A stretch of 64,000 nt of DNA. Source: a bacterium (GTDB taxonomy: Bacteria; Desulfobacterota; Deferrisomatia; Deferrisomatales; Deferrisomataceae). How positions within the stretch are numbered: the first letter of the stretch is position 1; every line of letters starts with the position of its first letter. Location of the stretch: the NCBI GenBank assembly GCA_027021615.1, contig JALUTY010000078.1, positions 62,001 through 126,000 of the forward strand, given 5' to 3'. Under the pieces are notes generated by a model that saw only the letters and a program-made list of their open reading frames with translations, was not told the origin of the DNA and did no database searches. Below, piece after piece: positions 1 through 64,000 of this stretch. Both the position numbers and the translations under genes were made by a program.

Positions 1-1
1 C

Positions 2-421
2 GACCCCTACCAGGTGTGGGAGGCCCGGGCCTGGGGCGCGGACCTGGTGCTCCTGATCGCGGCGGTGATGGGCCCGCGCCTGGGCGAGTTCGTGGAGCTG
101 TGCCGGCTGGTGGGAGTGGAGCCCCTGGTGGAGGTCCACAACGGCGACGAGCTGGACGCGGCCCTGGCCGCGGGGGCACGGTTCGTGGGCATCAACAACC
201 GGAACCTGGCCACCTTCGAGGTGAGCATCGGGGTGACCCGTCGGCTCCTGCCCCGGATCCCGGCCGACCGGGTGGTGGTGAGCGAGAGCGGGCTTCGCTC
301 GGCCCGGGACCTGGACCTGCTGGAGGCCGACGGCGCGCGGGCGTTCCTGATCGGCGAGGCCCTGGTCACGGCCGACGATCCGGGCGCGGCCCTGCGCGCG
401 CTCGTGGAGCGCGGCGTATGA
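2..421 (+). CDS. trpC: Indole-3-glycerol phosphate synthase, C-terminal part (5' truncated by window edge)
   Basis: Catalyses ring closure of carboxyphenylaminodeoxyribulose phosphate to indole-3-glycerol phosphate in tryptophan synthesis (cytoplasm). Only the last 139 codons are present; the reading frame is open from the first bases, so the start lies upstream of the window. The visible part begins in the DPYQVWEARAWGAD segment and carries the family's INNRNLATFEV strand and the VSESGL phosphate-binding strand near the end, as expected for the second half of this TIM barrel. It is followed by trpF on the same strand after about 140 bases, which supports a trp operon. The stop TGA overlaps an ATG that opens only a short, unconvincing frame. 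Confidence 0.95.
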   Translation, partial: DPYQVWEARAWGADLVLLIAAVMGPRLGEFVELCRLVGVEPLVEVHNGDELDAALAAGARFVGINNRNLATFEVSIGVTRRLLPRIPADRVVVSESGLRSARDLDLLEADGARAFLIGEALVTADDPGAALRALVERGV

Positions 422-502
422 CGCCAGCACAGGGGGGAACCAGCGTGCCGCACGTCCCTCTCGTGGCGGGGAGCCGGGTTCCGAGGCATAGGGGGGGTGG
501 GC

Positions 503-534
503 CTTCCGGCCTTCTGGCCTTCCAGCCTTCTGGC
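503..534. repeat. Period-8 degenerate array in the trpC-trpF gap
   Basis: Four consecutive octamers (CTTCCGGC, CTTCTGGC, CTTCCAGC, CTTCTGGC) run without a break just upstream of trpF. The same octamer class, in either orientation, recurs at about 6097-6204, 25758-25790, 29363-29395, 29575-29600 and 36800-36835. The rest of this 139-base gap shows nothing recognisable. Confidence 0.8.
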
Positions 535-560
535 GGAAGGCCCCAGGGGGGCCGTGGACC

Positions 561-1202
561 ATGAGGACCCGGGTCAAGGTGTGCGGCCTCACCCGGCGGG
601 ACGACGCCCTGCTGGCGGCCGACCTGGGGGCCGACGCCCTGGGGTTCGTGTTCGCGCCGGGCACGAAGCGGCCGGCCGACCCCGAGGTGGTGGCCCGGGT
701 GGTGGAGGAGCTGCCGCCGTTCGTGCCGGCCGTGGGGGTGTTCCGGAACCAGCCCGTGGACGAGGTGCGCCGGCTGGTTCGCGGCTGCGGGCTCCACCTG
801 GCCCAGCTCCACGGCGACGAGGATCCCGCCTACATCCAAGCCCTGGGCCTGCCGGTGCTCAAGGCGGTGGGCATCGCCGGCCCGGCCGACCTGGACCGGC
901 TGGGTCGGTACCCAGGACTCACGGCGTTCCTGCTCGACGCGCCGGGCGGCGGGACCGGCCGGACCATCGACTGGGGCCTGGCCCGGGAGGCCCAGCGCTA
1001 CGGCCGGATCGTTCTGGCCGGAGGGCTCACCCCGGAAAACGTGGCCGAGGCGATCCACAGCGCGCGGCCCTGGGCGGTGGACGCGGCTTCGGGCACCGAG
1101 GCACGGCCCGGCGTCAAGGACCCTGACCGGCTCCGGCGGTTCCTGGAGGCGGTCCGGGCGGCGGACGCCGGCTGCCCTACCCCCCCAGCATCCCCTTCTT
1201 GA
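561..1202 (+). CDS. trpF: Phosphoribosylanthranilate isomerase
   Basis: Carries out the Amadori rearrangement of N-(5-phosphoribosyl)anthranilate, the step before TrpC. The 213-residue length is normal for the family. The N-terminal KVCGLTRRDD motif holds the catalytic cysteine (Cys-8), and the catalytic aspartate is in the TAFLLDAPGGGTG segment near residue 128. The VLAGGLTPENV and VDAASGTE strands form the phosphate site. It follows trpC and should be co-transcribed with it. The last 26 bases overlap the 3' end of the convergent gene at 1177-1734. Confidence 0.96.
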   Translation: MRTRVKVCGLTRRDDALLAADLGADALGFVFAPGTKRPADPEVVARVVEELPPFVPAVGVFRNQPVDEVRRLVRGCGLHLAQLHGDEDPAYIQALGLPVLKAVGIAGPADLDRLGRYPGLTAFLLDAPGGGTGRTIDWGLAREAQRYGRIVLAGGLTPENVAEAIHSARPWAVDAASGTEARPGVKDPDRLRRFLEAVRAADAGCPTPPASPS

Positions 1203-1734
1203 GCCGCGAGTCGGCCGGCACCTCCCCGAGCCAGATGCCCCACAGGGCCTCCATGAAGTCCTTGCCCTCGATCACGCCCTTCACCTGGCCGGCGATGGCC
1301 ACCTCGGTGCCTTGGCCGGGCAGGTAGGTGAGGGTGACCACCTGGCCGTCCTCCACCTCGTCGGGGAACAGGGCCAGGAACCGGTCGATCCGGGCACGAA
1401 GCGCGTCGAGCCGCTCCTGGGCCGCTTTGAAGAACCCCTCCTCGAACGCGTCACGCAGCTTGTCGCCACCCACGTCGCGCAGGAAGTACATGGAGATCCG
1501 CTTGGGCTCGTCGGCCCGGATGGCCGCGGCCGCGTCCGAGGTGGCGGTGGTGAGGTGCAGGGCGCCCACGTACACCTTGAAGAAGAACTTCTTGCGGAGC
1601 CCGAGCCCTTGGAGCCGCAGGGTGTGGCCTTGCACGGTGATCGCGTCGGGCACCCGGACCCCAGCCAGCTCGGCCGCGAACGCTGGGGGAGCGAGGAGAG
1701 ACAGGGCCAGGGCCAGGGCCAGGAGCCGTTGCAT
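1177..1734 (-). CDS. Chalcone isomerase-like periplasmic protein
   Basis: A 185-residue exported protein. A signal peptide (residues 1-20, Leu/Ala-rich core ending AFA) is followed by a domain typical of bacterial chalcone-isomerase-like proteins: the GLGLRKKFFFKVYVGALHL strand, the RISMYFLRDV strand and the GEVPADSRLKKGMLG ending. Bacterial members generally have no shown flavonoid activity and are thought to bind small or fatty-acid-like ligands; the function here is unknown. The ATG at 1734 was chosen because AAAGGAGGT lies 6 bases upstream and it starts the signal peptide. It is divergent from the crotonase gene and overlaps trpF tail to tail. Confidence 0.85.
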   Translation of the reverse strand: MQRLLALALALSLLAPPAFAAELAGVRVPDAITVQGHTLRLQGLGLRKKFFFKVYVGALHLTTATSDAAAAIRADEPKRISMYFLRDVGGDKLRDAFEEGFFKAAQERLDALRARIDRFLALFPDEVEDGQVVTLTYLPGQGTEVAIAGQVKGVIEGKDFMEALWGIWLGEVPADSRLKKGMLGG

Positions 1735-1818
1735 GGGAGACCTCCTTTCGACAAAGGCACGCATCTTGTATCGTACACTCGAACAGCACGGCCGGGCCGA
1801 ATTTTTTGCCGGCCGTTC

Positions 1819-1832
1819 GGTGAGTGTTCACC
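1819..1832. promoter_or_regulatory. Perfect dyad (GGTGA-N4-TCACC) in the divergent promoter region
   Basis: A 5-bp perfect inverted repeat with a 4-base spacer lies 50 bases before the crotonase start and about 85 bases from the chalcone-isomerase-like start. The size and placement suit an operator for a dimeric repressor; no cognate regulator gene is nearby. The role is inference. Confidence 0.4.
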
Positions 1833-1881
1833 ATATCGCGGTTTCTTTCAACCACGGAATCGAGGGAAAGGGAGGCTTGCC

Positions 1882-2826
1882 ATGGCGGAGCAGGAGAAGA
1901 AGGTGCTCGTGGAGGTCGCGAACGGCATCGCAACGTTGACCATCGACCGGCCCGAGGCCCTGAACGCCTTGAACGAGGCGGTGGTGGCCGACCTGGATGC
2001 CGCCTTCGACGAGGCGGTGGCCCGGCCCGACGTGAAGGCCCTGGTGATTCAGGGGGCGGGCGACAAGGCGTTCGTGGCTGGCGCGGACATCAAGTTCTTC
2101 ATCGACAACATCGAGGCCGACCGGGTGGGCGACATCGTGGCCTTCGCCCGAAGGGGCCAGAAGGTGCTCCGGAAGATTGAGAAGAGCCCCAAGCCCGTGA
2201 TCGCCAGGGTGGACGGCCTGGCCCTGGGAGGGGGGCTGGAACTGGCCCTGGCCTGCACCGCGATCGTGGTCACCGACAAGGCGGGCGTGGGCCTGCCCGA
2301 GACCGGCATCGGCATCTTCCCCGGCCTGGGCGGCACCCAGCGCACGGCCCGGGTGGTGGGCAAGGAGCTCGGGAAGTACCTGGTGTTCACCGGCCAGATC
2401 CTCGACGGCAAGACCGCCCACGAGATCGGCCTGGCAGGCTACCTGGCGGCCGACGACGTGGACGGCTTCATCCTCGACCTGGTGGCCCGGGGCGAGTTCC
2501 GCGACAAGTACGCGCCCAAGCCCACCCCGGCCGGGTGGGAGCCGGTGGTGGACGCGTTCTCCGACGCCCACGTCCAGGAGGTGCTGGCCGGCACCGCGCC
2601 CAACGACGACCCGCGGGTGGCCGCCGCGGTGAAGGCCGTCGGGCGCAAGGCGCCGCTGGCCCTGAAGGTGGCGAACCGGATCATCGACGAGGGGCTCCAG
2701 AAGAGCCTCGACGACGCCCTGGAGCTGGAGCTCGCCAACCTGGGCGAGATCTTCTCCACCCAGGACGCCCTGGTGGGCCTGAAGAGCGTGATCGAGAAGT
2801 CCCGCCCCGCGTTCAAAGGCGAGTAA
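1882..2826 (+). CDS. Enoyl-CoA hydratase/isomerase family protein (crotonase fold)
   Basis: A 314-residue crotonase, longer than the usual 260 or so residues because of a C-terminal insertion around DKYAPKPTPAGW. The family normally hydrates 2-enoyl-CoA or catalyses related CoA-ester chemistry. The oxyanion-hole strand AGADIKFF and the two acidic positions of the crotonase active site are visible: Glu in ALGGGLELALA and Glu in LPETGIGIFPGLGGTQR. The ATG at 1882 has GGGAGG upstream. It leads a four-gene same-strand block with a 2-hydroxyacyl-CoA dehydratase-type protein, an activase and a radical SAM protein, so an anaerobic acyl-CoA pathway is likely; the substrate cannot be told from sequence. 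Confidence 0.9.
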   Translation: MAEQEKKVLVEVANGIATLTIDRPEALNALNEAVVADLDAAFDEAVARPDVKALVIQGAGDKAFVAGADIKFFIDNIEADRVGDIVAFARRGQKVLRKIEKSPKPVIARVDGLALGGGLELALACTAIVVTDKAGVGLPETGIGIFPGLGGTQRTARVVGKELGKYLVFTGQILDGKTAHEIGLAGYLAADDVDGFILDLVARGEFRDKYAPKPTPAGWEPVVDAFSDAHVQEVLAGTAPNDDPRVAAAVKAVGRKAPLALKVANRIIDEGLQKSLDDALELELANLGEIFSTQDALVGLKSVIEKSRPAFKGE

Positions 2827-2867
2827 AAGGGGGCGGCCGCGCACCGTGGAGCGCTCGCCGCGTCCAC

Positions 2868-2912
2868 GACGAACGACCGACGACCTGCGACCCACGACCG
2901 ACGACTTTTCAG
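2868..2912. repeat. Period-7 degenerate array (ACGACCG class)
   Basis: The gap between the crotonase and dehydratase genes contains about six consecutive 7-base units of the type ACCGACG/ACCTGCG/ACCCACG. This is one of several unrelated 7-mer families found in gaps across this window. Confidence 0.8.
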
Positions 2913-2931
2913 CTTTCGAGCCGAGAGAATC

Positions 2932-4176
2932 ATGCCCGAGATCAAGCCGTTTCGCGCCCAGAAGCGCATGAAGGAACTGATGGCGGGGCACTTCCGCGGC
3001 GTGGACGCCGCCGCCAAGGACCCCGACCGGAAGGTGGCGTGGTGCACCAGCGTGGGCCCGGCCGAGCTCCTGCACAGCTTCGGGTTCGAGGTGTACTATC
3101 CCGAGAACCACGGCGCCATGCTGGGTGCCACCCGGTCGGCCGAGAAGTACATCCCCCTCGCCAATGCCTTGGGGTACAGCCCCGACATCTGCAGCTACCT
3201 CACCTCGGACATCGGCGCGTTCCTGGCCGGGGAGACCCCGCTGCAGCGGGCCTACGGCCTGGAGGGCGTGCCCCGGCCGGACGTGCTCGTGTACAACACC
3301 AATCAGTGTCGGGACGTGCAGGACTGGTTCTCGTTCTACGGCCGCAGGTTCGGGGTTCCGGTGATCGGGGTGAACTCGCCCACAGGGGTCAGCGAGGTCA
3401 CTCGGCCCCACGTGAACGCCATGGTGGCCCAGTACCAGGCCCTGATCCCCACCCTGGAGGAGGTGTCGGGCCGCCGGTTCGACCCGGACCGGTTCCGGGA
3501 GGTCATGGGGCTTTCCGCCAAGACCTCGGACCTGTGGAAGGAGTGCCTGTGGCAGGCGAGCTACCGGCCGAGCCCTCTCACTTTCTTCGACGCCTGCATC
3601 CTGATGGGCCCGGCCGTGGTGCTCCGGGGAACGCCGGAGGCCGTGGCGTTCTACGAGGAGTTGCTGGCCGAGCTCAAGGAGCGGGTGGACGGCGGGGTCG
3701 CCGCGGTGGAGGGCGAGCGCTACCGGGTGTACTGGGAGGGCATGCCGGTGTGGGGCAAGCTCCGGGATCTGGCCCTGTTCTTCCAGGAGCTCCGGACCGC
3801 GGTGGTTGTGAGCACCTACTGCAACTCCTGGGTGTTCGACGCCTTCGACCCGGCCGACCCGTTCGAGAGCATGGCCCGGGCGTACCTGGAGCTGTTCATC
3901 GTGCGCTCCGACGACGCCAAGGAGCGGATCATGGCCCGACTGATCGAGGAGTTCCAGGTGGACGGCGTGGTGTACCACGACGCCAAGACCTGCCCCCACA
4001 ACTCCAACACTCGCTACGGCCTGCCCCAGCGGCTCAAGGAGAGGACCGGCGTGCCGTTCATCGTGATCTACGGCGACCTGAACGATCTGCGGTGCTTCTC
4101 GGAGGAGCAGGCCAAGACCAACATCGAGGCGTTCGTCGAGCAGTTGGGGCCCGGCCGGGCCGCGGCCGGAGGGTAG
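2932..4176 (+). CDS. 2-hydroxyacyl-CoA dehydratase D-component / benzoyl-CoA reductase B/C-type protein
   Basis: A 414-residue member of the iron-sulfur family that includes HgdB, BcrB/BcrC and double-cubane cluster proteins. These accept one low-potential electron from an ATP-driven activase and use it for radical dehydration or ring reduction. Cluster-ligand candidates are Cys-38 (AWCTSVGPAELL), Cys-87, Cys-126, Cys-297 (STYCNSW), Cys-354 (KTCPHNSNTRYG) and Cys-388. The family usually works as two different subunits, but only one is encoded here, directly followed (4-base gap) by one activase. It may be homodimeric, as in double-cubane proteins, or its partner may lie elsewhere. The ATG at 2932 follows a weak AGAGA. 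Function is given at family level only. Confidence 0.88.
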   Translation: MPEIKPFRAQKRMKELMAGHFRGVDAAAKDPDRKVAWCTSVGPAELLHSFGFEVYYPENHGAMLGATRSAEKYIPLANALGYSPDICSYLTSDIGAFLAGETPLQRAYGLEGVPRPDVLVYNTNQCRDVQDWFSFYGRRFGVPVIGVNSPTGVSEVTRPHVNAMVAQYQALIPTLEEVSGRRFDPDRFREVMGLSAKTSDLWKECLWQASYRPSPLTFFDACILMGPAVVLRGTPEAVAFYEELLAELKERVDGGVAAVEGERYRVYWEGMPVWGKLRDLALFFQELRTAVVVSTYCNSWVFDAFDPADPFESMARAYLELFIVRSDDAKERIMARLIEEFQVDGVVYHDAKTCPHNSNTRYGLPQRLKERTGVPFIVIYGDLNDLRCFSEEQAKTNIEAFVEQLGPGRAAAGG

Positions 4177-4180
4177 GGCC

Positions 4181-4960
4181 GTGGCCGCCCATGTGCTGGG
4201 GCTCGACCTGGGCTCCTCGTGGTCCAAGGCGGTGCTGCTCGATCCGGACGGCCGGGTGGCCGGCCGGGCCCTGCGCCGCACCGGTATCCGATTCGAGGAC
4301 GCGGCCCGCGACCTGCGCGACGAGGTCCTGTCCGCGGCCGGGGTGGACCGGGTGGGGTGCACGGTGGCCACGGGCTACGGCCGGCGCAACGTTCCGTTCG
4401 CGGACGCCCGGCGCACCGAGATCTCGTGCCACGCCAAGGGCGCCTACCACTTCTTCCCCCGCGAGATGGACGTGGTGGACATCGGCGGCCAGGACAACAA
4501 GATCATCCACGTGCGCCGGGACGGCACGGTGGCCAACTTCCTGATGAACCGCAAGTGCGCGGCCGGCACCGGCGCGTTCGTGGAGGAGATCGCCCACCGG
4601 CTCGACATCCCCCTGGAGCGGATCGAGGCCCTGGCCGAGGGGGCCACCCGCGAGATCACCCTGTCGTCGTTCTGCACCGTGTTCTCGGCCACCGAGGTGA
4701 TCAAGCTGATCCGCGAGGGCGAGGAGCCCGAGAACCTCTGCCGGGGCATCTTCAACTCGGTGATCGCCCGGGTGGTGGAGATGGGCCCGTTGGGCGAGTT
4801 CATCGTCATGAGCGGGGGCGTGGTGGCCGCGTTTCCCATCGTGGCCAAGATCATGGCCGGGCGCACCGGCGCGGCCGTGGAGGTGCCCCCCGATCCCCAG
4901 TTCCTGGGGGCGTTCGGAGCCGCGCTGGTGGCCCGGGAGGAGCTGGGCGCAGACCCATGA
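4181..4960 (+). CDS. Acyl-CoA dehydratase activase (HgdC/BcrA-type ATPase)
   Basis: A 259-residue ASKHA-fold ATPase that hydrolyses ATP to push an electron from its [4Fe-4S] cluster into the partner dehydratase or reductase. The phosphate loop is GLDLGSSWSKAV (residues 7-18), and the second nucleotide motif is VVDIGGQDNK. The two cluster cysteines, one per monomer half, are Cys-126 (RKCAAGTGAF) and Cys-165 (SSFCTVFSATE). The GTG at 4181, 4 bases after the upstream stop, fits the start of the fold. The stop overlaps the radical SAM start as ATGA, so translation is probably coupled. Its obvious partner is the protein encoded just upstream. Confidence 0.92.
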   Translation: MAAHVLGLDLGSSWSKAVLLDPDGRVAGRALRRTGIRFEDAARDLRDEVLSAAGVDRVGCTVATGYGRRNVPFADARRTEISCHAKGAYHFFPREMDVVDIGGQDNKIIHVRRDGTVANFLMNRKCAAGTGAFVEEIAHRLDIPLERIEALAEGATREITLSSFCTVFSATEVIKLIREGEEPENLCRGIFNSVIARVVEMGPLGEFIVMSGGVVAAFPIVAKIMAGRTGAAVEVPPDPQFLGAFGAALVAREELGADP

Positions 4961-6093
4961 GCGAAGCGGTGGAGTTCGAGATCGGGCCGATCCGGCCCCC
5001 CAGCGAGGCCGGCAGCTACCTGCTGCGGCTGACCCGCAACTGCCCCTGGAACCGGTGCCGGTTCTGCCGCACCTACAAGCGCCACCGGTTCAGCCTGAGG
5101 CCGGTGGAGGAGATCGAGGCCCAGATCGACGAGATGGCCCGCATCCGCGACCGGCTGCGGGCCGAGGGGGGCTCCGACGGGCCCCGCGCCCTGGTGGCCC
5201 GGGGCCTGGTGACCACCGAGGCCGAGTGGATGGTGGCCAACGCCCTGGCCAACGGGGGCCGCACCGCGTTCCTTCAGGACGCGGACTCCCTGGTCATGAA
5301 GCCCCAGAACCTCGAGCGGGTGCTCACCCGGTTCCGGGAGCGGTTCCCCGAGGTGGAGCGGATCACCACCTACGCCCGGTCCCGCACCGTGGCCCGGCTG
5401 CCGGTGGAGGTGCTGCGGACCTACGGCGAGCTGGGCCTCACCCGGATCCACATCGGCATGGAGACCGGCCACGACCCCCTTCTGGAGCTCATCAAGAAGG
5501 GGGCCACGGCCGAGATCCACATCAAGGCGGGCCGCAAGGTCAAGGAGGCAGGCCTGGAGCTGAGCGAGTACATCATCCCCGGCCTCGGCGGCCGGGAGAT
5601 GAGCGAGGGCCATGCCCTGGACTCGGCCCGGGTTCTGAACGCCATCGACCCGGACTTCATCCGGCTGCGCACCCTGACCCTGGGGCCCAAAGTGGACCTT
5701 TGGTCCGAGTTCCACGGGCCCGAGGCCCAGCTCACCCGCCAGACCGACGCCGAGATCGTGGCCGAGATCCGGCGGTTCATCGAGGCCCTCGACGGCATCC
5801 ACAGCCGGCTGGTGAGCGACCACATCATGAACCTGCTGGGCGACCTGGAGGGCCGGCTGCCGGACGAGAAGCAGGCCCTGCTCGACCGGTGCGACGCGTT
5901 CCTCGCCCTGGACCCGGGGGAGCAGCGGCTCTTCCAGGTGGCCCGGCGGGCCGGCCTGGTGAACGGGCTCTCCGACCTGGAAATCCCCGAGGTCCGGGCC
6001 CGGGCCGAGGCCCTGCTGGCCGAGGTGGCCCGCTCCTACGGCCCGGACCGCATCGAAGAGGCCTGCCGGGACATGATGCTGCGGTTTGTGTGA
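4957..6093 (+). CDS. Radical SAM protein with a CX4CX2C cluster motif
   Basis: A 378-residue radical SAM enzyme. The cluster motif is C29-PWNR-C34-RF-C37, which is CX4CX2C and not the canonical CX3CX2C. Later elements fit the SAM barrel: FLQDADSLVM, ITTYARS and LTRIHIGMETGHDPLLELIKKG. The C-terminal 80 or so residues are helical (LLGDLEGRLPDEKQALLDRCDAFLALDPGEQ). It starts inside the activase stop (ATGA), so it belongs to the acyl-CoA block. It could modify a protein or cofactor of that system, but the substrate is unknown. Followed by an inverted octamer array with a terminator at its centre. Confidence 0.9.
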   Translation: MSEAVEFEIGPIRPPSEAGSYLLRLTRNCPWNRCRFCRTYKRHRFSLRPVEEIEAQIDEMARIRDRLRAEGGSDGPRALVARGLVTTEAEWMVANALANGGRTAFLQDADSLVMKPQNLERVLTRFRERFPEVERITTYARSRTVARLPVEVLRTYGELGLTRIHIGMETGHDPLLELIKKGATAEIHIKAGRKVKEAGLELSEYIIPGLGGREMSEGHALDSARVLNAIDPDFIRLRTLTLGPKVDLWSEFHGPEAQLTRQTDAEIVAEIRRFIEALDGIHSRLVSDHIMNLLGDLEGRLPDEKQALLDRCDAFLALDPGEQRLFQVARRAGLVNGLSDLEIPEVRARAEALLAEVARSYGPDRIEEACRDMMLRFV

Positions 6094-6096
6094 GAA

Positions 6097-6204
6097 AGGC
6101 TGGAAGGCTCGAAGGCCAGAAGGCTTGAAGGCCTCGGGGCCTTTTTGCCTTTCAGCGTTCTAGCTTCCAGCTTTCTAGCATCCTAGCCTCCCAGCCTCCT
6201 AGCA
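6097..6204. repeat. Inverted period-8 array (long imperfect hairpin)
   Basis: AGGC recurs exactly every 8 bases at 6097, 6105, 6113, 6121 and 6129. After a GGCC-TTTTT centre the complementary class (AGC at 6154, 6162, 6169, 6177, 6185, 6193, 6201) runs to the holC ribosome-binding region. The two halves are mutually complementary, so the transcript can fold into a long octamer-ladder hairpin. Confidence 0.85.
6128..6146 (+). terminator. Probable Rho-independent terminator after the acyl-CoA block
   Basis: AAGGCC-TCGG-GGCCTT followed by TTT sits 35 bases after the radical SAM stop, at the centre of the inverted octamer array, so the array extends the stem. The bare stem is short; the surrounding ladder may strengthen it. 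Confidence 0.55.
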
Positions 6205-6215
6205 GGTGAAACCCC

Positions 6216-6632
6216 ATGCGCATCGACTTCTTCGAGGTGAAAGGCCCCCGGTGGGACCTGGCCCTGTGCGAGAGGGTGGAGCAGGCCTACGCCGCGGGGC
6301 TTCGGGTGTACGTGTGGGCCGAGTCCCAGGCCGACGCCCGGCACCTGGACGACCTGCTGTGGGAGTTCCGGGAGGACTCGTTCGTGCCCCACGGTCTGTG
6401 GCAGGGCGGGGACGGCATCGACGACCCCGTGGCCGTGGGCTGGATGCCGGGCAACCCCAACGGCGCCCGGTGCCTGGTGCTGGCCCGAGACGCCCGTCCG
6501 GACGAGATCCAGGGGTTCGACCGGGTGGTGGACTTCGCCCCGGTAGACCTGCCCGACCGGGTCGGCCCGGCCCGGCAGCGGTTCAAGGCCTTCCGCGCGG
6601 CCGGCCTGCCGGTACGCTTCCACAAGGCCTGA
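6216..6632 (+). CDS. holC: DNA polymerase III subunit chi
   Basis: Encodes the chi subunit, which links the clamp loader to SSB during lagging-strand synthesis. The 138-residue length matches the family. The N-terminal MRIDFFEVKGPRWDLALCERVEQAYAAGLRVYVW, the middle LDDLLWEFREDSFVPHGL and the C-terminal FDRVVDFAPVDL follow the chi pattern. The start ATG at 6216 comes right after the octamer array, whose last unit AGCAGG probably acts as part of the ribosome-binding site. No replication genes are adjacent. Confidence 0.9.
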   Translation: MRIDFFEVKGPRWDLALCERVEQAYAAGLRVYVWAESQADARHLDDLLWEFREDSFVPHGLWQGGDGIDDPVAVGWMPGNPNGARCLVLARDARPDEIQGFDRVVDFAPVDLPDRVGPARQRFKAFRAAGLPVRFHKA

Positions 6633-6672
6633 TTTCGGCCCGCGGGGCGGCCGGCTTCCTCCCCCCTCCAAC

Positions 6673-6702
6673 TTGACACGGACGAGCGCGCGCCCGTATA
6701 CA
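6673..6702 (+). promoter_or_regulatory. Sigma70-type promoter
   Basis: TTGACA (6673-6678), an 18-base spacer and TATACA (6697-6702), a near-consensus pair that stands out in such GC-rich DNA. It would start transcription near 6709, run over a strong GGGGGAGG site and an ATG at 6744, and meet the terminator at 6776-6812. Confidence 0.6.
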
Positions 6703-6775
6703 GAGGAAGCACGCTACAGTAGGGAAATCGACCGGGGGAGGCGATGTCCCGACACCACACCCTGATAATCACCCG

Positions 6776-6812
6776 CGGCCGCAACGCCCATCGAGGCGCT
6801 TGCGGCCGTTTT
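6776..6812 (+). terminator. Hairpin with T-tract, about 70 bases downstream of the promoter
   Basis: CGGCCGCAA-CGCC pairs with GGCG-CTTGCGGCCG and is followed by TTTT. Together with the promoter at 6673-6702 it makes a roughly 100-nt transcription unit holding a ribosome-binding site and at most 23 codons. The region 6633-6940 holds no other recognisable gene. Confidence 0.6.
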
Positions 6813-6940
6813 GCGTTAAAGGCAGCAGATCTGGGGCGTGGGGCGCGCCACCGGAAACGCCCAACGGATCTCCGTATCCAAGACGCCGCAACTGGACGGC
6901 AGCCCCTTTCTCCCCGACATGATGAGCAAAGAGTTGGCAG

Positions 6941-7282
6941 ATGTCGACAACGGACTCGACGGAGAAAAAAGCTCTCGCAAAATTCCCCCAAGGCACTCTC
7001 GGCGCGGCCTTATTCGTGGCTGGGTGGTGCGCACTCTTGGCCAGCCTCTGGTATTGCCTTCCACTGTTTGGCAATGTGCTTGGCATCACCGATTACGATA
7101 GCGCCGGTGTCGGAATGGTTGCGTTGTTCTTCGGCCTTCCAACGATGCTTGTGGCGGTTGGGCTGTTCTCCATCGGACAAGCAATCAACGGTCTTGCCTC
7201 CCGAATGGGTGCCCTTGGGCTGAGAGCTGCTCTAACCAGTCTCGGTTTGAGCATCCTGGCCTATTGGTCCGGCGCTTGGTGA
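6941..7282 (+). CDS. Small integral membrane protein, unknown function
   Basis: A 113-residue protein with three predicted membrane segments: about residues 19-42 (LGAALFVAGWCALLASLWYCLPLF), 53-75 (GVGMVALFFGLPTMLVAVGLFSI) and 91-110. No family is recognised. Base composition is less GC-rich than the surroundings and codon choice is mixed, which suggests recent acquisition. The ribosome-binding site is weak, so the ATG at 6941 is only the best available. It sits next to a toxin-antitoxin pair in an accessory stretch, with no clear partner. Confidence 0.5.
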   Translation: MSTTDSTEKKALAKFPQGTLGAALFVAGWCALLASLWYCLPLFGNVLGITDYDSAGVGMVALFFGLPTMLVAVGLFSIGQAINGLASRMGALGLRAALTSLGLSILAYWSGAW

Positions 7283-7553
7283 CCGACATTTACGTCTTCA
7301 GAATCTCGCCGTAGATCACGATCTCCTCGGCCTACTTCCTCGCCACGAACACAACCGGCCGGCACGGCGGTGGCGGCAGTCGAAGGTCACGGCGTAGCCG
7401 GTCCGCAGTCGGTTCATCACCGGCGTTCCCACATCCTGACCAGACCCCAATAAAGAGTCCCCTGGGCTCGTCACGCACGGTGTCGGCCCCCTCTGCCGGC
7501 CGGAGGACTTGCGGAGCCGCCGAGGCCCAGGTAGACTGGTTTGTACACTAGTC
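7283..7553. other. Gap with no supportable gene
   Basis: No frame here gives a convincing protein. On the minus strand a frame broken by a stop reads roughly RPVVFVARK-AEEIVIYGEILKT, which could be a decayed small gene but is too degraded to name. Near 7530-7553, before the antitoxin, a TGTACA palindrome overlaps a likely -10 region and may be the antitoxin's autoregulatory site. Confidence 0.35.
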
Positions 7554-7570
7554 GGAAGGAGGAAGATGCA

Positions 7571-7807
7571 ATGGAAACGATCGGGGCCTACGAGGCGAAG
7601 ACACACCTCTCGGCGCTGCTCGACCGGGTGGCTTCGGGCGAGCGCATCACCATTACGCGCAGAGGGGTCCCCGTCGCCGTCCTGACGCCGGTCCCGGACG
7701 GGGTCCGGGACGCAACCTCTGCGGCGGCCGACCTCAGGCGCCTGCGGCGGGGGGCCCGACTCGACGGCCTGACGATCCGCGAGATGATCGAGGAAGGCCG
7801 GCGGTGA
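7571..7807 (+). CDS. Phd/VapB-type antitoxin
   Basis: A 78-residue antitoxin of the Phd/YefM fold that neutralises the PIN toxin encoded next and should repress its own promoter. The N-terminal METIGAYEAKTHLSALLDRVASGERITITRRGVPVAVLTPV is the classical prevent-host-death DNA-binding domain; the C-terminal LTIREMIEEGRR is the toxin-binding tail. The ATG at 7571 has GGAAGGAGG 8 bases upstream and starts exactly at the conserved fold; an upstream in-frame codon at 7541 would add unlikely residues. The stop overlaps the toxin start by 4 bases. Confidence 0.92.
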   Translation: METIGAYEAKTHLSALLDRVASGERITITRRGVPVAVLTPVPDGVRDATSAAADLRRLRRGARLDGLTIREMIEEGRR

Positions 7808-8223
7808 GCACTGTGGTTGTCGACTGCTCCGTGGCCTTGGCGTGGTGTTTCGAGGACGAAACCACGGAGTTCACCGAGGCCGTTTTGGACGCTGTGGTGG
7901 CCGGAGGAGCAGTTGTCCCTTGCCTGTGGCCGCTGGAGGCCGCAAACGTTCTCCTCGTTGCCGAGCGCCGAAAGAGGATCTCTGAAGCGCAGGCGACCCA
8001 GTTCCTGGACCGCCTCCTCGCACTGCCGATCCAGATCGAGACGCCTGTGGGCAACGAGACCTGGACACGGGTGCACGCGCTCGGGCGCACCCACGGCCTG
8101 TCGTCCTACGACGCGGCCTACCTGGACCTCGCCATCCGCAGGGGGCTGCCCCTGGCCACGCTCGATCGGGACCTGAAGAAGGCGGCCGAGAACTCCGGTG
8201 TGCCGCTGTTCGTTCCAGGGTGA
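7804..8223 (+). CDS. VapC-type PIN-domain ribonuclease toxin
   Basis: A 139-residue PIN-domain toxin, presumably cleaving RNA when free of its antitoxin. The Mg-binding acidic set is complete: Asp-7 (VVVDCS), Glu-45 (PLEAANVL), Asp-103 (SSYDAAYLDLA) and Asp-121 (ATLDRDL), so the enzyme looks intact. The GTG start at 7804 overlaps the antitoxin stop (GTGA), typical translational coupling of a vapBC operon. RNA target unknown. Confidence 0.93.
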   Translation: MSTVVVDCSVALAWCFEDETTEFTEAVLDAVVAGGAVVPCLWPLEAANVLLVAERRKRISEAQATQFLDRLLALPIQIETPVGNETWTRVHALGRTHGLSSYDAAYLDLAIRRGLPLATLDRDLKKAAENSGVPLFVPG

Positions 8224-8357
8224 CTTTGGGGGCGTTCGTGCAGGGCGTGCTTGACGTAGGCCCATGGGGGATGGCCGCTGCAAAGTTAAAATAAGTTGCG
8301 TCCCAGAAGGGGAACGTTGTTCGGTTATTCGGTTGGGAAGGATGGCACTGCCTCCAG

Positions 8358-8819
8358 TCAGGGATCTTGGCTGGGAGCCTCGAAGAGGTACACGGTGAGT
8401 TCCGAGGATATTCGAAGGAACGCCGCGTCGTTTGTGAGCACGGCGTCGCACCGGGCGGCCATCGCCGTGGCGCAGTGGATCGCGTCCGGGGTGCGGAGCC
8501 CGTACCGGGCGCGCAGGTCTGCCGCGAGCAACGCGATGGACGGGGTGAGGTCCAGAAGCCGAAGGTGCGGAAAGTTTTCTAGAATTCTTGCGAGTTCCCG
8601 GGCGCGGCGGGGTTCTCCTGCCCGATAGGCCGGGACCAAGAGTTCCGTGAACACGAGGCTTGCCGCCACGCCTTGGAGTTCCCCGGCCTCCAGGCGTGCG
8701 AAAAACCGCCGTGCCGTCGGGTAGTGAACAGGATGGCGCTCGAGGAGGTAGATCCACGCCACCGTGTCGATGCCAACGGTCGAGCCCGGGGGGATGTCTT
8801 CGGGAGTCACCCGTCCCAT
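8358..8819 (-). CDS. PIN-domain toxin of a second toxin-antitoxin pair
   Basis: A 153-residue PIN nuclease with the acidic residues in order: Asp-18 (VGIDTVAW), Glu-59 (VFTELLV), Asp-112 (TPDAIHCATAM) and Asp-131 (LTNDAAFL). The ATG at 8819 starts inside the end of the upstream antitoxin gene (13-base overlap), which fixes the start; a longer in-frame extension to 8861 would run deep into the antitoxin. The arrangement is convergent with the vapBC pair at 7571-8223; the 134-base gap between them holds nothing identifiable. No sequence similarity to the first toxin beyond the fold. Confidence 0.9.
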   Translation of the reverse strand: MGRVTPEDIPPGSTVGIDTVAWIYLLERHPVHYPTARRFFARLEAGELQGVAASLVFTELLVPAYRAGEPRRARELARILENFPHLRLLDLTPSIALLAADLRARYGLRTPDAIHCATAMAARCDAVLTNDAAFLRISSELTVYLFEAPSQDP

Positions 8820-9037
8820 TCCTCCCGCTCCCTCTTCAGGGCCTCCGCGGAGCCCCGCCACAGATCGCCCCCGATTCTTTCGAGTTTGTCGAGAGCGGAT
8901 CGCTCGGCCTTCCGGACGACGATGGAATCCCCCTCTTGCCGGATCTCCAGGAGGTCGCCGGCCTTTAGGCCGAGGCGACGTCGGATGGCGGCCGGTATCA
9001 CGATCTGGGACTTGCTGCTCAGACGAGCCACTGGCAT
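8807..9037 (-). CDS. AbrB/SpoVT-type antitoxin
   Basis: A 76-residue antitoxin: swapped-hairpin AbrB DNA-binding domain at the N-terminus (MPVARLSSKSQIVIPAAIRRRLGLKAGDLLEI) and a charged C-terminal tail (ERIGGDLWRGSAEALKREREEWDG) expected to block the PIN toxin. The ATG at 9037 has GGGAGG 8 bases upstream and begins the AbrB fold. A 9-bp perfect inverted repeat just upstream (9055-9078) is the likely operator for autoregulation. Confidence 0.92.
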   Translation of the reverse strand: MPVARLSSKSQIVIPAAIRRRLGLKAGDLLEIRQEGDSIVVRKAERSALDKLERIGGDLWRGSAEALKREREEWDG

Positions 9038-9054
9038 GAGGGCGCCTCCCGTTT

Positions 9055-9078
9055 TTGCTTTACGTCGCAGTAAAGCAA
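9055..9078 (-). promoter_or_regulatory. Operator palindrome TTGCTTTAC-N6-GTAAAGCAA
   Basis: Perfect 9-bp arms with a 6-base spacer start 18 bases before the AbrB antitoxin ATG. AbrB-type antitoxins bind such dyads over their own promoter, so this is very probably the autorepression site of the 8358-9037 pair. Confidence 0.75.
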
Positions 9079-9327
9079 CGCAGGGGAGCCGCGTCAAGAC
9101 TTGCTGGGTGCATGCGCCGGTCTACGGAGCGGTTCGTGATCCACCAAGCACGGCCGGCCGGTGGCCGAGCTGATCCCGGTGGGCCAGGTGCCGCGCTCTC
9201 GCGGAAGGGGGGCCCGGTTACGCCGCACGTTGTAGGCCCCCCACAGGGGCCGATGGGGGCTTCCAACAAACGCACTCCCTGGAGGGGCTTTCGGTGCGGG
9301 AGTTCCTCGAGGAGGGACGCAGGTACG

Positions 9328-9606
9328 GATACCCTTCGTGCTCGCCTGCTGCACTTCCTTCGGGACAAAGAGAAGCGGGAGGTGGATTTCCTGGTCACGC
9401 GCGACGGGGTCCCCTGGTTCTTGGTGGAGGTGAAGTCCTCCGGGTCGGCCCGTCTTTCGCCCCACCTGCTGCGGTTCCAGGAGGTCACCGGCGCGGCCCA
9501 CGCATTTCAGGTTGCGCTGGACCTGGAGTTCGTGGACCGGGACTGCTTCGCCGAGAACCGCCTCCTCGTGGTGCCTGCGGCCACGTTCCTCTCGCAGCTC
9601 GTGTGA
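9328..9606 (+). pseudogene. 3' remnant of a DUF4143-type ATPase gene
   Basis: The last 92 codons match the end of DUF4143/AAA-type ATP-binding proteins: LRDKEKREVDFLVTRDGVPWFLVEVKSS, then AHAFQVALDLEFVDRDCF and the ending VPAATFLSQLV. The intact family is about 400 residues with a Walker A motif near the N-terminus; nothing upstream here (9079-9327) encodes that part. The frame stays open upstream but the residues are not family-like, so this is a truncated, presumably dead gene next to two toxin-antitoxin pairs, as often seen in accessory islands. Confidence 0.75.
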
Positions 9607-9611
9607 GACCA

Positions 9612-9850
9612 AGGCGTACTCAAAGCCATTGGACCCCTGATTCAGAGGGGCAGAGGGGCCTGCCGGAGAGCCGGGCGCGGCCCCTTAGCTCGCCGCGCAG
9701 CGCCTCTGTCGACCGGGCTGCGAGATGGTTCGGGGCTTACCTAGTTGCTATGAAACCAGTTTTCCGATTTTGTGCCTGCGCGGCGAATCTCAGTGCCCGG
9801 CTTCGCGCCCGGCCGGAGGCAGGTCCCTCTGCCTCGCCCCACCACCTTTA
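9612..9850 (-). repeat. About 230-bp GC-rich intergenic repeat, copy 1
   Basis: Read on the minus strand, this segment aligns with 13757-13968 over about 210 bases. Shared blocks include ACCTGCCTCCGGCCGG, GAGATTCGCCG and GCGGCGAGCTAAGGGGCCGC. Its other end (TCAAAGCCAT, GACCCCTGA) matches the end of the MITE at 23243. It supplies the stop codon of the gene at 9848-10819. Confidence 0.8.
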
Positions 9851-10819
9851 GTGTCCTAACGTCCCCACCCCCCTCTCCGTCTCCCGGTACGGTCCGGGGT
9901 CGAGCCCCAGCCGCTCGGCCGCCTCCACCGCCATGCGGGCCACCGCCCAGGCCTCGTCGCGGCGACCCAACCGGGCCAGAACCAGGGCCAGGTTGTTCAG
10001 GGGCTCGGGCCGTTCGGGTGCCGTGGCATGGGCTCGGCGCAGCGCGGCCTCGGCGCCGGCCAGGTCGCCCGCCGCCCACAGCGCGTTGCCCCACCCGAAC
10101 GCCCCCCGCCAGTCCTCGGGCCAGCGCGCGAGAAAGGCCCGGTACCCCCGGGCCGCCTCGGCGGTGCGGCCGGCCTCCTCCAGGTTGGCCAGGGCGTCGA
10201 GGACGTCCTCCGGGCCTGCCGTGGCTGGCAGCTCCCCGGGCGGCAGCACCACCAGGCCGAACCCCCCGGCCCGGAGCCAGGTGCGCACGAACGTGCCGGT
10301 GGCCACCTCCTCGGGAAGCTCGCCGCCCGCGTGCAGGATCACCCCGCCCGGGCCGTACCCCACCAGCACCGAGTAGTGGTACACCGGGGCCCACGAGAGG
10401 CCCCGGTTCTCCAGCACCAGCACGGGGTGGCCGGCGGCCACCTCGGCGAACAGCCGCTCCGGCTCGGGGAGGATTCTCCAGGCCAGGAGGCCCCGGCCGC
10501 GGGCCTCCCGGGCCAGGTCAGAGGGGAACGTGCCCTTGCGGGCCGGGGTGTACACCAGGGGGCCGAGGTCGGCGGGGTCGGCCGGGCGGCCGGCCCAGGC
10601 CAGCACCATGGCCAAGGCGGCCGGGCCGCAGTGGTTGCGGGTCTGCCGGATCACCGGCACCCCCTCCACCCGGGCGGCCTCGGGCAGCCCGGCCCGGCGC
10701 AGGGCCAGCCGGGGCGCGCACCCGGCCGCGACCAGGGCGAGCGCGAGGAGGGCCGGAACGACCGGCCGAGGCCGCCAGGACACGGGGTGGAGGAAGGGGG
10801 CCTGGGCCGTCACCCCCAC
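9848..10819 (-). CDS. PA2778-type C39-like cysteine peptidase lipoprotein with TPR
   Basis: About 323 residues. A lipoprotein signal ends LALVAAGC (Cys-34 in this reading). A C39-like papain-fold domain follows with catalytic Cys-64 in QTRNHCGPAALAMVLAWAG and catalytic His-148 in APVYHYSVLVGY. TPR-like helices occupy about residues 205-300 (EEAGRTAEAARGYRAFLARWPEDW, GDLAGAEAALRRAHATAPERPEPLNNLALVLARLGRRDEAW). The family usually pairs with a PA2779-type protein, which lies just upstream. The start is uncertain: the GTG at 10819 or the GTG that makes VSWRPRPVV the N-terminus; neither has a clear ribosome-binding site. Substrate unknown. Confidence 0.85.
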   Translation of the reverse strand: MGVTAQAPFLHPVSWRPRPVVPALLALALVAAGCAPRLALRRAGLPEAARVEGVPVIRQTRNHCGPAALAMVLAWAGRPADPADLGPLVYTPARKGTFPSDLAREARGRGLLAWRILPEPERLFAEVAAGHPVLVLENRGLSWAPVYHYSVLVGYGPGGVILHAGGELPEEVATGTFVRTWLRAGGFGLVVLPPGELPATAGPEDVLDALANLEEAGRTAEAARGYRAFLARWPEDWRGAFGWGNALWAAGDLAGAEAALRRAHATAPERPEPLNNLALVLARLGRRDEAWAVARMAVEAAERLGLDPGPYRETERGVGTLGH

Positions 10820-10853
10820 GGCGGGCGGCTCACGGCGTCCGCCGGACGGCCCC

Positions 10854-11252
10854 TCACCGGACCGTGCGCTTCACGAAGGGGAACACGTCCGTGTACCCGA
10901 GGATGTCCGTGATCAGGAGCACCACGAACACGAACACCGCCGAGCCGATGATCATGCCCAGGGGGTCGCCGCCGGCCGGCAGGGTGTCGAGCCGCTCCAG
11001 GGCCTCCCGGGCCTCGGCGTCCGAGAGCCCCAGGGCCCGGCGGTGGGCCTCGGCCGGGTCGATCCCGAGTTGCCGCAGCGCGTCGGCGATCTCCTGGCGC
11101 TCCAGCGCCGTGGCCAGCCGCTCCTGGGGCGAGAGCACCCGACGGGTCGGGATCCAGCCGGCCACCGCCGGAGAGGTGGGGAGCGAAAGGCACAGGAACG
11201 AGAACACGAGGACCAGGGCCGTGGGCGTCTTCCAAGAGCGTGCGAACCGCAT
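10854..11252 (-). CDS. PA2779-family exported protein
   Basis: A 132-residue protein with an N-terminal signal/membrane segment (TALVLVFSFLCLSLPTSPAVA), a helical middle with SPQERLATALERQEIADALRQLGIDPAEAHRRALGLSDAEARE, and a C-terminal membrane segment (GMIIGSAVFVFVVLLITDILGYTDVFPF). This layout is the signature of the PA2779 family, which regularly sits beside the C39-like PA2778 lipoprotein, as here. Start at the ATG at 11252, preceded by a purine-rich GGAGGAGAT. The molecular role of the pair is not known. Confidence 0.85.
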   Translation of the reverse strand: MRFARSWKTPTALVLVFSFLCLSLPTSPAVAGWIPTRRVLSPQERLATALERQEIADALRQLGIDPAEAHRRALGLSDAEAREALERLDTLPAGGDPLGMIIGSAVFVFVVLLITDILGYTDVFPFVKRTVR

Positions 11253-11425
11253 GGGATCTCCTCCCGGCAAGAGACAGGGGAAACGCGAACCGGGCCGAGT
11301 GTAGGCAAACCGCCCGGCCGACTCAAGCCCCGGGAGCAGAGGCGGCCGTGGCCCTCCTGTGCCGGGGAGCACGCGGTCGGATCGCCCCTCGGTGGGGAAG
11401 CGGCGGAGTTGGGGGGGCGGCAGGG

Positions 11426-12145
11426 TCAGAAGTCCACCACCAGTGAGGTCAGGAACTTCGTGTCCACGTGCTCGGCGTCGGGAGCGGGCAGGGCGTTCTG
11501 GTAGTTCACGGTGTAGCTCAGGCCGAGCGAGAGGTTCCCGGCCAGGGCCACGATCAGGCCCGAGGTGGAGTTCAGGAAGTAGACGTCGGTGTCGTCGAAC
11601 GAGATCGAGTAGTCCAGGGCCTGCTGGAACGTGACCGTGTCGGAGATGCGCCACTCGTAGTCGGCGGCCGCCTTGCCCGAGGCGTAGGTGTCGGAAGCCT
11701 CGGGCCCGGCCGCGAAGTTGTCGTAGTTCCACAGCATCCCCAGGCGCGCCTTGAGCTCGTGGGCCTCGCTTTTCACCACGTCGTACCCCACGCCGGGCCC
11801 CACCTCCAGGCGGGCGTCGTACCCGGAGAAGGTGTCCTTGAGATAGCCCACCGACACGAACCCGAACAGCCGCTCGGTCAGGAGCCGTTCGTACCGACCC
11901 TCGGCGCTCCAACGGCTGGCGGTCGGCTCGCTCTCCGTCTTGCCGTATAGGCCCGTGGCCGTGGCGGCAAAACGGTGGGTTCCCGCATCCAGCCCGGTCT
12001 CCAGGGTACCGGCCAGGGCCTCGGTCTCGGTGTTGCCCGAGGTGCGGGTGTACGAGAGTTCGGCCCGGTTCTTCCAGCCCTCGGCCGCCCGGACGGCAGC
12101 GGGTGTAAGGAGGGCGGCTGCGGTCACGGCTGCGGCGATCTTCAT
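11426..12145 (-). CDS. DUF481 outer-membrane barrel protein
   Basis: A 239-residue exported protein. The signal peptide (residues 1-20, ending VRA-AEG) is followed by alternating amphipathic strands typical of the DUF481/YdiY family: WKNRAELSYTRTSGNTETEALAGTLETG, RYERLLTERLFGFVSVGYLKDTFSGYDARLEVGPGVGYDV and a last strand ending LVVDF, with a terminal aromatic residue as in outer-membrane barrels. The start ATG at 12145 has GGAGTATC upstream. Family members are described as salt-induced outer-membrane proteins; no specific role is evident here. Confidence 0.88.
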   Translation of the reverse strand: MKIAAAVTAAALLTPAAVRAAEGWKNRAELSYTRTSGNTETEALAGTLETGLDAGTHRFAATATGLYGKTESEPTASRWSAEGRYERLLTERLFGFVSVGYLKDTFSGYDARLEVGPGVGYDVVKSEAHELKARLGMLWNYDNFAAGPEASDTYASGKAAADYEWRISDTVTFQQALDYSISFDDTDVYFLNSTSGLIVALAGNLSLGLSYTVNYQNALPAPDAEHVDTKFLTSLVVDF

Positions 12146-12338
12146 GAGATACTCCTTCGGAAATCCCCCGGCCCGGCCATTCTGCCCCGGTCCCGGCAGC
12201 CGTCAACCGCGGCGTCCCACAAAGAGGCTCGGGGCGCCCAGTCGTCCGGCCGGCATGGCCCGGCTTGAATCGGGCCTTTCCCCGGCGTATCGTTCATGAA
12301 TGTGTTTTCCCCCGTGGGTCGGGCACGGAGACGAACGG

Positions 12339-13655
12339 ATGGGTTACGGCGTGAAGGACGTGCTGCGCATGGAGGTGGCCCCGGCCCTGGGGTGCACCGA
12401 GCCCTCGGCCATCGCCCTGGCGGCGGCGGCCGCGGCCTCCTTGCTGGAGGGGGAGACGGCCGGGGCGGTCGAGGTGTGGGTGGACTCCAACGTGTACAAG
12501 AACGGCCTGGCCGTGTCCATCCCGGGGGCCCGGGGTGCGTCCGGGCTCGACCTGGCCGCGGCCCTGGGGGTGTTCGGCGGCGACCCCTACCGCAAGCTCG
12601 AGGTGCTCGACACCGTGGACGACCAGGCCCTGGCCACGAGCAAGCGGTTCGTGCGGGCCGGCGCGGTCCGCGTGCACCTGGTGGAAGACCGGCAGGGACT
12701 GTACGTGCGGGCCCGGGTGTCGGCCGCGGGTCGCACGGCCGAGTGCACCATCCAAGGGGTGCACGACGGCATCACCCGCCTGACCCTGGACGGCGAGGAG
12801 CAGCCGGACCATCCCCTACTGAGGCGTACCTCGGGCGAGCAGGAGAGCCTCCAGGACCTGGAGGAGTGGCTGCGCACCCTGAGCCTCCAGGACCTGCTCG
12901 ACCTCCTCGACGACCTGGACGAGGACGACCTGGCGTTCCTGGAGCAGGGGGTGGAGTACAACCTCCGCCTGGCCGAGCACGGCCGCAAGTACGGCCCCGG
13001 CCTAGGCATCGGCCTGGGGCTCGACCGGCTGGTGCGCGAGCGGCTGCTCCAGCGGGACATGGTGCTGGAGGCCAAGATCTTGACCTCGTCGGCGGCCGAC
13101 GCCCGGATGTCGGGGGTGAAGCTTCCGGCCATGAGCTCCGGGGGCAGCGGCAACCACGGGCTCACCGCCATCCTGCCCATCTGGGCGGTCAAGGATTTCG
13201 TGGCCCACCAGAGCAAGCGCGAGGTGCTCGAGGCCATCGCCCTGAGCCACCTGGTCACGGCCTACGTCAAGGCCCACACGGGCCGGCTGTCGGCGGTGTG
13301 CGGCTGCTCCGTAGCGGCCGGTGCCGGTGCCACGGCCGGGGTGACCTACCTGCTGGGCGGCAACCACCACCACATCGCAGGCGCCATCAAGAACCTGGTG
13401 GGCGACCTGGCCGGCGTGATCTGCGACGGCGCCAAGGCCGGGTGTGCCTTCAAGCTGGCCACGGCCGCGGGCACGGCCGTGCAGGCCGCCCTGTTCTCGC
13501 TGCACGGGGTCAATGTGCAGGCCACCGACGGCATCGTGGGCGCCTCGCCCGAGCAGACCATGCAGAACCTGGGCACCCTGAGCTGCGTGGGCATGATCGA
13601 GACCGACCACACCATCCTCCGGATCATGCTGGAGAAGCAGTTCGAGCTGGACTGA
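12339..13655 (+). CDS. L-cysteine desulfidase / UPF0597 (YhaM-like) protein
   Basis: A 438-residue protein of the serine-dehydratase-alpha-like family; characterised members are Fe-S-dependent L-cysteine desulfidases giving sulfide, ammonia and pyruvate. N-terminal MEVAPALGCTEPSAIALAAAAA with the conserved GCTEP motif, a central SSGGSGNHGLTAILP glycine loop, and C-terminal GVICDGAKAGCAFKLA and LSCVGMIETDHTILRIM carry the cysteines that hold the cluster. The ATG at 12339 was chosen because the conserved part begins directly; an in-frame ATG at 12300 would add 13 residues with no motif. A helical insertion (DLEEWLRTLSLQDLLDLLDDLDEDDLAFLEQG) is unusually acidic and Leu-rich. Confidence 0.88.
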   Translation: MGYGVKDVLRMEVAPALGCTEPSAIALAAAAAASLLEGETAGAVEVWVDSNVYKNGLAVSIPGARGASGLDLAAALGVFGGDPYRKLEVLDTVDDQALATSKRFVRAGAVRVHLVEDRQGLYVRARVSAAGRTAECTIQGVHDGITRLTLDGEEQPDHPLLRRTSGEQESLQDLEEWLRTLSLQDLLDLLDDLDEDDLAFLEQGVEYNLRLAEHGRKYGPGLGIGLGLDRLVRERLLQRDMVLEAKILTSSAADARMSGVKLPAMSSGGSGNHGLTAILPIWAVKDFVAHQSKREVLEAIALSHLVTAYVKAHTGRLSAVCGCSVAAGAGATAGVTYLLGGNHHHIAGAIKNLVGDLAGVICDGAKAGCAFKLATAAGTAVQAALFSLHGVNVQATDGIVGASPEQTMQNLGTLSCVGMIETDHTILRIMLEKQFELD

Positions 13656-13739
13656 GCCCCTGGCGCCGGGTCTCCGCCGGCAACCTCGGCTCCCTCGAAG
13701 CGGACGACCCCGCTTACTGCTACTATCAACCCGGCGACA

Positions 13740-13970
13740 GATTAGGCGCGTCACCTCGGAGGGAGGGGCAAGGGACCTGCCTCCGGCCGGACGCGAAGCC
13801 GAGCATGAGATTCGCCGTGCAGGCACAGGACCGAAGAGCTGGTTACACGACAACTCGATGGAATCCGAACCATCTCGCGGTCCGAGCGTCAGAAACGCTG
13901 CGCGGCGAGCTAAGGGGCCGCGCCCGGCCCTCCGGCAGGCCCCTTGCCCCTCCGAGCAGGGAGTGATAGC
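13740..13970 (+). repeat. About 230-bp GC-rich intergenic repeat, copy 2
   Basis: Same family as 9612-9850 but in the opposite orientation; about 210 bases align with only scattered differences, including GCGGCGAGCTAAGGGGCCGC near 13905-13924. It is followed immediately by a second, different repeat (13985-14250). No gene is visible in the 620-base gap 13656-14276. Confidence 0.8.
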
Positions 13971-13984
13971 GCCTGTTTATCCGC

Positions 13985-14250
13985 CGGGTTAATAAAGAGT
14001 ATTGCGGTGGTACGGGGTTGGGGTCTGGTTCCGTCCGGGTGCGTGTGAGCCATTCGATCGTCGCGCCTTCTCATGCCGTTGCCTTCCCGTCGGTCCGGGG
14101 GCCGATAGCGGAGCCCCGGACATCCGTGGCGATCCGAACAGCCGGGGGGTGCGACGAGCCAAAGGGCTGCGCCCCCGGCACTCCACCCCTGCCAGCCTGC
14201 GCTCCGCAAAGGGAAAACCCACGAGTCTGGCAATGCTTTCGTTGCGATTC
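13985..14250 (+). repeat. About 265-bp intergenic repeat (CATGCCGTTG class), copy 1
   Basis: Aligns with 22155-22425 and 35655-35815: GGTACGGGGT, CTGGTTCCG, CATGCCGTTG and CGTCGGT blocks are shared. The ends are imperfect inverted repeats (AGTATTGC on the left, GGCAATGCTTTCG on the right). The right-end 17-mer at 14225-14241 recurs exactly, inverted, at 20089-20105. Confidence 0.75.
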
Positions 14251-14276
14251 GTAGCAGATCACATGCGGAGGCAACG

Positions 14277-14735
14277 ATGTCGGTTCCTGCGAGATATGTG
14301 CACACGAACCTGGTTGCGGAAGACTGGCGCGCCCTGGCCGCATTCTACGAGAGGGTCTTCGGGTGCGTGCCGGTGCCGCCGGAGCGTGACTATGCCGGCG
14401 AGGCGTTGGACGCGGGCATGGGGCTGCGGGGAGCCCGCCTGACCGGTGTGCACCTGCGGCTGCCCGGGCGGGGGGAGAACGGTCCCACGCTCGAGATCTT
14501 CAGCTACGATCCCCCGGCGGAGCGGGGGCAGACCGCCGTGAACCGGCCCGGGTTCGGGCACATTGCCTTTGCGGTCGAGGATGTGGAGGCTGCCCGACAG
14601 GCCGTCCTGGACGCCGGCGGCCGCGCCGTGGGCGAGGTGGTGACGCTGCGGGCGGCGAACGGCGCCCGGGTCCGCTGGTGCTACGTGACCGACCCCGAGG
14701 GCAACGGGATCGAGCTGCAGGCCTGGGAGCCGTAG
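14277..14735 (+). CDS. VOC (glyoxalase/bleomycin resistance fold) protein
   Basis: A 152-residue two-module vicinal-oxygen-chelate protein. Likely metal ligands: His-9 (RYVHTNLVAEDW), Glu in PTLEIFSYDPP, His in GFGHIAFAVEDVEAARQ and Glu in DPEGNGIELQAWEP. These are the four positions expected for a metal-dependent member. CGGAGG lies 8 bases upstream of the ATG at 14277. Substrate not predictable; relatives include methylmalonyl-CoA epimerase and dioxygenase-like proteins. Convergent with norB across a strong hairpin. Confidence 0.88.
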   Translation: MSVPARYVHTNLVAEDWRALAAFYERVFGCVPVPPERDYAGEALDAGMGLRGARLTGVHLRLPGRGENGPTLEIFSYDPPAERGQTAVNRPGFGHIAFAVEDVEAARQAVLDAGGRAVGEVVTLRAANGARVRWCYVTDPEGNGIELQAWEP

Positions 14736-14768
14736 CCGGTTGCCAGGGGAGCAGGTGGCGGAGAGGCC

Positions 14769-14810
14769 CACCCCCCGGCGGCCTCGTGGAAACGAGGATG
14801 CCGGGGGGTG
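14769..14810. terminator. Strong hairpin between convergent VOC and norB genes
   Basis: CACCCCCCGGC pairs with GCCGGGGGGTG (11 bp) and an inner CCTCGT-GGAA-ACGAGG (6 bp) completes a two-part stem. No T-tract follows on either strand, so it may stop or protect both convergent transcripts rather than being a classical Rho-independent terminator. Confidence 0.55.
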
Positions 14811-14817
14811 CGAGATC

Positions 14818-16155
14818 TCAAGCGGTCGCTTTGGGGGCGGGCCGGAGGGTAAACAAGTGGTAGACCGTCATCACCGCTCCGGCCAGGAAGATCGCTCCGA
14901 AGAACAGGGCGGCTTTGAACCAGAACATCATGGTCATCTGGGCCGTGCTGTACCCGATGTCGAGGAACCGCTCCAGGTACGTCTGGAGGATTCCGGCCAC
15001 GCCGAACACCAGACACAGGAAGAACATGGACACCGCCATGGTCCAGAACCCCCACTGGCCCAGTTTCTCCTGGTAACGGCGGATGCCCTTGAACTGGGGC
15101 AGGGCATAGTAGAACACGGTAAGGTTGAGCAGCGCGTATGCCCCGAAGAACGCCATATGTCCGTGGGATACGGTGATCTGGCTTCCGTGCGTGTAGTAGT
15201 TGACCGGAGGCAGTGTGTGGATGAAGCCCCACACCCCGGCTCCCAGAAAGTGATAGATCGCGAGGCCGATGATATAAATCCACGTGAGCCGGTTCACCAT
15301 GGTGTTCCGGCGGTTGCGTACGTGGAGCCACGTGTCCACCACCATCAAGGCGATCGGGATCGGTTCCAGGGCACTGAAGATGCCGCCCCACCACAGCCAG
15401 TAGTCCGGAGAGCCGATCCAATAGTAGTGATGCCCGGTGCCCACGATTCCGGTAAACAGGAACAGGCCGGTCTCCAGGTACAGCCATTTTTCCACCACTT
15501 GGCGTTCGACGCCGGTGACCTGGAGGACCACAAAGGCTACAATTGAGGCGGTGATCAGCTCCCAGGCCCCCTCGACCCATAGGTGGATCACCCACCACCA
15601 GTAGTAGTAGTCCGCGTTCAGGCTCCGGTAAAACGGGATGCCCAACAGGTACAGCAGGGCCAGGAACACCACTCCGCCCACGAGCATCCACTGGATCACG
15701 CTGCGGCGCTTCGCTCCGATCACGGTGAGCAGAACATTGGCGATGAAGATGAGGGCTGCCACCACGATCACCAGGTCGAGCGGCACGGGAATCTCCAGGA
15801 GGGGTTTCCCCTGGGTCCACCCGAACAGAAACCCCACCACTGCCGTCACGGCGGCCAGCGCGAACAGCCCCAGCTGGAGGTAGGCCAGCTTTGTGCTGAA
15901 CAGCTCCCGCTCACACTCAACGGGAAGGATGAAGTACGCTCCGCCCATGAACCCAAGGAGGAGCCATGCCACCAAGAGGTTGGTATGGATCGCCCGTGCG
16001 GTGGCGAACGAGAACGCGTCCACCAACCACTGGGGGAGGGTAAAGGCGTAGTTCACCGCCAACCACAGCCCCATCGCGATCTGGAGCACGAACAGCAGCA
16101 GGGAGAGTTGTATGTACGGCAAGGCGACTTTTTGGCTCTCGTACCGGATGGTCAT
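14818..16155 (-). CDS. norB: Nitric oxide reductase large subunit (cNOR)
   Basis: Catalytic subunit of cytochrome c-dependent NO reductase (2 NO to N2O) in the inner membrane; 445 residues, about 12 membrane segments. The haem-copper-oxidase ligands are present: His-57 (ARAIHTNLL) and His-333 for low-spin haem b, His-331 (SHGHMAFFGAY) for haem b3, and His-191, His-242 and His-243 (HLWVEGAWE, GTGHHYYWIG) for the non-haem iron. The cNOR glutamates Glu-195 and Glu-199 and Glu-264 in SALEPIPIAL replace the oxidase tyrosine and proton-channel residues, which separates it from oxygen-reducing oxidases. It follows norC by 12 bases. Confidence 0.95.
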   Translation of the reverse strand: MTIRYESQKVALPYIQLSLLLFVLQIAMGLWLAVNYAFTLPQWLVDAFSFATARAIHTNLLVAWLLLGFMGGAYFILPVECERELFSTKLAYLQLGLFALAAVTAVVGFLFGWTQGKPLLEIPVPLDLVIVVAALIFIANVLLTVIGAKRRSVIQWMLVGGVVFLALLYLLGIPFYRSLNADYYYWWWVIHLWVEGAWELITASIVAFVVLQVTGVERQVVEKWLYLETGLFLFTGIVGTGHHYYWIGSPDYWLWWGGIFSALEPIPIALMVVDTWLHVRNRRNTMVNRLTWIYIIGLAIYHFLGAGVWGFIHTLPPVNYYTHGSQITVSHGHMAFFGAYALLNLTVFYYALPQFKGIRRYQEKLGQWGFWTMAVSMFFLCLVFGVAGILQTYLERFLDIGYSTAQMTMMFWFKAALFFGAIFLAGAVMTVYHLFTLRPAPKATA

Positions 16156-16167
16156 CGGGCCACCTCC

Positions 16168-16863
16168 TCACCTGAGCCCCAAAACGAAGTCCGCGATGAG
16201 CTCGGCGGTCTCGCGCGAGACGTTCTGGGGAGGCATGCCGGAGTCGGGGTTCACGGACGCAGGGTCCAGGATGTAACGCACCAGGGTATCGCGGTTGTAC
16301 CGGGTCTCCTTGGCGATATCACCGAAGTCGCCCGCGATGTCCCGGCCTTGGTTCTCGAAGGAGTGGCACCCCCCGCACGCGCCAAGCACGATGTCGAGCT
16401 TCTGGAGCTTGTGGGGCTCCTTCTCCCGCAGTCGCGCCGCCCGCACGTACTTCTCGTCCTGGGGAGGCCAGCCTCGGTTTTCGATGTCCGCCACCCAGCG
16501 GAGAAACTCTACCAAGTCCTCGGCCTCCCTCCGGGTGACCCCCAACCTGGGCATCTTCCGGAAGGAGCCCTTGTAGACCTTTTCCGGCTCCATCACGATG
16601 GCGATGATGTTGTTCGGGCCGAGGCGGTAGTACGCTTTGGTCATGTCCGGGGCGTAATAGCCCCCGAACCCGAGGATGGTGTGACAGTCGTTGCAGTTGT
16701 ACTTGTGCCAGACCTTCTTCCCCGCCACGACCTGGTCGGTGATCCGATCGGTGTTGGCATAGGCCGGCTCCTGGCGGTGGAAGTCCACCGTGAGCCATAT
16801 GAAGATGCCGGCGGACATCAGGGTGCCCACCCAAAAAATGGATTTTGCGGTTTTCTTGGTCAT
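16168..16863 (-). CDS. norC: Nitric oxide reductase cytochrome c subunit with an extra haem domain
   Basis: Electron-entry subunit of cNOR: an N-terminal membrane anchor (residues 9-26) with the haem domains on the periplasmic side. The first haem site is C57-ND-C60-H61 with Met-104 (FRKMPRLGV) as likely axial ligand, as in ordinary NorC of about 150 residues. This protein is 231 residues and has a second site, C163-GG-C166-H167 with Met-210 (SGMPPQ), so it is a di-haem NorC. The ATG at 16863 has GGAGG about 10 bases upstream and begins the anchor. norD, norQ, norE and norF are not nearby. Confidence 0.93.
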   Translation of the reverse strand: MTKKTAKSIFWVGTLMSAGIFIWLTVDFHRQEPAYANTDRITDQVVAGKKVWHKYNCNDCHTILGFGGYYAPDMTKAYYRLGPNNIIAIVMEPEKVYKGSFRKMPRLGVTRREAEDLVEFLRWVADIENRGWPPQDEKYVRAARLREKEPHKLQKLDIVLGACGGCHSFENQGRDIAGDFGDIAKETRYNRDTLVRYILDPASVNPDSGMPPQNVSRETAELIADFVLGLR

Positions 16864-17047
16864 AGGGGCCTTACCTCCTCTCCGCGCGTCGAGCGGCACC
16901 CGCTCGGAGCGCAGACTTGTCCTAACACCGTTCGCCTGTGTCGGCGCCGGTGCATGAGTTTGGCTCAGAGTGCGCGCATCCTGGCCACTTCCAGGGACAA
17001 ACCACGTCCCAGAAAACGCACTTTGCTCCTGGAGGGCCCCAAGGGCC

Positions 17048-17061
17048 TTGATATGGGTCAA
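17048..17061 (-). promoter_or_regulatory. Crp/Fnr-family site upstream of norCB (TTGATATGGGTCAA)
   Basis: A TTGAT-N4-GTCAA dyad matches the binding pattern of Fnr/DNR/NnrR/HcpR regulators, which commonly control NO reductase genes. It lies 185 bases before the norC ATG; a class II promoter here would give a transcript with a leader of about 150 nt. The rest of the 463-base gap (16864-17327) holds no gene. The regulator itself is not in the window. Confidence 0.7.
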
Positions 17062-17327
17062 GGTTTGCGAGATGGGGTCGGTGTCTTGCCTTCGCTGGAG
17101 CCCTCTTCGTGCCCGCCCAGCAGGGGGGTAGACCAACCTGCTCTGAGGGGTCAAACGGTCGCCCAAGGGAAACGCACTCCTCGCTGCCGGGAGCCTTTCG
17201 GATGGTGTCGGAGAACTTGCGGGCGTCTTCGATCCAGGTATTGCTTCGGGGGTGGATCGCGCTCGCAGAACCGCGCGGGCTTGACGAAGCCGCCGGGACG
17301 ACAGAGGCCGAGAACGGAGGACGGGCT

Positions 17328-17756
17328 GTGGAGAAGAGGGTGCTGTCTGCGGGGATCGTGCCGGTGCGTCTGACCCCGGAGGGGCCGAGGTTTCTCGTGC
17401 TCCGGGCGTACCGGTACTGGGACTTCCCCAAGGGGGAGGTGGAGCCGGGGGAGGAGCCGCTCGAAACCGCCCTGCGGGAGGCCCGCGAGGAGACCGGCCT
17501 CCGGGAGTTCCGGTTCCGGTGGGGCACGCAGTGGCGGGAGACCCCGCCCTACGGCAGGGGAAAAGTGGCTCGGTACTACGTGGCCGAGGCCGGGGCGGGG
17601 GAGGTGCGGCTGGGGGTGAACCCCGATCTGGGCCGGCCCGAGCACCACGAGTACCGGTGGCTGGGCTACGAGGACGCCCGGCGGCTCCTGGCCGACCGGG
17701 TCCGACCGGTTCTGGACTGGGCCAACGGGCTGGTCACGGCCGGTGAGGGGCGGTGA
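17328..17756 (+). CDS. NUDIX hydrolase (asymmetric Ap4A hydrolase-like)
   Basis: A 142-residue NUDIX protein. The NUDIX box fits the consensus exactly: GEVEPGEEPLETALREAREETGL, with the REAREE catalytic helix. The N-terminal EKRVLSAGIVPVRLTPEGPRFLVLRAYRYWDFPKGEVE, in which the box is entered through WDFPKG, resembles bis(5'-nucleosyl)-tetraphosphatases, which remove signalling dinucleotides. The GTG at 17328 with GGAGG 7 bases upstream was chosen; longer in-frame starts add residues without family similarity. It ends about 90 bases before the convergent tRNA-Ala and its terminator. Confidence 0.88.
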   Translation: MEKRVLSAGIVPVRLTPEGPRFLVLRAYRYWDFPKGEVEPGEEPLETALREAREETGLREFRFRWGTQWRETPPYGRGKVARYYVAEAGAGEVRLGVNPDLGRPEHHEYRWLGYEDARRLLADRVRPVLDWANGLVTAGEGR

Positions 17757-17805
17757 GGGGCATGGGCAAAGGGGCGAGGTGCGACGGTGCGTGGCCGAGC
17801 ACAAA

Positions 17806-17838
17806 CGAGAAAAGGGCCAGGCGCTTCCGCCTGGCCCT
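17806..17838 (-). terminator. Rho-independent terminator of tRNA-Ala
   Basis: On the minus strand GGGCCAGGCG-GAAG-CGCCTGGCCC is followed by TTTTCTCGTTT, directly after the tRNA 3' end. The stem is also positioned to stop read-through from the convergent NUDIX gene. Confidence 0.85.
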
Positions 17839-17849
17839 TCGTTCGCTCA

Positions 17850-17925
<76 letters not shown>

Positions 17926-17939
17926 ACGAGAGAATCGGC

Positions 17940-17968
17940 TTTTTACCAGACCCGACAGGGGGTGTCAA
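17940..17968 (-). promoter_or_regulatory. Sigma70 promoter of tRNA-Ala
   Basis: On the minus strand TTGACA (17968-17963), a 17-base spacer and TAAAAA (17945-17940) end 14 bases before the mature tRNA 5' end, a near-consensus stable-RNA promoter. Confidence 0.8.
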
Positions 17969-18049
17969 TGCCCGACGCGCCCTTTCCGCTCAAGTTTGGC
18001 CCGGGCGAGGTCGATCGGAAAGCCCAACTCCTGTGCGGAGGGTTGCCCG

Positions 18050-18646
18050 ATGCGCGTACTCGTCGTGGACGACGAACCCACCACCCTGCAGATCGTGGAA
18101 CACACCCTGCTGGCCGCCGGATACGAGGTGGATCTTGCCCCCGACGGGGAGGCGGCGTGGGATGCCCTGGAAGCTACCCACCACCGGATCGTCCTCACCG
18201 ACTGGCTCATGCCCCGGCTCTCCGGGCTGGAGCTCGTAGAGCGGATCCGGTGGAGCAGTGACCGGTCTTACACCTATATCATCATGCTCACCGTGAAAGA
18301 GACTCTCCCAGACCTTGTCCAGGCCCTGGACGCCGGGGCCGACGATTACCTGACAAAGCCGTTTCGCTCCGAGGAGCTCCTCGCCCGGATCCGTGCCGGG
18401 GAGCGGATGGTCGAGCTCCACGACCGGCTCGAGGACCGCATCCGCCGGCTCGAGGAGGCTCTGGACGAGGTGCGACATCTGCGCGGGCTCCTGCCCATCT
18501 GCATGGTCTGCCACAAGATCCGCGACGACAAGAACTACTGGCATCAGCTCGAGTTCTACCTACAGACCCACGCGGGCCTGGAGTTCACCCACGGCATGTG
18601 CCCCGACTGCGCCGCGCGCTGGAAGGAGGGGAACGGGCTGGGGTAG
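18050..18646 (+). CDS. Receiver-domain response regulator with a C-terminal Cys4 tail
   Basis: A 198-residue protein. The receiver domain covers residues 1-120: acidic pocket VVDDEP (Asp-7, Asp-8), phosphoacceptor Asp-51 (VLTDWLMPRLSG) and Lys-103 (YLTKPF). A coiled-coil helix (about 121-145) leads to a tail with C151-MV-C154 and C184-PD-C187, the LLPIC..C.KIRDD..YW pattern that often ends stand-alone regulators and looks like a metal site; here the first pair also reads CXXCH. No DNA-binding domain. GGAGGG upstream supports the ATG at 18050. No kinase is adjacent; the partner is unknown. Confidence 0.9.
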   Translation: MRVLVVDDEPTTLQIVEHTLLAAGYEVDLAPDGEAAWDALEATHHRIVLTDWLMPRLSGLELVERIRWSSDRSYTYIIMLTVKETLPDLVQALDAGADDYLTKPFRSEELLARIRAGERMVELHDRLEDRIRRLEEALDEVRHLRGLLPICMVCHKIRDDKNYWHQLEFYLQTHAGLEFTHGMCPDCAARWKEGNGLG

Positions 18647-18647
18647 A

Positions 18648-20030
18648 TCACTCGGCCTTTTCTTCTCCCAGCAGGTGCCACAGCCAGGCACTGGTGCGCA
18701 TGCCCGTCCATAGGTCGGCGATGTGGAACCGCTCGTCCGGGCCGTGGGCCCGGTCGTCGGGCCGACCGAACCCCAGGAGCAGCACCGGTACCCCCAGGAG
18801 CCTCTGGAACGTCTCCACTACCGGGATAGAACCTCCTTCGCGGATGAGCACCGGCTTGGCCCCGAACCCCCGGGCCAGGGCGTTGCGTGCCGCGTCCATG
18901 AACCGGCCTCGGACCGGTACGAGCACCGGCCGGGCGCCGTGGAGCCGCCGCACCTCGACCCGGCACCCCGGCGGGGTGCGTTCCCTCAGCCACGCTTCCA
19001 GCAGATCGGCGATCTCCTCCGGATCCTGGTCGGGCACCAGCCGGCACGAGACCTTGGCCCGGGCCTCGGCCGGGATCACGGTCTTCGCGCCCTCTCCGGT
19101 GTACCCGGCCACGAGGCCGTTCACGTCCAGGGTGGGCCGGGCCCAGACCCGCTCCAGCACCGAGAAGCCCTCCTCCCCGGGCAAGGAGTCCACCCCCAGG
19201 TCGAGGCAGAGGGCGGCCTCATCGAAGGGCAGGCGGGCGAACGCGTCCCGCTCCCACGGCTCCAAGGGCCGCACCCGGTCGTAGAACCCGGGCACCGTCA
19301 CCCGGCCGCGGTCGTCCTGGAGCGATGCCACGAGCCGGGCCAGGGCGTTGGCCGGGTTCGCCACGGCCCCGCCGAAGGTGCCGGAGTGGAGATCCCGGTT
19401 GGGGCCCCGGAGGATCACCTCCAGGTACACCAGGCCCCGCAGGCCATAGGTGATCGCCGGCACCGAAGGGTCGAGCCGGCCAGAGTCGCTCACCACCACC
19501 GCGTCGCACGCGAACCGGTCCCGGTTCTCCACGAGGAACGGCTCCAGGTGCTCGCTGCCGGCCTCCTCCTCGCCCTCGAACAGCACCACCAGGTTCACGG
19601 GGAGCCGCCCGTGGAGCTCCAGGTGGGCCCTCAAGGCGGCCAGGTGGCAGAACAACTGCCCTTTGTCGTCGGTGGCTCCGCGTGCCACGAGGCAACCGTC
19701 ACGCACCGTCGGCCCGAACGGGTCCGAGGTCCAGCCGTCGGCCGGGTCGGCCGGCTGCACGTCGTAGTGGCCGTAGAGCAGGATGGTGGGGCTGCCCGGA
19801 GCTCCCCGCCACTCGGCCACCACGGCCGGGTGGCCGCCGGTGGGCTCGGCCCGGGCCTCGAAGCCGGCCCGAGCCAGGCGGGCCGCGAGCCACTCGGCGC
19901 ACCGGGCTACATCGGCCGCCCGCTCGGGGTCGGCGCTGATCGAGGGGATGCGCAGGAACTCGGAAAGCTCCTCGAGGAGTTCCTGGCGTCTTGCCTCTAA
20001 CCGTTCCAGGACCGGACCCGCATCGCCCAT
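18648..20030 (-). CDS. M20 family dipeptidase/carboxypeptidase
   Basis: A 460-residue zinc peptidase. The catalytic domain holds LLYGHYDVQPADP (His and Asp), RGATDDKGQLFCH (bridging Asp), LFEGEEEAGSEHL (catalytic and metal Glu) and VVVSDSGR. The dimerisation domain starts near RGLVYLEVILRGPNRDLHSGTFGG. The last ligand lies in the C-terminal DDRAHGPDERFHIADL. This is the pattern of the CNDP/dapE-like M20 dipeptidase group. The ATG at 20030 has AAAGGAGG 8 bases upstream. Its last codon nearly abuts the convergent response regulator gene. Probably cytoplasmic peptide turnover. Confidence 0.92.
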   Translation of the reverse strand: MGDAGPVLERLEARRQELLEELSEFLRIPSISADPERAADVARCAEWLAARLARAGFEARAEPTGGHPAVVAEWRGAPGSPTILLYGHYDVQPADPADGWTSDPFGPTVRDGCLVARGATDDKGQLFCHLAALRAHLELHGRLPVNLVVLFEGEEEAGSEHLEPFLVENRDRFACDAVVVSDSGRLDPSVPAITYGLRGLVYLEVILRGPNRDLHSGTFGGAVANPANALARLVASLQDDRGRVTVPGFYDRVRPLEPWERDAFARLPFDEAALCLDLGVDSLPGEEGFSVLERVWARPTLDVNGLVAGYTGEGAKTVIPAEARAKVSCRLVPDQDPEEIADLLEAWLRERTPPGCRVEVRRLHGARPVLVPVRGRFMDAARNALARGFGAKPVLIREGGSIPVVETFQRLLGVPVLLLGFGRPDDRAHGPDERFHIADLWTGMRTSAWLWHLLGEEKAE

Positions 20031-20084
20031 GGACCTGCCTCCTTTCTCCGTCGCGATCCTCCGCGCCGACCGATGATACCGATC

Positions 20085-20260
20085 CTGGCGAAAGCATTGC
20101 CAGACTGGCGCCGCTTTCTTTGTTGAACCGGCGGCTGGAGGGGCCCGTTTCCCCCTTGCCCCGTTCTCCGGAAAAAGCGGCCCGTTCCGCCGCGGGGTCA
20201 ATAACAGGAACCCCGCCGTGGCCACCTTGAGCCGGGGCGCCCACGAGCCGAAAAGAGATC
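20085..20260 (-). repeat. Partial intergenic repeat with palindromes
   Basis: Starts with CGAAAGCATTGCCAGAC (20089-20105), the exact reverse complement of 14225-14241, so it is the end of the CATGCCGTTG-class repeat. The body contains further short palindromes (for example GCGGGGT / ACCCCGC around 20192-20215). The other end is not clear. Confidence 0.6.
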
Positions 20261-20284
20261 CGGATGACCTCCGACGATCCACGG

Positions 20285-20320
20285 CCTTTTGAGACCGACG
20301 ACCGAAGACCGAAGTTATCG
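20285..20320. repeat. Period-7 array (GACCGAAG class) before the HDOD gene
   Basis: GAGACCG-ACGACCG-AAGACCG-AAGTTAT runs up to the ribosome-binding region of the gene at 20331. Same 7-mer class as at 2868-2912, 29291-29345 and 35605-35645. Confidence 0.75.
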
Positions 20321-20330
20321 AGGTGCCGCC

Positions 20331-21194
20331 ATGACCCTGGACGAACTCGTGGAGCGAGCCGGCGGGCTGGTGTCGCTGCCCGAGGTGTGCCTGCGCCTGA
20401 ACGACGTGATCTCGGACGAGCGGGCCACGGCCGAGGACGTGGCCGAGACCCTTCGGGCGGACCCCGCGCTCGCGGCCCGGGTGCTCAAGCTGGTGAACAG
20501 CGCTTTCTACGGCCTGCCCCGCCGGGTGGAGACCGTAACCCACGCGGTGGCGCTGCTGGGACGGGAGGAGGTCCGGGCCCTGGCCGTGGCCACGGCCGCG
20601 GCCGAGACCTTCCGGAATGTGCCCCCTGCCGATGTGAGCATGGACTCGTTTTGGCGCCACAGCGTGTACGCCGCGGCCGTGGCGGCAACGCTGGCCCCCG
20701 GGGTCCGCCGGATCGGGCGGGAACGGCTGCTCCTGGGCGGCCTGCTCCACGATGTGGGTTGGCTGGTCCTCTTGCATCTGGAGCCGGAGAGGGGCCGAGC
20801 CGTGCTCGAGGCGGACGGGGAGGGGTGGGAGCAGCTGCACCGGGTGGAGAGGGATGTGCTCGGCTTCACCCACGCGGGCGTGGGGGCAAGGCTGCTGAAA
20901 GGCTGGGGGCTTCCCCAGAGCCTGTGGGAGCCCGTGGCGTTCCACCACGAGCCTCATCTCGCCGAGGCCCATGCGGCTGACGCCGCCCGGGTCCACATCG
21001 CCAACGCGGCGGCCAGCGTGCGCCAGCCGGGCATCCTCTGCGTGGAGCCGGGGGAGGAGTTCCCCGTGCTGCCGGAGGCCTGGGCAGCGGCCGGGCTGGA
21101 TCTGCAGGATCTGGAGGCCCGGCTGCCCGAGGCCGAGGAACGGTTCGACGAGACCCTGGAGATCGTGTTCTCGGGCTACACCACGATATACTGA
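20331..21194 (+). CDS. HDOD-domain signalling protein
   Basis: A 287-residue HDOD protein, a non-catalytic relative of HD phosphohydrolases used in signalling. Typical elements: SLPEVCLRLNDVISDERATAEDVAETLRADPALAARVLKLVNSAFYGLPRRVETVTHAVALLGREEVRALA, then SMDSFWRHSVYAA and LLGGLLHDVGWLVLL, where a single HD is left. The ATG at 20331 follows CGAGGTG. It precedes the cyclase gene by 5 bases and probably heads a three-gene operon with the cyclase and the release-factor-like gene, whose functions do not obviously relate. Confidence 0.9.
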   Translation: MTLDELVERAGGLVSLPEVCLRLNDVISDERATAEDVAETLRADPALAARVLKLVNSAFYGLPRRVETVTHAVALLGREEVRALAVATAAAETFRNVPPADVSMDSFWRHSVYAAAVAATLAPGVRRIGRERLLLGGLLHDVGWLVLLHLEPERGRAVLEADGEGWEQLHRVERDVLGFTHAGVGARLLKGWGLPQSLWEPVAFHHEPHLAEAHAADAARVHIANAAASVRQPGILCVEPGEEFPVLPEAWAAAGLDLQDLEARLPEAEERFDETLEIVFSGYTTIY

Positions 21195-21199
21195 GGCCC

Positions 21200-21781
21200 A
21201 TGGACCGGCCGGCACCCCTCTACGACCTGACCCATCCCCTTTCGCCCCACACCCCGGTGTACCCCGGCGACCGGCCCGTGGGGGTGAGGCTCGTGGCCTC
21301 CCTGGAGTCCGAGGGCTACCGGGCCCGTCGCCTCGACCTGGGCACCCACTCCGGCACCCATGTGGACGCCCCGGCCCACCTGATGCCGGAGGGGACCCCC
21401 CTGGACCGGCTGCCGCTGGACCTGTGGGTGGGGCCGGCCGTGCTCGCGGACCGGGAGGAGCTCGGCACCGCCGCCCACCTGCCGTCCCGGGTGTTGGTCC
21501 GCGGGGTGGGGGAGGGGGGGCTCTCGTCCGAAGAGGCGAGGCTCCTCGTGGCGGCCGGAGTGAGACTGGTGGGCGTGGACGGCCCCAGCGTGGATCGGGT
21601 GGGCGCCGCAGAGCTTGTGGCCCACCGGATCCTGCTGGGCGCGGGGCTCGCCGTGGTGGAGAACCTGCGGCTCCAGGGGGTGCCTTCGGGGCCGGGAACC
21701 TTGTACTGCCTGCCCCTGGCCGTGGCCGGGGGCGACGGCGCGCCGGCACGGGTGCTCTGGGACTCTGGGGAGCGATCGTGA
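21200..21781 (+). CDS. Cyclase / kynurenine formamidase-like metal hydrolase
   Basis: A 193-residue member of the cyclase (KynB-like) family. The metal motif is H50-SGT-H54-V-D56-APA-H60, preceded by DLTHPLSPHTPVYPGD. The family includes bacterial arylformamidases acting in tryptophan breakdown, but many members have other amide or lactone substrates; no kynurenine pathway gene is nearby, so the role is open. The stop overlaps the next gene's GTG start by 4 bases. Confidence 0.9.
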   Translation: MDRPAPLYDLTHPLSPHTPVYPGDRPVGVRLVASLESEGYRARRLDLGTHSGTHVDAPAHLMPEGTPLDRLPLDLWVGPAVLADREELGTAAHLPSRVLVRGVGEGGLSSEEARLLVAAGVRLVGVDGPSVDRVGAAELVAHRILLGAGLAVVENLRLQGVPSGPGTLYCLPLAVAGGDGAPARVLWDSGERS

Positions 21782-22113
21782 GCACCGGGGAGCCCCAGAA
21801 CATCCGGGAGGAGGACCTGGAGATCACGTTCTTCCGGGCCTCGGGTCCCGGCGGGCAGCACCGGAACACCCGGGAGACCGGGGTGCGGATCCGGCACCTC
21901 CCCACGGGCATCGTGGTCACGGCCACCGAGCGTCGCAGCCAGGCCGAGAACCGCCGGATCGCCCTGGAGCGCCTGGCCGAGGCCCTCCGTCGCCGCCGCA
22001 GAAGGCGAAAGCGCCGCATTCCTACCCGGCCGGGCCGGGCGGCAAGGGAGCGTCGTCTGCGCGAGAAGCGCCTGCACAGCCGCAAGAAGGCGATGCGCCG
22101 GGGGGAGGAGTAG
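21778..22113 (+). CDS. Peptide chain release factor-like protein (GGQ domain only)
   Basis: A 111-residue protein with just the class I release-factor catalytic domain: ITFFRASGPGGQHRNTRETGVRIRHLPTGIVVTATERRSQAENRRIALERL, in which Gly-Gly-Gln is at residues 25-27. A very basic tail follows (RRRRRRRKRRIPTRPGRAARERRLREKRLHSRKKAMRRGEE), as in ArfB/ICT1-type rescue factors that insert the tail in the empty mRNA channel. No stop-codon recognition domain. A ribosome-rescue peptidyl-tRNA hydrolase is likely. The GTG start at 21778 overlaps the cyclase stop (GTGA). Confidence 0.88.
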   Translation: MSTGEPQNIREEDLEITFFRASGPGGQHRNTRETGVRIRHLPTGIVVTATERRSQAENRRIALERLAEALRRRRRRRKRRIPTRPGRAARERRLREKRLHSRKKAMRRGEE

Positions 22114-22149
22114 GGGGAGCGGTGAGGCTTCGCTCGGATCCTGCACGAC

Positions 22150-22425
22150 CGGGCGTTACTAAGGCCTACGAAGGTATTGCCGGACGCGGGTGGGGGGCTG
22201 GCTCCGGCCGGGCGCGAGTGCGGCACCCTCTTCGCCGCGCCTTCGCATGCCGTTGTCAGCCCGGCAGGCCGGGGCACCGGTGGCGGAAGTTCCGGAACTT
22301 CCAAGGCGATTCATGCTTGGTAAGGGCGCGGCGAGCTAAGGGGCCGCGCCCGGCTCTCCACCAGCCCCCCACCCGCTGGTTCCCTTGTGAACGCCGGAGA
22401 TCTGGCAATGCTTCCGTTGGTATTA
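22150..22425 (+). repeat. About 270-bp intergenic repeat (CATGCCGTTG class), copy 2
   Basis: Left end ACTAAGGCCTACGAAGGTAT is shared with 35653-35675. Inside are GCTCCGGCCGGGCGCGAG, CATGCCGTTG and GCGGCGAGCTAAGGGGCCGC, the latter also present in the other repeat class. The right end TCTGGCAATGCTTCCG mirrors the left end imperfectly (TATTGCC). A composite, palindrome-rich mobile or REP-like element is likely. The gap 22114-22422 holds no gene. Confidence 0.75.
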
Positions 22426-22617
22426 ATACTTCCTCCCGCGTTCTCTTTCGGAAGGCCGGTCGGGCCTCCGGCCCGTCTCGTACCGGTAGAGGTGGTAGGC
22501 GCAGTCCGGCCCCACCAGCGCCCGCGCCGCCTCGGGCGGGAGCCGGAGCCTTCCCCTCAGGATCAGCGAGCGGTAGAGGTACCGCAGGCGGACCTCCTCG
22601 GCCCGTGGGTTTGCCAT
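22423..22617 (-). CDS. Small basic protein, unknown, coupled to ybaK
   Basis: A 64-residue Arg-rich ORF (MANPRAEEVRLRYLYRSLILRGRLRLPPEAARALVGPDCAYHLYRYETGRRPDRPSERERGRKY). The ATG at 22617 lies 3 bases beyond the ybaK stop; a GTG at 22623 would overlap that stop as GTGA. The tight coupling and lack of a shadow-type composition favour a real gene. No family recognised. Its stop codon is provided by the edge of the neighbouring repeat. Confidence 0.5.
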   Translation of the reverse strand: MANPRAEEVRLRYLYRSLILRGRLRLPPEAARALVGPDCAYHLYRYETGRRPDRPSERERGRKY

Positions 22618-22619
22618 GG

Positions 22620-23084
22620 TCACGTCGCCAGATCGGCCATCCGGGCCGAGAGCGCGGACACGAGGTCATGGGGCGAGAGGAACACGATCAGCCCCCTGCG
22701 GCCCCCGTTGACCCCGATCGTGTCGAACTCCATCAGGGAGTCGTGGACCCACACCGGCACGGGTTTTCTCACCCCGAACGGGCTGATGCCCCCCACCCGA
22801 TACCCGGTGAGCCTCTCGGCCTCGTCCACCGTGGCCATGCGGGCCGACTTCACCCCGGCCAGACGGGCGAGCTTCTTGAGCGAGAGCTCCCGGTGGCCCG
22901 GGAGCAGGCACTGGCAGAACCGGCGGTCGCCCAGGGCCACCACCAGGGTCTTGGCCATGGCCTCCACCGGCCAGCCCAGGGCCTCGGCCGCGTACTCGGC
23001 TCCCTTGACCCGGTGGTCGTACTCCCGGGCCTCGTGGGGGATCTTCTTCTGCCTCAGGAACCGGATCGCTGGGGTCGTGGCCAT
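22620..23084 (-). CDS. ybaK: Cys-tRNA(Pro) deacylase
   Basis: Clears cysteine mischarged onto tRNA-Pro. A 154-residue protein of the YbaK/ProX editing fold, with PAIRFLRQKKIPHEAREYDH at the N-terminus, the conserved lysine in MAKTLVVALGDRRF, ELSLKKLARLAGVKSARMA and the GYRVGGISPFGVRKPVPVWVH signature of the YbaK branch. The ATG at 23084 has AAGGATGG upstream; an ATG at 23093 is the alternative. A small basic ORF follows immediately. Confidence 0.92.
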   Translation of the reverse strand: MATTPAIRFLRQKKIPHEAREYDHRVKGAEYAAEALGWPVEAMAKTLVVALGDRRFCQCLLPGHRELSLKKLARLAGVKSARMATVDEAERLTGYRVGGISPFGVRKPVPVWVHDSLMEFDTIGVNGGRRGLIVFLSPHDLVSALSARMADLAT

Positions 23085-23242
23085 TGGATCCATCCTTACC
23101 GATCGAGCGGGTTTCGGAGGGACACCTCCGTTTACCACCTTCCCGGCCCCCCGCTCAACGATCGCCGCGCGGGCGGCTTGACGGCAAGGAGCCAGGCACC
23201 CAACATATCGGCTTCCGGTGATGGTTCCGGGCGCGGGGAGTA

Positions 23243-23409
23243 ATACCAAGTTGCGTTCAAAGCCATCAGACCCCTGAACCGGCGGGGCAGGGAGCCTGGT
23301 GGAGCGCCGGGCGCGGCGTAAGTCGGATGCTGCACTCACGCACGGCCGGAACCAGGCTCCTTGCCCCGGCCCCCCCGGGATGGATCTTGCTTTGAACGCA
23401 ACTTGGTAT
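23243..23409. mobile_element. 167-bp MITE-like element with perfect 21-bp terminal inverted repeats
   Basis: Left end ATACCAAGTTGCGTTCAAAG plus C (23243-23263) is the exact inverse of 23389-23409. The interior is GC-rich with no ORF. If the element is counted from CCAAG to CTTGG it is flanked by TA on both sides, as expected for insertion by an IS630/Tc1-type transposase. The inner-left part (TCAAAGCCAT, GACCCCTGA) also occurs at the end of the repeat at 9612-9850. It sits 1-2 bases before the ribosome-binding site of the Yip1 gene. Confidence 0.85.
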
Positions 23410-23424
23410 AAGGAGGGAGATCCG

Positions 23425-23940
23425 ATGCCGAGCACCTTTCTGAGCCGTGTGGTGCGGGCGGCCAAGCTGGATCCGAACCTGTACGAGGAGGTGGAGGCCG
23501 ACCGCTCGGCCCTGGGCCAGGCCGTGGGCGTGGTGGTGCTCTCGAGCGTGGCCGGGGGGATCGGGGGGTACGGCCAGCTCGGCCTCCTGGGCGGCACCCT
23601 GGCTGCCTTGGCCGGGTGGTACGTGTGGGCGTACCTGGCGTACTGGGTCGGCACCCGCCTGTTCCCCGAGCCCGAGACCCGGGCCGACCACGGCGAGCTG
23701 CTGCGCACGGTGGGGTTTGCGGCTTCCCCGGGTTTGATCCGGGTGGTGGGGGTGGTTCCGGCTCTCCAGTGGGTGGTGCACGTGGTGGCGGGGGTGTGGA
23801 CCATCGCGGCGATGGTGGTGGCCGTGCGGCAGGCCCTGGACTACAAGAGCACGGCCCGGGCCGCGGGCGTGAGCCTGCTGGCGTGGGTGGTGCAGGGGTT
23901 CGCTGTGGGGTTACTCGTGTGGCTCTTCGGGGGCTCTTGA
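23425..23940 (+). CDS. Yip1-family membrane protein
   Basis: A 171-residue inner-membrane protein with about five hydrophobic segments after a short cytoplasmic N-terminus (MPSTFLSRVVRAAKLDPNLYEEVEADRSALGQAVGVVVLSSVAGGIGG). The LYEEVEAD-to-first-helix pattern is common in bacterial YIP1 proteins. Function unknown. AAGGAGGG lies 8 bases before the ATG at 23425 and directly abuts the MITE, whose insertion may thus set this gene's expression. The last 30 bases overlap the convergent gene at 23911-24324. Confidence 0.85.
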   Translation: MPSTFLSRVVRAAKLDPNLYEEVEADRSALGQAVGVVVLSSVAGGIGGYGQLGLLGGTLAALAGWYVWAYLAYWVGTRLFPEPETRADHGELLRTVGFAASPGLIRVVGVVPALQWVVHVVAGVWTIAAMVVAVRQALDYKSTARAAGVSLLAWVVQGFAVGLLVWLFGGS

Positions 23941-24324
23941 TCCCCTGGGGTCCGGCCGGAGCAGGGCGGCCAGCCAGACGAGCACGCCCGCCAGCAGGCC
24001 CGCGATCATCGGCGGGATCGCCAGGTCCTCCCAGGCCGCGGGCCGCGCCTTGGTCCCCGCCACCCGTAGGGTGACCCGGGCGCCGAGGGCGTGGGCTTCG
24101 TCGTTGTAGTACCCCTCCAGTGTGGTTCGGGCCGACCCTCCCCCGGGGGAGGGGTACTCCACCACCACGGTCCAGGATCTCACTCCCACCTTCTCCCGGG
24201 CCACCACCGTGCCCGTGACCGGCTGCGACCCGGCCACGAACCGGACCGTGGCGGCCGCGAGCCACAGCGCGGCCGCGAGCGCTACCGCCGCCAGCCCGTA
24301 CAGGGTCCAGCGCACGGCTCTCAC
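23911..24324 (-). CDS. DUF3592-type membrane protein
   Basis: A 137-residue protein: N-terminal membrane segment (YGLAAVALAAALWLAAATVRFVAG), an extracytoplasmic beta domain with VTGTVVAREKVGVRSWTVVVEYPSPGGG and TLEGYYNDEAHALGARVTLRV, and a C-terminal membrane segment (MIAGLLAGVLVWLAALL). This layout is that of DUF3592 proteins. The last 30 bases overlap the Yip1 gene tail to tail. Function unknown. Confidence 0.75.
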   Translation of the reverse strand: MRAVRWTLYGLAAVALAAALWLAAATVRFVAGSQPVTGTVVAREKVGVRSWTVVVEYPSPGGGSARTTLEGYYNDEAHALGARVTLRVAGTKARPAAWEDLAIPPMIAGLLAGVLVWLAALLRPDPRGSRAPEEPHE

Positions 24325-24370
24325 GGCGCCTCCGGCCGATGGCGGCGGGTCGCGGATGCCACGCCGGCCC

Positions 24371-25735
24371 TCAGTTCCGGAACCCCTGGACGGGAGCCGG
24401 AATTCGGCCGCCCCTCCCCACGAACCCGGCGCAGGAAGTGGGGTTCACCGGCATCACCGGCGCCTCGCCCAGCAGCCCCCCGAACCGGACCCGGTCGCCC
24501 GCGACCTTGCCCGGAGCCGGGATGATCCGCACGGCCGTGGTCTTGCCGTTGGCCACGCCGATCGCCATCTCGTCGGCGATGATCCCGGCCAGGGTCTCGG
24601 CGGAGGTGTCGCCCGGAACGGCCACCATGTCGAGCCCCACCGAGCATACCGCGGTCATGGCCTCGAGCTTCTCCAGGGTCAGCACCCCTTCGGCCGCCGC
24701 CTGGATCATGCCCGCGTCCTCGCTGACCGGGATGAACGCTCCCGAGAGCCCCCCGACCGAGGACGAGGCGAACACGCCCCCCTTCTTCACGGCGTCGTTG
24801 AGCATCATCACGGCCGCGGTGGACCCTGGCGCCCCGGCCCGGGCCAGGCCCATGGCCTCGAGGATCCGGGCCACGCTGTCCCCCTCGGCCGGGGTGGGCG
24901 CCAGCGACAGGTCCAGGATGCCGAACCGGGCCCCCAGCCGGCGGGCCACCTCTCGCCCCACCAGCTCCCCCATGCGGGTGATCTTGAACGCGGTCTTCTT
25001 GATGGTCTCGGCCACCTGCCCCAGGTCCGCGTCCGGAGCGAGCCCCTCCAGAGCCCGGCGCACCGCGCCCGGTCCGCTCACCCCCACGAGCACCGTGGCC
25101 TCGGGCTCGCCCGGGCCCAGGAACGCCCCGGCCATGAACGGGTTGTCCTCCACCGGGTTCGCGAACACCACCAGCTTGGCGCACCCGATCCCGTCCCGGT
25201 CGGCCGTGAGCCGGGCCGTCTCTCGGACGATCCGGCCCATCTCGAGGCAGGCGTCCATGTTGATGCCGGTGCGGGTGCTGGCCAGGACCACCGAGGAGCA
25301 CAGCCGCTCGGTCTCCGCGAGCACCCGGGGAACGGCCCGGATCAGGGCCTGGTCCACTTCGGTGGCGCCTTTGTGGACCAGGGCCGAGAACCCGCCCACG
25401 AAGTTCACCCCCACGTCCGCACCGGCCTCGTCCACGGCCCGGGCCACCTCCAAGAACGCCTCGGGCTCGGCCCGGGGCACCACCCAGGCCAGGGGGGTCA
25501 GGCTCACCCGGGTGTTCACGATGGGGATCCCGAACTCGGCCTCGAGAACGGTCGCCACCTCCCCGAGCCGGCCGGCCCGGGCCCGGATCTTGTCGGCCAC
25601 CTTGCGGCCGCACGCCCGGGGATCGGGGTCGGAGCAGTCCCACAGCGAGATGCCGAGGGTGACCGTGCGCACGTCCAGCCGGTCCTCGGCGATCATGCCG
25701 ATGGTTTCGAGGATCTCCTCGCTCGAAAAGCGCAT
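24371..25735 (-). CDS. UPF0210 (PFL) family protein
   Basis: A 454-residue member of the UPF0210/DUF711 family, structurally related to pyruvate-formate-lyase-like barrels but without a known reaction. Conserved parts seen: [93 protein letters not shown] and [20 protein letters not shown]. It is preceded on the same strand by the ACT-domain gene (25956-26234). The two are a widely conserved pair, so a shared, probably amino-acid-linked, function is likely. The 220 bases between them hold short-period repeats. Confidence 0.9.
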
Positions 25736-25754
25736 GGGCTCTTCCTGTAACTTC

Positions 25755-25950
25755 CGCTAGAAGGCTAGAACGCTGGAAGGCTGAAACCCTCCGTTCCAAC
25801 AGGTTCTAAGCGTTGCCGTACCTGATCGCCTCCGCCTCACGGTCCGCCGCCGTCCCGCGGGCAGGGGGCCTGGTGGAGAGCCGGGTGCGGCGGCATCAGG
25901 CCCCCCCGAGGCCCAACTCTGACTTCTGAATTCTGTCCTCTGATCCCTGG
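25755..25950. repeat. Mixed repeats between the UPF0210 and ACT-domain genes
   Basis: From left: a period-8 run (AGAAGGCT, AGAACGCT, GGAAGGCT, near 25758-25785), a fragment of the GC-rich repeat family (GGGCAGGGGGCCTGGTGGAGAG at about 25858-25880, also seen at 23284), and a period-7 run (CTCTGAC-TTCTGAA-TTCTGTC-CTCTGAT, about 25916-25943). Three repeat classes thus meet in one 220-base gap. Confidence 0.75.
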
Positions 25951-25955
25951 CTCCC

Positions 25956-26234
25956 CTACACCCGGTGCATGTAGCGGAACACCTCGGCATCCTGCACCAT
26001 GACCTTGAGCCCCATGCCCTCCAGGGCCTCCTCCAGGGTGCGGGACAGCTCTGCCAGGCTCAGGGGGCTCCTCTCCATATCGGCCAGAAGCGTCATGGCG
26101 AAGATGTCTCCGCCGAGGATCTTCTGGTTGATGTCCTCGATGTTCACCGTGGCCTCGGCCAGGGCCGTGGCCACCTTGGCCACGATGCCCACCTGGTCCC
26201 TGCCGAGCACGGTCACCACGATCTTGCGGGCCAT
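25956..26234 (-). CDS. ACT-domain protein (UPF0237)
   Basis: A 92-residue two-ACT-like small regulator: MARKIVVTVLGRDQVGIVAKVATALAEATVNIEDINQKILGGDIFAMTLLADM, in which the GRDQVGIVAKV loop is the usual ligand-binding turn, then SLAELSRTLEEALEGMGLKVMVQDAEVFRYMHRV. It precedes the UPF0210 gene, its usual partner. The ATG at 26234 has AGGAG upstream. Probably senses an amino acid; ligand unknown. Confidence 0.92.
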   Translation of the reverse strand: MARKIVVTVLGRDQVGIVAKVATALAEATVNIEDINQKILGGDIFAMTLLADMERSPLSLAELSRTLEEALEGMGLKVMVQDAEVFRYMHRV

Positions 26235-26300
26235 GAGGGTCACTCCTGAGAACGGCTGGGAAGCTGGAAGCTGGTGTTCCGTTCCACAAAAAAGCATATC

Positions 26301-26481
26301 CATTCCGGCGGTGGGGCTGGGGGCTCCGACGAAGCGCGACGGCCGAGCAGCTCGGGCCGTCCGGCGCCAGGGGAGCGGCTGCGGCGCGTGCTCTCACGCG
26401 CCGCAGCGGACCGCGCCGAGGCGGCCCCTGCGAGGCCGTTCAGCGAAGGAGGGGCCCCCAGCCCCACCGTCCCCGGGAATG
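26301..26481. repeat. About 180-bp nested palindrome
   Basis: Outer arms CATTCC/GGAATG (26301-26306, 26476-26481), 16-bp perfect arms CGGTGGGGCTGGGGGC (26309-26324) and its inverse (26454-26469), and at the centre a 13-bp perfect stem GCTGCGGCGCGTG-CTCT-CACGCGCCGCAGC (26378-26407). No ORF. A REP/BIME- or MITE-like element between the ACT-domain gene and cbiH. The rest of 26235-26606 contains octamer traces (AGCTGGAAGCTGG near 26250, AAAGCTAGAAGG near 26509). Confidence 0.8.
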
Positions 26482-26606
26482 CACGAACTTGCGAACCACG
26501 ACACGAGAAAGCTAGAAGGCCCTGAATCGTTTTCGGGCCTTCCGCCCCTGTTGTTGCCGCCGGCCGGCCGCCGAGGGCCCCTCGCGCCCTTCGGCCCGGG
26601 GGGCGG

Positions 26607-27350
26607 TCACGTCCCTCGTTCGAGCTCGTAGCCCCGGGGGGTGATCAGCCAGTCTCGCCAACGCCGGGTGGAGCGGTTGCCCACGATCACCACGCTCATC
26701 ATGTCCACCGGCTCCCGGGGTACCCTGCCGAGGGTGGTGAGCCGCACCTCCTGGCCCGGCCGCAGGGCGTGGCGCACGATGCCGGCCGGGGTGTCGGGGC
26801 CCCGGTGGGCCGCGAGGATCTCGCAGGCCCGCTCCAGGTGGCGCACCCGCTTGCGGCTGCGGGGATTGTACAGGGCCACCACGAAGTCCGCTGCCGCTGC
26901 CGCCTCCAGCCGCCGCTCGATCGCGTCCCAGGGTGTGAGGAGATCCGAGAGGCTCACCACGGCGAAATCGGTCATGAGCGGTGCCCCCAGGAGGCTCGCG
27001 GCCGCGCTCACCGCGGTGACCCCCGGCACCACCTCCACCGGCACGGTACCCTCGGGGTCGAGCCGCTCCAAGAGCTCCAGCACAAGCCCGGCCATGGCGT
27101 ACACCCCGGGATCGCCGGTGCACACCACGGCCACCCGCCGGCCCGCCAGGGCGGCCTCCACCGCGGCCCGGCACCGCTCGGTCTCCCGGGTCATACCGGT
27201 GGCCACCACCTCCTTGCCCGAGGCCAGATCGCCCAAGAGCCCGATGTACTTCGTGTACCCCACCAGGACCTCGGCCGACTCCAGGGCCCCCAGGGCGCGC
27301 AGGGTCATGTGGGCCCGCCCGCCCGGACCGATGCCGACGACAGAGAGCAT
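26607..27350 (-). CDS. cbiH: Cobalt-precorrin-3 (C17) methyltransferase
   Basis: SAM-dependent methylation and ring contraction at C-17 in corrin synthesis. A 247-residue tetrapyrrole methylase: VVGIGPGGRAHMTLRALGALESAEVLVGYTKYIGLL at the N-terminus, then VAVVCTGDPGVYAMAGLVLELLE, VEVVPGVTAVSAAASLLGAPLMTDFAVVSLSDLLTPWDAIERRL and FVVALYNPRSRKR, all typical of CbiH/CobJ. It is the last gene of the minus-strand cob operon and starts 1 base after the cbiG stop. CbiD and CbiG in the operon point to the anaerobic pathway. Downstream an imperfect GGCC-stem hairpin near 26520 may end the transcript. Confidence 0.94.
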   Translation of the reverse strand: MLSVVGIGPGGRAHMTLRALGALESAEVLVGYTKYIGLLGDLASGKEVVATGMTRETERCRAAVEAALAGRRVAVVCTGDPGVYAMAGLVLELLERLDPEGTVPVEVVPGVTAVSAAASLLGAPLMTDFAVVSLSDLLTPWDAIERRLEAAAAADFVVALYNPRSRKRVRHLERACEILAAHRGPDTPAGIVRHALRPGQEVRLTTLGRVPREPVDMMSVVIVGNRSTRRWRDWLITPRGYELERGT

Positions 27351-27351
27351 G

Positions 27352-28428
27352 TCAGGAAACCTCCTGGGTCGTGCGCGCGACCCCCGGGCGGATCGCCACC
27401 GCCAGGGTCCAGGTGGAACCTTTGACCTTGGGGAGCGCCAGCCGGCCGCCGGGGCTCGCGGCCAGGGCCGCGGCCTCGGCCACGCTGGGGGTGCCCACGG
27501 CCCGGCGGACCCGCTCGGAAGGGGTCGGCACCTCCACCGCCTCCAGCGCCTCGGCCGGGAACACCCGCAGGGGAACCCCCAGCTCCCCCGCCAGGCGGTG
27601 GAGGGCGGGCTCGTCGGCCTTGGCGTCCACCGTGGCCACGGCCGTGAGGCTCAGCTCGCTCCAGCCGGCCCGGCCGAGCGCCGCGCGGATCCCCTCCACG
27701 ACCTCGCCGGGGTCGGCCTCTCGGCGGCACCCCACCCCGGCCACGAGGCAAGGGGGCCGGAGGTACAGTGCCGCTCCCGGCTCGGGCCGCAGCCGGGGGG
27801 ACACCGCCAGGAGCACCCCGGGGAACCCCCGGGCCTCCTCCTCGCTCTCGGTGGCCCGGTCCAGGTGGTCCCGAATCCCGTCCAGGAGGGGAAGCCCCCC
27901 GGCAACGGGATCGGCCCAGGCCCCGACGGGCTCCCCGTTCGCCAGGGCCGCGTTCACGGTCGTGAGCCCCTGCCGGGGCTCCCACCGGAACCCCCGGGCC
28001 TCGGCCCAGACCTCGATCGCCGGCTTTCCGAGGGCATCGGTGGCCGTGGTGATGACCGGCGTCCCGCCGAGAACCCGGGCCGCGTGCCGGGCCAGGTCGT
28101 TGGCCCCGCCCAGGTGGCCCGAGAGGATCGGCACGGCGAACCGGCCGTCGGGATCGAGCACCACCACGGCCGGGTCCCGGGTCTTGTCCTCCAGAAGACT
28201 CGCGATGGCGCGAACCGCGATGCCGGCCGCCATGACCAGGAAAAACCCCTCCGCCTCCTTCCAGAGCCGGGCCAGGAGCGCCGCGACCGGCTCCCGGAGG
28301 GGCTCGTCGCCGTCCACGGCGAACCGCTCCGGCACCCACACCCGGCACCCGGCCAGCCCCTCGGCCAGGCGCCGGGCCGTATCCGCCCCGACCCGCGTGA
28401 GGGCGACGGCGTGAAGCTGTGTGGACAT
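27352..28428 (-). CDS. cbiG: Cobalt-precorrin-5A hydrolase
   Basis: Opens the delta-lactone of cobalt-precorrin-5A, releasing acetaldehyde; a marker of the anaerobic pathway. 358 residues in the usual three parts: N-terminal domain with FFLVMAAGIAVRAIASLLEDKTRDPAVVVLDPDGRFAVPILSGHLGGANDLA, a linker, and the C-terminal CbiG domain with LVAGVGCRREADPGEVVEGIRAAL, VATVDAKADEPALHRLA and GTPSVAEAAAL. The ATG at 28428 begins the conserved sequence. Flanked by cbiF and cbiH; the gap to cbiF is a period-7 array. Confidence 0.93.
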   Translation of the reverse strand: MSTQLHAVALTRVGADTARRLAEGLAGCRVWVPERFAVDGDEPLREPVAALLARLWKEAEGFFLVMAAGIAVRAIASLLEDKTRDPAVVVLDPDGRFAVPILSGHLGGANDLARHAARVLGGTPVITTATDALGKPAIEVWAEARGFRWEPRQGLTTVNAALANGEPVGAWADPVAGGLPLLDGIRDHLDRATESEEEARGFPGVLLAVSPRLRPEPGAALYLRPPCLVAGVGCRREADPGEVVEGIRAALGRAGWSELSLTAVATVDAKADEPALHRLAGELGVPLRVFPAEALEAVEVPTPSERVRRAVGTPSVAEAAALAASPGGRLALPKVKGSTWTLAVAIRPGVARTTQEVS

Positions 28429-28454
28429 TCGGTGCCCTTTGCCCGGGGAGCCTG

Positions 28455-29336
28455 TCAGGGGTCCGTTTCCCCTGTCTTCTGTCCTCTGTCCTCTGATTCC
28501 TGACACCGGAACCCGTGGATGAACCCCGGGTCGTAGAGCTTGGACCGGGGGAAGCCGTCCCAGCCCTGGAGCCGGGGCCGCAGGGCCTCGCCCACCAGGA
28601 TCATGGCCTGCCGCCGGAACCCGGCCTCCCGGACCTTTTCGGCGATGTCCGAGAGCGTACCGGTGACCCACGACCCATCGGGCCACGAGGCTCGGTGGAC
28701 CACAGCCGCCGGGGTTTCCGGGGGTCGCCCCCCCCGGAGGCAGGCCTCCACCACCTCGTCGATCCGGCCCACCGACAGGAACACGCACAGGGTGGCCCCG
28801 GTGGCGGCCAGCCGGTCCAGGGACTCCGCCTCGGGCACCGGGGTCCGGCCGGCCAGCCGGGTGAACACCACGGTCTGGCTGACCCCAGGCAGGGTGAGTT
28901 GGGTGCCCAATGCCGCGGCCGAGGCAAACGCGGAGCTCACCCCGGGGATCACCCGGCAGCGGACTCCCGCGGCCTCGAGGGGCGCGATCTGCTCCTGGAT
29001 GGCGCCGTAGAGCGAGGGGTCGCCGGTGTGGAGCCGCACCACCCGCCGGCCGGCCCGGGCCGCTTCGAGGCAGATCCGGGTCGTCTGCTCCAGGTCCAGG
29101 GGGGCGGTGTCGTGAATCTCGGTCCCGGGCCGGGCCCACCCGAGCACCTCGGGGTTCACCAAGCTGCCGGCGTACAGGATGACGTCGGCCGCCTCCACGG
29201 CCTCCCGGCCCAGCACGGTGATGAGCCGGGGGTCGCCGGGGCCGGCGCCCACGAACACCACCTCGCCGGGGCGAACAGTGGAAGAAATTCGGTCGTCGGT
29301 CGGAACTTCGGTCTTCGGTCGTCGGTCGTCGGTCAT
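28455..29336 (-). CDS. cbiF: Cobalt-precorrin-4 (C11) methyltransferase with repeat-derived ends
   Basis: SAM-dependent C-11 methylation in corrin synthesis. The catalytic core (about residues 22-275) has VVFVGAGPGDPRLITVLGREAVEAADVILYAGSLVNPEVL, RVVRLHTGDPSLYGAIQEQI, VIPGVSSAFASAAALGTQLTLPG and the family's C-terminal strand. The 20 N-terminal residues (MTDDRRPKTEVPTDDRISST) and about 15 C-terminal ones (ESEDRGQKTGETDP) are translations of intergenic period-7 arrays. No start codon exists between the array and the core, so translation seems to begin inside the array; the ribosome-binding site is weak. Confidence 0.9.
   Translation of the reverse strand: MTDDRRPKTEVPTDDRISSTVRPGEVVFVGAGPGDPRLITVLGREAVEAADVILYAGSLVNPEVLGWARPGTEIHDTAPLDLEQTTRICLEAARAGRRVVRLHTGDPSLYGAIQEQIAPLEAAGVRCRVIPGVSSAFASAAALGTQLTLPGVSQTVVFTRLAGRTPVPEAESLDRLAATGATLCVFLSVGRIDEVVEACLRGGRPPETPAAVVHRASWPDGSWVTGTLSDIAEKVREAGFRRQAMILVGEALRPRLQGWDGFPRSKLYDPGFIHGFRCQESEDRGQKTGETDP
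28460..28500. repeat. Period-7 array (CTGTCCT class) at the cbiF 3' end
   Basis: CTGTCTT-CTGTCCT-CTGTCCT-CTGATTC-CTGAC forms the end of cbiF (read on the minus strand as ESEDRGQKTG) and the gap before cbiG. Confidence 0.8.
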
Positions 29337-29600
29337 CGGTCCGGGGCCTTCGGCCCGCTTGAAGGCTGGAAAGCTAGAAAGCTGGAAGGCTGAAAACCTC
29401 CTCCCAGTAACTTCGGTCGTCGGTCGGAACTTCGGTCAACGGTCGTCGGTTTACGGTCTTCGGTTCGCTGGCGGCCAGAGGGTTGGGCAAGCGCACACCA
29501 CGAACCGCCCCTACACTCCAAACAGAAAATCCGTGTCGATCTGTGTCCATCTGTGGCCAAAAGGTTTTCGCTTCCAGCCTCCTAGCCTTCCAGCCTCACC
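29281..29600. repeat. Compound 7-, 8- and 10-bp-period arrays between cbiET and cbiF
   Basis: GGTC recurs at 29291, 29298, 29310, 29317, 29324, 29331 and 29338 (period 7, inside the cbiF N-terminus). An octamer run follows (AGGCTGGA, AAGCTAGA, AAGCTGGA, AGGCTGAA from 29363), then more 7-mers near 29408-29465. Next come three 10-mers ATCCGTGTCG, ATCTGTGTCC, ATCTGTGGCC (29529-29558), and octamers again at about 29575-29600, which encode the end of cbiET. No other feature occupies this gap. Confidence 0.85.
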
Positions 29601-30778
29601 AAACACACCGGGTTCTCCGGGACCATGCGGTGCCGGCCGGCCACGGGGCGGGAGCGGCTGGCGCGCACCTCGGTGATCTCGGGCTCGAGGGACCGAGCCC
29701 GGGTCCACGCGAGCGTCTCGGCCTGGGTCTCCAGGAGCACGGCCGCCACCAGGAGCACCCCGCCGGGCCGGAGCCGCCCCCAGGCCACGTCCAGCACGGC
29801 CGCGAGCCGGCCGCCGCTTCCGCCCACGAACACCCGGTCCGGATCGGGCAGCGCTTTCAGTGCGCCGGGCGCCTCCCCCTCCACCGGAACGAGCCCGGCG
29901 GCCCGGAACCGGCGGCGGTTCTTCCGGATGTGGCTCACGCCCTCGGCGGTCTTCTCCACGGCGTACACGCGCAGGCCCGACCGCAGCAGGCACGCCTCCA
30001 CCGACACCGACCCCGACCCGGCCCCCACGTCCCACAGCACCCCGGCCTCGGGCAGGTCCAGGAGTCCCAGGGCCACGGCCCGGACCTCCCGCTTGGTGAT
30101 CAGCCCCCGGTCGTGGGAGAACGCCCCGTCCGGGATCCCCGGGCCCAACGGCCGGGCCGGGACCCCGTTTCGCAGCAGGAGCACCACGTTCAGGTCCGAG
30201 CCGGTCCAGTCCCGGAACTCCGACACCGGGCCGCGGGTGACCCTCTCGGTGGGGAGGCCCAGGTCCTCGGCCACCACCATCTCGTAGCCGTCCCACCCGG
30301 TGTCCTCCAGGAACGACGCGATCCGGGTCGGGGAGTTCTCCGCGTCCGTGAACACCCCGATCCGCCGGGCCCCCAGAAGCGGGGCCAGGTTCTCCAGGGG
30401 GCGGCCGTGGAGGCTCGCGAACCGGGCGTCGCTCCAGGGCTCGCCCGCCCGGGCGAACGCGAGCTGCATGGACGAGATCGCGGGGACGATCTCCACCTCG
30501 TCCCGGGGGAACCGCCGGAGCACCAGGGCCGCCGCGCCGAAGAAACCGGGATCCCCCGACGCCAGGAGGACCGCCCGCAGGTTCGGGTCGGCCGCGACCC
30601 GAGCCACCACGTCGGTTACCCGGTGATCCTCGAACGGGAGGATCTCGCCCCGGAACCCGGGCACCAGAGCCAGGTGCCGCCGGGACCCGGCGAGCAGGTC
30701 GGCCCGGGCGATGCGCTCGGTCACCTCGGCCGGAAGCCCCCGGGCGCCGGGCTCCACCCCGGCCACCAGCACCCTCAC
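29582..30778 (-). CDS. cbiET: Cobalt-precorrin-7 (C5) / cobalt-precorrin-6B (C15) methyltransferase fusion
   Basis: A 398-residue two-domain enzyme (CobL/CbiET type). N-terminal CbiE methylase (about 1-205): VLVAGVEPGARGLPAEVTERIARADLLAG, LLASGDPGFFG, EIVPAISSMQLAFARAGEPWSDARFASLHGR. C-terminal CbiT domain (about 215-398), a class I SAM methyltransferase/decarboxylase: HDRGLITKREVRAVALGLLDL, LWDVGAGSGSVSVEACLL and FVGGSGGRLAAVLD. The GTG at 30778 overlaps the cbiD stop by 4 bases. The stop codon TAG comes from an octamer repeat (…CTGGAAGGCTAG), so the last residues LEG are repeat-encoded. Confidence 0.94.
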   Translation of the reverse strand: MRVLVAGVEPGARGLPAEVTERIARADLLAGSRRHLALVPGFRGEILPFEDHRVTDVVARVAADPNLRAVLLASGDPGFFGAAALVLRRFPRDEVEIVPAISSMQLAFARAGEPWSDARFASLHGRPLENLAPLLGARRIGVFTDAENSPTRIASFLEDTGWDGYEMVVAEDLGLPTERVTRGPVSEFRDWTGSDLNVVLLLRNGVPARPLGPGIPDGAFSHDRGLITKREVRAVALGLLDLPEAGVLWDVGAGSGSVSVEACLLRSGLRVYAVEKTAEGVSHIRKNRRRFRAAGLVPVEGEAPGALKALPDPDRVFVGGSGGRLAAVLDVAWGRLRPGGVLLVAAVLLETQAETLAWTRARSLEPEITEVRASRSRPVAGRHRMVPENPVCLVRLEG

Positions 30779-31932
30779 GGCGCCCCCTCCCGGGCGAGCA
30801 CGGACTTGTCGTAGCCGAACAGCACGGCCTCCACCGGCGCCCGGCCGCCCAGCCGCTCCCAGGCCCTGCGGGCCACCCGTTGGGTCAGGACCCGGAACAC
30901 CCCCCGGTCGCCCTCGGCCGTCAGGCGCTCGAACACCTCCCGGGCCGTGTTGGCCGACCGGGCCGCCTCGGCCCGGTCGGGGGGGAACCCCGCCTCGGCC
31001 AGGAGCCGGGCGATCAGGGCCTTGTCGAGGCGCGAGTCCTTCACGTGGGTGGCAAACTCCCCGGCCGCCACCTTGCAGAACTTGGCGAACTGTCCGGCCA
31101 GCACCACGGCCAGGCCCCGTCGGGCGGCCGCGTCCAGGCCGTAGCCTACGTGATCCCCCATGAGCACGAAGGCCTCCTCGGGCAGGTCGGCTAACAGGGC
31201 CTGGGCCGCCTTCTCGCTGGAGCGGCCGTGGGCCAGCACCACCCGGTCGAGCCCAACGGCCCGGGCCACGTCGAGCGCCGCGTCGATGGTGGCTCGCCAG
31301 GCGTCGTGACTCATGGGCACCACGATCCCGGTGGTGCCCAGGATGGATAGCCCGCCTAGGATCCCCAGCCGGGCGTTCAGGGTCCTGCGGGCCACCTCCT
31401 CGCCCCGGGGAACCCGGATCACCACCGAGAGCCCCACCGGTTCCGCCACCCCTGCCTCGGCCAGGCCGGCGCGCACGGCCGCCTCGATCATTCGCCGGGG
31501 CACCGGGTTGATGGCGGCCTGCCCCACCGGCACGGCAAGGCCGGGCTTGGTGACCCGGCCCACCCCTTCGCCGCCGTCGATCCGAACCACCGTCCCTGGC
31601 GCTCCGGCCCCCAGGGAGCAGGCCGGGTCGGTGTGGTCGTGGCGGCGTACCCCCGGGGGAAGCGGATCGAGGGAGACCGCGGCTCGGATCTCCAGGCCGT
31701 GGGTCACGTCGGGGTCGTCGCCCGCGTCTTTCACCACCCCACAGGCCGCCCATCCCTCGCCGGCCTCGGGGTTCACCAGGGAGAACCGGACCGGTCGGGC
31801 CTCGGACCGATCCCAGGGCAGGGGGAGCTCCACGGCGTCCACGGCGCGTCCGAATAGCCGGAGCGCCGCGCCCTTGGCCGCGGCCGCGGCGCACGCCCCC
31901 GTGGTGAACCCGGACCGGAGCCTGCGGCTCAC
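30775..31932 (-). CDS. cbiD: Cobalt-precorrin-5B (C1) methyltransferase
   Basis: Methylates C-1 in the anaerobic pathway only. 385 residues beginning RRLRSGFTTGACAAAAAKGAALRLFG, the hallmark CbiD N-terminus. Other conserved parts are GEGVGRVTKPGLAVPVGQAAINPVPRRMI, LGILGGLSILGTTGIVVPMS and MGDHVGYGLDAA. The GTG start at 31932 overlaps the cbiXC stop by 4 bases and the stop overlaps the cbiET start by 4 bases, so translation of the operon is coupled. The presence of CbiD argues against the aerobic CobF route. Confidence 0.95.
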   Translation of the reverse strand: MSRRLRSGFTTGACAAAAAKGAALRLFGRAVDAVELPLPWDRSEARPVRFSLVNPEAGEGWAACGVVKDAGDDPDVTHGLEIRAAVSLDPLPPGVRRHDHTDPACSLGAGAPGTVVRIDGGEGVGRVTKPGLAVPVGQAAINPVPRRMIEAAVRAGLAEAGVAEPVGLSVVIRVPRGEEVARRTLNARLGILGGLSILGTTGIVVPMSHDAWRATIDAALDVARAVGLDRVVLAHGRSSEKAAQALLADLPEEAFVLMGDHVGYGLDAAARRGLAVVLAGQFAKFCKVAAGEFATHVKDSRLDKALIARLLAEAGFPPDRAEAARSANTAREVFERLTAEGDRGVFRVLTQRVARRAWERLGGRAPVEAVLFGYDKSVLAREGAP

Positions 31933-32969
31933 GCCGGAGCCCCCTCCAGGGCGGTCTTCATCAGGGCGTTCACGCAGGCCGCGGCCACGTTGCTGCCGCC
32001 CTTGTTCCCTCGCACCGCGATCCACGCCAGGTCGGACCGGGCCATCAGTGCCTCCTTGGACTCGGCCGCGCCCACGAACCCCACCACCACCCCGATCACC
32101 AGCCGGGGCCGAGCCCGGCCCTCGTCCACCAACTCCAGGAGCCGAAACAGGGCCGTGGGCGCGTTGCCGAACGCGAACACCGCGTCCGGGAAAGCCGCCG
32201 CAGCCCTTTCGGTAGCCACGATGGAACGGGTCAGCCCCCGGTCCCGGGCCTCGTCGGGCACCCCCGGGGCGTTCAAGAAGCAGTGGACCTCGGAGCCCAT
32301 CTTCGCCGCCCGGGCCTTGCTCACCCCGGCCCGGGCCATCTCCACGTCGGTCACCACCGGGGCCCCTGCCCGGAAGGCCTCGACCCCGGCCTCGACCGCA
32401 CCGGGAGACCAGGCCAGGAGGTCGGCGAACGAGGGATCCCCGGTGGCGTGGATCACCCGCTGCACCAAGGCCTTCTCGGCCGGGGTGAACCGGGTGAGGT
32501 CGGCCAACGACTCGATGATCTCGAAGCTTCGGGTCTCGATCTCGTGGGGGGCGACGTCGTAACCCCATCGTTGCATGGGCGGCTCTCCAGGGGGAACGGA
32601 ATCGGCCAGGGCGCTTCGGGCCAGTTCGGCCGCCGCCGCCCAGACCCCGGGCTGGACGCCGAGCGGCGGCGTGATCACGACCTCCAGGCCGGGGTGGCGC
32701 GCCGCGGCCCGCCGGACCCGGGCGGGCAGGTCCCGGGACACGTGGTTCCCGGGGGCCAGGAACAGCGGGACCACCGCCACCCGGTGGGCACCGGCCCCGG
32801 CCAGCCGGCCCAGCGCCTCGTCCAGGCCCGGTTGGGCCAGCTGCAGGAACGCCGCCTCCACCGTCCAACCCGGCAGGCGGGCCCTCGTCTCGGCCACCCG
32901 CTCGAGCACGAACCGGTTGGCATCGGCGCTGCGGCTTCCGTGGGCGAGGAACAATACGGCATGGGGCAA
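31929..32969 (-). CDS. cbiXC: Sirohydrochlorin cobaltochelatase - cobalt-precorrin-8 methylmutase fusion
   Basis: A 346-residue fusion. Residues 1-125 are a short CbiX-type chelatase that inserts cobalt into sirohydrochlorin: His-10 in LFLAHGSRSADAN and His-76 in PLFLAPGNHVSRDLPARV are the metal-handling pair. Residues 138-346 are precorrin-8X methylmutase, which moves the C-11 methyl to C-12: YDVAPHEIETRSFEIIE, catalytic His-174 in RVIHATGDPSFADLL, VTDVEMARAGVSKARA and VVGFVGAAESKEALM. The fusion joins an early and a late pathway step. It leads the operon from a TTG start at 32969 with GGAAGG 7 bases upstream. Confidence 0.92.
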   Translation of the reverse strand: MPHAVLFLAHGSRSADANRFVLERVAETRARLPGWTVEAAFLQLAQPGLDEALGRLAGAGAHRVAVVPLFLAPGNHVSRDLPARVRRAAARHPGLEVVITPPLGVQPGVWAAAAELARSALADSVPPGEPPMQRWGYDVAPHEIETRSFEIIESLADLTRFTPAEKALVQRVIHATGDPSFADLLAWSPGAVEAGVEAFRAGAPVVTDVEMARAGVSKARAAKMGSEVHCFLNAPGVPDEARDRGLTRSIVATERAAAAFPDAVFAFGNAPTALFRLLELVDEGRARPRLVIGVVVGFVGAAESKEALMARSDLAWIAVRGNKGGSNVAAACVNALMKTALEGAPA

Positions 32970-33269
32970 GGCGACCTTCCGGGCATCAGGGGGACGATCC
33001 GGCGCCGATGCTCACACACCCGGCCGCGGCGGTCAAGCGAACCAAAAAGGGAACGAGAGTGCCGTTTAGTGGAACTGTTTTTCTCTTGTTTGTGCGGTAC
33101 CCCCCACCTCTCCGGTGGGGAGAGAAGACCCGGAGCCGTTCTTGCATCTTTTGTTCGTCCCTTTCTCATTCCACCGCCTTACGGTCCGGTCGGGCGGAGG
33201 CCGGATGCTGCCGGTGGGGCTTCTTTTCCCCGATCCGCACCGGGACCCGCCCTTCCCGGCCTCCATCCT
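32970..33269. other. Divergent promoter region between the cob operon and the BTAD regulator
   Basis: No gene. Contains a hairpin CCCCACC-N5-GGTGGGG (33102-33120) and a relatively AT-rich stretch (33080-33180) suited to promoters. No B12-box-like GCCACTG is visible on the minus strand, so a classical cobalamin riboswitch is not supported. Confidence 0.5.
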
Positions 33270-35336
33270 ATGTCGCTGTCCGCCGAGGCCCAGCTCCAGC
33301 AGCTCGCGAGAAAGGGGGACCGGCGCGGCTACGCCGCGAAGCTTGCCACCGTGGGTCCCCAGTGGTGGTTCCGGATGGACCTGCGGCGGATCGCCCACTA
33401 CCTGGAGCCCCATCTAGGTTGGGGGGGGCCGGGGCTCTCGCCCCGGCTGCATCTTTTGGCCGGAGCGGTCTCTCCGCCCCCGTTCGAGCGGGGCTTGGAG
33501 CGGGCCCTTCGCCCGGTGGCGGCCGCGTACCGGTTGCTCCACACCACCCGGGACTGGGACGGAGCCGCCATGGCCGCGGGGCTGGCGTTGGCCGGGGTCT
33601 GGGACTTCGGCACCGACTTCGACGCGGCACCCCCTTGGATGTCCCGCGTCGAGGATCTGCTGAGCCGGGGGCTCTGCCCCGAGGCCCGTGCCCACCTGCT
33701 TGCCTTTCTGGGGCTTTTCCGGCTGTTCGGCGACGGGGACCCACCCCGTGCCCTGGAGACCCTTCGGGCTCAGTCGCTGGCTGCCCACCAGGCAGCCTGC
33801 CCGGAGATGGTTCTGTACGGCACGGCTCTTCGGGCCCTCACCCTTCTCCTGACCGGTCGGCCCACGGAGGCGCAGGTGGTCATGGACGACGCTGCGGTCC
33901 ACGCGGCGGGCGCGTCCCCCGGATCCCACGCCAGGGCGTACTTCCCCATGGTCCAAGGTATCCTGCAGTGCGGTACGGGCCGGCCCGCAGAGGCTCTCGT
34001 CACCCTGGGCCGGGCCGCATCCGTGCTCCCCCCGGCGGAGCAGCCGCTGTCCATGCGACTCCAGATGGCGAGCTACCAGCTCATGGCAGAGACACTCGTA
34101 CGGGGCGGCCTCCCCGAGCCCACTTTGGAGACCCACGTGCGGGAGCTCAGCCTGGCCCTCCACAACCGGTTTCACGGAGCGTTCCTCCACTTCAGCCTCG
34201 GCACGGCCTACCTCCGCTCGGGTCGGCCGTACCGGGCCCTGATCCACGCGGATCGGGGGCTGGAGTTCGCCCGAGCGTGCCACAGCCGGGTCCCTCAGCT
34301 CATGAACGCCGTGCTTCGGGGCCAAGCCCTGGCCGAGCTCAGGGAGACGGCCGAGGCCGAGACCTACCTCCAAGAGACGCGGCAGCGGTCGCGCGAATGG
34401 GGGTTCGGGTTCTTCGCGAGGGCCGCCGAGGTGGAGCTCGCGGCCATCAGCCTGGGTCGCGGGAACAGCGAAGCCGCGCGAAGGCTGCTGCCCGAAAGCG
34501 GGCGGGAGGAGGTCCTCTGGACCCCCTTTCGGGACGAGGTCTTCCAGCAGACAATGCGCCGGAAGCTGCGACCTTCCCGGGCCCACACCTGGACCGCCGG
34601 GGAGAGCGAGGCCACGGTGGAGATCCGGACCCTGGGACGGTTCGAGATGAGGTTCGAAGGTCGTCCGATATTTGATCGGCGATGGGGCTCCAGCCGGACG
34701 CTCGCCTTGCTCAAGCTCATCGTGGCCTTGGGGGGACACAAGGTGCCCACCGCCGAGCTCATTCTCGATCTTTGGCCCGACTCCGAGGGGGACCGGGGGT
34801 ATGCCAACTTCAAGACCGCCCTGGCCCGGCTGCGCCGGGTGGTGGATGCGGAGGGCCGAGTCCGTTGGATCCATCTCCGGTGGGGCCGGGTCTCCCTGGC
34901 CCAGGGCACCGTGGCCGTGGACGCGCTGGCCTTTGAGCATGTCGCCCGGGACGCGCATCGCTCCGGGGCACCGGCCGAGCTACTCCGGGCCGCCGAGCTG
35001 TACCAAGGGGACTTTCTGCCCCAGGACGATGGATGGGGAGCGTTCGTCCGGCGGAGAAACGATCTCAGGAACCTGTACGTTCGAACCGTGGATGCCCTGG
35101 GTCGGGCCTGCCTGGCGGGCGCTGACATCCCTGACCCGTTAGATCTGCTGGCCCGTGCCTGCGCCCTCGTTCCCGGGGCCGAGCGCCTGTACGCCCGACG
35201 CATGGAGCTGTTCCTCTCCCAGGGGTACCCTGCAGAGGCCCTCCGAGTGTTCGCCGAGGCCGAGGCATGTCTGCGCGAAATTCTGGACACGGAGCCCGGT
35301 CCCGAGCTGACCGCCCTGCGAGCGCGCGCCCGCTGA
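33270..35336 (+). CDS. TPR/BTAD transcriptional regulator (SARP-like, no ATPase domain)
   Basis: A 688-residue protein. Residues 1 to about 430 are helical TPR-like repeats (for example SHARAYFPMVQGILQCGTGRPAEALVTLGRAASVL, AFLHFSLGTAYLRSGRPYRALIHADRGLEFA). An OmpR/SARP-type winged helix covers about 450-545: VEIRTLGRFEMRFEGRPIFDRRWGSSRTLALLKLIVALGGHKVPTAELILDLWPD, then NFKTALARLRRVVD. A bacterial transcriptional activation domain covers about 555-688 (LLRAAELYQGDFLPQDDGWGAFVRRRNDLRNLYVRTVDALGRACL). Unlike MalT- or AfsR-type regulators it has no P-loop ATPase. The ATG at 33270 lacks a strong ribosome-binding site. It precedes the surface-protein cluster on the same strand and may control it (inference). 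Confidence 0.88.
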   Translation: MSLSAEAQLQQLARKGDRRGYAAKLATVGPQWWFRMDLRRIAHYLEPHLGWGGPGLSPRLHLLAGAVSPPPFERGLERALRPVAAAYRLLHTTRDWDGAAMAAGLALAGVWDFGTDFDAAPPWMSRVEDLLSRGLCPEARAHLLAFLGLFRLFGDGDPPRALETLRAQSLAAHQAACPEMVLYGTALRALTLLLTGRPTEAQVVMDDAAVHAAGASPGSHARAYFPMVQGILQCGTGRPAEALVTLGRAASVLPPAEQPLSMRLQMASYQLMAETLVRGGLPEPTLETHVRELSLALHNRFHGAFLHFSLGTAYLRSGRPYRALIHADRGLEFARACHSRVPQLMNAVLRGQALAELRETAEAETYLQETRQRSREWGFGFFARAAEVELAAISLGRGNSEAARRLLPESGREEVLWTPFRDEVFQQTMRRKLRPSRAHTWTAGESEATVEIRTLGRFEMRFEGRPIFDRRWGSSRTLALLKLIVALGGHKVPTAELILDLWPDSEGDRGYANFKTALARLRRVVDAEGRVRWIHLRWGRVSLAQGTVAVDALAFEHVARDAHRSGAPAELLRAAELYQGDFLPQDDGWGAFVRRRNDLRNLYVRTVDALGRACLAGADIPDPLDLLARACALVPGAERLYARRMELFLSQGYPAEALRVFAEAEACLREILDTEPGPELTALRARAR

Positions 35337-35599
35337 CCCTCCCTCAAAGTCCCTCGAAAAAACGATACACGTTCCCAAACCTGTTACCTTCTGGAGACCC
35401 CGCCCCCCGTACTTTATGGAGACCGAGACCCGTGGCGAGGCGGCCCAACCGCTTTTTGCGGGGCGGATGCCCGGCCGAGGAGCCCCACCCTCCGAACGCG
35501 GGAACGGTCACCGGGAGGGGGCCGAAAGGGGGGTGCAATCCAGCGCGCGGTTCGATGGCGGTGCAAAGGGGGCTCGGGAGCCGCCAGGGCGCTTAGCGG

Positions 35600-35815
35600 G
35601 CCGGAGACCCGGGACCGGAGACCGATGACTGGCGACCGAAGACCAAAGTCACTAAGGCCTTTACACGTATCGCCAGGGTACGGGGTGGGTGCCCGGTTCC
35701 GGCCGGGCGCGAGCGCCGTATCCGATCGTTTCGCCCTCGCATGCCGTTGCCCGCGCCGTCGGTTCGGGCCCGGACTGCGGAGGGCCACGAGGTTCAACAG
35801 GATTGCAAACGTTTG
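35600..35815 (+). repeat. Period-7 array plus intergenic repeat (CATGCCGTTG class, copy 3)
   Basis: 35605-35645: GACCGGA-GACCGAT-GACTGGC-GACCGAA-GACCAAA. From 35653, ACTAAGGCCT and then TACGGGGTGGGTGCCCGGTT, CATGCCGTTG and CGTCGGT match 13985-14250 and 22150-22425. The 35337-35600 part of this 490-base gap is GC-rich with further short palindromes but no gene. Confidence 0.75.
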
Positions 35816-35827
35816 GGGGGCGCGGCC

Positions 35828-36631
35828 GTGACCGTGGACGGGGACGGCGTGGCCGATCCGCGCGAGGTGGTGCTGCGCTCGGCAGGCTTCGCGTTTCGCC
35901 CCCCCGCCGGCTGGACGGCTCGGGCAACCCCTGGGGGGGTGCTCTTGGGCCATGCCACGATCCCCGGCGTGATTCTCGTGTCGGGCCACGGTGCCGGCAC
36001 CGTGGAAGAGATGCGCCGAGTCTTCACCGCGGGGATTGCCGAAAGAGGCCTGCGGCTCGCGCCGGCAGGCGCTCCGGAACAGCTGGCCCAAGACGCATTG
36101 GGCGGCCCCGTGGAAGGGACGGCCGATCGCTCCTCCCTCCTGGGGTGGGCCGCCATGGCCTTGGCCCCCGAAGGCGGCGGTGCCACCGTGCTAGCCCTGA
36201 CCTCCCCCGAGGGCTACGGGCCCGCGTACCGGGCGGTGGTAATGCGGGTCGTGGAAAGCCTGCGGTTCCTCCCACCGGACCAGGATCTTGCGGCCCATTT
36301 CGTGGGGGTGTGGTGGCACTTCGAGCAACACGGCGTCTCGAGCCAGCGCTCCGCCAGCGAAAGCACCGTGGCCATGCGGGCGGACGGGACGTTTACCACG
36401 GGTCGGGAGCCTGGGGGCTCCGACGAGGACGGCAGCTCCCTCGGGAGGAGCACCTCCTCCGGGCGTTGGAGCGTCCGGGGCACCCTCGAACAGGGGGAAC
36501 TCGTGCTCCGGTACCCGGACGGGACCCGAACCGTGGTGCCCTACGTCGTCCACCGGGAGGGAGGAACGGCTTACGAGGGCCGGGAGTACTACTTCGACGG
36601 GGTGCTCTATGCCAAGGATGCCAAGCCGTGA
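35828..36631 (+). CDS. Unknown protein with a C-terminal GVWW beta domain
   Basis: A 267-residue protein of unknown function. Residues 1 to about 150 form an alpha/beta domain (VVLRSAGFAFRPPAGWTARATPGGVLLGHATIPGVILVSGHG, GWAAMALAPEGGGATVLALTSPEGYGPAYRAVVMRVVESLRF). Residues 160-267 are a beta-rich domain (AHFVGVWWHFEQH, MRADGTFTTG, SGRWSVRGTLEQGELVLRYPDGTRTVVPYVVH, YYFDGVLYAKD) that resembles the C-terminal half of the lipoprotein at 62950. The GTG at 35828 is preferred: the upstream in-frame ATG at 35741 lies in the repeat. No signal peptide is evident from this start, so location is unclear. First gene of the surface cluster. Confidence 0.7.
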   Translation: MTVDGDGVADPREVVLRSAGFAFRPPAGWTARATPGGVLLGHATIPGVILVSGHGAGTVEEMRRVFTAGIAERGLRLAPAGAPEQLAQDALGGPVEGTADRSSLLGWAAMALAPEGGGATVLALTSPEGYGPAYRAVVMRVVESLRFLPPDQDLAAHFVGVWWHFEQHGVSSQRSASESTVAMRADGTFTTGREPGGSDEDGSSLGRSTSSGRWSVRGTLEQGELVLRYPDGTRTVVPYVVHREGGTAYEGREYYFDGVLYAKDAKP

Positions 36632-36649
36632 TCCCCCCGTGGGGGCCGG

Positions 36650-36690
36650 AGAACAGAAACTAGAGACCAGAAACTAGAAGTTTTGGGCAT
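36650..36690. repeat. Period-7 array (AGAAACT class), followed by octamers
   Basis: AGAACAG-AAACTAG-AGACCAG-AAACTAG-AAGTTTT, a 7-mer class unrelated in sequence to the others. A period-8 trace (AAGCCTCCCAGCGTCCTAGC, 36801-36820) follows before the next gene. Confidence 0.75.
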
Positions 36691-36859
36691 CTGCGGGTTA
36701 AGCGGGCGGGCGCTAACCAGGCCCCCTGCCCCCCGGACCATGGGGTGGAGGCGAAGAGGCATGGTACTGCCTGGAACGTGTGGGAAATCTGAAGGTTTTC
36801 AAGCCTCCCAGCGTCCTAGCGGAAGTTACTGGGAAGGCGAGGTCGGCAAGGAGTCTGCC

Positions 36860-39040
36860 ATGGTGAGGGCGGTGGGGGTGCTCGTGTCTGTGTGGTGTAT
36901 GCTGGCCGCCCCGGCCGGCGACGCAGCGGCCGCGCTGCCTCCGGCCGGACCGCACCCGGCCGGGCAGCCGATCGGGTGGACGGCCGAGCCGGTGGCGCGG
37001 GTCGTCTCGGCCACCGTCTACTACCGGGCCGTGGGAGCCCGGCGGTACCTGTCGGTGCCGGCGGCGGTGGAGCAGGGACGGGTCCGCGTGGATCTGCCGG
37101 CGAGCGCCGCCGTTCCCCCGGGAACGGAGTACTACCTGGAGGTACGCACCGCCGACGGCCGGGTGGTCACGGACCCCCCTTCCCACCCCCGCTACAACCC
37201 GTACCGCCTCGAAGTGGCTGCCAGCCCTGCTCCGGTGCTGGCCCCGGCCGGAAGCGGTCCGATCGCCGGCGGCCAGCCCCTGGTGTTCCGATCGGGGCCG
37301 GGCGGGGGTGGCACCCGGTACTTTCTCGACGGTGCCGAGGTGACCGGTGCGGTGGAGGTCCGAGGCGACACCGTGCGTTACTCCCCCCCCGCGGACCTGG
37401 AGCCGGGGACCCACGTGTTCGCTGCCGAGGACAGGGCAGGCCGGCGGGTGGAGGTGCCGGTCCGGGTGACCGGGACCCCGGCAGGGGGCCCCGGGGGGGT
37501 CCTGGGGCTCAACGGAAGCCTGTCGTTCAACTACGGCTACAACGCCCGCAGCCGGGGCGGAGCCTCCGGCGACCGCCTGTCGGGCAACCTCAATGTGGAG
37601 GCCTACGCGGAGAAGGGGGAGTTTCGGGTTCGGTTCTCGGGGGTGAACCTCCAGTACGACAAGGACGCCCCCGACCCGTTCACCCTCTCGTCGGGGTTCC
37701 GGCTCGAGGCCGCCTACGGCGAGCAGCGGCTCGAGCTCGGGGACGTCACGGTGGACGAGACCCCTCTGACCGTGGCCGGGCTGTCCCGCCGGGGAGCCCA
37801 ACTCCACCTGAAGGTGGGCCGGGCCGAGGTCCGCGCGTTCGACGTGCGCACCGACACCGTGGACGGGTGGGAGTCGGGGCTGTTCTCGTCCGGACGGGAG
37901 AGCCAGACCTACGGCGTCTCGGTGGCCGGCCCGCTGCTTGCCGACGGCCATCTGGACGTCCACCTCACGGCGCTGTCGGGCCGCAACGAGAACCCCTCGG
38001 GCGCGTACGACCAGAGCAACGGAGGGCCGCAGGAGGGGGACACCGTGGGTGTGCGGGTGGAGAGCGCCTGGGGCCCGGTACGCCTCGACGGCCAGTACGC
38101 GTACAGCCGGTTCGATGACGACACCTCAGCAGGGGAGGGCAAGAAGGGCGACGCGGCCTGGGAGATTCGGCTCACCAGCGACCTGGGGTTCGGCACCCTT
38201 GACCTGGGCTACCTGCGTTACGGCACCGACTACGCCACCATCGCCGACCCGAGCTTCACCGGAGACCGGCAGGGGGCCGACGGCGGATTCTCCACCCGGA
38301 TCGGACCGGCGTCGTGGGCGGTCTCGGGCTCGTTCACCGAAGACAACGTGGGCCGCGACGCCTCGAAGCCCATCGTGCGCAGCGTGTCAGGCAACACCAG
38401 CCTGGGCTGGCGGGGCATCCGCGGGGTGTCGATGAACCTCGGGTACGGCATCGCTCGTCAGGACAGCCGAGACGAGCCTCCCGGGACCACGGGGGTGGAC
38501 AACCTCAACCAGCAGGTGTCCCTGAACCTGGCCCACGCCTACGGGCCGTGGCGCGGCTCCGTGGGGGGCAGCCTCGGCTTTCTCGACGACCGCTCTGCCG
38601 CCGGCAACGACACCGACACCCGGTCAGCCACCTTGACCACCGGACTGTCGGGCTCCGCCGGCTCGGCCAACCTCAGCCTCTCGTTCAACCAATCGATCAC
38701 CGACGCCAGATCCGACCGGTCCCGCCTGGCCTCCCTCACCCTGGCCGTGCCCGTGTGGCCCGAGTGGGTCGACCTGTCGGGACAGGTGTCGTACCAGCTC
38801 GCAGACGCGAGCGACGGGTCGGTGGACACGGTGACCACGGGCGGCAGCGTGCGGCTGGCGTGGAACGTGGACCGGCTGCTGGCCGGGGCCGACTGGGTCG
38901 ACGTGCAGCTGGCGGTCACCGGCGAGTACAACCGGGTGGACGACCGGCTCGACGACGCCAACGACAGCAAGGAGTACCTGACCTTCCTCACCTTCAACTT
39001 CGGCGCCCCGTACCGCTTCGGCGCCGAGACGGAGTGGTGA
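36860..39040 (+). CDS. Large outer-membrane beta-barrel protein with N-terminal Ig-like domains
   Basis: A 726-residue exported protein. A signal peptide (residues 1-25, ending DAAAALPP) is followed by two Ig-like beta domains (about 30-205: SATVYYRAVGARRYLSVPAAVEQGRVRVDLPASAAVPPGTEYYLEVR and FLDGAEVTG...YSPPADLEPGTHVFAAEDRAGR). From about residue 212 amphipathic strands with Gly/aromatic ends run to the terminus (NGSLSFNYGYNARSRGG, SGNLNVEAYAEKGEFRVRFSGVNLQYD, LELGDVTVDETPLTVAGLSRRGAQLHLKVGRAEVRAFD), ending with Trp, consistent with a barrel of 20 or more strands. AAGGAG before the ATG at 36860. Two bases separate it from the lipoprotein gene. Possibly the outer-membrane anchor or exporter for the giant protein; this is inference. 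Confidence 0.82.
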   Translation: MVRAVGVLVSVWCMLAAPAGDAAAALPPAGPHPAGQPIGWTAEPVARVVSATVYYRAVGARRYLSVPAAVEQGRVRVDLPASAAVPPGTEYYLEVRTADGRVVTDPPSHPRYNPYRLEVAASPAPVLAPAGSGPIAGGQPLVFRSGPGGGGTRYFLDGAEVTGAVEVRGDTVRYSPPADLEPGTHVFAAEDRAGRRVEVPVRVTGTPAGGPGGVLGLNGSLSFNYGYNARSRGGASGDRLSGNLNVEAYAEKGEFRVRFSGVNLQYDKDAPDPFTLSSGFRLEAAYGEQRLELGDVTVDETPLTVAGLSRRGAQLHLKVGRAEVRAFDVRTDTVDGWESGLFSSGRESQTYGVSVAGPLLADGHLDVHLTALSGRNENPSGAYDQSNGGPQEGDTVGVRVESAWGPVRLDGQYAYSRFDDDTSAGEGKKGDAAWEIRLTSDLGFGTLDLGYLRYGTDYATIADPSFTGDRQGADGGFSTRIGPASWAVSGSFTEDNVGRDASKPIVRSVSGNTSLGWRGIRGVSMNLGYGIARQDSRDEPPGTTGVDNLNQQVSLNLAHAYGPWRGSVGGSLGFLDDRSAAGNDTDTRSATLTTGLSGSAGSANLSLSFNQSITDARSDRSRLASLTLAVPVWPEWVDLSGQVSYQLADASDGSVDTVTTGGSVRLAWNVDRLLAGADWVDVQLAVTGEYNRVDDRLDDANDSKEYLTFLTFNFGAPYRFGAETEW

Positions 39041-39042
39041 GC

Positions 39043-39486
39043 ATGTGGAGGAGAGCGGTCGGGTGGTGGGTGGTGCTCGCCCTCGCAGGGTGTGCCGGGG
39101 GCCCCCGGCCCGACTCCGCGGCTCCCGTCGCCCCGCGGTTACGGGTGACAGGGGGCGCCACCACCGGCCCCCTCACCCTGACCCGGGTGGAGATCACCCT
39201 CGACAACGGGTTTGGGTCGGCCACGGTGGAGCGCAACGGCCGGATCCGCGCCCGGGCGGTCATCAATCTCTCGGGCAACGGGGTGTTTCGGGCCACCTGG
39301 CTCGTGGACGGCCGGCCCTTGGAGCAGGTCCAGCACCTGGTCACCTACGGCACGACCCTTGTTCTGGAGACCGGTGGGGACACGCCCCTGCCCACCTTCG
39401 AGCCCGGCACCCACTGGGTGACCCTTCGTATCGACGAGCCGGCTGGGGACATCGAGGTGCCCGCAGTCCGGTATTTCGTGAAGTGA
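39043..39486 (+). CDS. Lipoprotein sharing the N-terminal domain of the giant protein
   Basis: A 147-residue lipoprotein: signal MWRRAVGWWVVLALAG-C17. One beta-sandwich domain follows and aligns with residues 30-157 of the protein encoded at 39611: both have NGxGS..V, GNG....WxVDGxP, TYGT, PLPTxEPGxHxVTL and a final VPxxRYFV. The ATG at 39043 is 2 bases after the barrel stop, so the two are co-translated. The paralogous domain suggests that lipoprotein and giant protein meet the same partner, perhaps the barrel's Ig-like domains (inference). Confidence 0.88.
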   Translation: MWRRAVGWWVVLALAGCAGGPRPDSAAPVAPRLRVTGGATTGPLTLTRVEITLDNGFGSATVERNGRIRARAVINLSGNGVFRATWLVDGRPLEQVQHLVTYGTTLVLETGGDTPLPTFEPGTHWVTLRIDEPAGDIEVPAVRYFVK

Positions 39487-39575
39487 CGGGGAACAGTGAT
39501 CCGTGATCGGTGATCGGTTCCGTGCACCTTGGACCTTGCACCTTGCACCTGCCTTTCGTGATCGGGGAGCCGGCG
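39487..39575. repeat. Two different period-7 arrays before the giant gene
   Basis: GTGATCC-GTGATCG-GTGATCG-GTTCCGT (about 39497-39525) is followed by ACCTTGG-ACCTTGC-ACCTTGC-ACCTGCC (about 39527-39555), and the first class returns once at 39559. Two unrelated 7-mer families adjoin, phased at the same period. Confidence 0.8.
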
Positions 39576-39610
39576 CCCGCGGCCCGGTGACCGCTTGTTG
39601 GGGAGCCCTC

Positions 39611-42600
39611 ATGGGAACGCATCGTCTCGGTCGGGTTCTACTCGTCGCGCTGCTCGCGGGACTCCTCGGCGCGCCCGCGCGGGCCGCCGTCCAGGTGGAG
39701 GTGGGGGCCCAGGGCGCGGGTGCGGGCTCCACCACGTCGCCGGTGGTGGTGCCCAACTACGTGCAGATCACGTTCCCCAACGGCACGGGCAGCCAGACCG
39801 TGCCCCAGGGCGAGGCCGGGTTCTACGCCGAGGCCCGGGTGCGGTACGCCGGCAACGGCCCCCTCACCATCCGGTGGGTGGTGGACGGGTACCCGATCGC
39901 GGTGATGAGCCGGACGCTCACCTACGGCACCGACTTCACCGTTCGCTCCGACGAGACCGGGGTGCCCCTGCCCACCCACGAGCCCGGCTCCCACGCCGTC
40001 ACCCTGACCCTGGACAACGGCACCGGGCGCCGGACGGTGATCGCGGTACCGACGATCCGGTACTTCGTGACCAACCCCGCCCCGCTCCCGCCGTCCCTGG
40101 TGCCCGTGGCCCCGGCGTCGGGCTCCCGGGCCGACCCGCTGGGCCTGGCGTTCCGGTGGCGGCTCCAGGCCACGGGCAAGGCCGCCTCCCGGGCGGTTCC
40201 GCAGCGCTACCGGGTGGAACTCCAGGCCCGCCCCGCCGGCACCGGCGGGCTCCGGGCCTCCCGCTGGCGCGCGGCCACGGCCGCCGACGGCCTGTCCGAC
40301 GCGTGGGTGCCGGTGTGGGGGGTCGAGACCGCCGGGGACCGGTACGCGGTGCCCGCGGCCGACGCCGTGGGGTTCCGGGGGGGCGACCACCGGTGGCGGG
40401 TGACCGCGTTCTTCGACGGGCGCGAGCCCGTGGTGAGCGACTGGGTGGCGTTCACCCTGGACGAGCCGCCGGAGCCGGGGAAGGCCGTGATCGGGGCGGT
40501 GCGGCTCGCCGCCGACCCGGTGACCCTGGGCGCCGGGGCGGTCCCGGGCCGGCTCTCGGAGAGCCTGGGGATCCACCTCCGGGAGACGGTGGAGGCCGAC
40601 CGGGACGTCGTCCTGGTCGTCCGGGTCCAGAACGGCGCGTTCCGCACCCGGGACGACCTCGTCCTCGAGCTGGCCCAGGGGGGCGTGCCGTGGGTCCGGC
40701 GGTTCCTGTCGGCCCTGCCCCCGGCCACCGCGGACGGGGGACGGGTGTCCAGCCCGTACCTGGACGTGGCCCTGCCGTGGCGGGCCCCGGCCCTCACCGC
40801 CGACGGCGACCTGGTGGTGCGGCTGCTCCGGGACGGGCGCGAGGTGGACCGCGCCACGGTGTCGTACACGGTGCGCGTGTCGCGGCAGGTGGGCCGGTTC
40901 GACTTCGCCGAGCGGGTCCGGCCGGCCCCCGAGGAACGGGGGTTCTCGCGGGCGCCCCTCGCGTGCGGGGTCACCTTCTCCGGCAGGGTCCCGACCCTGT
41001 GCGACCGGGTCGAAGCGACCGGGGGCGGACCGTTCTCCGGGGACGGGCCCCCCACGGGCGCGATCACCGGCTTCCGGTCGTCCGCCGGCGCCGACGGCCT
41101 GGCCGACGACGGGTCCCTGCACGCCGACGCGGGGGTGCCGGGCTGGTTCCTCGGCGAGGTCACGGACAACGGGTACGCGGCGTGGGCCGGGGCCCAGACC
41201 CGCCGGTGCACGGCGAACCTGCGCGACCTGGCCGCGTACGCCGACGAGCTGGCGGACCGGCTCGAGAGCGGGCGCCTGCGGGACCTGCCCCCCCCGCCGG
41301 CGGAGGCCACGTGCCGGGGGCTGGAACGCACGGTGTCCCGGGCGACGGGGGGGAGGCTGACCCGGGCCGAGCGCACGGACCTGGCCGCCCGGGCGCGCAG
41401 CACGGCCCGGGGGATCCGGGACGTGGTCGGCGAGCGGACCGACGAGGGCCCGTACCCGGGCTACCCCATGCCCCTGGCGATCCACCGGGTGCTGCCCGAC
41501 GGGGCCACCGAACCGGCCGGCTGGCTGGCCGGCGACGCCGTGGTGCGGGTGCAGCCGGGGGACCGGGACCGGCCCGTCACGGTGGGGCCGTGGACTCCCG
41601 AGGAGCCGGGGCTGTACCTGGCCAGCCTCGGGGGGTTCGCCCCGTGGACGGAGGTCCGGGTGACCCACCCCGGGGGGCTGCCCGCCACCCTGCTCATGGG
41701 CGGGTTCGAGGTGGTGGTCGACGCCTACGATCCCGGTGCCAAGCCCGGCGGGGCGCTGTCCGGCACCGCCCACCTCGCGTGGCGGGGCGATACCTCCGGG
41801 GCCGAGGTCCCGGTGCGTTTCGAGGGGGTGCGGATCGAGGCCACCCCCGACCCCCTGGTGGCCCGGGTCACCATGGGCACGGCCTCGCTCCAGGGGGAGC
41901 CGGTCCCCCTGTCCCTGGGCGGGCACGGGTTCAGCCTGCGGCGCCTGGATCTCGACGCGTCCCGGGCCACCGCCGACCTGGACCTGTGGTACCCGATGCC
42001 CGGCGCGGTGCGCCCCGTGGACGTCCCGGGGGTGCTCCCCCTGGAGCGGGTCGAGATCGTCTCGGGCGGCGAGTTCGTGGCCGAGCGCCGGTTCCCCGAC
42101 GACCTGCCCGACCTCCACCCGTACGTGCGGCCGGGGGTGTTCGTGCCCTACGGGGACGACGTCGCGCTGAAGCTGGCCGGGGCCCGGATCGTGGCGGACT
42201 TCTCCCCCCACCTGGGGTACGCCACCCACGGCGGCCAGGGCCCCGAGTGGCAGGGGGTGGCCCTGGCCGGGGGCTACGTGCGGGTGGCCGTCCACGCCCG
42301 GTCGGACCTGGCCCTGACCCCGGGGGTGGACGAGTCCCGGACCGGCCTGTTCGAGACCGTGGACCCGACGAGCGCGTACCTGTACGGCCGGTTCGCCCGC
42401 CTCGAGCTGGCCACGGACGGACGCCTCACCGGCGAGATCGAGGTGGTGCCGGCGGCCGAGGCGCCGGCGTTCTTCGGCGTCGCCCCGTCCGCCGAGCCCC
42501 TCCGCCTGGAGGACCCGGCCGGGTTCGAGCTGGCGGTGGACGGGGGCGTGTTCGCGTTGGACGGCGACGGGGTCGGGGGGCTCTCCCTGGCGGGCGAGGT

Positions 42601-45600
42601 GCGCCTGCCGGCCGCGTACGCCGCCCAGCCCGTGCGGTTCCAGAACCTCGGTCGCGTGCCCGGGAGCAGCCGGTTCCAGACCGAGCCCCTGCCGGCCGGC
42701 GTGGTGCAGCTGGGCGGGTTCACGTACCGCCCGGCCGAGGCCCGGCTGGTGATCCCCGGGGGCCGGTCCGCGGCGGCCGGGGACCTCCGGCCGGTCCCGC
42801 CCCGGCGCGCCCTGGTGCCGCCTGCGTCCGCCGAGGAGGCCGACGCGTGGATCGCCGAGTACCGGGCCGGCCTCGCCGGCCGGGGAGGGCTCCACCTCAC
42901 CGGCGGGCGGGTGGACCTGCCGTGGCCCGAGGCCCCGCCCCTGCCCGCGCCGCGGGAGGGGGCCGGCGACGGCGGCGGGGGGCTGGCCGCGATCCAGGTG
43001 GACGGCACCCCCCTGTCCGACGTCGTCCAGGCGTGGGGGCAGCGGGCGGCCGTGGTGCTCACCTCGTCCGGCGCCGACGGCCTGTGGTTGCTGGAGCGGG
43101 ACACCGTGGCGCGGGAGGTGGCCGGGTTCCGGGCGCGCATCGGCGGGGCGGTGGTGGAGTTCGACGACTCGGCCGTGGCCCGCAGCCTGGTGGAAGGCGA
43201 CCTGCTGGTGCCGTACCCGGTGGACCTGGCCCTCGGGTTCCGCGGCGAGGTGGACGCGTCGGGCCAGATCCTGGTGGGGCCCGACGGCCTCGTGCCCCCG
43301 GACGCGTCCGCCGGCTGGCCCCTCCGGTACTGGTCGGCCACGCTGCACCCCCGGGCCGCCGCCGACGGGGCGGCGCCGGGCGTCGTCCTCGACGGGCCGG
43401 GCCGGCGGATCGTGATCCAGGACGCCGGGCTCGCCCTCGCGGTGCCCGACGCGTACGGCGGCGTGGAGTTCCGGGCCGACGGTGCCGAGCACCCGTTCAC
43501 GGTCACCCTCGACATCTACCCCGACGGCAACATCGGGTACGACCGGGACCCGCGGGGCAGCCCGCCCATCGCCCCCGCCGGGTCCGGCCTGCGGTTCCTC
43601 GGGATCCCGTTCACCCCCGAGGTGGCGGCCACCGCCCGGGAGGGGGAGACGGCCCTGTCGTTCCGCCGCTACGTGGGGGACCACCGGCCGCCGCCGCCCG
43701 ACGCGCCGCCCACCCGGGACTGGCGGGTGCGCCTGGACGGAAGGCTCGCGTTCCAGCTGTTCAAGCCCCGCCACATCACCGTGTTCCACACCGCCCTGGG
43801 GGCGATGGTGCCGTACGTGGAGCCCCAGCACCGCAACGAAGACGGCGCCCCGGAGCCGATCGTGGGGGACCCCGGCGGCGCGATCTACATCGACGCCACC
43901 CTCAAGTTCCTGAACACCTACGGCACCCCGGACACCGTGGTGGACGCCCGGCTGGCCGGCAGCGCCGACAGCGACCGGTACGACGAGGCCCAGCCCAAGC
44001 AGTTCAAGGCGTTCCTCGGCAAGGCCACGGTGGAGGTGCTCGGGGCCCTGTCGTTCAACGGCCTGGCCGAGGTGGGGCAGTACCTGGACGCCGACGGCGT
44101 CCTCACCGCCTACGAGAAGGTGGGGGCCGGGGCCGGGGTGGACATCGTCAAGGCGGCCCTCGCCGCCCTCCACATCGGGGAGACGGCGGCCCGGCTGGGC
44201 GGCTCGATCGCCGGCGAGGTGACCGGGGCCGAGGGGGTCGGGGCCGAGGTGATCAACGTGGCCACCGAGGCGGCCGCGTTCGCCAGCTCGGTGGTCACCA
44301 CCGTGGCCGCGGCCGCGGCCACCGGCGCGTCGGCCGGCGGTGCCGGCGGCGTGGGCGTGGAAGAGGTCCGGGCCCTGGTGGGCAACGGGCTGTCCCTGGC
44401 CGGGGCGTCGGTGGACCTGCTCAAGGCCTTGTACCTGTCGCCCGACCTGTTCAAGCCGTCCCCGGAGGCCACGGACCCCGAGTACGTGGCCATGGAACTC
44501 GCCGACATCGCCATCACCGCGGCCAACATGGGGGTGCAGTTCGACGAGATCACCCCGGAGCAGGCGGCCGCCCTGGTGCTCCAGACCCTCGACACCGCGA
44601 TCCCGATCCTCCAGTCGATGCAGTACGACCCGCCCGAGGTGGACGCCCAGGTGGACCTGGCCCTCCAGGTGGCCAAGGTCCTGGTCACGGCCGCCCGGGC
44701 CCTGGTGGAGCGGGGCACCATCGACCCGACCACCGCGTGGCGCCTGGCCGACGCGTCCGTGGACGTGGTGCGCCGGTACGCCGAGATCGAGAGCGGCAAC
44801 CCGGCCCTGGGCGCCCTGCCCCTGGCCGTGGCCCTGGCGCAGACCGGGGTGGCCATCGGGCAGGGGGTGAACGCCGGTACGCCGGTGGACCTGGCGCAGG
44901 TGGTGGACCTCGCCGACGAGGTGAGCGCGTTCGTGTGCGCCAACCCGGAGGTGGGCGACCCCCTGACCTCCGGCGACGCCCCGGTGACGACCCGCCAGGA
45001 GTTCCGGAACGTGGCCGTGGTGTCCCGGCAGGTGTTCGCCTCGCTCAAGGAGCTGGTGGACGGGGGCGCCGCCGACCCGGCGGCCGTGGCCGGCGCCCTG
45101 GTGGACGTCCTCGACCCCCTGGCCGGCTCCGCCGCCGGCCAGGTCCGGTGCGGCGCCGTCACCGCCCGGGTGGACTACGGCCGGTTCGACGCCCAGGTGA
45201 AGGCCGCCCTGCGCCTGGGCCAGGTGGCCCTCCGGGGGGTGAGCGCGGTGCCCGAAGGGAACCTCGGAACGGCCCGGTGGGGGGCCGATCTCCTGGTCCA
45301 GGTGGCCAACACGGTGCGGGCGATCGCGCCGGGCACCCTCGCCTTCGACGAGGTGGCCGCCCTGCGGGACCTGCGGCGGGCCCTGGCCCAGCTGGACGAC
45401 GCCGACCCGCCCCCGGTCCAGGTGCTCCAGGTGGGGTCGCAGCTGGCGCGCCCCCTGGGCCTGGTCGCCCGGCGGGCCACGGGCGACCGGACCGCCGTCC
45501 GGTACGTCCACATCGTGGCCGGCATCCTCGACGCCCTGGTCCCCCTGGCGGACGCGGACCGGTGGGACGGGCTCGCGACCTGGGGCCGCAGCCTGGACGG

Positions 45601-48600
45601 GGTGGTCGCCGAACTCCAGGGCCTGCCCGGCGCGGCGAGCGACCCCCTCCTGTCGGACGGCCTCGCGTACACCCGGGGGGTCCTGCAGTTCATCGCCCTG
45701 TACGGGGCCGAGATCCAGCGGCTCCCCGAGGTGCTGCAGGTCGGTCTCGAGCTGATCGACCTGCTGATCCGGGCCGACGAGCGGGGGGGCCTCACGGCGA
45801 GCCTCGACCGCGACCCGGTCCTGGTGGCGTGGGCCGGCGACGACCGGGCGCTGGCCCGGTTCCTCCCGGCGGCCGCTCCCGGCCGGGCGGCCGGCCCGTT
45901 GCGGGTGGCCGCGGCCGTGCTGCGGGGGGCGCTGGGCGTGTTCGAGGCCGGCGGTCTCACCCCGCCGGTGGTGGCCCGGATGCTCGACGACCTGGCCACG
46001 GCCTACCAGCCGGCGGGGGAGTTCACGGCGCCCCTGGCCGCCGCCCTGCGGGCCGTGGACCCGGTGTGGGCCGACCGGCCGCCGGCCGACACGTACCCCC
46101 GCACCCTCGAGGCCCTGCTGGAGACGGAGGCGGACCGGGTCGTCGACCCGGCGGGCCGGGAAGCGGTGGCGCGGGCCCTGTACGTGCTGCGCCGGCCGCC
46201 CGCCTCCCGGGTCGGGGTGTGGGTGACCCGGGCCGGCGGGACGGTCCGCCGGGTGCGCCAGGTGGACCTGTCCGGCGTGGAGCGGACCCTCGACCTGGAA
46301 CGGGGCGGGGTCCTGTCCGTCCGGTACCCGGACGACCACCCCGACTTCCCCGGCCTGCGCGAGCTGCACGTGCTGGACGGGGTCGAGGACCTGCCCGAGG
46401 ACCGCCTGACCGACCTGGCGGGGGTCGAGCAGACCCTGGCCACCGACGCGACGGTCCAGGAGCGGGAGTACCGGGACGGCCGGGGCGGCCGGGTCTCGTA
46501 CAACCGCCAGCTGGGCGAGGTGGTCAAGGTGACCGCCGGCCGGGCGGACGGCACCTTCGTGCCGTACCGCCTCCTCCTGGTGGCGGCGCCGCCGCCCCGG
46601 GGAACCCCGGGGGACGAGATCTCGGGCACCCTCCTGGAGGCCCGGTGGCTGGACGCCGGGGGGCGCCGCATCGCGTTCCAGCCCCAGATGGAGGCGGTCT
46701 CGATCTCCGACCCGGCCACGGGCGAGCGGCAGCTGCGGTTCGTGGCCGGCGACGTGCCGTTCACGGACGTGGCCGCGGTGCCCCTGGACGGGCGGCTGCT
46801 CGCGTACGAGGGGCCCCTGCCGGGCCGGCCGGACCTGCGGGTGCGCTACACCGCGGGGCGCGGAACGGTGCACGTGGCGCAGGGGGAGAGCTTCGACGTG
46901 GTCGCGTTCGAGCCGGCCGAGGCGCCGACGGACCCGGCCGGCCTGGAGGTCGGCGGTGCCCTCCTGGAGCGGCAGGTGGTGTTCGCCGACGGCACCCGCC
47001 ACCTGTACCGGCCCGGCGAGTTCGCGGCGTACGTGGCGCCGGACGGCTCGGCCGAGATCTACGCGTTCCCGGCGGTGCCGCCCGGCGCGGCGGTGCCGGC
47101 CCCGGACCAGGACCTGGCCCACGGCCCCCTGCTGCTGCGCGCCACCGCGTCCGGCGACGTGGTGGACGCCCAGGGCGTCAGCCTGTTCGGCGACCCGGCC
47201 GGGGCGGGCACCGTGGCCGAGCAGCTCGGGTTCGCCGACGTGGTGGACGTGGAGCAGCTGGTGCGCGACCAGCTGGAGAGCACCGGCCTCACCGGCGAGG
47301 CGCTGGACGCCCGGGTCGCGGCGCAGATGGAGGCGTTCAGCCGGCTCGCGGTGGCCCGGACCCCGGAGGGCGGCATCGTGGTCACCGGCGGGACCGGGGA
47401 GCCCGTGTTCGCCGCAGCCGACGGCGCGGTCACCGTGTACCCGGAGGGGGCCGCCCCCCGGTCCGAGCAGGCGGTGGACGGCCGGCGGGTCACCACCTGG
47501 TCCGACCGCGACGGGCAGCACCGGCGCACCGCGTGGATCCTCGAGGGCGGCCAGCCGGCCGTGCTGAACGTCACCACCCGGCCCGGGGGCGACGTGGAGT
47601 TGGTGTTCGCCACCCCGGAGGAGACCACCCGCCGCCTCGCCACCGCCGCCGGCCGCGAGGTGATCGACATCGAGCGCGCGGACGGCACCCGCTACCACGC
47701 GGAGTACGACCGGGACGAGCCCGCCGTGTCGTACCCCGGCCCGCCCGGCCGGGTGACGGCGCCCTCTGAAGACGACCCGCTCTACGCGCACAAGACCGCG
47801 TTCCTGAACGCCCTGGAGACGGCCCGGGCCGCCTTTGCCGGGGCGCCCTCCGACGAGGGCGCCGGGCGCCTCCTGGCCCTGTGGGCGGAGGCCGAGGCCA
47901 ACGGCTGGGCCGTCGACGGGGTGGGACCCCAGGTCCTGGAGACCCTGGCCGCCGGCCTGTCGGCCCTGGTGGACGACGCCCTGGCCGCGGTGGAGGCCCG
48001 GGCTTCGGACCCGACCGCGGTGACGGACTGGTTGACGCCTCCCCCGGAGGGGGACAACCCGATCGCCGCCCTGCTCGGGCACCTCGCCCTGGCCCAGGAG
48101 ACGGGCCTGGTCGTGGCCGATCGGGTGGGGGCCCGCCTCGGCCTGGCCCTGCGCCGGACCTACCTCGCCCTGCGCGAGCGGATGGCGACGGCCCCGCAGC
48201 CGGACGACGGCGCCCGCCTCCTGGGGCTCAACACGTTCGTCCAGCAGGGGGTGGTCGACCCCGAACTGGTGTACGGAGCCGAGAACCTGGCGGCGGCGGC
48301 CGCCGCCGACCTGGCCCTGCTGTGCCAGGCGGCCCGGGCCGCGTACGACCGCCTGGAGGGCCTGCTCGCGGACCCGAACCGGGTGTTCGTCACCGCCGAC
48401 GCGCGGGCCGCCCTGGCGGTGGAGCGCGACAACCAGATGCTCGGCTGCCCGGCCGTGGGGGAGGCGTTGTCCCCCGCGTTCGCCGCCGTCGGGTACCGGC
48501 CGTTCGACGCCACCGACCTCGCGCTGCGGGTGACGGAGCGGATCTCGGCCGACCTGGCGGTGAGCACCGGCGGCACCGAACGCGCGTCCTTCGACCTCGC

Positions 48601-51600
48601 GTTCACCTCCCGGCTGGCGGAACAGATCGCCCGCTACGGGCTCGCCGGCCGGGCCGCGGCCGTGGAGCGGCTGGGCGCGGCGGTGGACGCCCTGCCCGAG
48701 GCCGAGGACTCCCTGGACCGGCTCCTCCACTACCTGTTCCGCGTCCGCCGCCTCCAGGAGGTCCCCCTGCCGGCCGAGGCGGACCGCGACCCGTCGTGGG
48801 ACGCGGTGTGGGAGGGCAAGCCGGACGACCTCGGCGTGCTGGAGGACGCCGTGGTCGCCAGGATCCGCAACATCTGGACCGCGGCCTGGAACGGGGCCGC
48901 CCTCACCCTCGTGTACCCGCCGGACGACGCCCCGCCCGTGGCCGACCGCGTGGCCGAGGTGGCCCGGCTCGCCCGGCTCGGCACCCGGGTGGAACGCACC
49001 CTGGGCCGGCCGGACCTCGACGTGGACGGCGCCAGGGACCGCCTGCGGCAGCGGCTCGCGGACAGCCTGACGGGCCGCCTCGACCGCTACCTGGACGAGC
49101 TGGGTCGGGCGGCCGACCCGGTCGTGGACCCGGCCGACCCGTCCGTGGCGGCCGTCCGGGACGTGGCCGACACCCTCCGGCTGCTGGCCGACGCCGTGCC
49201 CGGGTGGGCCCCGTTCACCGCCGACGACGCGCTGCTGCCGCGCCTGCGGCCGCTCCTCGAGGCGCTCCCGCCCGCGCCGTCCGAAGCGGATCTCGCGCCC
49301 CTCGCGCCCTGGCCCGACCTGGCCGCCGCCCTCGGCGCCGACCGGACCCGCGCCGCCCTGGGCGCCGCCCTGGACGACCGGATCGCCACCCTGGTGGAAC
49401 GGGGCCGCTCCGGCGCCGTGCCGTGGGAGTACGCGGTCCGGGCGATCCTCCGGATCCACGCCGCCGCCCAGCGCCTGGGGTGGGACCTGCCGGCCCTGTC
49501 GGCGAGCGCCGGCGCCGACCTGCTCCCGGTGCTCCGGGAGGCCTACACGACCGCCCGCCGGGCGGTGGACGGCGGCGACTTCGACGGGGCGGCCCGGGAA
49601 CTGCTCTCGGTCCTGGCGACGGCCCAGATGCTCGGGGTGGAACTGCTGCCCGTGGACGGGTTCCCGGCCGAGGCCGATCTCGCCGCGGTGGTGGACCACC
49701 TGGGCGCCCGCCTCGAGGACCGGGCGGCCGAGAACGCCCGGTGCGTCGCCGTCGGCACCTGCCTCACCCGGAACCTGGAGGAGGCCCTGCGGCTCGCGGC
49801 CGACGCGCAGCTGCTGGGGGCCGACGCCCCGGCGGTGGAGCGGCACCTCCACGCGGTGGTGCGCGCCACCACCGCGGCAGCGTCCGGCGACTGGGACGGG
49901 CAGGTCGTCACCCCCGTGGTCCTGGAGCAGCTCGCCACCCGGAACGCGGACGCGCGCGGCCGGGCCGCCGGTCTCCTGGAGCGGGTGGCCGCGGGGCTCG
50001 ACCCCCGGGTGGAGGGGGAGCGCCGGCTCCTCCGGGTCCTGGCCGACCGGGCCCGCATCCTCGCCGCCCAGCCGCTGAACACGCCGGGGGCCGCGCTCCC
50101 GTCGCCCGACCCGCTGGCCGTCCTGGCCGACGCCCTGGAGGCGCGGCTGGGGACCTGGGCCGGCACCGACCTGGCCGCCCGCCTGGCCGGGATCGCCGGC
50201 GCGGCCGGGGCCGACGCGGCCGCCGACCTGTGGCGCGACTACTGGGGTCAGGCCGTGGAACGCCTGCCCGAGCCCGCCGCCGTCCGGGAGCTGCTCGATC
50301 TCGCGGCCGCGGCGCCGGCCGCCGCCGGGCTGAACCGGCCGGTGGACCTGCCGTCCCGCCTGGCCGGTCTGGCCCAGCGGGTGCGGGCGCAGATCGCCGA
50401 ACCCCTCGGCCGGGTGGTGGAGGCGGCGCGCACCGGCGCCGACCCGGGGGAGGACCTGGGCACGGTGAAGCGGTGGGCGGCCGCGGCCGCCGACCTGGCC
50501 GCGTTGCCCGCCGCGGACCTCCCCACCGTGGCGTCCCTGGTGGAGCCGCTCCTGGCCGCCGACCTGGCCGCGTTGCCCGAACACCCCACCGGCGAGCAGT
50601 GGGCGGCGGTGGGGTTCTGGCCCGCCCTCCTGGACGAACTCGGTGCCGAGGGGCTGGTGTCGCGGATCGGCGCGGCGGTGGACGCGCGGGTGCAGGCGGC
50701 CGTGGCCGCGGCGCGGGCCGACCCGACCCGGTGGTCCGCGTCGGTCCGGGAGATCCTGGACGCCATGGTGGTGGGGCAGCAGTTCGGCTGGGACGCCCCG
50801 TCCCTGGCCGCCGGCCCGTCCGCGACGGCCCTGGAGGAGGTGCTGCGCGACGCGTACGGGAGCGTCCGGGACCGCCTGCTGGCCGACCGGGACGACGCCG
50901 CGATCCGGGAGATGATGGCGCTCCTGGCCACGGCCCAGTTGCTCGGCGCGGACCTGTCCGTGGGCGGCTACCTGCCCGGGGCGGACCCCGAGTCGGCCGT
51001 CGCGGTGGTGGGTTCCGTCCTCGTGGAGCGCTCCGCGGCCAACGCCGCGTGCGTGGCCGAGGGGGCGTGCCTCAAGCGCCACCTGGAGACCGCGTTGTTC
51101 CTGGAGACCCAGGCCCAGCTGCTCGGGTTCGACGGCAGCGACGCCGTCCGCGCGGACCGGGAGGCGGTGCAGGAGGTGGCCCTGGCCACCGACCCCGAGA
51201 GCGACTACGCCGCCCTGTGCACCGGCTTCGTCCTCCAGGAGAAGGCGGAGGAGGGGCCGGCCGGCCGGGCCGCGGCGGCCCGGTGGGTGGGTGCCCGGAC
51301 GGACGAGCTGGACCCGACCGACAGCGACGACTTCGGCGAGCTGCAGCGCCTCTACCGGCGGGTGACGGCGGTGGCCGCCCTGCCGGTGGACTACCCCGTG
51401 CCCAGCCCGGACCCCCTGGCCGCGGCGGCGGCCGGGATCCAGGGCCTCCTCGAGCGGTTCGCGGCCACCCAGCTCGACGTGACGGAGCTGATCCGGAAAG
51501 CGGTGAACGGGGACGTGGACGACCTGTTCGACCAGCTCGACCGCCTGGCCGTGCGCGACGGGGCCAGCCTGGCCACCGCCGCCCAGAGCGGCCAGGTGCT

Positions 51601-54600
51601 CTCGGTCGAGGCGTTCGCCGAGCAGGACCCGGGGGCGCGTTACGAGGCGGTCGCGGCCGCCCTGGAGCCGGCCCGCGCCGTGCTCGGCAGCCACGGCCTG
51701 CTGGCCGGGCGGCTGGCGGCCCGCCTGCCCGACCCCGCGGCCAGCGCGGCCGACCCGTTCCGGGACGCCCTGGCCGCGGAACTCGCCCGGTTCGTGGTGG
51801 AGGAGGGCGGCCTCCGCCCCCTGGGCCTGGTGCAGCCGGGCGCGTCCACGGCCGAGCAGCTCGCGGCCCAGCTGTCCCCCGAGGGGATGCTCACCGGCGC
51901 GTTCACCCTGCTCAAGCCCCGGCCCGGGTTCTCCCCCGGCCAGGCGCTCGCCCGGATGTTCCGGACCACCCTGGCGGCGGCCGGACTGCCGTCCACGGGG
52001 TGGCCCGGGGGCGCCGCCAGCCTCCTGGGCGGCGTGGTGGACGGCGTCCTGTCGGCCGGGTACCAGGGCACGGTCGCCGGAAACCCGATCGACTGGAACC
52101 GGGTCCTGCGCGACGCCGTGACGCCCCTGTCGTCGGGAACGAGCGGGTTCTGGGTCCGGCTGGTGGCGGACACCACCCTCCTGGGGCTCGCCGTGGCGGA
52201 GACGGGCGGGCCGTCCGATCCCGAGGCCCAGGGCCGGGAGGCGGTGGACCTGCTGGGGCGGCTGGTGCAGGAGGGGGACTTCCAGACCACCGTGGACGGG
52301 CTGCCGGAGCCCGTGCGCACCGGCGTCCGGCTCGCCGCCCAGGTGCCGGTGGACGCGCTCTCCTACGCGTGGACGCTGCAACCGGGGGACACCGCCGACG
52401 CGCCGCCCCGCCGGGTGGCGGGCGACCCGATCCTGTACGCGTTCCTCAAGGCCGCGGCCAATGCCCTGTTCCCGTCGCCCGGGGGCGCGCCGTCCGCGGG
52501 CCGGGAGCTGTCCCACTGGGCGCTGGACCTGGTGGCGGGGCAGGAGGCGGCCCTTGCCCAGGGGCCGGAGCAGGGGCTGCCCGCCCTGGCCGGGGCCCTG
52601 GTGGCCGCGGACGGGGCGCCGAAGCTCGCGTGCATCCTGGACCGCCACGTGGACGGCCTCGACGTGACGCCTCGCGCCCTGGTGGCGCCGTTCGTCCTGA
52701 TCAACGAGGTGGCCAAGAACGCCGCCCTCCTCGGCACCGACGACGCGCCCCGGGTGCTGATCGACGTGGCCGCAGGGGGGGCGGACTACCTGTACTCCCG
52801 CGTGCCCCTGTCCTGCGGGGACGGGCCGTTCGCCGGGGTGGAGCCCTCCGCCCTGGGGATCCTGATCCGCCAGTTCAAGGACCTGGAGTCGGTTCGCGAC
52901 CCGTTCGAGCTGGCGGGCCGGGTGGCCGTGGCAGCGGTCTACACCGCCGAGGCCCTCGCCGGGGAGAACCCCCACACCCTGTCGCGGGTGCTCAAGGTGC
53001 TGTGGTGGGGCGCCCAGGCCGACCCGGCCACGTGGCCCCCGGCCCGGTCCGTGGGCGTGTACCACCTGCTCGCCGGCCAGGTGCAGGACCCCGTGACCCA
53101 GGTGCAGTTCGCCCTCGGGGTGCCGAAGATGGCCGGGGAGGTGATCGACATCCTCTCTAGCGACCCCGCCCTCCAGAAGCCGATGCGGCTGCTGTCGGGC
53201 AGTTGCGAGAAGATCGGCGACCAGGAGCTGCTCCTCGCCCCCGACGCGTGCGACCCCGGCGAGGGCAAGGGCGCCCGCAACCTGATCCTGGGCGCCCTCG
53301 GGGACCTGCGCCGGACGATCCTCCCCGACCTGCCGGACGACGCCCACGCCAACGACGAGGCGTGGGGGTACCTGCGGACCCTCCCGATCCTCGCGGGGGC
53401 CGACGCGGACGGCGTGCCGGTGCTCGCCAACCTGGGCGACGAGGACCTGTGGGCCGACACCGTGGCGCGGGTCAACAACCTGAACCGGGCGGTGATCGAC
53501 CCGGCGGCGCGCGCCGCGGTGGCCGACGACGCGAAAAAGGCGGTGGTGGGGGTGATCGACCTGGCCCGGATGGCGGTGTCGTTCGTGGACCGGCTGCCCA
53601 CGGGGAACCAGGTCCAGGTGGGGGCCGAACAGGTGCTGGCCGACTCGGTGTTCACCGAAACGATCGGCGGCGCGACGTTCACCGGCATCGGCGGCGGGGT
53701 GTGGCGGCGGTGGTCCCTGGCCGGGGGCGGCGTACGCCCCCTGGACGAACGGGTCCGGCTCGAGCTGGTGGGCCGGTTCACCCTGCCGGCCCTGCTGAAG
53801 GTGGCCGCCCAGTTCACCTACGAGACCCTGGGGCCGAACGAGTGGCTGGTGAAGATCCAGGCGGGGGGCAACTACCCCGACCTGGACGCGGGGTTCCAGT
53901 CGATCGGGGTGAGCGTGCCCGCCAACCAGCTGGCCGAGTCCCTGGTCGGCGGGGCCGAGGCGGAGCTGTTCGGCTGGCTCGGCCACAACGACGCCGGCGC
54001 GTACGCCCGGCTGTGGGCGTACGCGGACGCCAACCTGGGGGCGCTCCCCCTGGGCAGAGTGAACCTGTCCGGGTTCATGACCGTGCCCGCGGCGGCCAAC
54101 GGCCGCCCGCTGCCCCCCGAGGCGTTCGTCCGGGCGTTCGACGCGGGGATGTGCGGCGACCTCGCCCTGCCGGTGGTGCCGCCCCCGTTCTCCCTGCTGA
54201 GCGGCGGGCTCACGGCCGAGGCCGGCGGGTACTTCTACAAGCAGGGCGACGCGATCGGGTTCGGGGCGAAAGGGGGGGCGGCCGTGCAGGTGATCATCCC
54301 CATGTTCCCGGCGGCGGGCCTCGAACTCGGCCTGGCCCTCGGCCAGTCCGGGGACGCGGTCCTGTCCGGTACCGCGGCCCGCCTCGGCCTCGGCATGTGC
54401 GTCTCGCCGTGGGTGCGGGGGTACTTCCTCGGGTTCGACGTCGAGAGCCCCGGGACCGGCCTGGAGGCGCAGTACTTCGGCGCGGTGGACACCGCGTCGG
54501 AGGACGCGGAGGTCGGGATCAAGTTCCGGCTCTCGATCCCCGACGTGAAGACCGACCTGCCGGAGATCGACTGCACCCCCATCCCGGAGGAGGACGCCCT

Positions 54601-54931
54601 GGCCCGCGGCGTGTGCGAAGGCCTGCAGCTGCTCGTGTCCACCACCTCGGCGGGCCAGTCCGTCGGCGCCTGGGGGGTGCTGGGCACGAAGGGGTTCTCG
54701 TTCGGGCTCGGGGAGTTCCCCACCGACCCGGAGAGCTGGGTCCTCCACATGCCCGTGTCCGGCGGGGCCCTGGCCGGGATCACCGTGACGCACCCCTCCC
54801 CGGCGTGGGTCGGGTGGAGCCCCAGCCCCTACAACGTGTGCGACCGGGACATGTGCGCGGGACGGGACGGCCAGTTCCGGCCCGACGCGGCCGTGCCGGG
54901 CCAGGTGATGACGGAGCCGAACCATGAGTAG
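39611..54931 (+). CDS. Giant secreted protein (5,106 residues), unknown family
   Basis: One uninterrupted 15.3-kb frame. Signal peptide 1-25 (LLVALLAGLLGAPARA). Beta domains follow: an Ig-like domain (30-157) shared with the upstream lipoprotein, an FN3-like part (160-290), a CARDB-like part (295-420) and further beta-rich sequence to about 1480. A helical block lies at about 1500-2180. A beta segment with YD-repeat-like phrases (DGTRHLYRPGEF, DGTRYHAEYDRDEP) covers about 2195-2715. A long Ala/Leu-rich helical region (2720-4650) contains a 434-residue-period duplication. A beta-rich Gly/aromatic end (4680-5106) finishes with Cys pairs such as YNVCDRDMC. No transmembrane anchor, kinase, protease or repeat-toxin motif recognised. 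The ATG at 39611 follows GGGGAG. The stop overlaps the next start by 8 bases. Confidence 0.88.
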   Translation: MGTHRLGRVLLVALLAGLLGAPARAAVQVEVGAQGAGAGSTTSPVVVPNYVQITFPNGTGSQTVPQGEAGFYAEARVRYAGNGPLTIRWVVDGYPIAVMSRTLTYGTDFTVRSDETGVPLPTHEPGSHAVTLTLDNGTGRRTVIAVPTIRYFVTNPAPLPPSLVPVAPASGSRADPLGLAFRWRLQATGKAASRAVPQRYRVELQARPAGTGGLRASRWRAATAADGLSDAWVPVWGVETAGDRYAVPAADAVGFRGGDHRWRVTAFFDGREPVVSDWVAFTLDEPPEPGKAVIGAVRLAADPVTLGAGAVPGRLSESLGIHLRETVEADRDVVLVVRVQNGAFRTRDDLVLELAQGGVPWVRRFLSALPPATADGGRVSSPYLDVALPWRAPALTADGDLVVRLLRDGREVDRATVSYTVRVSRQVGRFDFAERVRPAPEERGFSRAPLACGVTFSGRVPTLCDRVEATGGGPFSGDGPPTGAITGFRSSAGADGLADDGSLHADAGVPGWFLGEVTDNGYAAWAGAQTRRCTANLRDLAAYADELADRLESGRLRDLPPPPAEATCRGLERTVSRATGGRLTRAERTDLAARARSTARGIRDVVGERTDEGPYPGYPMPLAIHRVLPDGATEPAGWLAGDAVVRVQPGDRDRPVTVGPWTPEEPGLYLASLGGFAPWTEVRVTHPGGLPATLLMGGFEVVVDAYDPGAKPGGALSGTAHLAWRGDTSGAEVPVRFEGVRIEATPDPLVARVTMGTASLQGEPVPLSLGGHGFSLRRLDLDASRATADLDLWYPMPGAVRPVDVPGVLPLERVEIVSGGEFVAERRFPDDLPDLHPYVRPGVFVPYGDDVALKLAGARIVADFSPHLGYATHGGQGPEWQGVALAGGYVRVAVHARSDLALTPGVDESRTGLFETVDPTSAYLYGRFARLELATDGRLTGEIEVVPAAEAPAFFGVAPSAEPLRLEDPAGFELAVDGGVFALDGDGVGGLSLAGEVRLPAAYAAQPVRFQNLGRVPGSSRFQTEPLPAGVVQLGGFTYRPAEARLVIPGGRSAAAGDLRPVPPRRALVPPASAEEADAWIAEYRAGLAGRGGLHLTGGRVDLPWPEAPPLPAPREGAGDGGGGLAAIQVDGTPLSDVVQAWGQRAAVVLTSSGADGLWLLERDTVAREVAGFRARIGGAVVEFDDSAVARSLVEGDLLVPYPVDLALGFRGEVDASGQILVGPDGLVPPDASAGWPLRYWSATLHPRAAADGAAPGVVLDGPGRRIVIQDAGLALAVPDAYGGVEFRADGAEHPFTVTLDIYPDGNIGYDRDPRGSPPIAPAGSGLRFLGIPFTPEVAATAREGETALSFRRYVGDHRPPPPDAPPTRDWRVRLDGRLAFQLFKPRHITVFHTALGAMVPYVEPQHRNEDGAPEPIVGDPGGAIYIDATLKFLNTYGTPDTVVDARLAGSADSDRYDEAQPKQFKAFLGKATVEVLGALSFNGLAEVGQYLDADGVLTAYEKVGAGAGVDIVKAALAALHIGETAARLGGSIAGEVTGAEGVGAEVINVATEAAAFASSVVTTVAAAAATGASAGGAGGVGVEEVRALVGNGLSLAGASVDLLKALYLSPDLFKPSPEATDPEYVAMELADIAITAANMGVQFDEITPEQAAALVLQTLDTAIPILQSMQYDPPEVDAQVDLALQVAKVLVTAARALVERGTIDPTTAWRLADASVDVVRRYAEIESGNPALGALPLAVALAQTGVAIGQGVNAGTPVDLAQVVDLADEVSAFVCANPEVGDPLTSGDAPVTTRQEFRNVAVVSRQVFASLKELVDGGAADPAAVAGALVDVLDPLAGSAAGQVRCGAVTARVDYGRFDAQVKAALRLGQVALRGVSAVPEGNLGTARWGADLLVQVANTVRAIAPGTLAFDEVAALRDLRRALAQLDDADPPPVQVLQVGSQLARPLGLVARRATGDRTAVRYVHIVAGILDALVPLADADRWDGLATWGRSLDGVVAELQGLPGAASDPLLSDGLAYTRGVLQFIALYGAEIQRLPEVLQVGLELIDLLIRADERGGLTASLDRDPVLVAWAGDDRALARFLPAAAPGRAAGPLRVAAAVLRGALGVFEAGGLTPPVVARMLDDLATAYQPAGEFTAPLAAALRAVDPVWADRPPADTYPRTLEALLETEADRVVDPAGREAVARALYVLRRPPASRVGVWVTRAGGTVRRVRQVDLSGVERTLDLERGGVLSVRYPDDHPDFPGLRELHVLDGVEDLPEDRLTDLAGVEQTLATDATVQEREYRDGRGGRVSYNRQLGEVVKVTAGRADGTFVPYRLLLVAAPPPRGTPGDEISGTLLEARWLDAGGRRIAFQPQMEAVSISDPATGERQLRFVAGDVPFTDVAAVPLDGRLLAYEGPLPGRPDLRVRYTAGRGTVHVAQGESFDVVAFEPAEAPTDPAGLEVGGALLERQVVFADGTRHLYRPGEFAAYVAPDGSAEIYAFPAVPPGAAVPAPDQDLAHGPLLLRATASGDVVDAQGVSLFGDPAGAGTVAEQLGFADVVDVEQLVRDQLESTGLTGEALDARVAAQMEAFSRLAVARTPEGGIVVTGGTGEPVFAAADGAVTVYPEGAAPRSEQAVDGRRVTTWSDRDGQHRRTAWILEGGQPAVLNVTTRPGGDVELVFATPEETTRRLATAAGREVIDIERADGTRYHAEYDRDEPAVSYPGPPGRVTAPSEDDPLYAHKTAFLNALETARAAFAGAPSDEGAGRLLALWAEAEANGWAVDGVGPQVLETLAAGLSALVDDALAAVEARASDPTAVTDWLTPPPEGDNPIAALLGHLALAQETGLVVADRVGARLGLALRRTYLALRERMATAPQPDDGARLLGLNTFVQQGVVDPELVYGAENLAAAAAADLALLCQAARAAYDRLEGLLADPNRVFVTADARAALAVERDNQMLGCPAVGEALSPAFAAVGYRPFDATDLALRVTERISADLAVSTGGTERASFDLAFTSRLAEQIARYGLAGRAAAVERLGAAVDALPEAEDSLDRLLHYLFRVRRLQEVPLPAEADRDPSWDAVWEGKPDDLGVLEDAVVARIRNIWTAAWNGAALTLVYPPDDAPPVADRVAEVARLARLGTRVERTLGRPDLDVDGARDRLRQRLADSLTGRLDRYLDELGRAADPVVDPADPSVAAVRDVADTLRLLADAVPGWAPFTADDALLPRLRPLLEALPPAPSEADLAPLAPWPDLAAALGADRTRAALGAALDDRIATLVERGRSGAVPWEYAVRAILRIHAAAQRLGWDLPALSASAGADLLPVLREAYTTARRAVDGGDFDGAARELLSVLATAQMLGVELLPVDGFPAEADLAAVVDHLGARLEDRAAENARCVAVGTCLTRNLEEALRLAADAQLLGADAPAVERHLHAVVRATTAAASGDWDGQVVTPVVLEQLATRNADARGRAAGLLERVAAGLDPRVEGERRLLRVLADRARILAAQPLNTPGAALPSPDPLAVLADALEARLGTWAGTDLAARLAGIAGAAGADAAADLWRDYWGQAVERLPEPAAVRELLDLAAAAPAAAGLNRPVDLPSRLAGLAQRVRAQIAEPLGRVVEAARTGADPGEDLGTVKRWAAAAADLAALPAADLPTVASLVEPLLAADLAALPEHPTGEQWAAVGFWPALLDELGAEGLVSRIGAAVDARVQAAVAAARADPTRWSASVREILDAMVVGQQFGWDAPSLAAGPSATALEEVLRDAYGSVRDRLLADRDDAAIREMMALLATAQLLGADLSVGGYLPGADPESAVAVVGSVLVERSAANAACVAEGACLKRHLETALFLETQAQLLGFDGSDAVRADREAVQEVALATDPESDYAALCTGFVLQEKAEEGPAGRAAAARWVGARTDELDPTDSDDFGELQRLYRRVTAVAALPVDYPVPSPDPLAAAAAGIQGLLERFAATQLDVTELIRKAVNGDVDDLFDQLDRLAVRDGASLATAAQSGQVLSVEAFAEQDPGARYEAVAAALEPARAVLGSHGLLAGRLAARLPDPAASAADPFRDALAAELARFVVEEGGLRPLGLVQPGASTAEQLAAQLSPEGMLTGAFTLLKPRPGFSPGQALARMFRTTLAAAGLPSTGWPGGAASLLGGVVDGVLSAGYQGTVAGNPIDWNRVLRDAVTPLSSGTSGFWVRLVADTTLLGLAVAETGGPSDPEAQGREAVDLLGRLVQEGDFQTTVDGLPEPVRTGVRLAAQVPVDALSYAWTLQPGDTADAPPRRVAGDPILYAFLKAAANALFPSPGGAPSAGRELSHWALDLVAGQEAALAQGPEQGLPALAGALVAADGAPKLACILDRHVDGLDVTPRALVAPFVLINEVAKNAALLGTDDAPRVLIDVAAGGADYLYSRVPLSCGDGPFAGVEPSALGILIRQFKDLESVRDPFELAGRVAVAAVYTAEALAGENPHTLSRVLKVLWWGAQADPATWPPARSVGVYHLLAGQVQDPVTQVQFALGVPKMAGEVIDILSSDPALQKPMRLLSGSCEKIGDQELLLAPDACDPGEGKGARNLILGALGDLRRTILPDLPDDAHANDEAWGYLRTLPILAGADADGVPVLANLGDEDLWADTVARVNNLNRAVIDPAARAAVADDAKKAVVGVIDLARMAVSFVDRLPTGNQVQVGAEQVLADSVFTETIGGATFTGIGGGVWRRWSLAGGGVRPLDERVRLELVGRFTLPALLKVAAQFTYETLGPNEWLVKIQAGGNYPDLDAGFQSIGVSVPANQLAESLVGGAEAELFGWLGHNDAGAYARLWAYADANLGALPLGRVNLSGFMTVPAAANGRPLPPEAFVRAFDAGMCGDLALPVVPPPFSLLSGGLTAEAGGYFYKQGDAIGFGAKGGAAVQVIIPMFPAAGLELGLALGQSGDAVLSGTAARLGLGMCVSPWVRGYFLGFDVESPGTGLEAQYFGAVDTASEDAEVGIKFRLSIPDVKTDLPEIDCTPIPEEDALARGVCEGLQLLVSTTSAGQSVGAWGVLGTKGFSFGLGEFPTDPESWVLHMPVSGGALAGITVTHPSPAWVGWSPSPYNVCDRDMCAGRDGQFRPDAAVPGQVMTEPNHE
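49351..51450 (+). repeat. 434-residue internal duplication in the giant protein
   Basis: Unit A begins near 49351 (residue 3247) and unit B near 50653 (residue 3681). Aligned landmarks: ILRIHAAAQRLGWD / ILDAMVVGQQFGWD; LLSVLATAQMLGVEL / MMALLATAQLLGADL; NARCVAVGTCLTRNLEEALRLAADAQLLG / NAACVAEGACLKRHLETALFLETQAQLLG; PSPDPLAVLADALEA / PSPDPLAAAAAGIQG. The spacing from unit start to PSPDPL is 747 bases in both. A weaker related block may precede at about 47800-48500. Confidence 0.85.
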
Positions 54932-56183
54932 CGCAACCAGGGGGTGGATCGGTGGGTGGGTCGCCGCGTGGGTGCTCGCGGTGTGCGTCCCGGCCGCGGC
55001 GGCCGCCGGCCCGGCTGTGCCGGCCGTGGAGGGGCTGCGGGCCACGGCCACGGCCACAGACGTGACCCTCGCGTGGTCCTCCCCCGGGAAGGCGGCGGTC
55101 CGGGTCCACCGGTTCGCGATGAAGCCCCCGGCGGACGGCCGCCGCACCCCGGAGCTGGGACCCGTGGTGGCCGAGCTGCCCGCCGGGACCGGTGCCTACG
55201 TGGACCGGGCGGTGGAGCCCGGCCTGCTCTACGTGTACCGGGTGACGGCCGTGGACCGGGACGGGAACGAGGGGCGCCCTTCCGCGCCGGTGCTGGCGGT
55301 GCTCGTGGACGAGACCCCGCCGGACCCCCCTTCGGGGCTGGTGGCCGAGGCCGGGGAGGACGGCGTGGTGACGATCCGCTGGGAGCCGAGCCCGTCGCCC
55401 GACGTGGCCCAGGTGCAGCTGTTCCGCCGCGTGGGGAGCGACGCGTCGTGGTCGGTGATCGGGGCGTTCCGGCCCGGCACCACCCGGGCCGAGGACCGCA
55501 TCGACCCGTGGGCCGGGTACACGTACCACTACGCCGTGGCCGCCCTGGACGCGGGGGGCAACCTGGGTCCCCGGACCCCCGAGGTGCAGGTCCGGGCGCC
55601 CGACCGCACCCCGCCCCCGTCTCCGGTGGTGACCGGGGTGTCCAGCGGGGCCGACGGGACCGTCACGGTCCGGTGGGCCGGGGTGCCGGGGGACGACGTG
55701 GCCGGCTACCGGCTGTACCGGAGCCGGGACGGCGGCGAGCCGGCCGTGGTCTCGGAGCAGCCCGCCGGCGTCTCGGAGGCCACCGACCGCACCGCCGTGC
55801 CCGGGGTGGCGTACCGGTACGCGGTGGCGGCGGTGGACGCGGCCGGCAACGTCTCGAAGCTGTCCGCGCCGGCGGCCGCCCGCGCCCGGGTCGCGCCGGA
55901 GGGCGTGCCGGGACCCGGGGCGCCCTCGGCGGACCGGGAGGCGGATGGGGTCCGGATCACCTGGCCCGCCGTGGCGTCCGACGCCCTGGCCGGGTACTTC
56001 GTGTACCGGAGCCCGGACCGGGACGACGGGTTCGTGAAGCTCTCGGGGCTGGTCCGGGAGCCGGGCTTCCTCGACCGGGCCGCCCCGGAGGGGGCGTGGT
56101 ACCGGGTGCGGGCGTTCTACGCCGGGGGGCGGCTGTCCGCGCCGTCGGCCGCTGTCACGGCGCCCCGGGAGGCGAAGCCATGA
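54924..56183 (+). CDS. Secreted protein with four fibronectin type III domains
   Basis: A 419-residue exported protein: signal peptide 1-28, then four FN3 domains at about 33-125, 130-222, 225-320 and 325-419. Each has the W...D.V..Y.LYR and Y.Y.V.AVD..GN.S pattern (VYRVTAVDRDGNEGRPSAP, YHYAVAALDAGGNLGPRTP, YRYAVAAVDAAGNVSKLSAP). No catalytic domain, so probably adhesive or structural. The ATG overlaps the giant gene's last codons by 8 bases and the stop overlaps the following ATG by 4 bases, so the three genes are translationally coupled. Confidence 0.9.
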   Translation: MSSATRGWIGGWVAAWVLAVCVPAAAAAGPAVPAVEGLRATATATDVTLAWSSPGKAAVRVHRFAMKPPADGRRTPELGPVVAELPAGTGAYVDRAVEPGLLYVYRVTAVDRDGNEGRPSAPVLAVLVDETPPDPPSGLVAEAGEDGVVTIRWEPSPSPDVAQVQLFRRVGSDASWSVIGAFRPGTTRAEDRIDPWAGYTYHYAVAALDAGGNLGPRTPEVQVRAPDRTPPPSPVVTGVSSGADGTVTVRWAGVPGDDVAGYRLYRSRDGGEPAVVSEQPAGVSEATDRTAVPGVAYRYAVAAVDAAGNVSKLSAPAAARARVAPEGVPGPGAPSADREADGVRITWPAVASDALAGYFVYRSPDRDDGFVKLSGLVREPGFLDRAAPEGAWYRVRAFYAGGRLSAPSAAVTAPREAKP

Positions 56184-57346
56184 GCCGGCCGCTCCTGGCG
56201 CTGACCGTGTGCGGTTCGCTGCTCTGGGGCGCACCGGTCCCGGACGCGGCCGCGTTCGACAAGGCGGTCCGTATCGACAAGCAGCCCACGGCCGGCCAGG
56301 CCGCGGACCCGGAGGCCCCGTCCTCGGCGGCCGGGTCCGCGCCCGCCGCCGGAAAGGCCGCCCCTCAGAAGACGCCGGCGCCGGCGGCCGCGAGCCAGCA
56401 GGGGACGGCCGCCCCCTCCACCCCGGCACCCGGTGCCGCGGCCGCCGGCAAGGCCGTGACGCCGACGCAGGAAGCCCCGGCGAGCGGCGACGCCCGGGCG
56501 CCGGGCAAGGGACGACCGGGGGCCGGGGCGGCTTCCCGGCCGGGGGACGCCGGCCAGGCGGGTGCGGGCGCCGCCGCTTCGCCAAGCACCGGCAAGGCGA
56601 CCGGGGCCCCGGCGGCGCCTTCGGCGGACAGCGGCGCCCAGGCGCCGGTGAAGGGGCAGCCGGGTTCGCTCCCCTCCCCGCCACAGCCGACGAACGCGAG
56701 CCAGGCGGGTGCGGGCGACGCGGCCGCACCGCCGGCCCCGCCGCCCACCGATGTGGGCCTCACCACCGCGCCCACCACCGAACTCACCGAGGTGAGCGGG
56801 TGGGTGCGGGGGCCGGACGGATCCCTGACGGCCGGTGCCCCGGTGGTGTTCTGGGCGAGGGCGGAGGGGTGGGGCCCCGGCGGCCCGGTGGCCCGGGTGC
56901 AGGCCGAGGGGGGCCGGTACCGGGTCCTGCTGCCCGACGGCGCGTGGCTGGGTACGGCATGCGGCTCGCCTTACGGGTACGCACCCCTGTTCTGGGAGGT
57001 GGTGATCGCCGGCAACGAGATCGTGTCGTACCGGGAGGTGGTCGACCGGGTGCCGTCGGTGCGCGTGGTGCGGGTCGGCGGCGTCTCGGGGTCGGCAAAG
57101 GTCCGGGTGGGCGACCGCGTCCGGGTGGAAGGGGAGGGGTTCGGGTGCTCCGGCTACCTGGTGATCACCCAGGACGGCCGGGAGGTGGCGCGGGTCGAGA
57201 GGTTCGCGACCCGGACGGACCGGGTCCTGGAGTTCGCCTTCCCGGCGGGCCCGTGGCGCCGGGGGGTGGGGCTGGGGTTCGCGTACCACCACGGGCGCTG
57301 GCGGAGTCTGCTGCGGACGACGGGCCTGCTGCCCGAGGGAGGGTGA
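56180..57346 (+). CDS. Exported protein with Ala/Pro/Gly-rich linker and C-terminal beta domain
   Basis: A 388-residue protein: signal peptide about 1-25 (ending PDAAAFD), a low-complexity segment of Ala, Pro, Gly, Ser and Lys (about 30-195, with near repeats such as NASQAGAGDAAAP / GDAGQAGAGAAASP), then a folded domain (205-388). The folded part has a prealbumin-like first half (EVSGWVRGPDGSLTAGAPVVFWARAEGW) and a second half with GDRVRVEGEGFGCSGYLVI and two Cys that could pair. The linker looks like a periplasm- or wall-spanning spacer. The start overlaps the FN3 gene's stop (ATGA). No known family. Confidence 0.8.
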   Translation: MSRPLLALTVCGSLLWGAPVPDAAAFDKAVRIDKQPTAGQAADPEAPSSAAGSAPAAGKAAPQKTPAPAAASQQGTAAPSTPAPGAAAAGKAVTPTQEAPASGDARAPGKGRPGAGAASRPGDAGQAGAGAAASPSTGKATGAPAAPSADSGAQAPVKGQPGSLPSPPQPTNASQAGAGDAAAPPAPPPTDVGLTTAPTTELTEVSGWVRGPDGSLTAGAPVVFWARAEGWGPGGPVARVQAEGGRYRVLLPDGAWLGTACGSPYGYAPLFWEVVIAGNEIVSYREVVDRVPSVRVVRVGGVSGSAKVRVGDRVRVEGEGFGCSGYLVITQDGREVARVERFATRTDRVLEFAFPAGPWRRGVGLGFAYHHGRWRSLLRTTGLLPEGG

Positions 57347-57386
57347 CCCGGTGGCGTCGCCGTTTGGGAAGACGAAGGGGAGAGCC

Positions 57387-60300
57387 ATGGGACACTGGTG
57401 GCGTTGGCCGTGGGGGGTGGTCGCAGCGGCCCTGCTGGCCGCGTGCAGCGGGCCGGTGGATCCCGGCGCGGAGCGGGGGACGGGGCGGGTGACCGTGTCC
57501 CTCGGCCGGGCGGCCCGGGCCGGGCGGACCGCCCCGGCGGTGGGCCCCGGCCTCCCGGACGACGTGGAACGGATCGAGATCACCTGCACCGGACCCGGCA
57601 TGGACCCCGTGTCGGGCGACCTGCCCCTGGACGGCGCGCCCCTGGTGCTCGTCATCCCGGCCGGCCGGGACCGGCTGTTCTCGGCCGACGCGTGGGCGGG
57701 GACGACCCACCGCATGGCGGGGTCCACCCTGTTGCCGAGCCTCGGGGTGAACGAGACGGCCACCGTCTCGATCACCATCGAGGAGCTGGGCACCATCACC
57801 TTCTCCGCCCCGCCGCCGGGGGCCCTCCGGGTGTCGGAGACCACGACCCTGGCGGTGGACCTGACCGGGTTCGAGAACCCGGCCGTGGTGTGGACCGTCA
57901 ACGGGGTGCCGGGCGGCAACACAACGGTGGGGACGATCGCCGACGACGGCACCTACACGGCGCCCGACGCGGTCCCGACCCCGGCCGAGGTCGCGATCCG
58001 GGTGGCCAGCGCCCTGGCCCCGGACCTGTACACGGAGGCCCGGGTGACGATCGAGCCCCCCCTCGCGTGCGGGACCCTGACCGTGGACAGCACGGCCGAC
58101 GCGGTGGACGCCGACCCCGGGGACGGCGTGTGCGCCGACGCCTCGGGCGCGTGCACCCTGCGCGCCGCGGTCCAGGAGGCCAACGCGTGCCCGGGGGACC
58201 AGGAGATCGTCCTGCCGGCGGGGACGTACACCCTGACCCTGGCGGGTGCGGGGGAGGGCGCCGCGGCCACCGGGGACCTGGACATCTACGGCGACGTGAC
58301 CCTCACCGGAGCGGGTGCCGGAAGCACCGTGATCGACGGGGGAGGGCTCGACCGCGTCGCCGAACTCCGCGGTGCGGTGACCCTGCAGGATCTCAGGATC
58401 CGCAACGGGGGCAACGTCCGGTACGGCGGGGGGATCAGCGTCACCGGAAGCGGAACCGCGACCGTCAGCCGCTGTGTCGTCGAGAACAACGGTGCCACGG
58501 ACGGGGGCGGCGGCCTCGTGGTGGGGGAGGGCGGCGTGCTCACCGTCGTGGACACGGCCGTCAGCGGGAACTCCGCCCGGTACGGCGCCGGGATCCACAA
58601 CTACGTGGGGGAGGTGACCCTGGAGCGCAGCACCGTCTCCGGCAACACCGCCACCCAGCAGGGCGGCGGCATCAACAACCAGGGGGGCACCCTCACCGTC
58701 GTCAACGGGACGATCAGCGGCAACCAGGGCGGGCTCACCGGCGGGGGTCTCATGAACTACGCGGGCGCCACCGCGACCCTGACCCATGTCACGGTCGCCG
58801 GGAACGCGGCGTCGGTGGGGGCCGGCATCGACAACGACGCGTCCCAGGGCGCGGGCACGGTCACCCTGGTCAACAGCCTCGTCGCCGACTCGTCGGGCGG
58901 CAGCGACTGCGCCAACGCCGGCCAGCTCGTGGTGACGGCGAGCCTCGACACCGACGGCTCCTGCGGCGACGCGACCACGGCGGACCCGCTCCTGGCCGCG
59001 CTGGCCGACAACGGGGGGCCGACCTGGACCCACGCCCTGGCCGCCGGCAGCCCGACCATCGACGCGGGCGACGCTGCCGCGTGCCCCGCCACCGACCAGC
59101 GGGGGTTCCCCCGGGACGACGGCGCGTGCGACCTGGGGGCGGTCGAGTTCCAGAGCAGCGGCGTGGTAGTGGCCGTGAGCCCCACTTCGGCCAGCGTGGC
59201 CCCCGGGGGAACGGCCGCCTTTTCGGCTTCGGTGGTCGGCTCGCCCGACACCACGGTGACCTGGGCGGTGGAGGGCTCCACCTGCGCCGACCTCGGCACC
59301 GTGACCGCCGACGGCACCTACACCGCGGGCAGCCCCGTGGACGACTGCACCGAGACGGTGCGCGCCACGAGCAACGCCGACAACACCCAGAGCGCCACGG
59401 CCACGGTCACGGTGGACGCACCGGTGGCGGTGGCGGTGAGCCCCGGGAGCGCCACGGTGGCCCCCGGCGGCTCCCAGGCCTTTGCCGCCGCGGTCACCGG
59501 GGGTGCGGACACCACGGTGGCCTGGACGGTGGAGGGCTCCACCTGTACGGACCCCGGCACCGTGGCGGCCGACGGCACCTACACCGCGGGGAGCCCCGCC
59601 GACGACTGCACCGAGACGGTGCGCGCCACCAGCCACGCGGACCCCACCCAGAGCGCCACGGCCACGGTTACGGTGGTCGCGCCGGTGGCGGTGGCGGTGA
59701 GCCCCGGAGCCGCCACGGTGGCCCCGGGCGGCTCCCAGGCCTTTGCCGCCGCGGTCACCGGGGATGCCGACACCACGGTGGCCTGGACGGTGGAGGGCTC
59801 CACCTGCACGGACCCCGGCACCGTGGCCCCCGACGGCACCTATATCGCGGGGAACCCCGCCGCCGACTGTACCGAGACGGTGCGCGCCACGAGCAACGCC
59901 GACCCCACCCGGAGCGCCACGGCTGCGGTGACGGTGAACGTGGCCGTGGCGGTCACCGTGACCGGTCCTGCCGCGGTACAACTCGGCTCCACCGCCGGGT
60001 TCTCCGCCACCGTGACGGGCGATGCCGACACCGCCGTCGCGTGGTACGTGAACGACGTGGCCGGCGGCGACGCCACCGTGGGCACGATCGCGGCCGACGG
60101 CACCTACACCCCGCCGGCCGCGGTGCCGAGCCCGGACACCGTGACCGTAAAGGCGGTCAGCGTGACGGACGGGACCGCCTCCGACGAGGTGTCGCTGCGG
60201 GTCCTGTCGGTCACCTGCCTGGGGGGGTACCTCCTGGTGGACAGCACGAGCGACGCCCCGGATGCTTCCCCTGGCGACGGCCTGTGCGCGGACGTGGACA

Positions 60301-62879
60301 CCGCGGCGTGCACCCTGCGGGCGGCGATCGAGGAGGCCAACGCCTGCGAGGGGGCCGACGTGGTCGAGGTGCCCGCGGGGACCTACGTGCTGACCCTCGG
60401 CGGGTTGGAGATCACCGACGACCTGACGGTCAGCGGCGCGGGGGCGGGCTCGACGATCGTCGACGGCAACGCCGCCAGCCGTGTCTTCTCGGTGGGAACC
60501 GTCGCCGCTGCAACCTTTGAAAACCTGGCCATCCGGAACGGCAACGTCTCCGGGCCCGGCGGCGGTGTCTCTTCCGGTGCCACGCTGGCAACCTTCCGAG
60601 GGGTGTCCCTCACGGAAAACGTGGCGACGTCCTTCGGTGGAGGCTTCTACACGTGGACGGGAACGGCCGTGTTCGAGGACTCGGAGATTTCGCACAACTC
60701 CGCCGGGCGTGGCGGCGGGATCACGTTTGCAAACAGCACTCTCGTACTGGTCAACGCAACTGTTTCGTACAATGTCGGGGATAGCTGGCCCTACTACGCA
60801 GCAGGCGTATTAGACTACTCGAACTCCCCATCGAGTCTGACGATCGAGAACAGCACGGTCGTTGGAAACACCGGTCGCGGCGTGTTGTTGTACGAGGCGC
60901 AGGCCACGGTCACCAACAGCACGATCACGAACAACACCAGGGAAGGCATCCGAGCGGAGAGAAACGCCGCTGTCTCGCTCACGAATTCCATTCTCTACGG
61001 CAACGGCCCCAACTGCTCGACGAACGGCGGCACCATCACCTCCAGCGGTCACAACATCGACAGCCGCAACAGCTGCGGGTTTGCTGCCGCCGGGGACCTC
61101 GTGAACACCGACCCGAAGCTCGGCCCCCTGGCGGACAACGGCGGGCCGACCCGGACCCGGGGACTGCTGGCCGGCAGCCCGGCCCTGGACGCCGGGGACG
61201 ACACGGCCTGCCCGGCCACCGACCAGCGGGGCGTGGCGCGCAGCGACGGCGCCTGCGACATCGGCGCGGTGGAAGGGGAGGTGGCCGACGTCACGTGCCT
61301 GCAGGCCAACGGGGGGGCGGACCCGACGGTGGACAGCACCGACGATGCCGTGGACGCGGACATCGGCGACGGCGTGTGCGCCGACGCTTCCGGCAACTGC
61401 ACCCTGCGCGCCGCGATCCAGGAGACCAACGCCTGCGCCGGCCGGGATGCGATCACCCTGCCGGCGGGCACCTACGCCCTGACCCTGGCGGGGAGCGGTG
61501 AGGATGCGGCCGCCACCGGCGATCTGGACATCACCGACGACCTCGCGATCCAGGGCGCCGGGCCGGCGACGACCGTCATCGACGGGAGCGCCCCGTTCGA
61601 CGACCGGATCTTCCACGTCCTGAACGACGTGCCCACGACCTTCGACGGCTTGACCCTGCAAAACGTCGCTATCGACTGGAATGTTCCAGGAGGCGGCATC
61701 GAGACCGGCGGGGATCTCACCGTGCGCAACGCCGCGATCTCGGACAACGCGGGGGGACACGGTACGGGGATCAACGCGTGGAGTCCGGTGGCCACCGTCA
61801 CCGTCACCGACACGACGCTGTCGAACAACGCATCGAGTGGTCGTTACGGCGGCGCCATCAGGGTGGAGGGGACGCTGGACCTTTCCGGATCGACCCTGTC
61901 GGGGAACACCATGCCCTACGCGTACGGACATTACGGGGCGGCCGTCTACGGGGGGGCCGGTTCGACGATCAACATCACCGACACGCTGCTCGACAGCAAC
62001 GCCGCCGGTTACGCCGAGGTCGTCCGGGGTGCCGACAACGCGACCATCAACATCACGGACTCCACCATCTCGAACACCCAGGCCGGCCGCGCCGTCACGG
62101 GCTCGAGCGGTTCCACCATCAACATCGTCCGTTCGCAGATCGTCGACAACCTGGAGGGTGGGGTGAGCAGTACCGGCGCCGACGCGGTGCTGAACGTCGT
62201 CGACTCGACGATCGACGGGAACACCGGCACCGCCGTCGGCAGCTTCAGCTTCAGCGGCGCCGGGATCTACTCGGACGGCACGCTCACCATCACCGGGTCG
62301 ACCATCTCCAACAACAGGATCGAAAGCACCCTGGGGGGCGGCGGTGGCGGCGCCGGCGTCTTCATCGCGGGAACGGCGACCATCGTCAACGCGACCTTCT
62401 CGGGCAACGTCAACAACGGCACCAACAGCGCGGGCGGGGCGATCTCTTCCACCGACAGCGGGGACCTGTCGTTGCGGAACACGACCTTCCACGCCAACCA
62501 GTCCACCTGGACCGGCGGCCACATCGCCTCCTCCGGCAACGTCGAGATGGCGAACACCGTCTTTTCCGCGGGCGACTGCGACCTGACCGGCGCGGCGGTG
62601 GTCTCCAACGGCACCAACATCGACAGCGGCAGCACCTGCGGCTCCGCCGCCGCCGGCGACCTCGTGAACACCGACCCCCAGCTCGGCCCCCTGGCCGACA
62701 ACGGCGGCCCCACCTGGACCCTGCTCCCCCAGGGGGGCAGCCCGGCCATCGACGCGGGGGACGACGGGGTGTGCCCGGCCACCGACCAGCGGGGGGTGTC
62801 CCGGCCCCAGGACGGCGACGGGGACGGCACGGCCGCGTGCGACATCGGGGCGGTGGAGGTGGAGCCGCAGTTCCTGTAG
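57387..62879 (+). CDS. CSLREA / choice-of-anchor-Q beta-helix lipoprotein (1,830 residues)
   Basis: Lipoprotein signal ending LLAAC (Cys-20). Three right-handed parallel beta-helix modules each open with VDSTxDAxDAxxGDGxCAD and a CTLRAA(V/I)xExNAC motif (near residues 256, 974 and 1338). Each closes with DNGGPT...AGSPxxDAGDxxxCPATDQRG...GACDxGAVE, the choice-of-anchor-Q ending. Between modules 1 and 2 lie four Big_2/Ig-like domains (about 592-938); one more precedes module 1 (about 130-225). Such proteins are surface adhesins or glycan-binding stalks. The ATG at 57387 (GGGGAGAG upstream) is preferred over a GTG at 57351. 40 bases after the previous gene. Confidence 0.9.
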   Translation: MGHWWRWPWGVVAAALLAACSGPVDPGAERGTGRVTVSLGRAARAGRTAPAVGPGLPDDVERIEITCTGPGMDPVSGDLPLDGAPLVLVIPAGRDRLFSADAWAGTTHRMAGSTLLPSLGVNETATVSITIEELGTITFSAPPPGALRVSETTTLAVDLTGFENPAVVWTVNGVPGGNTTVGTIADDGTYTAPDAVPTPAEVAIRVASALAPDLYTEARVTIEPPLACGTLTVDSTADAVDADPGDGVCADASGACTLRAAVQEANACPGDQEIVLPAGTYTLTLAGAGEGAAATGDLDIYGDVTLTGAGAGSTVIDGGGLDRVAELRGAVTLQDLRIRNGGNVRYGGGISVTGSGTATVSRCVVENNGATDGGGGLVVGEGGVLTVVDTAVSGNSARYGAGIHNYVGEVTLERSTVSGNTATQQGGGINNQGGTLTVVNGTISGNQGGLTGGGLMNYAGATATLTHVTVAGNAASVGAGIDNDASQGAGTVTLVNSLVADSSGGSDCANAGQLVVTASLDTDGSCGDATTADPLLAALADNGGPTWTHALAAGSPTIDAGDAAACPATDQRGFPRDDGACDLGAVEFQSSGVVVAVSPTSASVAPGGTAAFSASVVGSPDTTVTWAVEGSTCADLGTVTADGTYTAGSPVDDCTETVRATSNADNTQSATATVTVDAPVAVAVSPGSATVAPGGSQAFAAAVTGGADTTVAWTVEGSTCTDPGTVAADGTYTAGSPADDCTETVRATSHADPTQSATATVTVVAPVAVAVSPGAATVAPGGSQAFAAAVTGDADTTVAWTVEGSTCTDPGTVAPDGTYIAGNPAADCTETVRATSNADPTRSATAAVTVNVAVAVTVTGPAAVQLGSTAGFSATVTGDADTAVAWYVNDVAGGDATVGTIAADGTYTPPAAVPSPDTVTVKAVSVTDGTASDEVSLRVLSVTCLGGYLLVDSTSDAPDASPGDGLCADVDTAACTLRAAIEEANACEGADVVEVPAGTYVLTLGGLEITDDLTVSGAGAGSTIVDGNAASRVFSVGTVAAATFENLAIRNGNVSGPGGGVSSGATLATFRGVSLTENVATSFGGGFYTWTGTAVFEDSEISHNSAGRGGGITFANSTLVLVNATVSYNVGDSWPYYAAGVLDYSNSPSSLTIENSTVVGNTGRGVLLYEAQATVTNSTITNNTREGIRAERNAAVSLTNSILYGNGPNCSTNGGTITSSGHNIDSRNSCGFAAAGDLVNTDPKLGPLADNGGPTRTRGLLAGSPALDAGDDTACPATDQRGVARSDGACDIGAVEGEVADVTCLQANGGADPTVDSTDDAVDADIGDGVCADASGNCTLRAAIQETNACAGRDAITLPAGTYALTLAGSGEDAAATGDLDITDDLAIQGAGPATTVIDGSAPFDDRIFHVLNDVPTTFDGLTLQNVAIDWNVPGGGIETGGDLTVRNAAISDNAGGHGTGINAWSPVATVTVTDTTLSNNASSGRYGGAIRVEGTLDLSGSTLSGNTMPYAYGHYGAAVYGGAGSTINITDTLLDSNAAGYAEVVRGADNATINITDSTISNTQAGRAVTGSSGSTINIVRSQIVDNLEGGVSSTGADAVLNVVDSTIDGNTGTAVGSFSFSGAGIYSDGTLTITGSTISNNRIESTLGGGGGGAGVFIAGTATIVNATFSGNVNNGTNSAGGAISSTDSGDLSLRNTTFHANQSTWTGGHIASSGNVEMANTVFSAGDCDLTGAAVVSNGTNIDSGSTCGSAAAGDLVNTDPQLGPLADNGGPTWTLLPQGGSPAIDAGDDGVCPATDQRGVSRPQDGDGDGTAACDIGAVEVEPQFL
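59160..59942 (+). repeat. Three tandem 261-bp Ig-domain repeats
   Basis: Units start near 59160, 59421 and 59682; a fourth, diverged unit follows at 59943. Units 2 and 3 are close to identical at DNA level (PGGSQAFAAAVTG.ADTTVAWTVEGSTCTDPGTVA.DGTY), with length preserved exactly, so recombination between them would add or remove one domain in frame. Confidence 0.88.
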
Positions 62880-62949
62880 ACCGCCTTCTCCAACGGGCCG
62901 ATGCGTACAGACCGGACGCGGAGGCGGAAACCTCGAAGGAGACTCGGAC

Positions 62950-63696
62950 ATGATGGGCACGAAGACCTGGTGGTGTGCGGCCGCGACGGCGGTGCTGCTG
63001 GCCGCGTGTGTGGGAGCCCCGCCCAAGGGCGACCTGCAGCGGGGGTTCTCGGTGTGGGGGTACCTGGGACGCGGGCCGACCGCGCCGGCGGCGATGGTGC
63101 CGGTGACCCTGTTCGACGCGCGTTCGGGGCGGCCGGTGGCGTCGGCCCAGACCGACATGTTCGGCAAGTACGGGTTCTCCGGCCTGCCGCCGGGCTCCTA
63201 CGCGGTGCGGGCCGAGAAGGTGACCCGGGAGGTCACGGTGGTGGACCGGGACCTACGGCTCGATATCGACCTGAACGCTCCGGGCGGGGTGATGAACTAC
63301 GCGGCGGCCGCCCCGGCCGCCGGCGGCGCAGCTCCCGCGGGTCCCAACGACCCCCGGCTGGCCCGGCAGATCGCCGGGGTGTGGTGGGGCTACGCGGGCA
63401 GCACCGAGCGCCGGATCGGCCTGTGCCCGGGCGGGGTGTACCGGGAGTTCACCGAGTCGGGCTACTCGGGCACCTCCACCGACCAGTACGGCAACCAGAC
63501 CATGGCGTGGGGCAGCGCCAGCCAGGGCGGGGGGGCGGGTTCCTGGACGGTCACGGGCAACGCCGACGGGGGGACGATCCACGTCTCGTACGCCAACGGC
63601 GACACGGCCACCATCCGGTTCCGCCGGATCAACGACCCGGGGTGCCTGTCGTTCGAGGGCAGCACCCTGTGTCGCAAGTCGACGACCTGTCGATGA
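62950..63696 (+). CDS. Lipoprotein: carboxypeptidase-regulatory-like plus GVWW domain
   Basis: A 248-residue lipoprotein (signal ends VLLAAC, Cys-20). Residues 45-120 are a small beta-sandwich of the carboxypeptidase-regulatory type (MVPVTLFDARSGRPVASAQTDMFGKYGFSGLPPGSYAVRAEKVTREVTV). An Ala/Pro/Gly linker leads to a C-terminal domain (LARQIAGVWWGYAGSTERRIGLCPGGVYREFTESG, GSWTVTGNADGGTIHVSYANGDTATIRF, GCLSFEGSTLCR) similar to the end of the protein encoded at 35828. GAAGGAG precedes the ATG at 62950. Part of the surface cluster; binding partner unknown. Confidence 0.85.
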   Translation: MMGTKTWWCAAATAVLLAACVGAPPKGDLQRGFSVWGYLGRGPTAPAAMVPVTLFDARSGRPVASAQTDMFGKYGFSGLPPGSYAVRAEKVTREVTVVDRDLRLDIDLNAPGGVMNYAAAAPAAGGAAPAGPNDPRLARQIAGVWWGYAGSTERRIGLCPGGVYREFTESGYSGTSTDQYGNQTMAWGSASQGGGAGSWTVTGNADGGTIHVSYANGDTATIRFRRINDPGCLSFEGSTLCRKSTTCR

Positions 63697-63748
63697 GACG
63701 GGTCCTTTCCCCCTGCGGCTACCGACCCGCTAGCGAGAGGCGTTTCCC

Positions 63749-64000
63749 ATGACCCGGCTCGTCCGACCGTTCTTCGTGCTGTGCCTTCTGCTGGGCCCCC
63801 TGGCTCCGGGGGCCCGGGCGGCCGAGCTGCTGTCCGGCACCGTGTCGGTGGGGATCACCGAGGACGTGGTGCCCAAGGGGGTGGGCCAGAGGTTCCCGGA
63901 AGACCAACGCGAACTCCATGCGGTGGTGGACCTGAACGGCGTGAAGACGGGGACCACGATAAAGGGCGCGTGGGTGGCGGTGGATGCGGTGAGCGAGCCC
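63749..64000 (+). CDS. Exported protein of unknown function, 3' end beyond the window
   Basis: The first 84 codons of a secreted protein: signal peptide about 1-26 (VRPFFVLCLLLGPLAPGARA-AEL), then GTVSVGITEDVVPKGVGQRFPEDQRELHAVVDLNGVKTGTTIKGAWVAVDAVSEP, which reads as alternating beta strands. No family assigned. GAGAGG lies about 8 bases before the ATG at 63749. Ninth gene of the same-strand surface cluster. Confidence 0.8.
   Translation, partial: MTRLVRPFFVLCLLLGPLAPGARAAELLSGTVSVGITEDVVPKGVGQRFPEDQRELHAVVDLNGVKTGTTIKGAWVAVDAVSEP

Follow-up and report, generated by a model that had tools for sequence, protein, structure and literature searches.

The cbiF locus and the repeat arrays at its ends

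The window, i.e., the whole stretch of 64,000 nt that was analysed, carries an open reading frame annotated as a cobalt-precorrin-4 C11-methyltransferase, cbiF (Table 1). Its product matched TIGR01465 (CbiF/CobM precorrin-4 C11-methyltransferase) with 317.2 bits (5.9e-95; curated cutoff 259.65), and the model was covered fully, 1-247 of 247, by residues 26-277 of 293. With this full-length match above cutoff the product is a predicted member of the CbiF/CobM family, and 25 N-terminal and 16 C-terminal residues fall outside the family model. Its relatives in the PDB are 4e16 and 1cbf, and the solved CbiF 2cbf aligns from its residue 7. The neighbouring ORFs were named from their own sequences as cbiET, cbiG, and cbiH/cobJ; the family libraries were searched with the cbiF product only. 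Elsewhere in the window there is a very large ORF of about 5,080 aa (39695-54931) and a 261-nt tandem repeat in 2.7 copies (59245-59953), and an Rfam search over the window found only a tRNA.

Table 1. Features at the cbiF locus (window positions)
Feature	Position	Strand	Basis
cbiG; begins 26 nt past cbiF stop	27352..28428	-	
cbiF ORF, cobalt-precorrin-4 C11-methyltransferase, 293 aa from ATG1	28455..29336	-	ORF list, TIGR01465, PDB relatives 4e16 and 1cbf
C-terminal extension, residues 278-293 (CQESEDRGQKTGETDP) and stop	28455..28505	-	codon table; relatives end at HGYRRGEG and the like
H2 heptamer array, CTGTCCT on +, AGGACAG on cbiF strand	28466..28498	+	TRF, repeat comparison
Conserved CbiF core, residues 26-277	28506..29261	-	TIGR01465 match
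Rival start codons GTG26, GTG27	29256..29261	-	codon table, in-frame start listing
N-terminal extension, residues 1-25: MTDDRRPKTEVPTDDR (array), then ISST, then VRPGE	29262..29336	-	codon table, relatives, congener alignment
H1 heptamer array, CGGTCGT on +, CGACCGA/ACGACCG on cbiF strand	29289..29341	+	TRF, genome census
Candidate start ATG1; sister-species homology ends here	29334..29336	-	codon table, alignment, accessibility
GGGCCTTCGGCCC hairpin adjoining H1 array	29344..29356		sequence, census
Octamer array, GCTAGAAG type; missing here in sister species	29356..29392	+	repeat comparison
Second, displaced H1 array with complete end (GACCGAAGTTACTGGGAGGAGG), without start codon at usable distance; sister lacks array	29397..29450	-	sequence, alignment, consensus
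cbiET; stop TAG and last codons (LEG*) inside octamer array 29570-29597	29582..30772	-	gene calls, repeat comparison

The first-pass annotation had described both extensions as translated heptamer arrays, and judging by the codon table and TRF most of each extension does read an array literally. Codons 1-16 are a readout of the CGACCGA/ACGACCG array (TRF: TCGGTCG x7.9 at 29289-29341), the start codon ATG1 itself belonging to a unit variant, ATGACCG for ACGACCG, and codons 280-292 are a readout of AGGACAG (TRF: TCCTCTG x4.0 at 28468-28495). The repeats probably encode the first 20 residues of CbiF; VRPGE (residues 21-25) is common to family relatives without an array. For the tail, the reading frame runs on from HGFR through the array to the TGA with no stop codon in between, both in the genome of the window (G000) and in that of its sister species (G002); any translation of cbiF would therefore include the tail, and the repeats certainly encode it. 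The proposed origin of the C-terminus in the CTGTCCT array is thereby supported, the order-level orthologues ending near HGYR-xGEG without an array. The CTGTCCT unit is much rarer than the H1 unit (10 matches vs 0 in the control).

In the sister species, which is 96% identical, both extensions are present unit for unit and without indels; both are absent from the family and order relatives G003-G007 and G009-G011, and no array-less orthologue has the N-terminal extension. The CbiF of G003 opens with GTG-TTEAVRPGEVVFVGAGPGD, and other relatives end in HGYRRGEG, HGYRQGED, and so on. Two similar-looking long matches (L013 and L016) were rejected, as they are not array-derived.

In relatives the cbiF start either overlaps the cbiET stop or directly adjoins it (GTGA in G003 and G004, TTGA in G006), and cbiF and cbiG overlap by 4 nt in G004, G006, G007, and G011; hence there was no room to spare at the junctions that took in the arrays. 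The cbiET/cbiF junction now measures 245 nt in G000 or about 151 nt in G002 and holds heptamer, octamer, hairpin, and decamer repeats, while the cbiF/cbiG junction consists of 26 nt plus the array-encoded tail. The decamer repeat (ATCTGTGTCC, window 29529-29559) lies in the cbiET/cbiF spacer and is found in the sister species as well. Several other genes also end in octamer arrays, as cbiET does.

Heptamer arrays across the genus

Allowing at most two mismatches, the 19-mer CGGTCGTCGGTCGTCGGTC gave 312 matches in G000 and 0 for the backwards control; two congeners gave 243 and 399 matches, and 27 more distant relatives 0-4. The H1 heptamer arrays are a real, genus-specific repeat family with essentially no members beyond the genus. 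An assembly error or chance similarity, for which nothing was found in favour, is refuted by the identical structure in the independent single-contig genome of the congener and by the excess of array matches over the control.

A census of 0.4 Mb of G000 and 2.0 Mb of G002 comprised 165 H1 arrays, 142 of which (about 86%) are intergenic, where the noncoding share of the sequence is about 12%. Of 114 arrays in codirectional gaps, 96 have CGACCGA on the coding strand (p=4.7e-14). These 96 co-oriented arrays end a median of 23.5 nt before a start codon, and the 18 opposite-oriented ones begin a median of 4.5 nt past a stop; at gene borders the arrays thus face outward. Replication as the determinant of orientation was rejected, since divergent gaps are unbiased (16 vs 13). 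The array has a conserved end, GACCGAAGTTAC, then nGGGAAG (Shine-Dalgarno-like GGGAAGG); complete array ends stand just before a same-strand start in 37 of 63 cases, with the Shine-Dalgarno-like sequence in 32 of those 37, and the GGCCTTCGGCC hairpin lies within 60 nt of 77 of the 165 arrays. The description "intergenic repeat DNA" was therefore correct as far as it went, but the repeat is a polar element at gene borders genome-wide and no random filler. Because the arrays are polar, sit at gene borders, and have this conserved end, cbiF appears to be an overshoot of a genus-wide leader repeat. More generally, the polar heptamer arrays, which in many cases end in a Shine-Dalgarno-like sequence, qualify as a candidate for a spreading translation-control element, which comparison of congeners can date. 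As a tentative idea, to which we give less than even weight, the array and its end (GACCGAAGTTAC-nGGGAAGG) might be a portable translation-leader cassette that has spread in one genus, replacing native operon junctions by bringing a ribosome-binding site and, where a unit mutates to ATGACCG, a start codon and first residues.

Overlap of arrays with genes is not confined to cbiF. Of the 139 arrays in G002, 15 share more than 12 nt with a called gene. Some of the 5' overlaps are probably caller artefacts with a better start downstream; the 3' overlaps have unambiguous stops, e.g., in RecQ-like and MobA-like proteins (named from sequence only). As in cbiF, heptamer arrays occur at each end of two more ORFs: G002:C1:3013916-3014872 (L221) and 1458079-1458798 (L213; MobA-like). 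In an acetolactate-synthase-like ORF (G002:C1:2952280-2954100, L178) the predicted start region spans octamer and heptamer arrays, the start probably having been called too far upstream. Additionally, the locus L157:15577-15765 (G000 contig C122), which has no Rfam match, contains an element of about 190 bp whose ends (GGGGCATGGGG...CCCCATGCCCC) are complementary. The element is dispersed: 2.4 Mb contain 69 copies longer than 120 bp at about 86% identity, of which 68 are intergenic and 26 lie close to a heptamer array.

The start codon of cbiF

The in-frame start candidates of cbiF are ATG1, GTG26 (29261), GTG27 (29258), and GTG29 (29252). The three GTG codons fall on the first strand of the core, and starting at GTG29 would delete that strand. 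The earlier statement that no alternative start codon lies between array and core is right for residues 17-25, but the GTG codons at the very beginning of the core are possible starts.

The N-terminal array could accordingly be an untranslated leader, with translation starting at GTG26 or GTG27. The N-terminal extension would then be an artefact of annotation, produced by a repeat without stops, and the tail at the C-terminus would still be real. We rate this as rather unlikely. The usual position of an array in the genus is that of a leader, a median of 23.5 nt before the start, and GTG26 would sit at about that distance; position 1 of the TIGR01465 model falls on residue 26, and the alignment of 2cbf from its residue 7 favours the same reading. 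The frame is open through an upstream-adjacent array in 59 of 83 genes, and an in-frame start codon occurs within the array in 10 of these 83 (2 ATG), so that one case like ATG1 is expected by chance. Since the arrays are stop-free and most such frames are open by default, an open frame through an array proves no translation by itself, and the same warning (59/83 cases) applies to the annotation of such genomes in general. Our own hexamer-based caller, from which all gene calls come and whose start choices are their most uncertain part, picked ATG1 in G000 and GTG26 in G002.

Against a start at GTG26 or GTG27, neither codon is preceded by a properly spaced Shine-Dalgarno sequence, and both lie in strong structure, with an opening cost of 18.1-21.2 kcal/mol. 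The ATG1 region costs 4.9 kcal/mol in G002 and 12.6 kcal/mol in G000 (median over 700 called starts, 14.0 kcal/mol); ATG1 is more accessible than GTG26/27 in both species. It counts against ATG1, however, that no good Shine-Dalgarno sequence precedes it in either species. The conservation of VRPGE, upstream of GTG26, across the family speaks against the leader reading: compared with the array-less G003 and G004 it differs only at third positions, as expected if translation begins upstream. The frame of the array is unchanged between the two species, alignable sequence between them fails upstream of ATG1, and in G002 a stop codon lies two codons upstream of ATG1. Start-site accessibility, VRPGE conservation, and a species alignment that stops at the ATG together favour ATG1, and we consider it likely that translation begins there. 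The claim of an array-encoded N-terminus is accordingly probable: no array-less orthologue carries the extension, but GTG26/27 offer a standard alternative start and open frames are commonplace. Within the genus the comparison draws on the two genomes in which the cbiF locus is present, G000 and G002.

Origin of the extensions and known repeat systems

Between G000 and G002, 5 of the 41 extension residues differ (pN/pS 0.55, from few sites) vs 8 of the 252 core residues (pN/pS 0.14). AlphaFold gave most of the core a pLDDT around 90-98 and both ends about 45-65, i.e., the extensions are predicted to be disordered. To say that repeat DNA was "recruited" as parts of the enzyme is thus overstated; the extensions are most likely tolerated, nearly neutral additions and no new functional part. 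That they are functional parts selected as peptides, e.g., for interactions or stability, would fit their lack of indels between two species in which unit-sized indels often distinguish the intergenic arrays, but this seems very improbable given the higher ratio than in the core (few sites), the low pLDDT, the same kind of tail on unrelated enzymes, and the intergenic arrays that are equally free of indels. Most array-bearing spacers changed length between the two genomes, often in steps of 7, 8, 14, or 16 nt, and the coding arrays of cbiF kept theirs, a sample too small to prove constraint. The lack of indels was also rejected, as weak, as proof of translation, about a third of intergenic arrays being indel-free too.

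In the account that we favour, a dispersed repeat specific to the genus, with polar heptamer arrays, hairpins, and octamers as its modules, would have entered the cbiET/cbiF junction, where the genes formerly overlapped; the cbiF/cbiG junction would have received a second heptamer family, CTGTCCT. Both events would predate the split of the two congeners. An octamer array now supplies the cbiET stop. The heptamer units ordinarily contain no stop in any frame, and for this reason the arrays gave cbiF open extensions; a one-base unit variant (ACGACCG to ATGACCG) most likely gave the start, and the CTGTCCT array encodes the tail as far as a new TGA, the added residues being most likely unstructured and nearly neutral. 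Taken as a whole, we regard this account as reasonably probable. It would mean that ordinary enzymes can gain residues at both ends from stop-free tandem repeats located at operon junctions.

Heptanucleotide arrays that are mainly intergenic are familiar from cyanobacteria as STRR (short tandemly repeated repetitive) heptamers, to which the H1 arrays offer a possible parallel. We know of no report, from an incomplete literature search, in which both ends of an enzyme come from a stop-free heptamer, and nothing on these repeats was found in the literature on Deferrisoma, the putative genus.

The TAACTGA heptamers of Beggiatoaceae, Cyanobacteria, and Bacteroidetes are abundant intergenic direct repeats, polar, and mostly next to and pointing at start codons; they overlap some ORF ends, and according to the authors survive mainly at protein peripheries (PMC4679880). 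Like them, H1 consists of tandem 7-bp units, mostly intergenic and oriented towards nearby start codons. In contrast, TAACTGA has stops in all forward frames and ends ORFs, and a Shine-Dalgarno sequence is mostly absent (PMC4679880), whereas CGACCGA is stop-free and extends ORFs, and the H1 array end carries the Shine-Dalgarno-like GGGAAGG. The GGGACCG elements of Geobacter metallireducens, described as GC-rich, four-unit heptamers at 49 intergenic and intragenic places, resemble H1 as GC-rich heptamers within and between genes; the likeness is one of description, the unit is another, the repeat number is fixed, and polarity at gene borders does not appear in the part of that description used here (PMC2700814). 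Rickettsia palindromic elements are dispersed repeats read in frame within unrelated housekeeping proteins (PMC10969869), and the cbiF arrays share with them the in-frame translation of a dispersed repeat. Those elements, however, are about 150 bp long and inserted inside ORFs (PMC10969869), whereas here tandem arrays extend gene ends, and neither TRF nor the codon table revealed a palindrome in the coding part of the cbiF arrays. The cbiF case combines themes of the TAACTGA, GGGACCG, and Rickettsia palindromic elements.
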